Of a DNA stretch of 39,818 nt, positions 1-39,818 are shown one piece after another (the first letter of the stretch is position 1; each line of letters opens with the position of its first letter). The translations under genes were made by a program, and so were the position numbers. The DNA is from Actinomycetota bacterium. GTDB lineage: Bacteria; Actinomycetota; Actinomycetes; Nanopelagicales; Nanopelagicaceae. Under the pieces are notes generated by a model that searched no databases, had not been told where the DNA came from, and saw only the letters and a program-made list of their open reading frames with translations. The stretch covers positions 1 through 39,818 of the forward strand of contig JAQBVO010000012.1 in the NCBI GenBank assembly GCA_027728065.1. Reading direction: 5' to 3'.

Positions 1-2
1 TC

Positions 3-98
3 CGACCTCAAATGGTTTTAGGTGGGAGAACACCACTTGAAGAACTCCATCGCTTAAATACTTGCACTTTCATCCAAACAACCATTAACGTTGCCTAA
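3..98 (+). pseudogene. possible C-terminal tail of a DDE/integrase-core transposase, cut by the window edge
   Basis: An open frame enters from the left edge and stops at TAA 96-98. It contains the stretch RPQMVLGGRTPLEEL, which resembles the end of integrase-core transposases (IS3/IS481/IS30 types often finish with RPHxALGxxTPxE). Only 31 codons are visible, so family and completeness cannot be judged. It lies directly upstream of broken sequence, consistent with an insertion having damaged this locus. A chance resemblance is possible. Confidence 0.3.
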
Positions 99-103
99 CC
101 AAA

Positions 104-333
104 GTGTCTACTAAATTTCGCTCAGGCCCCTTAAAGGTTGGGGAATTACATTTATTGTGTTTGGCACTTTTTGGGCATTGGCTGGGTTTTTAAACTATGC
201 CTCAGACATTCAATTAGGGATTGCGGTTGGTGGCCTCAACTTAATAGGAATTGGGATTCTTATGCTTGGACTCAATGACAGGGGAAATAAAACCTCGGGA
301 GAGTCAAGGGTGGCAACGCACCGCATGGGCTAA
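104..333 (+). pseudogene. small two-helix membrane protein ORF with an apparent -1 frameshift
   Basis: A GTG at 104 begins a frame reading MSTKFRSGPLK. The sequence continues sensibly only in another frame, as KGWGITFIVFGTFWALAGF and a second hydrophobic stretch (IGIGILMLGL), ending at TAA 331-333. Adding one G in the AAAGG run near 133-137 would join the two parts into one protein of about 75 residues with two membrane helices. I do not recognise the family. Its last codons overlap the ccsB fragment in another frame, so the true end may have been lost. The frameshift could be a real mutation or a base-calling error at the homopolymer. Confidence 0.35.
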
Positions 334-655
334 ATCTCTTCCAACCCTTGAGTATTTAGATCAACTCTCATATCGCTTAGTTGCATTTGTATTTCCTCTA
401 TGGAGCTTTGCCGTAATCGCAGGTGCTATCTGGGCAGAGAGTGCATGGGGAAGATATTGGGGCTGGGATCCAAAAGAGACATGGGCCTTTATTACATGGG
501 TTGCATATGCAGCCTATCTGCATGCACGAGTAACAATTGGGTGGCGTGGCCGCCGCGCAGCATGGCTCTGCCTATTTGCAGGCTCTACATTTTTATTTAA
601 CTATGTATACGTCAATATCTGGGGCAGTGGAAAACATACCTATACAGGGCTCTAA
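251..655 (+). pseudogene. ccsB: 3' part of ccsB/resC, cytochrome c biogenesis protein (N-terminal half missing)
   Basis: CcsB/ResC works with ResB in the membrane to move heme and attach it to apocytochromes c (System II). The visible protein is the conserved C-terminal part: an LPTLEYLDQLSYR segment, then AGAIWAESAWGRYWGWDPKE, which carries the tryptophan-rich heme-handling WWD signature, then YAAYLHAR and the closing helix ending GKHTYTGL. Actinobacterial CcsB proteins are usually above 300 residues; only about 130 are here. The frame is closed upstream by a stop at 245-247, so roughly half of the gene, with its early membrane helices, is absent. The gene end is intact and overlaps the convergent PLDc_N gene by four bases. 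Family identity is secure; the truncated product is unlikely to work alone. Confidence 0.7.
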
Positions 656-915
656 AGCTTTCTTAAGAAATCTGGATCATCATCTGGCGGCAGGATTCGC
701 CGTTTAGGCTGCTTGAAACCTTTAGGTTTATTTCTACCGGCAACTAAATAGGCTATTGGCCCGATTGCAACGGCCTGCGGCCCCAAAAGGATAATCAATA
801 AAAGCCAACCCCACTTGGGAAGGGTCTTAATTTGAGACTCATCTCTGCGTGCACAATCGAAAAGTGCATAGAGAGTTAAACCAAAGACGAGAACTAATGG
901 AAGCACCTTCGACAT
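652..915 (-). CDS. small PLDc_N-domain membrane protein
   Basis: An 87-residue protein starting at ATG 915-913. It has a hydrophobic N-terminal segment (LPLVLVFGLTLYALFDCARR), a short loop with KTLPKWGWLLLIILLGP, a second hydrophobic segment, and a basic tail rich in Lys, Pro and Arg. This is the pattern of the phospholipase D N-terminal (PLDc_N) domain, a two-helix membrane module also found at the start of cardiolipin synthases. No phospholipase HKD motif is present, so no enzymatic role is implied. It lies downstream of menA in the same direction, an arrangement also seen in other Actinobacteria, and its end overlaps the ccsB fragment convergently. Function unknown. Confidence 0.7.
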   Translation of the reverse strand: MSKVLPLVLVFGLTLYALFDCARRDESQIKTLPKWGWLLLIILLGPQAVAIGPIAYLVAGRNKPKGFKQPKRRILPPDDDPDFLRKL

Positions 916-922
916 GGAGTTA

Positions 923-1768
923 TTATATCGCTAAGGCCATGGCAAAGATCGCCGAAAAAATGAGTTGAAGTTGTGCACTCTTACCTAAAAGCGGAATTAG
1001 GGCCGCTCCACGCAGGCCACTCATAACCTGGCGACTCAACAAGAGCGTTAGAGGCGCAACTAATAGCGTTAAAAGAGTGGCTGGCTTGAAGGTAGCGATT
1101 GCGGCGGTGTGGGCGATAACCAACAAAGCGACAAAGGCACGGCGAGCGACGGGATCGCCCATTTTCACAGTAAGGGTATTCTTACCAACTAACTTATCTT
1201 GCTCTAAGTCTCGAAGGTTATTGATCGCAAGAGTTGCACATGAAAGTGCACCCATAGGAATCGCAACAATAAAACTCATAAGTGTTATGGTCTCGCTCTG
1301 AACATAGAAAGTTCCGATTGTCGCAACTAGGCCAAAGAAGATAAATACAGAGATCTCTCCAAAGCCGATATATCCATAAGGCCTGCGTCCGCCTGTGTAG
1401 TTCCAAGCCGCCGCGATGCAGATAGCACCTATTGCAATAAGAATGAATGAAGTCAATAGTGCTAGGCACACTCCGGCTATTGAGGCTATTGCAAAAGAGA
1501 TAAAAGCTGCAATCTTTACGCTGCGCGCAGTTGCTAGACCAGTTGCAACTAAACGTGTTGGGCCGATGCGATGTAAATCCGTTCCCTTAACGCCATCGGA
1601 GTAATCATTTGCAAAGTTGACACCGATCTGGAGCCAGAGAGCGGTATTTAAGGCAAGGCCAGCACGAAACCAGTTGAAATCACTACCGGCTAGGGCAGAG
1701 GCAACTACAACCGGGGCAATGCCGGCAGGAAGTGTTCGAAGGCGCGCTCCGACAATCCACTTATTCAT
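923..1768 (-). CDS. menA: 1,4-dihydroxy-2-naphthoate polyprenyltransferase (MenA)
   Basis: MenA is an integral membrane UbiA-family prenyltransferase that attaches the polyprenyl tail to 1,4-dihydroxy-2-naphthoate, giving demethylmenaquinone. The protein has about nine hydrophobic segments and both Asp-rich motifs: NFANDYSDGVKGTD near residue 53 and INNLRDLEQDKLVGKNT near residue 185, which bind prenyl diphosphate through magnesium. I chose ATG 1768-1766 (MNKWIVGARLRTLPAG; 281 residues) over an upstream in-frame start, because a GGTGGGG-type ribosome site lies just before it and it overlaps the menE stop by eight bases, suggesting translational coupling. Its substrate is made by menF, menD, menC, menE and menB in this window, and the tail probably by the prenyl synthase at 23336. 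Confidence 0.93.
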   Translation of the reverse strand: MNKWIVGARLRTLPAGIAPVVVASALAGSDFNWFRAGLALNTALWLQIGVNFANDYSDGVKGTDLHRIGPTRLVATGLATARSVKIAAFISFAIASIAGVCLALLTSFILIAIGAICIAAAWNYTGGRRPYGYIGFGEISVFIFFGLVATIGTFYVQSETITLMSFIVAIPMGALSCATLAINNLRDLEQDKLVGKNTLTVKMGDPVARRAFVALLVIAHTAAIATFKPATLLTLLVAPLTLLLSRQVMSGLRGAALIPLLGKSAQLQLIFSAIFAMALAI

Positions 1769-2837
1769 ACCCCACCATCCTTGCAAGTGCTAGACGATCA
1801 ACTTTGCCAATACCGAGCAATGGTAGTGATTGCAGCAGATGAATCCCCTTTGGTTTGGCGATCTGACCAAGGGCGGCCTCTAAGTAGTGTGAAATCTCGG
1901 TTTCGTTGACATCTCCAACGACTGCGATATGAAGTGCCTGTCCCCATTGCAGATCGTCAACGGCAAAGGCTGCACACTCTAACTCTGGAAAACGAACGGC
2001 GAGTGTTGCCTCAATAGATGTCAGTGAGAGATTTTCTCCGCCAGAGATAATTACATCATCTACTCTGCCAAGGACATGCAGTTTTCCATTTGTGATCTCT
2101 CCCAAATCTTTAGTCATAAACCAGCCATCGTTTAATTCAAATTGATGAGGGGGATTTAAGTAGGCAGTAGCCATCACCGTGCCACGCAGTTTTATTACTC
2201 CATTATCGGTAATCGCAAACTCAACACCATTAAGACCCTGACCATCATAAATACAGCCGCCACATGTTTCAGTCATTCCATATGTTTCAATAAGATGTAT
2301 TCCAACTGACTCTGCTTGGGTGCGAAGGGAGGGAGCAAGGGCTGCCCCTCCAACCAGAACTGCCTGAGCGCTCTGTAAATGTCGAAGTAATCTCGCATCA
2401 GAATTTAGTGCTCGAAATAACTGTGTCGGAACAATTGAAGTGAAATCAGCATCTGGATATTGAGCCGAAGAATTTGGCAAATCAACTGGAAGAGTTCCAA
2501 CTTCGATCGAACGAATAATTACGTTGACTGCTGCGATATGTGTTAGTGGAAGCAGAAGTGAGAACTGCGCACCCCTATGTGCAGCGATAAAGGCGTTGGA
2601 TGCCTGCGCCGATGCAATCAGGGCCTTACGCGTAAATGCAACCTCTTTAACCAGACCAGAACTGCCACTCGTACCGATAACGATTGCGATATCGCCGGCT
2701 ACGGCCTTAGAGCGCACCTGACCAAAACTAAGGGCGGGGCCGCTCCCATCGAGGGCGGCAGTGATCTCCACCGCTAACTGGGAGATTGCACGGGTAGGGC
2801 TGCCTCGATGTAATTCTCGTTGTGACGACATGTCCAT
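1761..2837 (-). CDS. menE: o-succinylbenzoate-CoA ligase (MenE)
   Basis: MenE is an AMP-forming ligase that activates o-succinylbenzoate with CoA before ring closure by MenB. The 358-residue protein carries the adenylate-forming signatures in order: phosphate-loop TSGSSGLVKE near residue 56, ETYGMTE near 185, GWFMTKDLGEI near 240, GRVDDVIISGGENLS near 255, and the C-terminal catalytic lysine in GIGKVDRLA near 348. The N-terminal region is short compared with other acyl-CoA ligases, as is usual for actinobacterial MenE. Start ATG 2837 has a second in-frame ATG two codons later; neither has an evident ribosome site. It is cotranscribed with menA and divergent from menB, with a gap of about 43 bases. 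Confidence 0.92.
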   Translation of the reverse strand: MDMSSQRELHRGSPTRAISQLAVEITAALDGSGPALSFGQVRSKAVAGDIAIVIGTSGSSGLVKEVAFTRKALIASAQASNAFIAAHRGAQFSLLLPLTHIAAVNVIIRSIEVGTLPVDLPNSSAQYPDADFTSIVPTQLFRALNSDARLLRHLQSAQAVLVGGAALAPSLRTQAESVGIHLIETYGMTETCGGCIYDGQGLNGVEFAITDNGVIKLRGTVMATAYLNPPHQFELNDGWFMTKDLGEITNGKLHVLGRVDDVIISGGENLSLTSIEATLAVRFPELECAAFAVDDLQWGQALHIAVVGDVNETEISHYLEAALGQIAKPKGIHLLQSLPLLGIGKVDRLALARMVGYE

Positions 2838-2880
2838 TGCAGCCGTAGGCTATCGCTTGTAACGATTGAAAAGAGGAAAT

Positions 2881-3759
2881 GTGAGCAAGCCGATTAACCG
2901 CGAGTTTGGTAGCCGTGAGATTCCGAACTGGGAACAAGCCCCTGGCGGTGAGAGTTTTAAAGACATCAGATACCAAATGAGTGATGGCATAGCAAAAATC
3001 ACCATCAACCGTCCGGAGCTACATAATGCATTTCGTCCGCAGACAGTTATCGAATTAATCCAAGCCTTTTCATTAGCTCGCGACAATGAGGATATCGGCG
3101 TAATTATTTTGACGGGTGAAGGCACACAGGCTTTTTGTTCAGGCGGAGATATAGGTGTGCGTGGCGATGATGGGTATTTAGGTGAAGATGATCTTTCTAA
3201 AAAGGGAATTGGGCGATTGAATGTTTTAGATCTACAAGTACAGATTCGCCGCACACCAAAACCAGTTGTGGCCATGGTTGCAGGCTGGGTAATTGGCGGA
3301 GGACATGTCTTACATGTCGTCTGTGATTTAACAATCGCTGCAGATAATGCAAAGTTTGGTCAAACAGGCCCGACGGTTGGCTCATTTGATGGTGGTTATG
3401 GCGCGGGTTTATTGGCAGCACATGTTGGACAGAAAAAGGCGCGTGAGATTTGGTTTATGACACGTCAGTATGACGCCCAAGAAGCATTGGAGATGGGCTT
3501 AGTAAATACCGTAGTTCCAGTCGCCGAGTTAGAGGCTGAAACGCTTTCATGGTGTCGAGAGATGCTACGTAACTCACCGCTGGCACTGCGTCTATTAAAA
3601 TCTAGCCTTAACGCCGCCGATGATGGCTTAGCTGGTGTACAACAACTTGCGGGCGATGCAACACTTCTTTTTTATATGAGCCAAGAGGGGCAAGAAGGAC
3701 GCGATGCTTATAAGGAAAAACGATCACCGGACTTTAAGAAATTTCCTAAGCGCCCATAG
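2881..3759 (+). CDS. menB: 1,4-dihydroxy-2-naphthoyl-CoA synthase (MenB)
   Basis: MenB is a crotonase-fold enzyme that performs the Dieckmann-type ring closure of o-succinylbenzoyl-CoA to 1,4-dihydroxy-2-naphthoyl-CoA. Features seen: [13 protein letters not shown] and [14 protein letters not shown] forming the oxyanion hole, [15 protein letters not shown] in the active site, and a MenB-type tail ([20 protein letters not shown]). The QTGP glycine is the variant found in bicarbonate-dependent MenB such as that of E. coli, rather than the QTDAD form of Mycobacterium. GTG 2881 is chosen because AAGAGG lies a few bases upstream; this gives 292 residues and removes an implausible extension. It leads a menB-menC-menD unit. 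A paralogue with a different probable job (BadI-like) lies at 34469-35266. Confidence 0.95.
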
Positions 3760-3762
3760 TCG

Positions 3763-4734
3763 ATGCTTGATTTAATCCTTGACTCATTAAGAGTTGTTGC
3801 ACTCTCAACTAAGACTAATTTTCGTTCGGTTACCTCGCGCGAGGTGGCACTCTTTCAGGGCCCGTATGGATGGGCAGAGTTTTCGCCTTTTGTTGAATAC
3901 AGTGATAGAGAATCAGTGCCATGGTTAGTAAGCGCTATTGAAGCCGCCTTTGTAGAGCCACTGCCATTGTTGCGAGAAGTAGTCAGTATTAATGCAACGT
4001 TGCCGGCGGTCGATGGGCCTAGACAAATTGCCGAGATTCTTGACTTATTTAGTGGAGCTAGGGTTGTAAAAATCAAAGTAGGTGGCTCATTGGCCGATGA
4101 TTTAGCACGAATAGCCAACGTGCGGCAACTGCGCCCTGATGCTGCAATTCGAATAGATGTAAATGGCTTATGGAGCGTTGATCAGGCAGAGGATTTTCTC
4201 AATCAGGTGGGTGAGATTGAGTATGTAGAACAACCATGTGCAACGATCGATGAGTTACGGGAATTAAAGAGACGCATACGCATAAAAATTGTAGGTGATG
4301 AGATAATTAGAAAGGCCGACGATCCATTCGCTGTGAATTTAGAGGGTGCAATCGATATTCTAATGTTAAAAGTAGCGCCTTTGGGTGGGATAAGGCGCGC
4401 ACTAGAAATCGCCAACTATCACAAAATCCCAATCGCCGTTTCAAGTGCGTTAGAGAGCGCAGTTGGTATTAGCCATGGACTTAGACTCGCAGCTATAGCT
4501 CCGGAGCTAAATTACGCAAGCGGACTAGGTACAGGTGCATTACTTGCACAGGACGTTGCCGAACTTCCAATAATCAATGGAGAGATTCAAGTAAAAGATA
4601 TAGCCCCTGATCGACAGGCCCTAAAAAATTTTGCAGTATCCAGTCAGCGATTAAACTGGTGGGTCAATCGAATCCGTATGACATGGAACGCGGGTGCCAA
4701 TACAATGATTAGTGAAAGAGGGTGGGATAGATGA
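3763..4734 (+). CDS. menC: o-succinylbenzoate synthase (MenC)
   Basis: MenC dehydrates SHCHC to o-succinylbenzoate. It belongs to the enolase superfamily, and the 323-residue protein shows the expected catalytic set: the lysine pair in VVKIKVGG near residue 105, metal-binding acids in RIDVNGLW (about 130), EYVEQPC (about 158) and VGDEII (about 180), and the second catalytic lysine in MLKVAPLGG (about 206). It starts three bases after the menB stop, and its TGA overlaps the menD ATG (ATGA), so the three genes are probably translated from one message. It acts between the MenD product (after pyruvate loss, normally by MenH) and MenE. No menH is recognised in this window. Confidence 0.93.
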   Translation: MLDLILDSLRVVALSTKTNFRSVTSREVALFQGPYGWAEFSPFVEYSDRESVPWLVSAIEAAFVEPLPLLREVVSINATLPAVDGPRQIAEILDLFSGARVVKIKVGGSLADDLARIANVRQLRPDAAIRIDVNGLWSVDQAEDFLNQVGEIEYVEQPCATIDELRELKRRIRIKIVGDEIIRKADDPFAVNLEGAIDILMLKVAPLGGIRRALEIANYHKIPIAVSSALESAVGISHGLRLAAIAPELNYASGLGTGALLAQDVAELPIINGEIQVKDIAPDRQALKNFAVSSQRLNWWVNRIRMTWNAGANTMISERGWDR

Positions 4735-6305
4735 ATACATCAACATCCCTGGCTCGCAGTATTGTTCGTCAGATTCTTGAAGCGGGGGTAACCGACGTAG
4801 TTATCTCACCAGGTTCGCGTAACGCCCCGTTATCACTTGCATTTCATGCTGCAGCAGCGCGTAAATTAATTACTATTCATATTCGAATCGATGAGCGTAC
4901 AGCGGCCTTTTTCGCACTGGGTTTGATTAAATCAACTAGGCGACCAGTGCCAATTGTCTGCACTAGCGGTACAGCAGTAGCTAATTACCATCCAGCGGTT
5001 TTAGAGGCTAGCCATACTAACGCTGCGCTCTTAGTTTTAACTGCCGATCGCCCAGCGTTACTTCGACGGACAGGTGCCAATCAAACAACTGAACAGGTAC
5101 AGATCTTTGGAAAAGCAGTTCGATACTTTGCCGATATTGATGGTCCGCTTTTCCCAATGGAACTACCCTTTGACAGTTTGCGCTCTGGACCTGTACATCT
5201 GAATCTCCAGTTCGATGAGCCTTTATTACCTGATAATTCATCGCACTGGCTGGATGAGATTAAGGTCCGGCCAGCTCAATTTACTTCAAGCAAAAAAGTA
5301 GAGAGATTAAAGCTATCTGCAACGCGCGGTATTTTAGTTGTTGGTCATGATCGCGCCGGACTATCCGTCGATGCGGTGAGAGATTTTGCAAAGAGTTTAA
5401 GCTGGCCGATTATCGCCGAAGATCCACTCTCTTTTCCCGAAGCAGTTGCACATGCATCAATCTTTTTAACTTCACCGCAAATCCGAAGTGTTCTAGTACC
5501 ACAGGTGGCAATAGTTATCGGTCGCACAACACTTTCACGCTCGCTCAACGCCCTCATCGTATTAGCACCAACGAGCTATGTAATTGATCCACGTACTGCA
5601 ACGGTTGATAGCAATCGGCGGGCAGAAAAGATTTTTACTCAAATCCCTGCGTTAGATTGCCCAAAGGCAAGCGATGAGTGGATAGCGCAGTGGCGGAAAT
5701 ACTCGCAACGCTCAGCTACGGTATTTAGCGAATTTCTCGGCTGGAATGAGGCATCGATAGCTAAAGAGATTGCCGCAGCAATTCCAAATGGCTCAGCGCT
5801 CTTTATCTCCTCATCACGTCCAATCCGCGATCTTGAGGGCTTTGCAACACCGCGAGGGGGATTAACAACCTATGCCAACCGCGGATTGGCTGGCATCGAT
5901 GGCAATATCTCTACAGCGCTAGGGATTGCCTCTGGGCATCAACAAACATTTGCAGTGCTGGGAGATTTAGCCTTTCTCCATGACATAACAGGTTTGATTA
6001 CAAATGAGAAGATTAACTGTAGATTTATTGTTATTAACAACGATGGTGGTGGAATCTTTTCAACGTTGCCACAGAACGGAGTCGATGGCTTTGAGACTGT
6101 ATTTGGAACCCCTCATGGTCTTGATTTAGCCGCGATTGCACAATCATTTGGTATTGCCGCATCTACCATTTCTACTATCGAAGAACTACGAGAGGTTTTA
6201 GCGATGGGTGTTAAAGGAATCTCAGTAACCGTTGCAAAAGTTCAATCGCGTGATGCCAATGCAGGGAATTTAAAGGCTATTTATGAAAAACTGGCTTCAC
6301 TTTAA
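4731..6305 (+). CDS. menD: SEPHCHC synthase, ThDP-dependent (MenD)
   Basis: MenD joins 2-oxoglutarate (with decarboxylation) to isochorismate, giving 2-succinyl-5-enolpyruvyl-6-hydroxy-3-cyclohexene-1-carboxylate. The 524-residue protein has the N-terminal pyrimidine-binding domain with VTDVVISPGSRNAPLS near residue 20 and RIDERTAAFFALGL (cofactor glutamate) near 52. The C-terminal pyrophosphate domain carries GDLAFLHDITGL and VINNDGGGIFS, the thiamine diphosphate and metal-binding GD...NN motif, near residues 412-445. Start and menC stop share ATGA. The 3' end overlaps the convergent menF by four bases. Length and motifs are those of a complete enzyme. Confidence 0.95.
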   Translation: MNTSTSLARSIVRQILEAGVTDVVISPGSRNAPLSLAFHAAAARKLITIHIRIDERTAAFFALGLIKSTRRPVPIVCTSGTAVANYHPAVLEASHTNAALLVLTADRPALLRRTGANQTTEQVQIFGKAVRYFADIDGPLFPMELPFDSLRSGPVHLNLQFDEPLLPDNSSHWLDEIKVRPAQFTSSKKVERLKLSATRGILVVGHDRAGLSVDAVRDFAKSLSWPIIAEDPLSFPEAVAHASIFLTSPQIRSVLVPQVAIVIGRTTLSRSLNALIVLAPTSYVIDPRTATVDSNRRAEKIFTQIPALDCPKASDEWIAQWRKYSQRSATVFSEFLGWNEASIAKEIAAAIPNGSALFISSSRPIRDLEGFATPRGGLTTYANRGLAGIDGNISTALGIASGHQQTFAVLGDLAFLHDITGLITNEKINCRFIVINNDGGGIFSTLPQNGVDGFETVFGTPHGLDLAAIAQSFGIAASTISTIEELREVLAMGVKGISVTVAKVQSRDANAGNLKAIYEKLASL

Positions 6306-7543
6306 CTAAGCGCACTACGCATTGGAATAAGCTTGGCTGCACTTTCGGCTAACTCTTTTACTGGATCAGATCCTGCAACGATTCCGCAGCCGGCAAATAT
6401 TCGGATTGAACTGCCATTGATCTGACCACATCGTAGGGCGATACCAAGCTCTCCATCACCAGCGGCATTGATCCATCCAACTGGGCCTGCATAACGCCCG
6501 CGTGAGATACCTTCAATCTCATTGATCAATGACCTGGCATTTTCGCGCGGTGTGCCACAAACAGCGGCCGATGGATGTAGCTGCTCAAGAATTGTAAATG
6601 CATCGACGTGAGATAGTTTTTCTTCAATCGCTCCAGTTACATCAGTAGCTAAGTGCATAACATTTGCCAAGTGCACAACAAAAGGGGATTCAGGAACATT
6701 TGTAGATGTACAAAAAGGTTCGAGGGCATCGGCAACCGAGCGAACTGCATACTCATGCTCTTCCAAATCCTTTGAAGAGCGCGCCAGCGATGCCGCCAAC
6801 GCTAAGTCGTGCTCGTCATCACCGGTCTTGCTGATTGTTCCAGCCAAAACCCTTGATGTAACCATCTTTCGGCGAAGGCGCAGCAGCAGTTCAGGTGTTG
6901 CACCGACCAAACCGGCTACTGCAAAGCTCCATGTCGATGGATATTCAGCGGCTAGTCTTTTCAAAATTATGCGGGGCTCAATCTCTCTATTGCAATATCC
7001 AATAAAATCTTGGGCCAGCACGACTTTATCAAGTTCGCCACCGTGAATACGATTAATGGCGCTAGATACACGTGCTTTCCACTTATCATCTGCATCTTTA
7101 TCGATATCCCAAGTAATCGAATTATGCATAAGTGCGGGCGCATCGATGTTTAGCGTGGGCTGTGGTGATGTTCCAATCCACGTAATCCAGGATTTTTCAG
7201 CTCTCTTTCCCACAATCACCTGTGGGATTATTAAAACCGATTCATCCTCTTGCGAAAAAGAGAAAGAGGCAAAGAGAACTGGCCCAGTACCGGCGCCATG
7301 AACTGAGTTTGTAATAGCAAAACCATAAAGCTGTCTTTGCCACCATGTGCGCGCATCGGCAAATCGGTTAGGGCCCCGAACTATCGTGGATGCATACACA
7401 CCCCATCCAACTAAACCTTCGCCGTTACGAACCCAAGCGATTGGATTTGAATCGGGCAGCAGATCCAGCAGTGGCAGATGCTCGCCAGAGTGTGTCGTAG
7501 TTACTGGAGTTAGTGCGGGCATTCGAAAGCTAGATCTCCTCAT
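6302..7543 (-). CDS. menF: isochorismate synthase (MenF/EntC type)
   Basis: This enzyme converts chorismate to isochorismate, the entry point to menaquinone. The 413-residue protein carries the chorismate-binding domain in its C-terminal two thirds: GELDKVVLAQD near residue 168 with the general-base lysine, LHPSAAVCGTPRE near 325, SRGRYAGPVGW near 348 and GCGIVAGSDPVKELAE near 385. Next to menD and within a men cluster, a menaquinone role is much more likely than a siderophore or salicylate one. A second in-frame ATG eight codons in (MPALTP) has AGGAG 13 bases upstream, so the true start may be there. It is divergent from menG, so a short shared promoter region must lie near 7540-7590. Confidence 0.9.
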   Translation of the reverse strand: MRRSSFRMPALTPVTTTHSGEHLPLLDLLPDSNPIAWVRNGEGLVGWGVYASTIVRGPNRFADARTWWQRQLYGFAITNSVHGAGTGPVLFASFSFSQEDESVLIIPQVIVGKRAEKSWITWIGTSPQPTLNIDAPALMHNSITWDIDKDADDKWKARVSSAINRIHGGELDKVVLAQDFIGYCNREIEPRIILKRLAAEYPSTWSFAVAGLVGATPELLLRLRRKMVTSRVLAGTISKTGDDEHDLALAASLARSSKDLEEHEYAVRSVADALEPFCTSTNVPESPFVVHLANVMHLATDVTGAIEEKLSHVDAFTILEQLHPSAAVCGTPRENARSLINEIEGISRGRYAGPVGWINAAGDGELGIALRCGQINGSSIRIFAGCGIVAGSDPVKELAESAAKLIPMRSALS

Positions 7544-7587
7544 AAGGCTAAGTTGTGGATGAGCCTACTTCAGTGGAGAATGCAGAT

Positions 7588-8280
7588 ATGTCCCGCGCTA
7601 ATCTCGGCAAAGAGCCAGATGAGGTAGCGGCGATGTTTGATGGTGTAGCCAAGGGCTATGACCGGCTCAACGATCTTTTATCCTTTGGCCGAACAAGGGC
7701 CTGGCGCAAAGCGGCGACGAGAGTAATCGCCCCGGCACCAGGGATGAGGATTTTGGATTTAGCGGCAGGAACCGGCGCATCATCACAGCCCTTACATGAG
7801 GCCGGTGCAACGGTCCTCTCGACCGATTTCTCCGAGGGTATGCTCGCCCAGGGCCGCAAAGTGCGTCCCTACCTCAACTTCTCCAAGGCCGATGCCCTAA
7901 ACCTGAGCTATGGGGCCGAGAGCTTTGATCTGACAACTATCTCATTTGGCCTTCGAAACACGCTCGACTACCGGGCCGCCCTCGTCGAGGCGCTGCGCGT
8001 CACCAAAAAGGGTGGAAGAGTTGTTGTCGTTGAGTTCTCCCATCCGACCTGGCGGCCATTTCACGTGATATACATGCGTTATCTGATGCGCCTGCTGCCG
8101 GTAATCGCCAGAACAGCCTCTTCAAATCCCGATGCCTATCTTTATTTGGCCGAATCCATCGCCGCCTGGCCAGATCAAGTAGCTCTAGCCGATGCGATGA
8201 GGGCGGCTGGATGGAGCCAGGTGCAGTGGAAAAACCTCACCTTTGGGGTTGTTGCAGTTCACAGTGGGATAAAGAGTTAG
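7588..8280 (+). CDS. menG: demethylmenaquinone C-methyltransferase (MenG/UbiE)
   Basis: MenG performs the last step, methylation of demethylmenaquinone with S-adenosylmethionine. The protein shows the UbiE/COQ5 pattern: VAAMFDGVAKGYDRLNDLLS near the start, SAM-binding MRILDLAAGTGASS near residue 55, FSKADALNLSY near 95, TTISFGLRN near 115 and VVVEFSHPTW near 145. ATG 7588 gives 230 residues, the usual length, and has GGAGA eight bases upstream; a GTG at 7555 would add eleven residues with less support. About 40 bases separate it from nuoA. Many Actinobacteria carry a geranylgeranyl reductase-like gene between menG and nuoA, and none is present here. Confidence 0.93.
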   Translation: MSRANLGKEPDEVAAMFDGVAKGYDRLNDLLSFGRTRAWRKAATRVIAPAPGMRILDLAAGTGASSQPLHEAGATVLSTDFSEGMLAQGRKVRPYLNFSKADALNLSYGAESFDLTTISFGLRNTLDYRAALVEALRVTKKGGRVVVVEFSHPTWRPFHVIYMRYLMRLLPVIARTASSNPDAYLYLAESIAAWPDQVALADAMRAAGWSQVQWKNLTFGVVAVHSGIKS

Positions 8281-8286
8281 CGGTCA

Positions 8287-8313
8287 TTGGCACAGGCCAT
8301 GGGACTCTAAGAT
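8287..8313 (+). promoter_or_regulatory. candidate nuo operon promoter, possibly giving a leaderless mRNA
   Basis: TAAGAT at 8308-8313 resembles a -10 box and lies seven bases before the nuoA GTG at 8321, the distance expected if transcription starts at the start codon. TTGGCA at 8287-8292 could be the -35, although the spacer is only 15 bases. No Shine-Dalgarno sequence precedes nuoA. Leaderless messages are common in Actinobacteria. Sequence evidence only. Confidence 0.4.
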
Positions 8314-8320
8314 TTCGTAC

Positions 8321-8692
8321 GTGATACCCACATCTAATCCCTACGTTCCGATTTTGGTGCTAGGGGCTATCGGCCTTGGTTTTGCGCTGTTTTCTGTCAT
8401 GGCAGGGGCTCTGACCGGGCCGGCGCGCTACAACAGAGCAAAGCTCGATGGATATGAGTGTGGAATCGAACCATCACCACAAGCGGCCGAGGGTGGTCGC
8501 TTTCCAGTTAAGTATTTTTTAACTGCAATGCTTTTTATTATCTTTGATATTGAAATCGTCTTCCTCTATCCGTGGGCAGTTACCTTTGATCAACTAGGTC
8601 TATTCGGACTCGTTGAAATGGCAATATTTATTGGAACGGTTTTTATCGCCTATGCCTATGTCTGGCGCCGCGGTGGACTGGAGTGGGATTAA
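8321..8692 (+). CDS. nuoA: NADH-quinone oxidoreductase subunit A
   Basis: NuoA is a small membrane-arm subunit of complex I at the junction with the hydrophilic arm. The 123-residue protein has three hydrophobic segments, and its first loop carries the conserved [10 protein letters not shown] region. The GTG start at 8321 has no ribosome site and may be leaderless. It opens a gap-free operon in canonical A to N order. The next gene, nuoB, begins four bases after the stop. Confidence 0.94.
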
Positions 8693-8696
8693 AAAG

Positions 8697-9254
8697 ATGG
8701 GTCTAGAGGAAAAAATCCCAAGTGGTTTTCTATTAACTACCGTTGAAAAACTCGCCGGCTATATGCGTAAGAACTCATTGTGGCCTGCAACTTTTGGTCT
8801 TGCATGCTGCGCTATTGAGATGATGGCCGTTGGCTCTGCGGCAAAATACGATATTTCTCGCTTTGGCATGGAGGTCTTTCGCGCCTCACCCCGTCAGGCC
8901 GATTTAATGATCGTTGCCGGACGTGTCTCTAACAAGATGGCACCCGTCTTGCGTCAGATTTATGATCAAATGTCGGCTCCGAAATGGGTTCTCGCCATGG
9001 GAGCTTGCGCATCATCGGGTGGAATGTTTAATAACTATGCGATCGTGCAGGGCGTTGATCACGTAGTACCAGTGGATATCTATCTTCCTGGTTGCCCACC
9101 CCGCCCTGAAATGTTAATGGATGCAATTTTAAAACTGCATGAAAAAATTAATGTTGAAAAACTTGGTTCCAATCGCGCTGCGATTATTAAAGAGGTAGAA
9201 CTTGCAGCAATCAATGCCAAGCCGACTCATCAGATGAAGGGTCTGCTCGCATAA
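8697..9254 (+). CDS. nuoB: NADH-quinone oxidoreductase subunit B
   Basis: NuoB carries the terminal iron-sulfur cluster N2, which passes electrons to menaquinone. Cluster ligands are visible as the adjacent cysteines in [11 protein letters not shown] near residue 38, the cysteine in MGACASSGG near 103 and that in PGCPPRPE near 133. ATG 8697 is chosen because it follows the nuoA stop directly and gives the usual N-terminus ([19 protein letters not shown]); the longer frame starting inside nuoA has no family support. The 185-residue length is normal. Its stop is followed immediately by the nuoC ATG. Confidence 0.95.
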
Positions 9255-9884
9255 ATGACTGATTCTGGGATGTTTGGCGCACGCGGTACTGGTGATACAT
9301 CTGGCTACGGCGGCCTTATGCCCTCTGCGGCCTTTAGTGGCTCATCCGAGCGGCCATATGGTGGCTATTTCGACGATGTTGCCGATGATTTAGAGCGTGC
9401 CTACCCCGATTTCTCCAATGCAATAGAGCGCGTAGTCGTCGATCGCACAGAGCTGACTCTGCATATTAAGCGCGAAAAACTAGTTGAAGTTGCGATGATT
9501 TTGCGCGACTCATTGAAATTTGAAATGTGCATGGGGGTTTCGGGCATTCACTATCCAAATAATGTTGGCCGTGAACTCGTTGCCGTCTATCCATTGCTAT
9601 CCATGACCAATAATCGCCGCATTCGCCTTGAAGTCTCGGTTCCAGATTCAGATCCACATATTCCATCGTTAGTTGAAGTCTGGGCTGGTAATAACTGGCA
9701 CGAGCGCGAAACCTATGACATGTTTGGAATCATCTTTGATGGCCACCCAGGACTTACGCGCATCTTGATGCCAGATGATTGGGCAGGCCACCCACAGCGC
9801 AAAGATTATGCACTGGGTGGAATCCCGATTGAGTACAAAGGCGCAACTATTCCAGCACCTGAAAATCGTCGGAGCTATACATGA
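9255..9884 (+). CDS. nuoC: NADH-quinone oxidoreductase subunit C
   Basis: NuoC is the 30-kDa subunit of the quinone-binding module. The 209-residue protein opens with a glycine/serine-rich extension of about 35 residues, then the family core, ending in the signature [20 protein letters not shown] near residues 150-170, followed by [16 protein letters not shown]. It is separate from NuoD, not fused as in E. coli. It starts directly after the nuoB TAA, and its TGA overlaps the nuoD ATG. Confidence 0.94.
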
Positions 9885-11218
9885 GCAGAATTGATCCATA
9901 CGCTCCATCGCGCGAAACAACTGAGGGCACAGTCTTTTCAGTAACTGGTGGAGATTGGGACTCTTTTGTTCAGGAGATTGGCTCGACAAAGGAAGAGCGC
10001 GTAGTTGTCAATATGGGACCACAACATCCATCAACACACGGTGTACTTCGTTTGATTCTTGAGTTAGAGGGCGAGACGGTCACTGAAGTTCGCTGTGGAG
10101 TTGGATATCTCCACACGGGAATTGAAAAGAACATGGAGTTCCGTAATTGGACTCAGGGCACAACATTTGTAACCCGTATGGATTACTTAGGACCTTTATT
10201 TAACGAAACGGCATACTGTTTAGCGGTTGAAAAACTACTTGGTATCACCAACGATGTCCCTGAACGTGCCAGCATCATCCGTGTCATGATGATGGAGCTC
10301 AACCGAATCTCTTCACACATGGTCGCCCTTGGTACCGGCGCACTTGAACTCGGTGCGATTACCCCAATGTTCTTTGCATTCCGTGAGCGCGAAATCGTTC
10401 TAGATCTCTTTGAGATGATCTCCGGTCTACGCATGAATATGGCCTATATCCGCCCAGGTGGGGTCAAACTAGATCTTCCAGAGGGTGCAATCCCTAAGAT
10501 TCGCGATGCTGTAACCCAGATGCGCAAAAACTTCAAAGACAACACATCTTTGCTTGTCGGAAACGCCATTTGGTTAAAGCGAACTCAAGGAATCGGCTAC
10601 TTAGATTTAGCAGGTGCCACAACCCTTGGCATTACAGGTCCCGTACTTCGCTCTACTGGTCTGCCATGGGATCTACGCAAGGTTCAACCATATTGCGGAT
10701 ATGAAAACTATAACTTTGATGTCATTACTGCCGATACATGCGATGTATATGGTCGTTTTTTGATTCGCATGAACGAACTCGAGCAGTCACTGCGCATTAT
10801 CGAACAGGCTTTAGACAAGTTAGAAAAACTTCAGGGTGCACCGGTCATGGTCGCCGATAAGAAGATCGCATGGCCTGCACAGCTAGCCCTTGGTAGCGAT
10901 GGATTGGGTAACTCACTCAACCATATTCGCGAGATCATGGGCACTTCAATGGAGTCTCTCATTCATCACTTCAAGTTAGTGACCGAGGGCTTTCATGTTC
11001 CAGCCGGTCAGGTCTATCAGGCCGTTGAATCTGCACGCGGAGAGCTCGGTGCACATGTTGTCTCTGACGGTGGAACCCGTCCATACCGTATGCACTTTCG
11101 TGAACCATCTTTTAATAACTTACAAGCCACAGCGGCAATGAGTGAAGGCGGAATGATCGCCGACATTATTGGCGCAGTTGCATCTATCGATCCAGTGATG
11201 GGAGGTGTTGACCGCTAA
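9881..11218 (+). CDS. nuoD: NADH-quinone oxidoreductase subunit D
   Basis: NuoD is the 49-kDa subunit forming much of the quinone pocket with NuoB. The 445-residue protein has a poorly conserved N-terminal stretch of about 40 residues, then [14 protein letters not shown], which holds the quinone-site histidine, [13 protein letters not shown] near 78, and a C-terminal end with DPVMGGVDR, the usual terminal motif. Its start overlaps the nuoC stop (ATGA) and its stop overlaps nuoE (TAATG). Complete. Confidence 0.95.
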
Positions 11219-11844
11219 TGGCTTACTCGTCGGAAGATCTTGCAACTATGGATTCAATTATTAAACGCTATCCACGCTCTCGTTCTGCAATTATGCCGTT
11301 GCTGCACTTTGTGCAATCACGTATCGGATATGTAAATGGCGAGGGTATCGAACTCATCGCCAAACTTCTTACTTTAGAGAGCGCGGAGGTCTCTGCCGTT
11401 GCAACTTTTTATACCCAGTACAAGCGCTCGCCAGTAGGTGAGTATCACGTAGGGGTGTGCACAAATACTTTATGTGCAGTAATGGGCGGGGATGCGATCT
11501 TCGCCGGCCTTAAAGAGCACCTGGGCGTGGAAAACAATGGTGTCACTGCCGATGGCAAAGTCTCTCTTGAACATATTGAATGTAACGCGGCATGCGATTA
11601 CGCCCCCGTTGTAATGGCCAATTGGGAGTTCTATGACAATCAGAGTGTTGCCTCTTCTAAAGAGTTAGTTGATTCAATGCGTAGTGGAAATCCAAAACCA
11701 CCTACACGCGGTCCTAATATTTTAGTTACATGGAAAGAGGCTTCGGCTGTTCTTGCCGGTATTAATGATGGAAAAGCCAACGAAGGTGTTCAAGCCGGCG
11801 AACCAACGCTACTTGGTTTAAAGCTTTGGAAAGAGGGCAAATAA
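11218..11844 (+). CDS. nuoE: NADH-quinone oxidoreductase subunit E
   Basis: NuoE is the 24-kDa thioredoxin-like subunit of the NADH-oxidising module, with a [2Fe-2S] cluster (N1a). Cluster cysteines are seen as C-x4-C in VCTNTLCAVMGG near residue 82 and C-x3-C in IECNAACDYAP near 122. At 208 residues it is a little longer than E. coli NuoE, with a C-terminal tail rich in Gly, Lys and Glu. It is joined to nuoD and nuoF by TAATG overlaps. Confidence 0.94.
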   Translation: MAYSSEDLATMDSIIKRYPRSRSAIMPLLHFVQSRIGYVNGEGIELIAKLLTLESAEVSAVATFYTQYKRSPVGEYHVGVCTNTLCAVMGGDAIFAGLKEHLGVENNGVTADGKVSLEHIECNAACDYAPVVMANWEFYDNQSVASSKELVDSMRSGNPKPPTRGPNILVTWKEASAVLAGINDGKANEGVQAGEPTLLGLKLWKEGK

Positions 11845-13130
11845 TGACGAAGTTAGTGCCCGTTCTTTCAGAACATTGGGATGAGAAAGATTCCTTTACC
11901 ATTCAAGCTTATACGCGTCATGGTGGATACAAGGCGGCAGAAAAAGCCTTAGCTATGGATCCCGACGCAGTGATCCAGTTAGTGAAAGATTCAGGATTAC
12001 GCGGTCGCGGCGGAGCGGGTTTTCCAACTGGAATGAAGTGGGGATTTATTCCTCAAGGTGATAACAAAGAGCACTATTTAGTTGTCAACGCCGACGAATC
12101 TGAGCCAGGCACATGCAAAGACACACCGTTACTGATGGCAAATCCACATGTATTGATTGAGGGCTGCATCATCGCCGCGCATGCAATCCGCGCGAAGTAT
12201 GCATTTATTTATATCCGTGGCGAAGTGACACACGTTGTTCGCCGAGTCAATCAAGCTATTGAAGATGCATATAAGGCTGGACATCTAGGTAAGGGTGTTG
12301 AGATTATTTTACACGTCGGTGCAGGTGCATATATTTGTGGCGAAGAAACCGCGCTTCTTGACTCACTTGAAGGTTTTCGTGGGCAACCCCGTCTGCGTCC
12401 ACCATTTCCAGCGATTGCTGGTTTGTATGCAATGCCAACGGTTGTAAATAACGTTGAATCCATCGCATCGGTTCCTGCGATAGTTTTAAATGGTGCTCAG
12501 TGGTATCAATCGATGGGTACTGAAAAGAGCAAGGGGACGACGCTCTATTCTCTATCTGGCCATGTAAAAAACCCGGGCCAGTTTGAAGCCCCACTTGGAA
12601 TAACCCTGCGTGAACTTCTAGAGCTCGCTGGCGGAATTCGGCAGGGACACCGCTTAAAGTTTTGGACTCCTGGCGGATCCTCAACGCCGATCTTCACCGA
12701 TGCACATCTAGATATTCCACTTGATTATGAAGGTGTGGCTGAAGCAGGCTCGATGTTGGGAACAAAGGCGCTACAGATTTTCGATGAGACAACTTCAATT
12801 ATTCGCGCAGTTCTACGATGGACCGAGTTTTATAAGCATGAATCATGCGGTAAGTGCACGCCATGTCGCGAAGGCACTTGGTGGCTTGTTCAAATCCTGC
12901 GCGATTTAGATGCAGGAGTTGGAACCGAGGAAGATCTCAATAAACTTCTAGATATTTGTGACAATATCGCTGGACGTTCATTTTGCGCACTAGCCGATGG
13001 CGCAGTTGCACCGATTATCTCTTCTTTACAATATTTCCGCCAAGAGTATCTAGATCAACTAGCTAATAAAGGTTCGCTATTTGATCCCATGGAATCAACT
13101 CTATTTGCTCCTGCAAAGGCAGGTGCATAG
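11844..13130 (+). CDS. nuoF: NADH-quinone oxidoreductase subunit F
   Basis: NuoF binds NADH and FMN and carries cluster N3. It shows the FMN/NADH site GLRGRGGAGFPTGMKW near residue 52, NADESEPGTCKD near 82, the glycine-rich GAGAYICGEETAL near 163, and the cluster ligands SCGKCTPCREGT near 335 with a fourth cysteine in SFCALADGA near 378. ATG 11844 overlaps the nuoE TAA and has GAGGGCA upstream; the longer frame starting at 11826 is not needed. The length of 428 residues is normal. Confidence 0.95.
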   Translation: MTKLVPVLSEHWDEKDSFTIQAYTRHGGYKAAEKALAMDPDAVIQLVKDSGLRGRGGAGFPTGMKWGFIPQGDNKEHYLVVNADESEPGTCKDTPLLMANPHVLIEGCIIAAHAIRAKYAFIYIRGEVTHVVRRVNQAIEDAYKAGHLGKGVEIILHVGAGAYICGEETALLDSLEGFRGQPRLRPPFPAIAGLYAMPTVVNNVESIASVPAIVLNGAQWYQSMGTEKSKGTTLYSLSGHVKNPGQFEAPLGITLRELLELAGGIRQGHRLKFWTPGGSSTPIFTDAHLDIPLDYEGVAEAGSMLGTKALQIFDETTSIIRAVLRWTEFYKHESCGKCTPCREGTWWLVQILRDLDAGVGTEEDLNKLLDICDNIAGRSFCALADGAVAPIISSLQYFRQEYLDQLANKGSLFDPMESTLFAPAKAGA

Positions 13131-15482
13131 ATGACAACGGCTGCAGCAGTAGAGATGATTACCGTTGTAATCGATGGATTCGAAGTAAGTGTTGCAAAGG
13201 GAACGCTCATAATTCGCGCCGCAGAACAACTTGGAATTCAGATCCCACGTTTTTGCGACCATCCACTTTTAGATCCTGTTGGTGCATGCCGCCAATGTTT
13301 AGTAGATATCGAAATTAACGGTCGCGCATTTCCTAAGCCACAGGCATCGTGCACCATTCCAGTTGAGCCAGGGATGATAGTAAAAACTCAGCTAACTTCT
13401 GCCGTTGCAGATAAGGCGCAGAAGGGTGTTATGGAGCTCCTGCTCATTAATCATCCACTGGACTGTCCTGTTTGCGACAAGGGTGGAGAGTGTCCATTAC
13501 AAAATCAGGCGATGAGCAATGGGCAGGGCCAGAGCCGTTACGAAGGCGTAAAGCGCAGGTTTGAAAAGCCAATCAATATCTCTTCTCAAGTCTTGCTCGA
13601 TCGTGAACGCTGCATTTTATGCGCGCGGTGTACTCGTTTTTCAGATGAAATCGCTAGCGACCCATTTATTACTCTCAACGAGCGCGGAGCGCTCCAGCAG
13701 GTTGGTATTTACGAGAAAGTACCATTCAAATCATATTTCTCTGGTAACACAGTCCAGATCTGCCCAGTGGGTGCTCTAACAGGTGCCTCTTATCGTTTCC
13801 GTGCACGTCCATTTGATTTAGTTTCGACTCCATCTGCATGCGAGCACTGTGCATCAGGTTGTGATATGCGCACCGATGTACGGCGGGGTAAAACACTTCG
13901 CCGCCTTGCCGGTGATGATGCATCGGTTAATGAAGAGTGGAACTGCGATAAGGGGCGATGGGCATTTAAATATGTCACCGCCCCCGATCGTTTGACTCAT
14001 CCACTTGTGCGAAACGAGGCTGGTGACTTAGTTGAAGCATCATGGCCGCAGGCGCTAGCTGTTGCAGCTAAGGGATTAAAAGAACATGCATCGGCCGTAC
14101 TTGTTGGTGGACGTGCAACATATGAAGATGCTTATGGATATAGCAAGTTTGCACGCGTTGCACTTGGCACAAATGATATTGATTTCCGTTCACGGCTCTC
14201 ATCCGACGAAGAGCGTGAATTTTTAGCATCTTGTGTTGTTGGCTCAACAACTACATATCGCGATATCGATCTGGCAGATCGAATTCTATTAGTTGGTTTT
14301 GAACCAGAGGAAGAGTCACCAATTGTCTTCTTACGCCTTAATAAGAACGTGCGCAAACGTGGTTTGAAGATAGCGGCAGTTGCTAGCAAGCTCTCGATCG
14401 GAGTTGAAAAACTCAAGGGAGAGTTTATTAAGGTCGCACCTGGTCAAGAGGCTGCGACTATCGCAGCAGTGTCGTTAACGGCCAAGTCAATAATCCTTGT
14501 TGGAGAGCGCGCATCCGAGAGTGCAGGCGCACTGAGCGCTGTGAGCGCACTGGCCGATTCAACTGGAGCAAAGATTGCTTGGATTCCACGTCGTGCCGGT
14601 GAGCGTGGAGCCTTAGAGGCTGGGGCAATCGGTAACTTATTGCCAGGGGGTCGACCAGTAGCAGATGCAGCAGCCCGCGTGGATATAGCCACACTGTGGT
14701 CAACATCTTCACTGCCATCGATTATGGGTCGCAGTAGCGATGAGATTATTGCAGCGGTTCATAGCGGTGCAATCGGAGCATTAATCGTTGGTGGAGTTGA
14801 TCCACTCGATGGCGCTAACAGCGCTAGTGCGTTAGCGGCCCTTGAAAAAGCCTTTGTTGTCGCCCTTGAAATCGCACCTAGTGAGGTAACGATGCGTGCA
14901 GATGTTGTTCTGCCCGTTGCCGCAGTTACTGAAAAGAGCGGATCATTTTTAAACTGGGAGGGCCGCGCGCGCTCATTCGAAGCGGCAGTTCATGGTTCAC
15001 TCAATCGCAGCGATCTTCGAATTCTTTCAATGATTGCGCAGGAGATGGGCAGCCCATTAAATCTTGGAACAGTTACCGCTGCAGCGCAAGAGATCTCCAA
15101 GCTCGGTGTATGGGAGGGTGTACGCGTATCCATGGTGCCAGTAAGCCCCGAGAAAATTGCAACATTAACTGGTGATCAATTCATTCTTAACTCATGGCGG
15201 CGTTTATTAGATTGTGGAACTTTGCAAAAGGGTGAAGAAAACTTAGCGGGTACTGCGCGTGCAACTATTGCCGTTATTTCACCTAACCGCGCACAGTCAA
15301 TGGGTGTTGCCGACGGAGATTTATTAAAAATTTCAACGACTGTAGGCTCGGTTACATTGCCCGCACTTGTTGAAGATATCCATGATGATGCAATCTGGGC
15401 GCCACGTAATTCGACCGGCTCACAACTGCTCGTTAATCTAGGCGTCGCACATGGCGCAGTAGTTACGGTGGTGAAGATATGA
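13131..15482 (+). CDS. nuoG: NADH-quinone oxidoreductase subunit G
   Basis: NuoG is the largest peripheral subunit (783 residues) and carries several iron-sulfur clusters. In order: an N-terminal ferredoxin-like [2Fe-2S] domain with [17 protein letters not shown] near residue 42, the N1b/N4/N5 region with [19 protein letters not shown] near 105, [10 protein letters not shown] near 160, CPVGALT near 208, then the molybdopterin-oxidoreductase-like domain opened by [12 protein letters not shown] near 236, which holds the extra N7-type ligands. The C-terminal third is Ala/Ser-rich and divergent, as usual in Actinobacteria. It starts straight after the nuoF stop and overlaps nuoH by four bases. 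Confidence 0.95.
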
Positions 15483-16726
15483 CAACGGCGCAGTTAATCG
15501 GCGGGGATCCAGGTTGGTTAATTACCGTAAAGGCCCTACTGGTCTTTATTTTCTGTGTAGTTCTTACACTTCTTTCGGTCTGGGGGGAGCGGCGCTTAGT
15601 TGGGCGCATGCAACAGCGTCCAGGACCTAACCGTGTTGGCCCATTTGGTTTGATACAGGCTCTAGCCGATGGCGTGAAGTTAGCGCTTAAAGAGGACATC
15701 ATCCCTGCCGCCGCCGATAAGGTTGTCTTCGTACTAGCGCCAATTATCAGTGCTACAACCTGTTTTATGTCCTTTGCCGTTTTTCCAATTACTGGCCCAG
15801 TAACTTTATTTGGCCAAAAAACTGCGATGCAGTTAACCGATCTTCCTATCGGTGTTCTCTATGTTCTAGCGATTACATCGGTTGGCGTGTACGGAATTAT
15901 CTTGGCCGGCTGGTCATCTGGCTCTATATATCCACTCCTCGGTGGTCTGCGCTCTAGCGCGCAGGTTATTTCCTATGAAATTGCGATGGGGCTTTCCCTT
16001 GTAGCTGTCTTCATCTACGCAGGTTCAATGTCAACATCTGACATCGTTGCCGCGCAAAGCACAACTTGGTATGCAGTTGTTCTCTTCCCATCCTTTGTTA
16101 TCTATGCAATCTCTATGGTGGGTGAAACAAACCGCGCGCCATTTGATCTTGCCGAGGCTGAGGGTGAACTAGTTGGCGGATTCCATACTGAGTATTCATC
16201 ACTTAAATTTGCACTCTTTTTCTTAGCTGAATACGTCAACATCATTGCCGTATCGGCTCTTGCAACGACACTCTTCCTAGGCGGATATCACGCGCCACCC
16301 TTGCTTGGATTTACCGAGAACTGGTTGGGCGGTTGGTTTACCGCAATCTGGTTCTTCTCTAAGGTGCTGGTCTTCTTCTTTGTCTTCGTATGGCTACGTG
16401 GAACCTTGCCACGTCTTCGCTACGACCAATTCATGCAGTTTGGCTGGAAAGTCTTGATTCCAGTTTCAATTATATGGATTTTAGTAGTTGCAACACTGCG
16501 CGCACTCTCTTTGCAAGGTGCTCCACGTTTAACCATTGTGATATTTGCAAGTTTGATTGTCTTGCTCGTGATGCTCGTAAATATCGGTTTTGAAAATGCT
16601 AAGAAAAAGTCAATGACGGCAATCGTGGAGAATGCACCAGAGCCACAATTTGCCGTTCCCACACTTCCTATGAATATCTCCACAATCAATGTCTCCACGC
16701 CTAAGAAGGGGGTCGACCATGGCTGA
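15479..16726 (+). CDS. nuoH: NADH-quinone oxidoreductase subunit H
   Basis: NuoH forms the base of the membrane arm and part of the quinone channel. The 415-residue protein has about eight to nine hydrophobic segments, the signature [18 protein letters not shown] near residue 39, [11 protein letters not shown]-like [18 protein letters not shown] near 140, and the acidic loop [18 protein letters not shown] near 220. A long hydrophilic C-terminal tail of about 45 residues follows the last helix. Its start overlaps the nuoG stop, and its end overlaps nuoI by eight bases. Confidence 0.94.
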
Positions 16727-17327
16727 TATCGAAGCATTTAAAAATAGGGATGGAGATCTTAATAAAGTTGAATTTACTCAAGTTGAGCAACCCGGATCAG
16801 TTGGTTTTTTTGGCCATATGAAAGGCTTCTGGGTTACTTTTTCAACGATATTTAAGAGACCTGAAACTATTGAATACCCTGAGGTTAAGGTGCCAACACA
16901 GGAGCGATTCCATGGGCGACACCAGCTCAATCGCCATCCAGATGGTCTGGAGAAATGTATCGGCTGCGAACTCTGCGCCTGGGCCTGTCCGGCAGATGCG
17001 ATCTATGTTGAAGGTGCCGATAACACCGAAGAGCATCGCATGTCACCGGGTGAGCGCTACGGCAAGGTCTATCAAATTAACTATCTGCGCTGTGTTTTCT
17101 GTGGACTCTGTATTGAAGCCTGTCCAACTCGCGCGCTGACGATGACAAATGAGTACGAGCTCGCCGATGATTCGCGCGAAAAACTGATCTTTGAAAAAGA
17201 TGATCTGCTCGGACCATTACGCGCTGGAATGTTAATGCCACCACACCCAATGTATCCCGAGATGAATGATACGAATTATTACAACGGTGATGTAATCCAG
17301 GCGCACCCATCACAGGATGTAAAGTAA
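16719..17327 (+). CDS. nuoI: NADH-quinone oxidoreductase subunit I
   Basis: NuoI is the ferredoxin-like subunit with clusters N6a and N6b. Two [4Fe-4S] motifs are present: [16 protein letters not shown] near residue 79 and [16 protein letters not shown] near 125. ATG 16719 ([13 protein letters not shown]) has AGAAGGGGG upstream and gives 202 residues. The upstream in-frame start at 16689 lies inside nuoH and is less likely. The first 35 residues are a divergent polar extension before the usual GFWVTF segment. Confidence 0.94.
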
Positions 17328-18119
17328 ATGAGTGAGTTAGCGATGCAAGTCGGCCAGAGTGCAGCGCCCGAAGCGGTGCTTTTCTGGATTCTTGCCCCAC
17401 TAACTCTTATCGCAGCCCTAGGAATGTTGCTTGTTAAAAAAGCCGTCCACTCTGCAATCTTGATGGCCTTTGTGATGGTTGCACTTGCAGTTTTCTATAT
17501 CGCCCAAGGCGCACCATTTCTGGGAATCGTACAGATAGTCGTCTATACCGGCGCGGTCATGATGCTCTTCCTCTTTATTCTTATGCTGGTTGGTGTCGAT
17601 TCATCTGACTCGTTAACCGAGTCGATTCGCGGACTTCGCCCCATTGCAATTACTGCAGCCGTTGGCTTTGGTGGACTCATGGTTTCATTGCTTGGTCGTG
17701 CAACCCTTGGTCGTGGCGCAGTTGGTGTTGAGGCTGCAAATGCCGATGGCAATGTTGAGGCGATTGCGCAGTTATTATTCTCAACTTTTGTCTGGCCATT
17801 TGAAGCCGTCTCTGCCTTATTAATTACCGCAGCACTCGGTGCGATGGTCTTAGCTCATCACCATCGCATTCAAGAGCGGCCAACACAGCGCCAGCTTTCA
17901 ATCGATAGATTCCGTAAGGATTCACTAGGAGCTGCAGCTGGACTTCCGGCGCCAGGCGTTTTTGCTCGACACAATGCAGTCGATGTACCGGCGCTCTTGC
18001 CTGATGGAAGCCCAGCATCGGCATCGATTAACGCCAGCTTAAAAGCACGCGGAGATCTCCAAAATTCATCGATCTTTGAACTCGGCACCGTCGATACCAG
18101 TGCTTCAGAGGAGAAGTAA
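17328..18119 (+). CDS. nuoJ: NADH-quinone oxidoreductase subunit J
   Basis: NuoJ is a membrane-arm subunit of the proton-translocation path. Five hydrophobic segments fill the first 180 residues, including the conserved FLGIVQIVVYTGAVMMLFLF region near residues 63-82. The remaining 80 residues are polar and low in conservation, making it longer (263) than E. coli NuoJ (about 184), which is common in Actinobacteria. The start follows the nuoI TAA without a gap. Confidence 0.93.
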   Translation: MSELAMQVGQSAAPEAVLFWILAPLTLIAALGMLLVKKAVHSAILMAFVMVALAVFYIAQGAPFLGIVQIVVYTGAVMMLFLFILMLVGVDSSDSLTESIRGLRPIAITAAVGFGGLMVSLLGRATLGRGAVGVEAANADGNVEAIAQLLFSTFVWPFEAVSALLITAALGAMVLAHHHRIQERPTQRQLSIDRFRKDSLGAAAGLPAPGVFARHNAVDVPALLPDGSPASASINASLKARGDLQNSSIFELGTVDTSASEEK

Positions 18120-18419
18120 GTGGATGTAGCTAACTATCTCTATCTCTCAGCACTTCTCTTTACTATCGGTGCAGTCGGAGTCATTGTTCGCCGCAATGCA
18201 ATAGTTGTCTTTATGTGTATTGAGTTAATGCTCAATGCCGCCAACCTTTCATTTGTAACTTTTTCTCGTATCAACGGGGATCTCAATGGACAGGTAATCG
18301 CCTTCTTTACGATGGTTGTTGCCGCTTGCGAAGTCGTAGTTGGTCTAGCCATTATTGTGATGATTTATCGCTCACGCCGATCAGCATCTGTCGATGATGC
18401 TAGTTTGTTGAGTCGATAA
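18120..18419 (+). CDS. nuoK: NADH-quinone oxidoreductase subunit K
   Basis: NuoK is a three-helix antiporter-like subunit. The 99-residue protein has three hydrophobic segments with the conserved membrane glutamate in [13 protein letters not shown] near residue 36 and the second in [13 protein letters not shown] near 70; both are needed for proton pumping in the family. GTG 18120 directly follows the nuoJ stop and has GAGGAGAAG upstream, a strong ribosome site. Confidence 0.94.
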
Positions 18420-18421
18420 TT

Positions 18422-20311
18422 ATGATGACCTCGACGGGCCTGGTTTACCTAATTGCACTACCACTTGCTGGTGCGGCGATTTTATTACTTGCAGGTCGCC
18501 GCAGCGATAAGTGGGGGCACTTACTTGCTACCGGACTATCTGCCGCCTCATTCTTTCTCGGTCTCTATCAACTCTCATTGATGCTCGGCCGCAGCAGCGC
18601 ACAGCGCCCGATAGGCCAAAAACTCTTTGAGTGGATTTCAGTGGGTACATTTAAAATCGATGCAGGTTTGCTACTGGATCAACTCTCCATCTGCTTTGTA
18701 CTCTTGATTACTGGTGTTGGAACTATTATTCATATCTATTCAATCGCATACATGTCACATGATTTAGATCGCCGACGATTCTTTGCATTTTTAAATTTCT
18801 TTATCGCTGCGATGTTATTGCTCGTTCTTGGCGATAGCTATCTCAACCTTTATGTTGGCTGGGAGGGAGTAGGCCTTGCCTCTTACCTCTTAATCGGTTT
18901 CTGGAACCAGAAGCCTGCATATGCAACGGCATCTAAAAAAGCATTTATTATGAATCGTGTTGGTGACATGGGGCTCTCCTTTGCCGTAATGATCGCTTTT
19001 GCGACGATGGGCACCGTCTCATTCTCTGGCATCAAAGCCGCGGCGGAACAGACATCAACGGCCGCCCTGACCGGTATTGGAATCATGTTGCTCATTGCAG
19101 CAACTGGAAAATCGGCGCAATTTCCGCTCCAGGCATGGCTTGGTGATGCAATGGCCGGTCCCACCCCAGTCTCAGCCCTTATCCATGCCGCGACAATGGT
19201 TACCGCCGGCGTCTATTTGATTACCCGATCTAACTTCATCTTTGATGCCGCTCCGACTGCGCAGTTATTAGTTGTCATCGTCGGCGCGATTACATTGTTG
19301 TTTGGAGCACTAATTGGTACAGCTAAAGATGATATTAAAAAAGCCCTTGCCGCATCAACAATGTCCCAGATCGGTTACATGATTCTGGCGGCCGGTCTTG
19401 GCCCAGTTGGTTATGCATTTGCAATCATGCATTTACTCACACATGGCTTCTTTAAAGCTGGAATGTTCCTAGGTGCAGGTTCTGTCATGCATGGGATGAA
19501 TGATGAAGTGAACATGCGCAAATACGGCGCACTGCGAAAGTTTATGCCAATCACCTTTATTACATTTGGCCTTGGCTATTTAGCGATCTTAGGTGTTCCA
19601 CCCTTTGCCGGTTTTTACTCCAAAGACATGATTATTGAAACTGCATTTAATGCTGGGGGCATAAAGGGAATAATTCTTGGGAGCGTTACATTATTAGGTG
19701 CAGGTATTACAGCCTTCTATATGACTCGAGTCATGATTCTTACATTCACTGGTACGTCGCGTTGGGATGAGAAAGCCCATCCCCATGAATCGCCATGGTT
19801 GATGTGGCTGCCAATGGCTATTCTCGCAGTTGGCTCAGTGACATCTGGTTATCTATTGAGCAATGGTGATGCACTTGCTCATTGGCTATCACCTCTTTTT
19901 GAAAGCCATGAAGAGCACCATGAATTACTTCCACCTATCGTAGTTTCGGCGCTGGCGTTAACTTTGGTTGCAATTGGTGTTGCGATTGCATTCCTTAAAT
20001 ATTCGCGCAGTGGGGTCGATGCCGTCGCACCAAGTGATGTTTCAATCCTGACAACGATTGCACGTCAAGATTTAATGCAGGATAGATTTAATGAGGTTGT
20101 ATTTATGCGTCCAGGCCAAGTATTAACTTCTGCGCTGGTTAAGACCGATGAAGTAATCATCGATGGCGCCGTTCATGGTGTAGCCCGATCTGCACTAGGG
20201 GTTGGTGCATCTCTACGTGGGCTTCAGAACGGATTTGTCCGCAGCTACGCCGCTTTAATTTTGATTGGCGCACTCGCACTCATTGCAGCAATCTGGGTGG
20301 TGGCCCAATAA
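18422..20311 (+). CDS. nuoL: NADH-quinone oxidoreductase subunit L
   Basis: NuoL is the distal Mrp-antiporter-like proton pump of complex I, with the long lateral helix. The 629-residue protein has about 15 to 16 hydrophobic segments. Signatures: [18 protein letters not shown] near residue 143 with the conserved glutamate, [18 protein letters not shown] near 248, and [20 protein letters not shown] near 340. The last hydrophobic segment ends at the C-terminus. Two adjacent ATGs mark the start, and the stop overlaps nuoM (TAATG). Confidence 0.95.
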
Positions 20312-21819
20312 TGATGTGGCTAACGATTTTGATGCTTTTACCGATCGTTGGTGCTGGAGCAATTGCGATATTACCTAAGAAAAATGAAAAGCTAACTAAG
20401 CAGGCGGCCCTGGCTACAACGCTGATTGTTATGGCTACTACTATGGCGATGGCGAGAGGTTTTGAGCGCGATAACGTTGAGCTCCAATATGTTGAAAAGT
20501 ATTCATGGATTCCAGCTTTTGGGATTAACTACGCCCTGGGCATTGATGGCTTAGCCCTTGTCTTGATTTTAATGTCGACGATACTTGCTCCAGTTGTCGT
20601 TCTAGCTGGTTGGAACGAATCTCACGGCGGACGTTGGAGTGTTAAAACTTTCTACATTCTTATCCTTGTTTTAGAGACGATGATGATCGGCGTCTTTGCG
20701 GCAACTGATTTATTCCTCTTCTATGTAATCTTCGAAGCGATGCTCATACCCGTCTATTTCCTCATCGGGGGATATGGCACCGGTGAGCGTTCGGCAGCGG
20801 CCGTTAAGTTTTTGATTTATAGCCTCTTCGGAGGTCTATTGATGTTGGCGTCAATTATTGCTCTCTATGTAATCTCTGGGGCTCAAGGTGGTCATAGCTT
20901 TGATCTAACCCAACTCTCAGACCTTGAGATGAGTTCGACTACTCAAAACCTATTATTCCTAGGTTTCTTCATCGCGTTTGCAATCAAAGCACCGCTATGG
21001 CCACTGCACACATGGCTACCCGATGCAGCTCATTCGGCAACACCTGGTACTTCAGTCTTACTGCTGGGCGTCTTAGATAAAGTTGGGACCTTTGGAATGA
21101 TTCGTTACTGTCTAACGCTCTTTCCAGAGGCAAGTAAGACTTTCACACCTTTAATTTTGGTCTTGGCTGTAATCTCAATAATCTACGGAGCAATCCTTGC
21201 CATTGGGCAGCGCGATTTGAAGCGCTTGATTGCATTTACTTCGATCTCTCACTTCGGATTTATCACCATGGGAATCTTCGCCATGACCTCCCAAGGTCAC
21301 AGTGGGGCAACGTTATATATGTTTAACCATGGCTTTTCTACCGCCGCCCTATTTCTAGTTGGTGGATGGATGATGACTCGTCGTGGCTCTTCAAAGATCG
21401 CCGACTTTGGTGGTCTCCAGCGCATCACTCCCGTAATGGCATGGATGTTCTTCTTGGCAGGAATGTCATCACTTGCACTTCCTGGCCTATCGAGCTTTGT
21501 GAGTGAGTTCTTAGTTCTGGTAGGAACCTTTACTCGCTATCCCGTGCATGCAGTGATTGCAACATTTGGAGTTGTTTTAGCCGCTCTCTATATCTTGATT
21601 CCAGTACAAAAAGCGCTACATGGTCCAACTACACCAGGAAATGAAGCGCTCAGTGATCTCAACCTACGTGAAAAGATTGCTATCGCCCCGATTATGGCGA
21701 TTATTATCTCGCTTGGCTTTTATCCCTCCCCGCTGCTCAACGTTATTAATCCAGCGGCATCGCATGTTATCGCTCAACTGGGTTTTACCGATCCAGTACC
21801 AACGAGTGGGGGTAAGTAA
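20311..21819 (+). CDS. nuoM: NADH-quinone oxidoreductase subunit M
   Basis: NuoM is the second antiporter-like proton pump. The 502-residue protein has about 14 hydrophobic segments, the conserved glutamate in FYVIFEAMLIPVYFLIG near residue 144, PLHTWLPDAAHSATPGTSV near 232, and HGFSTAALFLVGGWM near 340. The start overlaps the nuoL stop and the end overlaps nuoN by one base. Confidence 0.95.
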   Translation: MMWLTILMLLPIVGAGAIAILPKKNEKLTKQAALATTLIVMATTMAMARGFERDNVELQYVEKYSWIPAFGINYALGIDGLALVLILMSTILAPVVVLAGWNESHGGRWSVKTFYILILVLETMMIGVFAATDLFLFYVIFEAMLIPVYFLIGGYGTGERSAAAVKFLIYSLFGGLLMLASIIALYVISGAQGGHSFDLTQLSDLEMSSTTQNLLFLGFFIAFAIKAPLWPLHTWLPDAAHSATPGTSVLLLGVLDKVGTFGMIRYCLTLFPEASKTFTPLILVLAVISIIYGAILAIGQRDLKRLIAFTSISHFGFITMGIFAMTSQGHSGATLYMFNHGFSTAALFLVGGWMMTRRGSSKIADFGGLQRITPVMAWMFFLAGMSSLALPGLSSFVSEFLVLVGTFTRYPVHAVIATFGVVLAALYILIPVQKALHGPTTPGNEALSDLNLREKIAIAPIMAIIISLGFYPSPLLNVINPAASHVIAQLGFTDPVPTSGGK

Positions 21820-23336
21820 TGACATTCATTACACCAGTACTTAACTACACCCTCTTATCACCAATTTTAATTCTCCTTGCCGGAGCTTTAGTCGGAGTAC
21901 TCATAGAAGCCTTTGTATCAAAGACTCTTCGTTCAACGGCGCAGTTAAGTATCACCATCGGCACTCTGGTCCTGTCCCTTACGCAAGTTTGGAAGATTCG
22001 CAATGAAGAGTCGACCTTGGTTGCCATGGGGTCGGTAGTTATCGATGGCCCAGCGATCTTGTTACAGGCATCGATATTAATCATTTCGATTATCTCTATC
22101 TTTGTAATCGCAGATACCGATCACTTCACCGCATTAGCCGCGGCCTTGCCAGGCTCGGATGAGGAGCGACATTCAGTAGAGAGCGGAAATCAAGTAACCG
22201 AGGTTTATCCGCTCACTCTCTTTGCAATATCAGGAATGATGTTGTTCCCAGTTGCTACCGATCTTATTACATTATTTGTAGCCCTTGAAATGCTTTCACT
22301 ACCCCTCTATCTCTTGGCCGGACTCTCACGCCGACGCCGTTTAGCATCACAGGAGTCTGCACTTAAATACTTCTTACTAGGCGCTTTTTCCTCAGCCTTT
22401 TTCCTTTTGGGAATGGCTTATCTATATGGCTATTCAGCTTCGGTCACCTTTGCCGGAATCCGTGCATCGGTTGTTGGAGGAAGCGGTAATGATGTTCTCC
22501 TTCTTATCGGCATCGCATTTGTCTCAATCGGTCTGCTCTTTAAGGTCGGCGCAGTCCCATTCCATGCCTGGTCACCAGATGTCTATCAAGGTGCACCAAC
22601 TCCAATCACCGGTTTCATGGCAGCGGCAACAAAGATTGCAGCCTTCGGTGCGATGTTGCGTATCTACTACACCGTCTTTGCAAATGCCCAGTGGTCATGG
22701 TCGCCAGCACTATCTGCAATTGCAATCATCACAATGCTCTTTGGCTCATTAGTGGCAATAGCCCAGCGCGATGTTAAGCGAATGCTGGCCTACTCTTCAA
22801 TCGCCCACGCAGGCTTTTTGCTCTCAGGGGTTATTGCTTTAAATAAAGCCGGTCTAGATGCATCAATCTTTTATTTATTTGCATATGGTGTTGCAACCGT
22901 TGGCGCATTCGCCGTTGTGACGTTAGTACGCGATTCTGCAGGAGAGGTCACTGACTTAAATCGCTGGAAGGGTTTAGGTAAACGCTCTCCCTGGGTCGCT
23001 ACCACATTTGCAGCTTTCTTATTAGCCTTTGCCGGAATCCCATTGACAAGCGGCTTTATCGGAAAGTTTGCAATATTCTCAGCTGCTTACGAAAGCGGCG
23101 CAAAGGCCGTAGTAATCGCGGGCATACTTTCAAGTGCGATTGCAGCTTTTTTCTATATTCGAGTCATAGTCCTTATGTTCTTTACTGATCCAGTACAAGA
23201 TGGTACAAGTGTTCAGATTCCATCGGCGCTTACACGAATTACAGTAATCTTTGCAATAATTCTAACGATTGCACTTGGTGTATTCCCAGCACCGTTGCTG
23301 AGCTTTATTACAGACCTCGCAACCTTTATCCGCTAA
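21819..23336 (+). CDS. nuoN: NADH-quinone oxidoreductase subunit N
   Basis: NuoN is the third antiporter-like pump, next to NuoK. The 505-residue protein has about 14 hydrophobic segments, with FVALEMLSLPLYLLAGLSR near residue 150, PFHAWSPDVYQGAPTPITGF near 248 and MLAYSSIAHAGFLLSG near 323. It closes the nuo set; all 14 subunits A to N are present once, in standard order. The stop overlaps the ATG of the prenyl synthase, so that gene is probably in the same message. Confidence 0.95.
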   Translation: MTFITPVLNYTLLSPILILLAGALVGVLIEAFVSKTLRSTAQLSITIGTLVLSLTQVWKIRNEESTLVAMGSVVIDGPAILLQASILIISIISIFVIADTDHFTALAAALPGSDEERHSVESGNQVTEVYPLTLFAISGMMLFPVATDLITLFVALEMLSLPLYLLAGLSRRRRLASQESALKYFLLGAFSSAFFLLGMAYLYGYSASVTFAGIRASVVGGSGNDVLLLIGIAFVSIGLLFKVGAVPFHAWSPDVYQGAPTPITGFMAAATKIAAFGAMLRIYYTVFANAQWSWSPALSAIAIITMLFGSLVAIAQRDVKRMLAYSSIAHAGFLLSGVIALNKAGLDASIFYLFAYGVATVGAFAVVTLVRDSAGEVTDLNRWKGLGKRSPWVATTFAAFLLAFAGIPLTSGFIGKFAIFSAAYESGAKAVVIAGILSSAIAAFFYIRVIVLMFFTDPVQDGTSVQIPSALTRITVIFAIILTIALGVFPAPLLSFITDLATFIR

Positions 23337-24325
23337 TGTCATCTTTGCGTATTCCTAACGTTGCGCCGGCACTTCAAGCGCTCCTGGTTACCCAGATGCA
23401 ACAGGTCGAAGCCCTACTACTGAGCCATACAAAGAGCGACCACCCATTCGTCGATGAAACCGCCCACCATTTAGTTTCGGCCCAGGGCAAGCGTTTGCGC
23501 CCTTTATTAACCCTGCTCACCGCCCAGTTTGGCGATCCAACCAACCAGCAGGTTATAGCCGCTGCAGTTGCCTGCGAGATTACACATATAGCCACCCTGT
23601 ATCACGACGATGTGATGGATCAAGCACCGCTTCGTCGCGGAGTAGAAAGTGCGAATCTGCGATGGGGCAACACCATTGCGATCTTGACGGGGGATTTCCT
23701 CTTTGCAAAATCCTCTGATCTTCTGGCTGATTTAGGACCAGCGGCAGTGCGTTTGCAAGCGCGTACATTTGAACGGTTAGTCATCGGTCAAATAATGGAG
23801 ACACAAGGGCCTAACCCGGGCCAAGATCCACTGGAGCATTATTTGAAAGTCGTTGCTGATAAAACCGCTTCCTTGATCTCTGCCAGCGCTCGCTATGGTG
23901 CAATGATTTCAGGTGCACCGGCCGACATCACCGAGACCGTTACATCATTTGGCGAAAAAATCGGAGTTGCATTTCAATTAGCTGATGATGTTATCGATAT
24001 CGCAAGTGAATTCAGTCAATCTGGAAAGACGCCAGGTACTGACCTGCGAGATGGCGTTCCAACTTTAGTAACACTCAACCTCTTGAAATCAAATGATCCC
24101 GCCGATCGCGAAATACAGCATTTACTCTCTGGGCCAATTGAGGATGAAGCAACGGTTCAACAAGTCTTGGAGACCTTACGCAACCATAAAGCCTTAGATG
24201 ATTCCCGCGAACAGTTGCACCAGATCGCCAAGCAGGCCCATCTTTTACTTGGGCCACTACCTATCTGCGATGCGACTAGTGCCCTAATCTCTCTATGCGA
24301 CGCTGTTATCGACCGTTCTACTTGA
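23336..24325 (+). CDS. long-chain polyprenyl diphosphate synthase (probably for the menaquinone tail)
   Basis: This is an all-trans polyprenyl diphosphate synthase that elongates allylic diphosphates with isopentenyl diphosphate. The 329-residue protein has both Asp-rich motifs, HDDVMDQAPLRRG near residue 84 and QLADDVIDIASEF near 215, plus GKRLRP near 52 for substrate binding. The residues four and five positions before the first motif are small (Thr, Ala), not aromatic, which in this family favours long products. It overlaps the nuoN stop (TAATG) and follows the men/nuo region, so it most likely supplies the tail for MenA; chain length cannot be read from sequence. The 3' end overlaps the convergent rarD by 33 bases. 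Confidence 0.88.
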   Translation: MSSLRIPNVAPALQALLVTQMQQVEALLLSHTKSDHPFVDETAHHLVSAQGKRLRPLLTLLTAQFGDPTNQQVIAAAVACEITHIATLYHDDVMDQAPLRRGVESANLRWGNTIAILTGDFLFAKSSDLLADLGPAAVRLQARTFERLVIGQIMETQGPNPGQDPLEHYLKVVADKTASLISASARYGAMISGAPADITETVTSFGEKIGVAFQLADDVIDIASEFSQSGKTPGTDLRDGVPTLVTLNLLKSNDPADREIQHLLSGPIEDEATVQQVLETLRNHKALDDSREQLHQIAKQAHLLLGPLPICDATSALISLCDAVIDRST

Positions 24326-25183
24326 TTTGACCAGATCTATTGCCAGGGCGATTAAGGCAATCCAGATGATTAAGAATCCAATCCAACGAGCAGTTGGCAT
24401 ATCTTCATGACGGATCCAGACACCAACACAAAAAGTAAGGGTTGGAGTTATGTACTGCAGTAATCCAATTACTGTGAGCGGGAGGCGAGTTGTGGCGCCA
24501 TTAAATAGCAGCAATGGAATTGCCGTGGCGGCACCAGCGCTAATTAACAGAAGTGTTATTCCAACCCCGTGTCCAAATTGCCCACTTCCTTCATTTCCAA
24601 GATAGAGCAGATAGAGAAAATAGGGCAGGCTAGCTATGAGTGTTTCAATTGTCAGACCCTCGAGCGCACCAAGATCTAACTGCTTCTTAACAAAACCATA
24701 ACTGCCCCAAGACAGAGCTATAGTCAAAGCGATCCAGGGTAATCCGCCATAGTCAATCGTTAAAATTAAAACCCCAATTGATGCAATTCCTACAGCAACC
24801 CACTGCAATGTTCTCATCTTTTCGTGCAATACGATAACGCCAAAGCCGATCATGATTAAGGGGTTGATGTAGTAGCCCAGAGAAGCGTCAACCACGTGCC
24901 CATTATTTGTTGCCCATATATATACCTGCCAATTAATAGAAACCAAAATTGTGGCCAAGAATAATCTTGCACGTACCTTCGGGCGTTTAAAAGTTATGAA
25001 AGTCTGCTTTAGGGTTTTAGTGATTGAGAGAATAATTATGCAAAAGACTAGAGTCCATACCGCACGATGCGAAACTATTTCCATAGAAGAAGCTGGCTCT
25101 AAAAGTGGCCAGTACAGAGGAAAAGCACCCCAAAGGGCGTATGCACTTACCCCAAAGAGTAAACCTGTGTTATTTTTACTCAA
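24293..25183 (-). CDS. rarD: RarD-type EamA-family transporter
   Basis: This is a membrane permease of the drug/metabolite transporter superfamily, RarD subgroup (E. coli RarD was named for chloramphenicol resistance; the physiological substrate is unclear). The 296-residue protein shows about ten hydrophobic segments and RarD-like sequence at the start (SAYALWGAFPLYWPLL) and near residue 83 (INWQVYIWATNNGHVVDASL). The start is TTG 25183-25181, immediately after the yajQ TAA; no better in-frame start lies upstream because of that stop. Probably cotranscribed with yajQ. Confidence 0.85.
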   Translation of the reverse strand: MSKNNTGLLFGVSAYALWGAFPLYWPLLEPASSMEIVSHRAVWTLVFCIIILSITKTLKQTFITFKRPKVRARLFLATILVSINWQVYIWATNNGHVVDASLGYYINPLIMIGFGVIVLHEKMRTLQWVAVGIASIGVLILTIDYGGLPWIALTIALSWGSYGFVKKQLDLGALEGLTIETLIASLPYFLYLLYLGNEGSGQFGHGVGITLLLISAGAATAIPLLLFNGATTRLPLTVIGLLQYITPTLTFCVGVWIRHEDMPTARWIGFLIIWIALIALAIDLVKSSRTVDNSVA

Positions 25184-25675
25184 TTATCTAAAATTCGTAA
25201 ATTGGACAGCGAAATCCCAGCCACCATCTTTAATCATGGCCATGGTTGTTTGTAAATCATCTCGACTCTTTGATGTAACACGAAGTTCATCGCCTTGAAT
25301 TTGGGTCTTTACAGATTTTGGTCCCTCATCACGGACCATCTTTGCAATCTTCTTTGCATTCTCTGTAGAGATGCCCTCTTTTAAAGGCGCGGCAATCTTG
25401 TAAATCTTTCCCGATAACTGTGGGGCACCAGCATCCAAATGCTTAAGCGATACTCCACGCTTAATCATCTTGTCTTTGACAACATCAAGGGCTGCCTTTG
25501 CTCGCTCTTCTGTGTCAGCTTCAATTAAAATCTTCTCACCTTCGAGTTCAATCTTTGATCCAGTATTTTTGAAATCAAATCGGGTATCAATCTCTCGAAT
25601 CGCCTGATTTATAGCGTTATCTAGCTCCATACGATCGATCTTGGAGGTGACGTCAAAACTGCTATCTGCTGCCAT
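25184..25675 (-). CDS. yajQ: YajQ-family (DUF520) nucleotide-binding protein
   Basis: YajQ proteins are small cytoplasmic proteins with two ferredoxin-like lobes that bind nucleotides; some homologues bind cyclic di-GMP. The 163-residue length is standard and the family landmarks are there: [20 protein letters not shown] at the start, [18 protein letters not shown] near residue 30, [11 protein letters not shown]-like sequence near 70, and the final [21 protein letters not shown] ribosome site lies about ten bases before the ATG. It leads the yajQ-rarD pair and faces the tRNA-Tyr gene. Confidence 0.93.
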
Positions 25676-25789
25676 CGCTAGGGCTCCTTCGCTGAGAAAA
25701 AAGCGCGGTCCATTCCAACTAGGTTTGGGCGCCTACCTACCTAAGGTATCCTTTCTATTCGCACAAACCTAAATTGCCGCAGTACTTGT

Positions 25790-25885
25790 TCGACCTTGGC
25801 GGGTTGCCCGAGCGGCCAATGGGAGGGGACTGTAAATCCCCCGGCTTATGCCTTCGAAGGTTCAAATCCTTCACCCGCCACCAGT
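25790..25885 (+). repeat. left copy of the tRNA-Tyr direct repeat (candidate attL core)
   Basis: This segment matches 27946-28041 in the same direction, differing at one base (T at 25796, C at 27952). It covers the whole tRNA plus a few bases on each side; similarity stops right after CCAGT. Elements that integrate into tRNA genes usually restore only the 3' end, so duplication of the entire gene is notable. Confidence 0.85.
25798..25883 (+). tRNA. tRNA-Tyr (anticodon GTA), copy 1
   Basis: The acceptor stem pairs GGCGGGT (25798-25804) with ACCCGCC (25873-25879), followed by the discriminator A and an encoded CCA (25881-25883). The anticodon stem GGGGA/TCCCC encloses the loop CTGTAAA, giving anticodon GTA at 25832-25834. 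The long variable arm (CCGGCTTATGCC region) is typical of bacterial tRNA-Tyr. The T arm reads GAAGG-TTCAAAT-CCTTC. Confidence 0.96.
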
Positions 25886-25960
25886 AAGTACCGTTATGGA
25901 GTTGTCTCTTAGGTTACAAATTTTACCCGCCTCGTATGACAATTCCCAACCCCATGCAAA

Positions 25961-25983
25961 AAATGCATACTTTGTGCATACCT
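25961..25983 (+). repeat. paired 9-mer near the left end (candidate integrase arm site)
   Basis: Two copies of TGCATAC(C)T start at 25964 and 25975, 11 bases apart, preceded by AAA. The same paired element occurs at 27868-27890 with 20 of 23 bases identical. The pair lies 77 bases inside the left tRNA copy. Paired short direct repeats near att cores are characteristic of arm-type sites bound by the N-terminal domain of tyrosine recombinases. The role is inferred. Confidence 0.45.
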
Positions 25984-26034
25984 AAACCTTCACAATCCCA
26001 TGGATTTTGAAGATAAAAAGAATTATCGTGAGCC

Positions 26035-26658
26035 ATGGGGATTTTCAGTAAGAAAAGCGATGACCATTTGGTCTTACTCACGCCAGATGGCTCTTTGCCT
26101 GAGTTTGGTGGGCAAGAAGGTTTCAATAAATACATTCAAGACCTAATTATCACCCCCGAAAAATATGATGGAAACAAAGGTATTGCCCAATCGGACATGG
26201 ATGCGTATATAGATGCAACAGCGTCACTAGCGGCACTTGGAATTGACTCCGAGGGTACAACAGAGAAGATTTATGCTTATGGGCCTATCGTAATTAGTGA
26301 CCTTCCTGGATATCGTGCAGAAATGCAGTGACATGGCGTGGTTACCGAAAACTATTTGATTGTTCGATTTGCATATGGCCGAGGATTTAATTACTTCATC
26401 CCTCCGTATGAGGAAATTGCGGGGGTCAAATCTAATGACGCACTCTCAGCGTACTTCTCATTCAGAAATTCCATGTTTTACGACAAAAAGGGACGACAGC
26501 ATTTACAGGCCCAAACTATTTTTCTAGCCTGCAAGACAGGTAAAGATGGTTATGAGAATCGCAGGGCATTTTCAATGTGGCATACCAATGCCCACATGAT
26601 TAAGAGTGTGTTAGTTAATTTTCGCTCACGCTCAAACTTAACTAACAGCCCTTTCTGA
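26035..26658 (+). pseudogene. unknown protein gene split by one in-frame TGA
   Basis: Codons 26035-26328 encode 98 residues (MGIFSKKSDDHLVLLTPDGS...). A TGA at 26329-26331 interrupts, and the same frame continues for over 100 more residues after HGVV, through RFAYGRGFNYFIPPYEEIAG and AFSMWHTNAHMIKSVLV to the stop at 26656-26658. Because the frame is unchanged and both halves look like ordinary soluble protein, a single gene of about 207 codons broken by one nonsense change is the simplest reading. The second half could restart at GTG 26338. I do not recognise the family. No clear ribosome site precedes ATG 26035. It lies in the tRNA-bounded island. Confidence 0.5.
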
Positions 26659-26820
26659 GCCTGCTAACACACGCTCAGTAAGTCACCGTGCTCTACCAAC
26701 TTGTCCTTCGCACATAATGATGACATATTTTTGATAAATAATCTATAGTAAATATATGTATGTCTTTATGTTACGGGGTTGGAGTGCGATGAGGATTGAT
26801 TCTCAATACGCAAGAGAAAT

Positions 26821-27552
26821 ATGATCTACCTTAAATATCTGAATTTTTTATTTATAAAAACAACCAAGGTTGCTGGAACATCCTTTGAATTAGCTTTGTC
26901 AAAATTTGCTAGCCCAGAATGCATAGTCACACCGCTAACTAATGACGATGAAATCAAAAGAAAATCACTTGGTTTTAGGGGTCCGCAAAACTATAGATAT
27001 AGCATCTCTGAATTCAAAAAGATTCCTCGGAAGGAAATATTTAAATCAGCGCTTAACCGCTCAATTCCTCAGAAATACTGGAATCACATACCAGCAAGAG
27101 ACATTAAAAAAAGAATGCATCGCGATGAATGGGAAAACTGCTTCAAGGTCTCAATAGTAAGAGATCCTTTTGATATGGCTGTATCACGGTATTACTGGGA
27201 CATTGATACCGAGAAGAATAGAGCACGGATTTCTTTCGATAGTTATATCTCGCTGAATCCTTCTGTACTTACACTAAACAAACGTATAACTCACGTGGAG
27301 AATCAGAGCTGTTTAGACTTTGAAATACGATACGATCGCATTAATGAAGATGTTGAAATTCTTGAGCAGAGATTTCCAGCTTTGCAGGGGCTTTCCAGTG
27401 TATTTAAACAAATCAATGCGAAAGCAGGCTTTAGGGATAAATCCAAAACACTCGCAGATATATATAGAGATTCGCCTAAAGCTCATCGGATTATTAGTGC
27501 CGTTTGTAAGGAAGAAATTGAGCTCTATAAATTTGAAATTCCGAACTGGTAA
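26821..27552 (+). CDS. sulfotransferase-family protein (Sulfotransfer_2-like)
   Basis: Members transfer sulfate from PAPS to hydroxyl groups of carbohydrates or other acceptors. The 243-residue protein has the 5'-phosphosulfate-binding signature near its N-terminus (FIKTTKVAGTSFELAL, residues 11-26) and a 3'-phosphate-binding segment near residue 110 (SIVRDPFDMAVSRYYW). The stretch SLGFRGPQNYRYS near residue 50 is shared with family members I know from surface-polysaccharide and phage contexts. ATG 26821 has AAGAG just upstream and overlaps the stop of an 11-codon leader ORF (26789-26824). Base composition is clearly more AT-rich than the flanking genes, supporting transfer. It is the only apparently intact gene in the island; its acceptor is unknown. 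Confidence 0.72.
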   Translation: MIYLKYLNFLFIKTTKVAGTSFELALSKFASPECIVTPLTNDDEIKRKSLGFRGPQNYRYSISEFKKIPRKEIFKSALNRSIPQKYWNHIPARDIKKRMHRDEWENCFKVSIVRDPFDMAVSRYYWDIDTEKNRARISFDSYISLNPSVLTLNKRITHVENQSCLDFEIRYDRINEDVEILEQRFPALQGLSSVFKQINAKAGFRDKSKTLADIYRDSPKAHRIISAVCKEEIELYKFEIPNW

Positions 27553-27683
27553 CAGAACCATTAAGTGTAGAAATTCCTAAAAAACTTGATAAGTTCTAAG
27601 ATCATTGGAAATTGAACGGCAAGTTGTTTAAAGCCTACTTCGCAATAATTATTACCATAACAGGACTTTCCAATTGGGTCGAG

Positions 27684-27746
27684 AATTCCTGGTGATTGAT
27701 ACTCACCCAGTCATTGACTAATAGTGAGTATCAATCACCAGGAATT
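27684..27746. repeat. perfect 23-bp inverted repeat with a 17-base loop
   Basis: The arm at 27684-27706 (begins AATTCCTGGTGATTG) is the exact reverse complement of 27724-27746. There is no T-run on either side, so it is not a standard Rho-independent terminator. On the minus strand the right arm continues the apparent integrase coding frame (codons for Asn-Ser-Trp and then TGA), so the left arm looks like an inverted copy of part of that gene. It may mark a rearrangement point. The stretch 27553-27953 otherwise holds only the integrase remnant and the right paired 9-mer. Confidence 0.85.
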
Positions 27747-27803
27747 GCCGACTTTGTATGTGTGGCCATAACCATTTGATTTACGACGAATGACTTCTGA
27801 CAT
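27735..27803 (-). pseudogene. 5' remnant of a probable tyrosine-recombinase (integrase) gene
   Basis: On the minus strand ATG 27803-27801 opens a 22-codon frame reading MSEVIRRKSNGYGHTYKVG, then NSW and TGA (27737-27735). The pattern RRK-x-NG-x-G-x-x-Y-x-VG-x-x-W is what I expect from the N-terminal arm-binding domain of phage and island integrases. The frame ends inside the inverted repeat, and I find no catalytic domain beyond it, so the gene is truncated. AGG lies nine bases before the ATG. Its position beside the right tRNA copy, just inside the paired 9-mers, matches an integrase gene at an att site. The fragment is very short, so this is tentative. Confidence 0.4.
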
Positions 27804-27867
27804 AATTTTTGCCTATCTGTAACCAGCAACGCTGGCTAAGAGACGGATTCATTACGGGACTGGCTGG

Positions 27868-27890
27868 AAATGCATACCTAATGCATACCT
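27868..27890 (+). repeat. paired 9-mer near the right end (candidate integrase arm site)
   Basis: TGCATACCT occurs at 27871 and again at 27882, 11 bases apart and in the same direction, preceded by AAA as in the left copy. It lies 63 bases before the right tRNA-Tyr and about 65 bases upstream of the integrase-like ATG. The 11-base period places both boxes on the same DNA face. Confidence 0.45.
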
Positions 27891-27945
27891 GCCCTGGTGG
27901 TTAGGGTGACCTCCAGCACCGATTAAACTCAATCAACGCTGCAAA

Positions 27946-28041
27946 TCGACCCTGGCGGGTTGCCCGAGCGGCCAATGGGAGGGGACTGTAAATCCCCCGG
28001 CTTATGCCTTCGAAGGTTCAAATCCTTCACCCGCCACCAGT
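27946..28041 (+). repeat. right copy of the tRNA-Tyr direct repeat (candidate attR core)
   Basis: This copy matches 25790-25885 with one difference, at 27952. Upstream and downstream sequences are unrelated to those of the left copy, so the repeat boundaries are sharp. Confidence 0.85.
27954..28039 (+). tRNA. tRNA-Tyr (anticodon GTA), copy 2
   Basis: The sequence is identical to copy 1 over all 86 bases, including the GGCGGGT/ACCCGCC acceptor stem, GTA anticodon, long variable arm and encoded CCA. All stems pair, so both genes look functional. It ends 28 bases before the GTG of the FAD oxidoreductase gene. Which copy is ancestral cannot be told from sequence alone. Confidence 0.96.
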
Positions 28042-28067
28042 TTCAAGATCCGCGTTAAAGTTCATAA

Positions 28068-29351
28068 GTGAGCAAAGCAATCGTTATTGGCGCCGGAGTA
28101 ATCGGCTGCTCGATTGCTTATGAAATGGCACGCCAGGGTTATGACGTTATTGCAGTAGATAAGGCCCAGAGCCCAGGACAGGGCTCATCAAATGCATCAA
28201 GTGCAGTTGTTCGTTTTAATTACTCTACTTTTGATTCAGTAGCCCTTGCATGGGAGTCATTTCATTGCTGGAAAAACTGGCCTGAGCATCTTGGTAATAA
28301 ACAGGAGCGCTATTCACAGATGATAGATGTGGGTGTGGTTATGTTGGATGCACCCGTAATTTCAGGTGAGAAAACATCACAGTTATTTGAAGCTGTTGGA
28401 GTCCCGTATGAAGTATGGAGTTCAGATGAGCTGAGTAAAAATGTGAATGGAATCGATGTTGGTAAGTACTGGCCACCAAAGTTATTGGCCGATGGAGCGT
28501 TTTGGGAAGATGCCAAACATTCACTTGGTGCAATCTTCACACCAAATGGCGGTTATATCGATGATCCATTACTTGCAACGCAGAATTTGGCACAAGCTGC
28601 ACTTAATACTGGTGTTACGTTTCGTTTCAAAACTACAGTAACAGCTATTCTTCGCGAGGGAAATAAAACCCTTGGCATAGAAATAAATAACTCTGAAAAG
28701 ATTTTTTCCGATATCGTAATCAATGTTGGTGGACCATGGTCTAATCAAATTAATGCACTTGCCGGAGTTGGCCAAGATTTCACAATTTCTGTGAGACCCA
28801 TGCGGCAGGAAGTTCATCAAATCAATACTCCAATGAACTTACTTCCAGGTCCCATTATTGGTGATCTAGACCTTGGAACATATATGAGATCTACGCCAGC
28901 GGGTTCAACACTTATCGGTGGCACCGAACCTGAGTGCGATGGGCTTGAGTGGGTAGATGATGTCGACGCGGTTAATCTCAATAGAACGAAGGAAAAGTTT
29001 GAAGCCCAAGTTACGCGTGCAGCTCGCAGGCTTCCCGCACTAAAGATTCCAAACGCACCATCTGGCATCGCTGGCATTTATGACGTTGCCTCGGACTGGA
29101 CGCCTATATATGATCGAACTGATCTTGATGGCTTCTATGTAGCGATAGGCACTAGTGGAAATCAATTTAAGAACGCTCCCATGGTCGGCAAACTCATGGG
29201 CCAACTCATTAGTAAAGTCAGTGGTGGACGTAACCACGATGTTGAGCCTGTGCGGGTGCGCTGTGGGCATACGGGAAATGAGATCAATATGGGAGCTTTT
29301 TCGCGTAAACGTTTATTTAACTCTGAAAATACTGGGACGGTGATGGGCTGA
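28068..29351 (+). CDS. FAD-dependent oxidoreductase of the DAO (D-amino-acid/glycine/sarcosine oxidase) family
   Basis: The family oxidises amines or amino acids, giving an imine. The 427-residue protein starts with the dinucleotide-binding fold (AIVIGAGVIGCSIAYEMARQG, GxGxxG at residues 8-13, shown here only as landmark) and ends its FAD domain with GFYVAIGTSGNQFKNAPMVG near residue 350. Middle sequence such as IGGTEPECDG near 285 is typical of the sarcosine-oxidase beta-like branch. The substrate cannot be assigned. GTG 28068 follows tRNA copy 2 by 28 bases, with no strong ribosome site. It converges on the PaaX regulator, so membership of the aromatic block is uncertain, though an amine oxidase would suit a nitrogen-containing aromatic substrate. 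Confidence 0.78.
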   Translation: MSKAIVIGAGVIGCSIAYEMARQGYDVIAVDKAQSPGQGSSNASSAVVRFNYSTFDSVALAWESFHCWKNWPEHLGNKQERYSQMIDVGVVMLDAPVISGEKTSQLFEAVGVPYEVWSSDELSKNVNGIDVGKYWPPKLLADGAFWEDAKHSLGAIFTPNGGYIDDPLLATQNLAQAALNTGVTFRFKTTVTAILREGNKTLGIEINNSEKIFSDIVINVGGPWSNQINALAGVGQDFTISVRPMRQEVHQINTPMNLLPGPIIGDLDLGTYMRSTPAGSTLIGGTEPECDGLEWVDDVDAVNLNRTKEKFEAQVTRAARRLPALKIPNAPSGIAGIYDVASDWTPIYDRTDLDGFYVAIGTSGNQFKNAPMVGKLMGQLISKVSGGRNHDVEPVRVRCGHTGNEINMGAFSRKRLFNSENTGTVMG

Positions 29352-29383
29352 AATTCGCAAGTATTTAAAACTTTTCTGGCGCA

Positions 29384-30238
29384 CTACTTTTTGGCGATAT
29401 TTAATACAAAATTTAAAGCCGGACCAGCTAATTTGTCATGTAACTCAAAGAAGTTTTCAGTTGCTTGGTAGCCAGCCCAAGATTTAGGCAAAAACTCGTC
29501 AGCAAGACCTGGGTCGAAATATGGCGCATGCCGCCAATTTGTAAGTATTGTTGTGTAGTCACGAAATGCTCTAGCTGCATCGATTACGTTGTTTCTAGAA
29601 GCCCAATATTTAATGACGGGTTTGGTAGTTTTACTAAAAGAGGTATAAACCTCTTGAATACCGTCGAGATCCCACCATTCTTGGACTGCGGCAGATGTAG
29701 GCACAAAGGCCATATGTTCGGCGGAAAATACATTCATATATTTTTCAACTTTGAGTGATTTAGCTAGTGAGATCGCATCGCTACTTAGCTGACGAGGGGC
29801 TATCCAAAGCCCACCGCTCACTTGCGCAAAACCTATTCTCGTTAAGCGAGATCTAACTTGATACCGCACTGATCGAAGTTTTTCAGGAATTGAAAATGCA
29901 ACCAATATCCAACCCTCGTTAATGGGGGAGTCGCGGCGCTGAAGTACTCGAGAATCACCTTGGTCGAAGGACTTTCGCATTTCGGGAGAAATCGCATACC
30001 CAATAACGCCATTTTGCTTTTTTGAGACCAAGATTCCTCGCCGTTTAAATCGTGCAAGTGCGCTCCTGGCGGCATCTTCGGCGACATCTAGTTCGGCACA
30101 GAGTTGGATGATCGTATTCGCCGAGAACCAACCTCCGTTGGAGCGGCTATAAGCGGCGAAAATAGTGATGATCAGAGACTGAGGGCGCGCAGATCTATCA
30201 ACTAAATCTCGGGCTTCTCCACTTAAAATACTGTCCAT
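29384..30238 (-). CDS. PaaX-family transcriptional regulator
   Basis: PaaX is the repressor of phenylacetate catabolism and is released by phenylacetyl-CoA; family members usually sense aryl-CoA compounds. The 284-residue protein has the N-terminal winged-helix region (PQSLIITIFAAYSR near residue 19, ALARFKRRGILVSKK near 60), a central segment with WILVAFSIPEKLRSVRYQVR near 110 and GGLWIAPRQ near 140, and a C-terminal domain. It diverges from the thioesterase gene, with an 82-base gap that must hold both promoters. The aryl-CoA pathway next to it makes local regulation very likely; the inducer is unknown. I see no paa oxygenase genes here. Confidence 0.85.
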   Translation of the reverse strand: MDSILSGEARDLVDRSARPQSLIITIFAAYSRSNGGWFSANTIIQLCAELDVAEDAARSALARFKRRGILVSKKQNGVIGYAISPEMRKSFDQGDSRVLQRRDSPINEGWILVAFSIPEKLRSVRYQVRSRLTRIGFAQVSGGLWIAPRQLSSDAISLAKSLKVEKYMNVFSAEHMAFVPTSAAVQEWWDLDGIQEVYTSFSKTTKPVIKYWASRNNVIDAARAFRDYTTILTNWRHAPYFDPGLADEFLPKSWAGYQATENFFELHDKLAGPALNFVLNIAKK

Positions 30239-30292
30239 TTGGGAATGCTAGTGTGCAGGAGTGTAATTGTAAGGGTTTCTAAAGAGAATAAT

Positions 30293-30307
30293 TAAGATAG
30301 GTACCTA
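30293..30307 (+). promoter_or_regulatory. candidate promoter and operator before the thioesterase gene
   Basis: TAAGAT at 30293-30298 could be a -10 box, and the perfect 10-base palindrome TAGGTACCTA (30298-30307) abuts it where transcription would start, a good place for a repressor. The thioesterase GTG follows at 30321 after a GGGGGG ribosome site. On the opposite strand TACAAT (30271-30266) is a candidate -10 for the regulator. Assignment to PaaX is a guess. Confidence 0.3.
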
Positions 30308-30320
30308 CCGGGGGGTTCTA

Positions 30321-30713
30321 GTGGCTAACGCATATGTTGAAGTAACGCGGATCTTAGAGTGGATGGAGACCGATGCTAGTGGCCATCAACATTACACATC
30401 GGCATTTCGTTGGGTGGAGGAGTGCGAGTCTGCTTTGTATCGCAAGCTAGAACTTCCGACCTCTCTATTCGGCCAAATTCCACGAGTAAAAGTCCAGATG
30501 GAATATAAGCGACGTATATTCTTCGGCGAAGAAATCCTCACACGTCTTGAAGTTATTAGAGTTGGTAACTCATCACTTGAATTTGCTTTTACAGCACATG
30601 TTGCTGGCGAACTCGCAGCTATTGGAAATTACATAATTGTGCACTCTCCAGTAATCGGTGAAGGTGCTAAGTCATGGCCAGATGCATGGCGCGCAGCATT
30701 TTTAGGAAAGTAG
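30321..30713 (+). CDS. hot-dog-fold acyl-CoA thioesterase (4HBT family)
   Basis: The 130-residue protein matches the 4-hydroxybenzoyl-CoA thioesterase/YbgC group: METDASGHQHYTSAFRWVEE near residue 16 contains the D-x-x-G-H core with the catalytic acid, followed by the long helix and the VKVQMEYKRRIFFGEEI strands near 52. Such enzymes hydrolyse acyl- or aroyl-CoA; here the likely job is releasing CoA from dead-end aryl-CoA compounds. The GTG start has a G-rich ribosome site about five bases upstream. Its end overlaps, convergently, the remnant at 30702 by 12 bases. Confidence 0.75.
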   Translation: MANAYVEVTRILEWMETDASGHQHYTSAFRWVEECESALYRKLELPTSLFGQIPRVKVQMEYKRRIFFGEEILTRLEVIRVGNSSLEFAFTAHVAGELAAIGNYIIVHSPVIGEGAKSWPDAWRAAFLGK

Positions 30714-31173
30714 TTTTGCAACCATCAATCCACTTCCACCGCCCACACCGCCACCAGGCCATGTTCCAGAGCCACATAAGTAAAGATTCTTAACTGGTGT
30801 TCTATGTCGAATCCAACCCGGCATAGGGCGCAAGAAGAAGAACTGCGCAGGGTGATGGCTTCCACCAAGAGAATCACCTTTTATTAAGTTTGGGTTATAG
30901 CGCTCTAAATCTGTTGGTGAAAGAGTTTTTCTCGCCAAGATTTGAGATTTCAAGCCAGGTGCATATGTTTCTAAGTTTTCTATAATACGATCGGCGTAGG
31001 TTTCGGCAACTTCATCCCATGATTTACCTTGAATTATTCCTGCACTATCGCTAGTGATTTCTAGTGGTAATACGCGAACTTGAAATCCATAAAATATGCT
31101 TTTCTTCTGGAGCACGAGCCTGATTTTCCAGAGTTTGAAAGTCAAGAGGCGAGATGAACTTTGAATCAAGCAT
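30702..31173 (-). pseudogene. C-terminal remnant of a phytoene-desaturase-like FAD oxidoreductase, with a frameshift
   Basis: The last 130 or so residues match the C-terminal part of the CrtI/retinol-saturase-like family: SWDEVAETYADRIIENLETY, APGLKSQILARKTLSPTDL, FFFLRPMPGW, and the FAD-closing NLYLCGSGTWPGGGVGGGSG. Upstream, the recognisable lead-in (FISPLDFQTLENQARAPEE, then KHILW) is in a different frame starting at ATG 31173, and the change of frame falls near 31070-31085. Full-length relatives are about 500 residues and begin with a GxGxxG FAD site that is absent here. The remnant therefore seems both N-terminally truncated, exactly where the monooxygenase gene ends, and frameshifted. 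The substrate of the lost enzyme is unknown. Confidence 0.65.
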
Positions 31174-33559
31174 CAAATGATGCAGTGATTTGCTCGTAAG
31201 AGAGTGAACTCTTTGCAGTTGCCGCCATCTGCTTTTCTCGCTCAATGTTTCGTTCGATTTGAACTTTGGCAGAGATGTACTGCTTAGGCCATGTGACATT
31301 CTTATAGCCAATCTTGGCCGCCTCTAAGAGTGTCCAGGCCGGGTTGACTAAGTGCATACGTGCTACTGCACATAAGTCGGCGCGACCAGCTGCGATGATC
31401 GTATTTACATTGTCGGCTTCAAAGATTGCGCCAACTGCAATTGTCGCGATACCTGCCTCATTTCGGATTTGATCAGCAAATGGTGTTTGGAACATGCGAC
31501 CAAATACTGGCTTTTCTCTCTTAGTTACTTGACCAGATGAACAGTCAATGAGATCTGCGCCAGCTGCTTTAAATGCCTTAGCGATTTCAACAGCATCCTG
31601 TGGAGTGATTCCACCTTCAGTCCAATCGTGGGCTGAGATACGTACGCTAATTGGTTTGCCTTCCGGCCAGACCTCTCGTACCGCTGCAAAAATCTCTAGA
31701 GGATATTTCATTCGGTTCTCAAGAGAGCCACCGTACTCATCGCTTCGACGATTTGTGATGGGAGAGATAAATGATGAGAGCAAATACCCATGAGCTGCGT
31801 GAAGCTCTAACCAATCAAAGCCTGCAACTTCTGCAGCCTTTGTTGAGTTAATAAAATCTTGCTTAACTCGATCCATATCCGCACGTGTCATCTCGCGCGA
31901 TGTCTGTGAAACTCCAGCTAAGTATTGTTCTGGAGAGGCAGAAATGAGAGGCCATGAATCGGTTTCCACTGGCTTATCCATTCCATCCCAAGCAAGTTTG
32001 GTTGCACCCTTTGCACCTGCATGGCCAATTTGAACTGCGATCTTTGCATCGCTATTTGAATGAACGAAATCAACGATGCGCTTCCAACCGATGGTGTGCT
32101 CGGGCTTATAGAGTCCTGGGCACCCTGGAGTGATACGCGCATCAGCGCTCACGCAGGTCATCTCAGTAAAGACCATTCCAGCTCCACCCATAGCACGGGC
32201 TCCTAAGTGAACAAGGTGGTAATCAGCGGCTAGTCCATCTTCGGATGAGTACTGTGCCATCGGTGAAACTACAACACGGTTTTTCAAAACTACATCGCGG
32301 ACTTTAAAAGGTGTAAACATAGGTGGAATATTGTCAACGTTAGTTGGGAGTTCTAGGCCAGCATCGGCAAAGGCTTTAGTTGCAAACCACTTGTCGTATT
32401 TGGCTATGAAGTCGGCATCACGGACGCGCAAATTATCATGTGAAATTCTCTGGCTACGAGTCAGAAGTGAGAAATTAAACTGCTCTGGCGGCATATTGGT
32501 ATAGCGCCCAGTCTCTTCAAACCACTCCATCGCATTGCGTGCCGCATTTTGAATCTTGAGGACCTCAATTGCACGGGTCTCTTGGTATGAAGCCAGGATT
32601 TCATGCATATCCCCAGTCGTACTTGCAGCAATCGAGTTAGCAAGTTCAATCGCATCTTCCATGGCCAATTTTGTGCCTGAACCAATTGAGAAGTGTGCGG
32701 TATGAGCGGCATCTCCCATCAATACAACTGGAACTTCCTTGCCATCAATTGAGTTCCACTGAACCCAGTTTTCACAAATCACACGCGGGAATTTAATCCA
32801 GCTAGCTGAACCACGTAAGTGAGCTGCGTTACTCATTAACTCGGCGCCATCAAGGTGTTTTGCAAATAATTTCTCACAAAATGCTATCGACTCCTCTTGC
32901 GACATCTCATCTATTCCTGCGCGCAGCCACACATCTTCTGGCGTTTCTACGATAAAAGTAGATGTGTCCCCATCGAATTGATAGATGTGTGCCTGAAACC
33001 AACCAAACTCAGTGTTTTCGAAGATAAAAGTGAAGTCTTTAAAGAGTTTTTTTGTCCCTAGCCAAACAAAACGGCACTTGCGTGTATCGATATCAGGTTT
33101 AAAAGTACTCGCATAGCGGGTACGGATGGCGCTATTTAAACCATCGGCAGCAATTACTAAATCGGCGCCGTACTGGCGTGCAGCCTCTTGATCATCTTTA
33201 ATATCGGCTTCAAAGACTAATTTAACGCCTAAACCCTCGGCACGCTCTTGAAGGATGTTAAGAAGTCGTTTTCTGCCAATTCCGCAGAAGCCATGTCCAC
33301 CAGAAATAATGCTGGTGCTGTTGATTCGCACATCAATGTCATCCCAGTGATTAAAAGACTGCAATATCGTACGAGCCGTTGGCTCATCTGCCCGCACAAA
33401 GTTGCTCAAAGTCTGGTCCGAGAAAACGACACCCCATCCAAAAGTGTCATAGGGGCGATTGCGCTCCAAGACAGTGATCTCATTACTGGGGTCGAGTTTC
33501 TTCATGAGAATTCCAAAGTAAAGTCCGGCTGCACCACCACCGATAGAAAGAATCTTCAT
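31166..33559 (-). CDS. flavin monooxygenase/Old Yellow Enzyme fusion, 2-aminobenzoyl-CoA monooxygenase/reductase type
   Basis: Two flavoenzymes are fused in 797 residues. The N-terminal part (1 to about 395) is a salicylate-hydroxylase-like FAD monooxygenase with [32 protein letters not shown] near 132 and the ribityl-binding [18 protein letters not shown] near 275. The C-terminal part (about 410-775) is an Old Yellow Enzyme/NADH:flavin oxidoreductase with [26 protein letters not shown] near 505 and [20 protein letters not shown] near 580. This architecture is that of 2-aminobenzoyl-CoA monooxygenase/reductase, which hydroxylates and then reduces the aromatic ring of anthraniloyl-CoA; databases often call it salicylyl-CoA 5-hydroxylase/oxidoreductase. 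A strong AAGGGG ribosome site precedes ATG 33559. It diverges from the SDR gene at 33689. Ring substrate is inferred. Confidence 0.85.
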
Positions 33560-33633
33560 TAACTACCCCTTTAAAATACTCTCACCTGGTATGCCGAATA
33601 TTTGACTTTCGTCAAGGATACGACACGAACATG

Positions 33634-33649
33634 TGTACGCTAGCGCACA
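33634..33649. promoter_or_regulatory. candidate operator, 16-bp near-palindrome in the divergent monooxygenase/SDR region
   Basis: TGTACGCTAGCGCACA is symmetric except for one base pair, centred at 33641/33642, between the divergent starts at 33559 and 33689. A second short inverted repeat, TTGAC-TTTC-GTCAA, lies at 33602-33615. The half GCTAG-N4-CAGGAG is also seen before the PaaX gene at 30247-30261, so both regions may share a regulator. No experimental support. Confidence 0.35.
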
Positions 33650-33688
33650 GGAGGCCAACTGGCGACTCCTGCAACGGGAGAAAATCTT

Positions 33689-34465
33689 ATGGCGAAAAAT
33701 CGATTTACTGGCAAGGTTTTCGTAATAACAGGTGGGGCTGGTGGGTTAGGGGCAGCAATCGCCCAAGAGGCCGGGTTACAAGGTGGCGCCATTGCCATCC
33801 TGGATACAAATAGTGATGCTATCGATTCACTTCTTATAAATTTGCGCTCACGTGGAATTAAAGCAGAGGGTCGCGCAGTTGATGTCAGAGATGGCAATGC
33901 AGTCACGCAGGCCATAGGCGAACTCTCAGATGCATTATCAGGAATAGATATATTGATCACAGCCGCCGGTGGTTCTCTTGGAACCCCCCGAGATATGGAT
34001 GATATTTCAGATGAAGATCTTGGTTTAGTTTTAGATGTAAATGTTAAGGGCACCTATTACTGTGCACGGGCGGTGATACCCCACATGAAGAAAAAAGGTG
34101 GGGGATCAATTATCACTTTTTCATCAATCGGGGGACGCAGTGCTAGTCCAGTAACTGGGGTTCCTTATGCAACTGCAAAGGCTGCAATTCTTGGACTTAC
34201 CCGCCGCCTGGCGAAGGAAGTTGGTTTGGATAATATCCGGGTCAATGCAATTGCACCAGGACTTTTCCTTACGGACCGTCTAGCAGAGATGTTTGGGAGT
34301 TTATCTGAAATTGAACAAAATGAAGTTATTGCAGGCATTCCCCTTGGCCGAATGCCAGAGATTCGCGAGTGTATAGATCCTGTGCTTTTCTTAGCCAGCC
34401 AGGAATCCTCATACATCACGGGAGCAGTGCTTGATGTAAATGGTGGAAGGCTTATGTCAAATTGA
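33689..34465 (+). CDS. short-chain dehydrogenase/reductase (SDR)
   Basis: A classical SDR of 258 residues with the cofactor site VFVITGGAGGLGAAIAQEAG (TGGxxGLG near residues 14-21), an LITAAGG segment near 92 replacing NNAG, the catalytic serine in ITFSSIGG near 145, the YATAK active site near 160, and a C-terminal GAVLDVNGG typical of FabG-like enzymes. Asp at the end of the second strand (ILDTN) favours NAD(H). A GGGAG ribosome site precedes ATG 33689. In this block a role reducing or oxidising a ring- or chain-borne oxygen of a CoA-bound intermediate is plausible; the substrate is not evident. It converges on the BadI-like gene with a three-base gap. Confidence 0.85.
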   Translation: MAKNRFTGKVFVITGGAGGLGAAIAQEAGLQGGAIAILDTNSDAIDSLLINLRSRGIKAEGRAVDVRDGNAVTQAIGELSDALSGIDILITAAGGSLGTPRDMDDISDEDLGLVLDVNVKGTYYCARAVIPHMKKKGGGSIITFSSIGGRSASPVTGVPYATAKAAILGLTRRLAKEVGLDNIRVNAIAPGLFLTDRLAEMFGSLSEIEQNEVIAGIPLGRMPEIRECIDPVLFLASQESSYITGAVLDVNGGRLMSN

Positions 34466-34468
34466 TTT

Positions 34469-35266
34469 TTATATTTGCTTCTTAAAATCAGGAGAGCGCT
34501 TCTGCGTAAAAGCAGCGCCACCCTCTTTTGCCTCATCTGTCTTTATGTAGAGATCTAAAACATCAAAGGAGAGTGCGGCGATCCCAGCAATATGGTCGGT
34601 ATCGGCATTGAAAGAGTGTTTAAGAGCTTTGAGCGCTGTTGGAGAGAGTGCGCAGATTTTTAAAGCCCACTCCATTGCCGCATTCATAAGTTGATTAGGT
34701 TCAACTACTTTATTAACCAATCCCCAACGCTCGGCAGTTACAGCGTCATACTGTTCGCACAGAAACCAGATTTCACGGGCGCGTTTTTCGCCTACTACTC
34801 GCGCCAAGTAGGCACTTCCAAAGCCGGCATCGAAGGAGCCAACACGTGGGCCCACTTGACCAAACTTGGCAGTTGTAGATGCGATAGAGAGATCTGCTAG
34901 CACGTGTAGAACATGCCCACCACCTATTGCAAAGCCATTAACTGCTGCAATGACTGGCTTTGGAACTGCACGAATCATTTTATGTAGCGCCTCAATCTCA
35001 AACATTCCAGTTTCAGTTTCACCATACCCACCAGTCTCAGCACGCTCTTTCTGGTCTCCGCCAGTACAGAATGCTTTTTCACCTGCGCCAGTAAGGATGA
35101 CTGCACCAACTGCGGTATCAACCCACGCTCGCTTAAATGAGCTAAGGAGTTCATCGACAGTGCGCCCACGCAGTGCGTTATAGCGCTCTGGGCGATTGAT
35201 AGTTATTACTGCAACGCCTTGGTCGATGACGTAAGTTGTGTCCATTAGCTTCTCCACTGAAATCAT
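34469..35266 (-). CDS. BadI-like 2-oxocyclohexanecarboxyl-CoA hydrolase (crotonase family)
   Basis: The 265-residue crotonase-fold protein resembles BadI of Rhodopseudomonas palustris, which opens the ring of 2-ketocyclohexanecarboxyl-CoA to pimeloyl-CoA, the reverse of MenB-type chemistry. Shared BadI-like features: FCTGGDQ near residue 67, [16 protein letters not shown] near 110, GQVGPRVGSFDAGFGSAYLA near 137, VVGEKRAREIWFLCEQYD, and a tail with [12 protein letters not shown]. It differs from the window's own MenB in the FCTGGDQ motif and in the tail. Two starts are possible, ATG 35266 and ATG 35245; the second has GGAGAAG six bases upstream. It follows the thiolase in the same direction by 27 bases. 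Separation from MenB is by recalled similarity and context. Confidence 0.72.
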   Translation of the reverse strand: MISVEKLMDTTYVIDQGVAVITINRPERYNALRGRTVDELLSSFKRAWVDTAVGAVILTGAGEKAFCTGGDQKERAETGGYGETETGMFEIEALHKMIRAVPKPVIAAVNGFAIGGGHVLHVLADLSIASTTAKFGQVGPRVGSFDAGFGSAYLARVVGEKRAREIWFLCEQYDAVTAERWGLVNKVVEPNQLMNAAMEWALKICALSPTALKALKHSFNADTDHIAGIAALSFDVLDLYIKTDEAKEGGAAFTQKRSPDFKKQI

Positions 35267-35293
35267 TGCTACACCTTATCCTTGAACCATTGA

Positions 35294-36475
35294 TTAAACC
35301 GAAACCTCGATGGCAACTGCAACCCCTAGGCCAACACCAATACATGCCGCGGCAATCCCAATGCCCCCACCGCGCCGCTTTAACTCTCGTGCGCACTCGA
35401 CAATAATGCGAGATGCAGAGGCACCAACTGGGTGGCCAATGGCAATCGCCCCACCATTGACGTTAACAATCTTGGGATCGATATCTGGGATTTCATGGAG
35501 AACAGTTAAAACCATCGATGCGAAGGCCTCATTAATCTCCCAAAGGGCGATATCTGCGACGTTACGATCAATCTTTGCGAGGAGCTTATGAATTGCCAAG
35601 ACAGGAGTTAGTGAAAATTGGGCAGGATCAGTTGCAGTCACTTGTGATGCAATAATTTTCCCAAGAGGTTCAAGACCAAACTCCTTCATTAGTGCTGTAT
35701 TTGTAATTAAGGTGGTTACACAGCCATCATTTAAGGGCGATGAGTTACCGGCAGTGCCGGCACCATTGGGAGAAAATGAAGATGCAAGCTTGCCCAAAAT
35801 TTCTAAAGTTGAATCTGGGCGAATAGATTCATCACGCTTTACGGCACCAAATGGGACCACCCAACCATCATGTAAAGCTTTATTCCATGCCTCATTAGCC
35901 AAGAGATGCGATCTCAATGCCCACTCATCTTGTTCAATTCGTGAAATTCCAAGTTTTTCGGCGACAACTTCTGAGCAGCGCCCAAGGCTTTGAACCCAGC
36001 TCTCTTGCATGAGTGGATTTGTCATTCTCCAACCCACAGTGCTTTGGTGAAACTTAGGATTAGTTGGCTCTTGTTTGCCCTCTCGTTGCACAATCCAAGG
36101 TGCCCGACTCATACTTTCAACGCCGCCAGAGATAATAAAGTTAGCATCGCCAGATTTAACTGCTCTAGCTCCTTGAATAATAGCTTCGGCACCTGATCCA
36201 CATAATCTATTCAGGGTTAGGCCAGGAACTGTATTTGGAAAGCCTGCGAGTAGTGCACCCATTCGGGCAACATTTCGATTATCTTCCCCTGCTCCATTGG
36301 TATCACCCATGATGACATCATCTATGTGTGCTGCATCTATTTGTGGAGTGCGTTCCATGAGTGTTCGTAAGGTAAAACCGAGAAGGTCATCTGGACGAGT
36401 AGTTGATAAACCCCCAAGATATTTGCCAAAGGGCGTTCGAACCGCGCTGACTATGAACGCCTCAGGAGTTGTCAT
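35294..36475 (-). CDS. acetyl-CoA acyltransferase (thiolase)
   Basis: A degradative-type thiolase that cleaves 3-oxoacyl-CoA with CoA. The 393-residue protein has the nucleophilic cysteine in TLNRLCGSGAEAI near residue 88, GGVESMSRAPW near 117, the histidine in NGGAIAIGHPVGASAS near 350 and the second cysteine in AAACIGVGLGVAV near 380. The length matches the family, with catalytic residues intact. In context it would take the last step of chain shortening after ring opening, giving acetyl-CoA and a shorter diacyl-CoA. Upstream lies a symmetric divergent promoter shared with the SDR at 36570. Confidence 0.9.
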   Translation of the reverse strand: MTTPEAFIVSAVRTPFGKYLGGLSTTRPDDLLGFTLRTLMERTPQIDAAHIDDVIMGDTNGAGEDNRNVARMGALLAGFPNTVPGLTLNRLCGSGAEAIIQGARAVKSGDANFIISGGVESMSRAPWIVQREGKQEPTNPKFHQSTVGWRMTNPLMQESWVQSLGRCSEVVAEKLGISRIEQDEWALRSHLLANEAWNKALHDGWVVPFGAVKRDESIRPDSTLEILGKLASSFSPNGAGTAGNSSPLNDGCVTTLITNTALMKEFGLEPLGKIIASQVTATDPAQFSLTPVLAIHKLLAKIDRNVADIALWEINEAFASMVLTVLHEIPDIDPKIVNVNGGAIAIGHPVGASASRIIVECARELKRRGGGIGIAAACIGVGLGVAVAIEVSV

Positions 36476-36513
36476 ATCGCGTATTATTGCCTATCGTTAG
36501 AAAAACGCACCAC

Positions 36514-36533
36514 CTATAATGAACTTATTATAG
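36514..36533. promoter_or_regulatory. symmetric divergent promoter/operator between thiolase and the second SDR
   Basis: A perfect inverted repeat, CTATAAT-GAACTT-ATTATAG, contains a consensus -10 box on each strand: TATAAT at 36515-36520 for the plus-strand SDR (start 36570) and TATAAT at 36532-36527 for the minus-strand thiolase (start 36475). Neither has a convincing -35. Leaders would be about 45 bases each. A dimeric repressor bound here would silence both genes; alternatively the symmetry simply reflects two overlapping -10 boxes. Confidence 0.45.
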
Positions 36534-36569
36534 TTAGAAGTATCCCACAGAGATGGAGTAGCCACTTTT

Positions 36570-37319
36570 ATGGCAATCCCACTGAGGGTTTTAGTAGTTG
36601 GAGCGGGCCGAGGAATTGGTCGATCCATTTCAATTCAATTACTGGATTTAGGTTATAGCCTCGCACTATGTTCACGAACTCAAGCCGATCTCGAGCGCTT
36701 AATTCAGGGCCGGAGTAATAAAACTTTAGTTATTCCCGCTGATGTCACTTCAGCTAATACCGCAGAATCAGTAATTGAGAAAGTTGTAAGCGCATGGGGC
36801 GGGATAGACGTTCTCATTCTCAATGCTGGAGATGGCATAAGTGCTCCGCTAGATAAGACTACTGATGAGATATGGGAGCGGATGCTCAATCTGAATTTAA
36901 CTGCCCCATTTAAATTCATGAGAGCTGCATTGCCACACATGAAGCTCAATAAAAGCGGGCAAATAATTGTGATCGCCAGTAAAGCAGGATTATTTGGTGA
37001 AGCAAATGTTGCTGCTTACACTGCCGCTAAACACGGCGTCGTAGGTTTAGTTCGAGCCGCGGCAAGTGAACTTTCCCGCTACGGAATAAGAGTTAATGCC
37101 ATATGCCCTGATTTTGTAGATACTCCTATGACCGAACGCACGCTACAGGCCGCTGCGATGCGAACAGGCAAGAATATTGATGAAGTTAAAATGGCACTTG
37201 AATCAAAACTTTCAGGTGGAAGATTTCTGACCTCTGAAGAAGTAGCCGAAGCTGCAATTTCATTTATTGGTGCAGAAAGTAAAAACGGGATCACTCAACT
37301 ACTCGAAGGAGGGCGTTAA
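36570..37319 (+). CDS. short-chain dehydrogenase/reductase (SDR), second copy
   Basis: A 249-residue classical SDR not closely similar to the one at 33689. It has LRVLVVGAGRGIGRSISIQL at the start (GxxxGIG cofactor site), the Arg of LALCSRTQ suggesting NADP(H), LILNAGDG near 87, the catalytic YTAAKHG near 150, and RVNAICPDFVDTPMT near 175. GGAG lies about eleven bases before the ATG. It is the first gene of a plus-strand unit with the RidA-like gene (one base apart), the acyl-CoA synthetase and the partial ligase. Likely acts on an oxo or hydroxy group of a pathway intermediate; substrate unknown. Confidence 0.83.
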   Translation: MAIPLRVLVVGAGRGIGRSISIQLLDLGYSLALCSRTQADLERLIQGRSNKTLVIPADVTSANTAESVIEKVVSAWGGIDVLILNAGDGISAPLDKTTDEIWERMLNLNLTAPFKFMRAALPHMKLNKSGQIIVIASKAGLFGEANVAAYTAAKHGVVGLVRAAASELSRYGIRVNAICPDFVDTPMTERTLQAAAMRTGKNIDEVKMALESKLSGGRFLTSEEVAEAAISFIGAESKNGITQLLEGGR

Positions 37320-37320
37320 T

Positions 37321-37713
37321 ATGACAAACAAGAAGGTTAATCCAGAGAGCCTTGCTCCTCCGACCGGATTTTCACATGCAGTTTTAGCAGATGGTAAGTA
37401 TATTTTCTTAGCTGGGCAAACTGCGCTCAGCAAAGAGAATGTAATTGTTGGGGATAATATTGTCAGCCAATTCGAAAAGGCACTCATTAATTTAGTGACT
37501 GCATTGCGCGAGGCAGGCGGAACCCCAGAAGACTTGGTTAAAATTACGATTTTTTCAGTTGATCCAGTTGATTATCGGGCGCACTCACGAGAAATTGGGA
37601 AAACGTGGCAATCTCTTTTAGGTAAGAATTACCCTGCAATGACACTCGTCGGCGTAACTCGGCTTTGGGATAATGGCGCCCTCGTTGAAATTGAAGGCAT
37701 AGCCTGCATCTAA
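37321..37713 (+). CDS. RidA-family protein lacking the usual carboxylate-binding arginine
   Basis: RidA (YjgF/YER057c/UK114) proteins hydrolyse enamines and imines to ketones and ammonia. The 130-residue protein fits: GFSHAVLADGKYIFLAGQTA near residue 20, QFEKALINLVTALREAGGTP near 60, and the ending LVEIEGIACI with the conserved glutamate. In archetypal RidA the motif PAR supplies the arginine that grips the substrate carboxylate; here it reads YPAMTLVGV, with Met in that place. Such changes are known among other Rid subfamilies and imply a different substrate. ATG 37321 is chosen for its strong GAAGGAGGG ribosome site, one base after the SDR stop. In this cluster, a CoA-bound cyclic enamine is the natural candidate (inference). 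Confidence 0.82.
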   Translation: MTNKKVNPESLAPPTGFSHAVLADGKYIFLAGQTALSKENVIVGDNIVSQFEKALINLVTALREAGGTPEDLVKITIFSVDPVDYRAHSREIGKTWQSLLGKNYPAMTLVGVTRLWDNGALVEIEGIACI

Positions 37714-39779
37714 TGAAGAATCTTTCGCTTTTATGGAACGCTCAATCGGTTGCGATTATCGGCGCTACTGAGCGTGAAAATGCCATGGGACGAGCTCCGA
37801 TTGAGTATCTACAGAGGTATGGCTATGCAGGAAAGATTTATCCAATCAATCCTAAGAGCTCAACGATTCTGGGATTGCAAGCCTTTGCAAAGATTACGGA
37901 AGTAAAAGCGGAGATTGATTTAGCACTCATCATGCTTCCTGCAGGATCTGTCGAGGCGGCTTTAGTCGAATGCGGAGAAGCTGGAGTTAAAATAGTTATT
38001 GTTATGTCATCTGGCTTTGCAGAGTCAGATGAAGCCGGTGAATTAGCCCAAATGCGACTGGTAGAGATTGCTAAGAGAACTGGAATGCGCTTAGTTGGAC
38101 CCAACTGTATCGGCTCAGTTGGTGGTGCGAAAAAACTAGTTGCATCTTTTTCGCCAGTATTTTCCTCCCCAACCACAGTTGTTGAATCTGGAAACGTTGC
38201 TTTAGTAAGCCAATCAGGTGCGCTCGGATATGGAATGTATTCATTGGGTATTGAGCAAGGAGTGCCCCTAGGAGTTGTAGTAACCACCGGCAATGAGGCA
38301 GATGTAACAAATTTAGAGGTAGCTAATGTGCTAGCTGATGACCCCTCAATTTCTGCGATTTTGCTCTATGCAGAGTCATTAGCAGATATTGAGGCTCTGC
38401 GCAGAATTTCTGCTAAGAAGCCCACCGCAATACTAAAAGTTGGAAGATCGAGAGATGGTGCAACTGCCGCAGCTTCACATACTGGGGCACTTGCGACTGA
38501 GGATCGAATTATTGATGCCGCAATTAAGACAACTGGTGCCGTGCGCGTTGATAATGTGGAACAACTATTGGATGCGGGTTCAATCTTTGCCACAGGATTG
38601 AAATCTTTAGGCAAAAGAGTGGCGATTATTACTACTTCAGGTGGAAGTGGAATTCTGGCGACAGATGCCTTAGAAAGTAATGGCCTAGAACTTGCGGAGC
38701 TAGCGCCAGAGAGCTTAGCCGAGCTTAGAAATATCATCCCTTCGTATGGAAATGCAAATAATCCAGTCGATGTAACCGCCGCCGTAATGTCATCGCCTGA
38801 TCTATTTGAAAAATGCTTAGAACTCTTGGCCAAAGATGCCGGTGTTGATTCTATTATTGCCTGCTTCGCCGTGCTTGTAGGAAATGACGTAGAGCGAATT
38901 GCTTCTGCTTTAGGTGGCGTTAAGCAGATTCGCAACATTCCTATCGCAGTTGCGCGCACTGGGTCAAAAAATTTAGCCCCTCATGCTAGTGCGATATTTA
39001 AACAGTTTAATCTACCTGTTTACCCAACACCTGATAGGGCAGTTACTGCATTAAGAATCTTAAATGACAGCGGACAAGTTATCGAGAGAATCAAACTGAG
39101 AAATTCTTCTGAGAAATTCCCAACTCCTTCTGATACTGCAACAGAAGTTGAAATGAAAGAGCTTTGGAGGAGCCTTGGTGTTCCTGTTCCATTATCAGTT
39201 GTAGTCAGGGATGAAAGTCAGATTCAATCGGCCATCGAATTTGTTGGTGGACGCGCAGTGTTAAAGGCCGTGATTCCAGGCTTACTTCACAAGAGCGAGG
39301 CCGGCGCAGTCGCCTTAGATATTACTGCCATCAATGCTCAAGCAACCTATATCCGTCTTTCCCAACTTTCAGGTGCTGAATTAAAAAACGATGTTCTTGT
39401 CGAAACCTTTATTCCAAAGGGAGTAGAGGCGCTAGTCGGTGTTACCTCATCTGCACTTGGAAAAGTTTTGACTATTGGAGTAGGTGGGGTTTTGACGGAG
39501 ATTATTTCGGATGTATCTATCCGTTTATTGCCGGTAGATGAAGATACGGTGCGCCAAATGATCGCTGAAACTCGACTTGCTCAACTTTTTGCTGGTGCGC
39601 GTGGGTCTGAGCCAGCTGACACAGCAGCATTTATTGCCGCGGTTTTAAGGATAGCCGAAGTTGCTAGTACATTCCCGGATGCAAGTGAGTTGGATATCAA
39701 CCCACTTACTGTTTTGCCACAAGGGGCTTGGGTGCTAGATACTGCTTATTCAATGCCGACAGAAGTGGAGCATCGTTAA
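37713..39779 (+). CDS. ADP-forming acyl-CoA synthetase (acetyl-CoA synthetase/Pat-like fold)
   Basis: The 688-residue protein has the domain order of NDP-forming acyl-CoA synthetases. A CoA-binding Rossmann domain comes first (SVAIIGATERENAMGRAPIE near residue 13). A succinyl-CoA-ligase-like part follows, with GNVALVSQSGALGYG near 165 and the phosphorylatable histidine in AAASHTGALATED near 250. Last comes an ATP-grasp part from about 465, with AVLKAVIPGLLHKSEAGAV near 520. It could activate an aromatic acid, re-activate a dicarboxylic acid released after ring opening, or work in reverse to conserve energy as ATP. The start overlaps the RidA-like stop (TAATG). Confidence 0.85.
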   Translation: MKNLSLLWNAQSVAIIGATERENAMGRAPIEYLQRYGYAGKIYPINPKSSTILGLQAFAKITEVKAEIDLALIMLPAGSVEAALVECGEAGVKIVIVMSSGFAESDEAGELAQMRLVEIAKRTGMRLVGPNCIGSVGGAKKLVASFSPVFSSPTTVVESGNVALVSQSGALGYGMYSLGIEQGVPLGVVVTTGNEADVTNLEVANVLADDPSISAILLYAESLADIEALRRISAKKPTAILKVGRSRDGATAAASHTGALATEDRIIDAAIKTTGAVRVDNVEQLLDAGSIFATGLKSLGKRVAIITTSGGSGILATDALESNGLELAELAPESLAELRNIIPSYGNANNPVDVTAAVMSSPDLFEKCLELLAKDAGVDSIIACFAVLVGNDVERIASALGGVKQIRNIPIAVARTGSKNLAPHASAIFKQFNLPVYPTPDRAVTALRILNDSGQVIERIKLRNSSEKFPTPSDTATEVEMKELWRSLGVPVPLSVVVRDESQIQSAIEFVGGRAVLKAVIPGLLHKSEAGAVALDITAINAQATYIRLSQLSGAELKNDVLVETFIPKGVEALVGVTSSALGKVLTIGVGGVLTEIISDVSIRLLPVDEDTVRQMIAETRLAQLFAGARGSEPADTAAFIAAVLRIAEVASTFPDASELDINPLTVLPQGAWVLDTAYSMPTEVEHR

Positions 39780-39818
39780 ATGGATGTTGGCACACTTGTA
39801 GCGCGGGCAACGCGTGCC
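39780..39818 (+). CDS. start of a further CDS, possibly an AMP-forming acyl-CoA ligase (cut by the window edge)
   Basis: ATG 39780 follows the TAA of the ADP-forming synthetase without a gap, and 13 codons are visible (MDVGTLVARATRA). The pattern resembles the opening of AMP-forming acyl-/aryl-CoA ligases, which often begin with a short lead and an RAxRxxPDR-like stretch. The identity rests on very little sequence. If right, this would be the aromatic-acid CoA ligase expected for the pathway. Confidence 0.4.
   Translation, partial: MDVGTLVARATRA

Follow-up and report, generated by a model that had tools for sequence, protein, structure and literature searches.

The window, which is the whole of contig C18 (39,818 nucleotides, ending at position 39818) in a 1.40-Mb, 99% complete assembly of a small freshwater actinobacterium from the acI family (Ca. 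Nanopelagicales), carries a gene cluster around a predicted fused flavin enzyme (Table 1). The cluster described in an earlier note on this DNA is present, and the genes named there are open reading frames in the window, with some corrections. The PaaX-like gene lies just outside the interval, starting at 30321, in which it had been placed; the first of two acyl-CoA-activating genes encodes a fused NDP-forming (ATP-grasp) synthetase and not an AMP-forming ligase; the second is indeed partial, with only 13 codons present because the contig ends, and its orthologue in a related genome (G542) is an AMP-binding ligase; and the C-terminal remnant of a CrtI/amine-oxidase-like FAD protein had been missed. 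Chance association is excluded because this combination of genes is found again in many genomes. Crossiella and genomes of families f3, f4 and f6 also have PaaX-like genes next to the fusion, the thioesterase-like gene beside PaaX is conserved in family neighbourhoods, in acI, Crossiella and Phytoactinopolyspora alike SDR1 adjoins the fusion, and the next gene after AMPL in relatives is a mutase. Membership of the DAO-type FAD oxidoreductase, which has a close homologue (809 bits; locus L111) within a few genes of PaaX in G542, is doubtful since it is absent from the other extended neighbourhoods on the PaaX side.

Table 1. Features of the cluster, with window coordinates and the basis of each assignment.
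Feature	Position	Strand	Basis
DAO-type FAD oxidoreductase, possibly associated	28068..29351	+	PF01266 179 bits
PaaX-like regulator	29384..30238	-	TIGR02277 121 bits (below cut-off 264.6); all three PaaX Pfam domains
4HBT-type thioesterase-like protein	30321..30713	+	PF03061 23 bits (cut-off 20.6)
FAD1 remnant (C-terminal end), CrtI/amine-oxidase-like flavoprotein	30702..31169	-	NF045689 70 bits, C-terminal end only
Predicted 2-aminobenzoyl-CoA monooxygenase/reductase-type fusion (flavin monooxygenase + OYE), 797 aa	31166..33559	-	NF006101 1337 bits
SDR1, divergent from fusion	33689..34465	+	PF13561, PF00106
MenB/BadI-group crotonase (CROT), third clade, predicted ring hydrolase	34469..35266	-	TIGR01929, TIGR03210, clade
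PcaF-like thiolase (THIO)	35294..36475	-	PRK09050 392, TIGR02430 388, TIGR01930 391 bits
SDR2, first gene of SDR2-RID-NDPCoA-(AMPL-mutase) run	36570..37319	+	Short-chain dehydrogenase
Rid-family protein (RID), Met at RidA Arg105 position	37321..37713	+	PF01042 76 bits; alignments
Fused NDP-forming acyl-CoA synthetase (ATP-grasp) (NDPCoA)	37713..39779	+	PF13549, PF13607, PF13380, PF19045; TIGR02717 392 bits
AMP-binding acyl-CoA ligase (AMPL), first 13 codons	39780..39818	+	Identical start to G542 orthologue

The fusion joins a flavin monooxygenase domain (PF01494) and an OYE domain (PF00724, residues 414-743) in one chain, and its match to NF006101 spans residues 1-782 and exceeds the family cut-off of 1078 bits. 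It shares 68% identity with a protein encoded in an abm-type cluster on a Caballeronia plasmid; in Caballeronia, clusters with such a fusion include ligase, hydratase, dehydrogenase and Rid genes as well, and Comamonas and Azospirillum clusters are annotated likewise. The genes expected near the fusion in an abm cluster are all represented: SDR, Rid and thioesterase genes in the window itself, and a ligase-family gene on another contig of the assembly, C42, and next to the fusion in Crossiella. Judged by its sequence, the fusion is thus predicted to be of the 2-aminobenzoyl-CoA monooxygenase/reductase (abm) type, and the substrate class already proposed for it, 2-aminobenzoyl-CoA, fits the genes around it in other organisms (kynureninase, tryptophan dioxygenase, aryl-CoA ligase and isatin hydrolase). 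Alternatively, the fusion could act on salicylyl-CoA in a salicylate pathway via gentisyl-CoA, given that NF006101 is named bifunctional salicylyl-CoA 5-hydroxylase/oxidoreductase, a name that presumably derives from likeness to the one-domain SdgC. Despite the NCBI family name, we set salicylyl-CoA aside on gene context as highly improbable: the genes for kynureninase and tryptophan dioxygenase in Crossiella, like the isatin hydrolase gene of several clusters, speak for anthranilate, and no gentisate dioxygenase occurs among the window genes scanned (28068-39776). Furthermore, Arthrobacter Rue61a, which has homologues of the fusion, grows on anthranilate via CoA esters and not on salicylate, according to excerpts of PMC3534580.

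Since the fusion is abm-type and Rid genes adjoin it in most abm-type clusters examined, the front end of the predicted pathway is of a known kind and not new. The earlier note was aware of no account of the full set as one pathway; fusion, Rid, ligase and thioesterase together make up an ordinary abm-type cluster, as in Comamonas. The abm pathway of Azoarcus (Aromatoleum) evansii resembles that predicted here in its fused monooxygenase/OYE and first intermediates, and also in the Rid-type protein that we take to be present in its cluster, which in a 2001 paper reportedly contained a 'putative translation inhibitor'. Rid-type proteins were also seen in Comamonas, Limnohabitans and Azospirillum abm clusters.

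Of 46 neighbourhoods (L062-L107), 38 have a Rid gene next to the fusion: 16/21 in the family, 16/17 in other actinobacteria with a fusion over the NF006101 cut-off, 0/2 below that cut-off, and 6/6 in Proteobacteria. The window protein shares with RidA/Rid proteins its fold family and a cluster context of enamine chemistry, but in alignments the position of the catalytic Arg105 of RidA is Met in all 41 neighbourhoods compared, which places these proteins outside RidA and Rid1-3; the window protein scores 48 bits against the Rid model (cut-off 106) and at most 26.6 bits against the RutC and PRK11401 models. In excerpts of PMC4433059, Arg105 is the criterion for RidA and Rid1-3, and for Rid proteins without it, imine deaminase activity on free imino acids is so far not shown there or in excerpts of PMC8113886, so that the initial naming of this protein as RidA is not supported. 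The reaction suggested for it, in which the enamine is hydrolysed to a cyclohexanedione-carboxyl-CoA, is in line with the CoA ester of a C7H8O4 acid that excerpts of PMC3534580 describe in anthranilate-grown Arthrobacter.

The back end in acI, Crossiella and Phytoactinopolyspora differs from that of ordinary abm clusters. Among 22 ordinary abm loci, an enoyl-CoA hydratase is present in 20, an acyl-CoA dehydrogenase in 19, and a mutase or NDP ligase in none. In contrast, the family loci do not have the generic hydratase and acyl-CoA dehydrogenase of an abm cluster: an abm-type dehydrogenase was found in 0/21 family neighbourhoods and in none of 55 mutase loci, and no match to a generic enoyl-CoA hydratase above 100 bits occurred in the 21 neighbourhoods. 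A MenB/BadI-like crotonase, a PcaF-like thiolase, an NDP-forming synthetase, an AMP ligase and a B12 mutase stand in their place. The fusion (matches that cover the monooxygenase part or have at least 75% identity) occurs in 31 of 296 family genomes, about a tenth; the crotonase clade occurs in 33, including 28 of the 31 with the fusion, which bears out the linkage of fusion, Rid and crotonase that the earlier note had named as its own test. The mutase clade (rows at 66% identity or more) also occurs in 33, 26 of them with the fusion, and all three are found in 25. Co-occurrence gives Fisher p values of 7e-31 (fusion-crotonase) and 4e-26 (fusion-mutase) with kinship ignored, and most loci come from MAGs of one order. 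Exceptions are five fusion genomes without the mutase clade, including the 98% complete G678, and seven mutase and five crotonase genomes without the fusion, the 99% complete G429 among them.

The whole set also recurs outside the family. In Crossiella, about 16 kb hold the fusion, SDR1, ligase (of the benzoate/aryl-CoA type), PaaX, RID, SDR2, THIO, CROT, NDPCoA, AMPL and mutase, and about 2 kb beyond lie a kynureninase (264 bits, over the cut-off of 246.4) and a tryptophan-dioxygenase-like gene (334 bits, below the cut-off of 390.7); in Phytoactinopolyspora, the set is spread over a larger region. AMPL is directly upstream of the mutase in 49 of 51 loci, and CROT, THIO, RID, NDPCoA and AMPL are all upstream of it in 30 of the 35 loci with room. 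A Chloroflexi CSP1-4 MAG has the crotonase, a distant thiolase and the mutase, and no fusion.

The crotonase had been called BadI-like; it proves about equally near to MenB and BadI (55% identical to a solved MenB, 2iex, and 56% to an annotated BadI) and belongs to a third clade of its own. It scores 312 bits against the MenB model TIGR01929 (cut-off 342.7) and 308 bits against the BadI model TIGR03210 (cut-off 467.6), below both. Identity within this separate clade is 61-92% among the seven non-window members compared, and orthologues in Crossiella, Phytoactinopolyspora and Chloroflexi CSP1-4 are 68-71% identical to it; a second, MenB-like gene lies on the same contig at 2866-3759. BadI, a 2-ketocyclohexanecarboxyl-CoA hydrolase, is a member of the same crotonase group, and the predicted substrate here is also a 2-keto ring carboxyl-CoA, but the window protein falls under the BadI cut-off and in another clade. 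The thiolase exceeds the cut-off of TIGR01930 (240.6) and stays below those of PRK09050 and TIGR02430 (pcaF; 597 for the latter). Together with this thiolase, the SDRs had been expected to shorten the ring product; by themselves, they give no plausible beta-oxidation of 4-oxopimeloyl-CoA, and a B12 mutase beyond the contig end is likely to change how the pathway ends.

The window contig stops short of the mutase gene, which is carried by C42. Because the overlap of C42 with the window is only 81% identical over 962 bp, C42 may be a second copy or come from another strain. The gene encodes a split B12-dependent acyl-CoA mutase with a separate B12-binding subunit and a MeaB-like GTPase nearby, an architecture shared with methylmalonyl-CoA and 2-hydroxyisobutyryl-CoA mutases (372 bits to the human methylmalonyl-CoA mutase, 424 to the 2-hydroxyisobutyryl-CoA mutase large subunit). 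It differs from both in its linkage to the fusion and crotonase and in five changed residues: Thr195, Gln330, Arg283, Ser285 and Phe117 of methylmalonyl-CoA mutase are Phe195, Phe330, Thr283, Phe285 and Leu117 in 18/18 distinct members (relatives and C42), while Tyr89, Arg207 and His244 are retained in all 18. We take all eight positions to be active-site residues of methylmalonyl-CoA mutase and the retained ones to be those that hold the carboxylate; since these are kept, the substrate may be methylmalonyl-like. The retained residues, the two carboxyltransferase-type genes in the assembly, and a GTPase and B12-binding subunit placed as for ordinary mutases would also suit an alternative in which the front end is the same, the enzyme is an ordinary methylmalonyl-CoA mutase for propionyl-CoA, and the ring product is beta-oxidised by housekeeping enzymes. 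We regard this as rather unlikely: among four ordinary mutases of the same family, three retain all five residues and the fourth differs at 285 only; no methylmalonyl-CoA epimerase in the assembly scored above the cut-off (best 20 bits versus 115, with 8/14 controls over it); the mutase clade co-occurs with the fusion and crotonase; the crotonase-mutase pair is also found without the fusion in the Chloroflexi MAG; and the clusters themselves contain no acyl-CoA dehydrogenase.

At this locus, relatives additionally encode an isatin hydrolase and an indolepyruvate-oxidoreductase-like (IorAB-like) pair. Against four isatin hydrolase sequences, the hydrolase scores 308, 288, 287 and 283 bits, and the next best match, a 'cyclase family protein', reaches 112; kynurenine formamidase was ruled out as its identity, the closest solved structures being isatin hydrolases. 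The window does not have this upper block: relative to G542, about 7.7 kb (L063:1037-8697) is missing, with homology breaking off at 31116 and restarting at 31185, and of FAD1, 510-546 aa long in relatives, the remnant is kept. With a further loss of about 4.2 kb relative to G542, and no IorB homologue found in the assembly by a search run without a positive control, the cluster could be decaying and its pathway no longer working in this organism. This seems improbable, as the fusion is intact, like every gene from 33689 to 39779, and the assembly retains, side by side, a kynureninase-like gene (230 bits) and a tryptophan-dioxygenase-like gene (260 bits), each scoring below its cut-off, as well as the C42 benzoate-CoA-ligase-family gene (348 bits, cut-off 375), through which anthranilate could still enter the pathway.

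We therefore favor, with a probability of roughly 0.55, an aerobic 2-aminobenzoyl-CoA (anthranilate) pathway whose known front end would be followed by a different back end with a ring hydrolase and a B12 mutase. Anthranilate would be converted to 2-aminobenzoyl-CoA by the benzoate-CoA-ligase-like gene product; where the upper module is kept, isatin hydrolase may convert isatin to isatinate, and the IorAB-like pair isatinate to 2-aminobenzoyl-CoA. The fusion would dearomatise 2-aminobenzoyl-CoA to an enamine, the hydrolysis of which to 2,5-dioxocyclohexanecarboxyl-CoA may be sped up by Rid. By analogy with BadI, the crotonase could open the ring with water between C1 and C2 to give 4-oxopimeloyl-CoA. 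The mutase would then shift the thioester carbonyl by one carbon to yield 2-methyl-3-oxoadipyl-CoA, much as methylmalonyl-CoA mutase acts on succinyl-CoA, and the thiolase would split this into succinyl-CoA and propionyl-CoA. Such a scheme needs no acyl-CoA dehydrogenase, in keeping with the lack of one in the cluster. It does not require either SDR; as a guess, the SDRs act upstream or take the second keto group through a reduction and later re-oxidation. The NDP-forming ligase, equally a guess, recovers ATP from a product thioester. More tentative, at somewhat under even odds, is the route in all its particulars: a third-clade hydrolase, a new B12 mutase subfamily and a PcaF-like thiolase forming these intermediates without a dehydrogenase and, in relatives, isatinate activation by IorAB-like enzymes without a ligase, joining the pathway to indole/auxin breakdown.

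Anthranilate is a breakdown product of tryptophan. If the proposal is correct, acI actinobacteria, a streamlined group that abounds in lakes, have an accessory pathway for anthranilate derived from tryptophan or indole, with an acyl-CoA mutase acting on a new substrate and a Rid protein working without the canonical arginine. As a conserved gene set replaces the usual second half, the ring-opening step is directly testable. The literature searched holds no report of the back-end metabolites (4-oxopimeloyl-CoA, 2-methyl-3-oxoadipyl-CoA and others), and no paper that combines the fusion with methylmalonyl-CoA mutase or indolepyruvate ferredoxin oxidoreductase with isatinate. For related intermediates, only PMC3534580 bears on the pathway among the matches listed; no title or opening of an abstract among the matches listed points to an acI pathway for anthranilate, isatin or benzoyl-CoA.

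The upper module resembles the iad auxin-degradation locus of Variovorax and Bradyrhizobium, which, according to excerpts of PMC9613470 and PMC12633357, has IorA/IorB homologues and a cyclase-family hydrolase and leads by way of isatin to anthranilate. The acI gene blocks annotated differ in having two CrtI-like flavoproteins and no Rieske oxygenase, and in the CoA-ester lower pathway that follows. In genomes with a tryptophan-dioxygenase-like gene, IorAB might on paper act on aminobenzoylpyruvate or indolepyruvate, which is less simple than isatinate. In Azospirillum thermophilum, an abm cluster adjoins Rieske genes and IorAB-like genes.

The window is an entire contig (C18, 39,818 bp) of an assembly that comprises 1.40 Mb and is rated 99% complete; its host is presumably a streamlined actinobacterium of fresh water, of the acI group (Ca. 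Nanopelagicales). The gene set described in the earlier note is present (see table); the gene list itself was correct in general, apart from the wrong kind of ligase, an overlooked flavoprotein remnant, and a misplaced PaaX-like regulator. The accompanying interpretation, an anthranilate-type CoA cluster with a monooxygenase-OYE fusion, RidA-like deamination, and BadI-like ring opening, is partly supported. In a profile search, the fusion passes the family model NF006101 (1337 bits; cut-off 1078). The best match to it in the plasmid collection is a 68%-identical Caballeronia protein, encoded among genes for SDR, hydratase, acyl-CoA dehydrogenase, Rid, and ligase. Records annotated by others from Comamonas, Limnohabitans, and Azospirillum contain fusion, SDR, hydratase, dehydrogenase, and Rid genes, with ligase and thioesterase genes in some. 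The Azoarcus evansii cluster of 2001 reportedly included a "putative translation inhibitor," as Rid proteins were formerly called. Reviews describe the A. evansii route as leading from 2-aminobenzoyl-CoA to 2-amino-5-oxocyclohex-1-ene-1-carbonyl-CoA and then into "beta-oxidation" (PMC4539516). Anthranilate-grown cells of Arthrobacter Rue61a contain CoA esters of two acids, C7H7NO3 and C7H8O4, the latter ester interpreted by the authors as cyclohexanedione-carboxyl-CoA (PMC3534580), which agrees with enamine hydrolysis.

Coordinates and gene content of the cluster and related loci
Feature	Sequence	Position	Content
GC drop just before cluster	window	26001-28000	GC falls to 40%, around ORFs at 26338 and 26821
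Gene run	window	29384 to contig end	PaaX-like regulator, 4HBT-type thioesterase, flavoprotein remnant, fusion, SDR, crotonase, thiolase, second SDR, Rid protein, fused NDP-forming acyl-CoA synthetase, first 13 codons of AMP-binding ligase
Deletion scar	window	30702-31169	C-terminal remnant of FAD1 (CrtI-like flavoprotein), joined at 3' end of fusion gene
Fusion	window	31166-33559 (-)	flavin monooxygenase and OYE
Stretch missing from window relative to genome G542	L063	1037-8697	~7.7 kb
Aldo/keto reductase-Rid gene	L120 (contig C42)	3204-4712	both domains in one protein, as read in the G542 homologue; adjoins second aldo/keto reductase and class V aminotransferase-like gene
Phytoactinopolyspora limicola group			crotonase, thiolase, SDR2, Rid
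Phytoactinopolyspora limicola group			ligase, SDR1, fusion, isatin hydrolase homologue
Phytoactinopolyspora limicola group			synthetase, AMP-binding ligase, mutase

Rid genes lie near the fusion in 38 of 46 neighborhoods: 16/21 from the family (Nanopelagicaceae), 16/17 from other actinobacteria whose fusion exceeds the NF006101 cut-off (neighborhoods covered for 17 of the 18 genomes of this kind), 6/6 from proteobacterial plasmids, and 0/2 from actinobacteria below that cut-off. At least one of the five Rid-less family neighborhoods (G687) has a Rid gene farther along the same contig (L130). Methionine occupies the position of RidA Arg105 in all 33 Rid proteins aligned from fusion neighborhoods, in 41/41 neighborhoods on a recount (40 distinct sequences), and in 40/40 mutase loci with a Rid gene, a set whose genomes overlap with the former. 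Imine hydrolysis by RidA requires Arg105, and Rid4 to Rid7, which lack it, have so far shown no such activity (PMC4433059, PMC8113886). Since the role of Arg105 is to bind the carboxylate of a free imino acid, a protein acting on a CoA thioester would plausibly do without it.

The crotonase is about as close to MenB as to BadI. In profile searches it scores 312 bits against the MenB model and 308 bits against the BadI model, below both cut-offs; its best match among solved structures is MenB, with BadI absent from the structures matched. Its pairwise identity is 56% to an annotated BadI, 49-55% to four MenB proteins, and 61-92% to seven others (from G542, Crossiella, Phytoactinopolyspora, Chloroflexi CSP1-4, and plasmids of Mycobacterium dioxanotrophicus, M. 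paragordonae, and Rhodococcus ruber). Because identity to these seven is higher, sequence comparison places the crotonase in a third clade beside MenB and BadI. No fusion or mutase is annotated near the crotonase on the three plasmids, so membership in the clade does not by itself imply this pathway. The plasmid crotonases at L205, L206, and L207 (60-68% identical) sit amid alicyclic or fatty-acid type genes.

What merits testing in the cluster is its crotonase-mutase back end. Among 22 ordinary fusion neighborhoods (16 actinobacterial and 6 proteobacterial), 20 have a generic hydratase and 19 an acyl-CoA dehydrogenase; the mutase, NDP-forming synthetase, and third-clade crotonase are absent from all 22. 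Acyl-CoA dehydrogenase was found in none of the 21 family neighborhoods, 16 of which combine crotonase, thiolase, and synthetase (one is cut by the end of the stretch). In loci of the new type, an AMP-binding ligase and then the mutase follow 3' of the synthetase. Across 55 loci found by mutase alignment, most of them from MAGs, this ligase is the gene upstream of the mutase in 49 of the 51 with a gene called there (exceptions L172 and L173), and crotonase, thiolase, Rid, synthetase, and ligase are all upstream in 30 of the 35 with room. As for the other five, L167 and L171 carry these genes at other places on the contig, L151 is missing the crotonase at the mutase locus and has a 73% homologue elsewhere on the same contig, L182 lacks Rid, and L173 lacks several of the upstream genes.

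The three markers also coincide among 296 family genomes, of which 31 have the fusion, 33 a member of the crotonase clade, 33 one of the mutase clade, and 25 all three. Fusion and crotonase occur together in 28 genomes (3 and 5 alone; Fisher p 7e-31, kinship ignored), fusion and mutase in 26 (5 and 7 alone; p 4e-26, kinship ignored), and crotonase and mutase in 29 (4 and 4 alone). Restricting the count to 108 good genomes leaves 11 with the fusion, 11 with the mutase, and 10 with both. Some lone cases are due to contig ends (G417, L128), but others lie in nearly complete genomes (G678 and G429 among them) and weaken the case for strict coupling.

The association extends beyond acI. Crossiella sp. 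S99.2 has, within ~16 kb, the mutase, AMP-binding ligase, synthetase, fusion, SDR1, a benzoate-CoA-ligase-like gene (350 bits against a cut-off of 375), PaaX, Rid, SDR2, thiolase, and crotonase. About 2 kb farther on are a kynureninase scoring above its cut-off (264 bits versus 246.4) and a tryptophan-dioxygenase-like gene scoring below its own (334 bits versus 390.7). In Phytoactinopolyspora limicola, three gene groups lie within ~53 kb of one contig (see table). Chloroflexi CSP1-4 (L173/L203) has the crotonase (71%), the mutase, a distant thiolase, and an aryl-CoA-ligase-like gene, while no fusion was found in its 2.6 Mb record set. This favors a functional partnership of crotonase with mutase and argues against an obligate tie between the mutase and the fusion itself; perhaps CSP1-4 applies the same ring opening and rearrangement to another ring acid.

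The mutase (492-497 aa) lacks a B12 domain, and genes for a MeaB-like protein and a B12-binding protein of 132-140 aa are found nearby on contig C42 of this assembly and in G542, G414, G483, and G416. Relative to methylmalonyl-CoA mutase, all 18 distinct members keep Tyr89, Arg207, and His244 and have Leu117, Phe195, Thr283, Phe285, and Phe330. Four other family mutases have the usual methylmalonyl-CoA mutase residues, apart from Ala285 in one of them, and one resembles isobutyryl-CoA mutase (Phe89, Gln207). No epimerase in the assembly exceeded the cut-off (best 20 bits versus 115), and two carboxyltransferase-type genes are present. Acting on a gamma-keto acyl-CoA, the mutase would yield a 2-methyl-3-oxo acyl-CoA cleavable by a PcaF-like thiolase, and we therefore propose that 4-oxopimeloyl-CoA would be rearranged to 2-methyl-3-oxoadipyl-CoA, which the thiolase would split into succinyl-CoA and propionyl-CoA.

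Family relatives carry, between FAD1 and the fusion, a second flavoprotein (FAD2), a cyclase-family gene, and two indolepyruvate oxidoreductase alpha/beta-like genes. The cyclase is an isatin hydrolase by its closest solved structures (308 bits). In iad auxin loci, which also carry IorA/IorB homologues, the route passes through isatin and then isatinic acid before reaching anthranilic acid (PMC9613470); a 2025 preprint revises its early steps (PMC12633357). Here, the IorAB-like pair would convert isatinate to 2-aminobenzoyl-CoA. In addition to the tabulated stretch, ~4.2 kb between SDR1 and the crotonase is missing from the window relative to G542, and a search of the assembly, run without a positive control, found no IorB homologue. 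The upper module is not confined to clusters with the new back end: at L085 and L096, in actinobacteria that have the ordinary back end or neither kind, sequences resembling FAD1, FAD2, and isatin hydrolase also neighbor the fusion.

Contig C42 ends in the synthetase gene that the window also contains and carries AMP-binding ligase, mutase, ligase, MeaB, B12-binding subunit, and transporter genes; the overlap of the two contigs is 81% identical over 962 bp. C42 may be a second copy or derive from a co-binned relative, making the whole route putative in this organism. Genome G556 has two mutase matches (on its contigs C38 and C18; 95% and 93%), resembling this divergent overlap, which may reflect two cluster copies or mixed strains.
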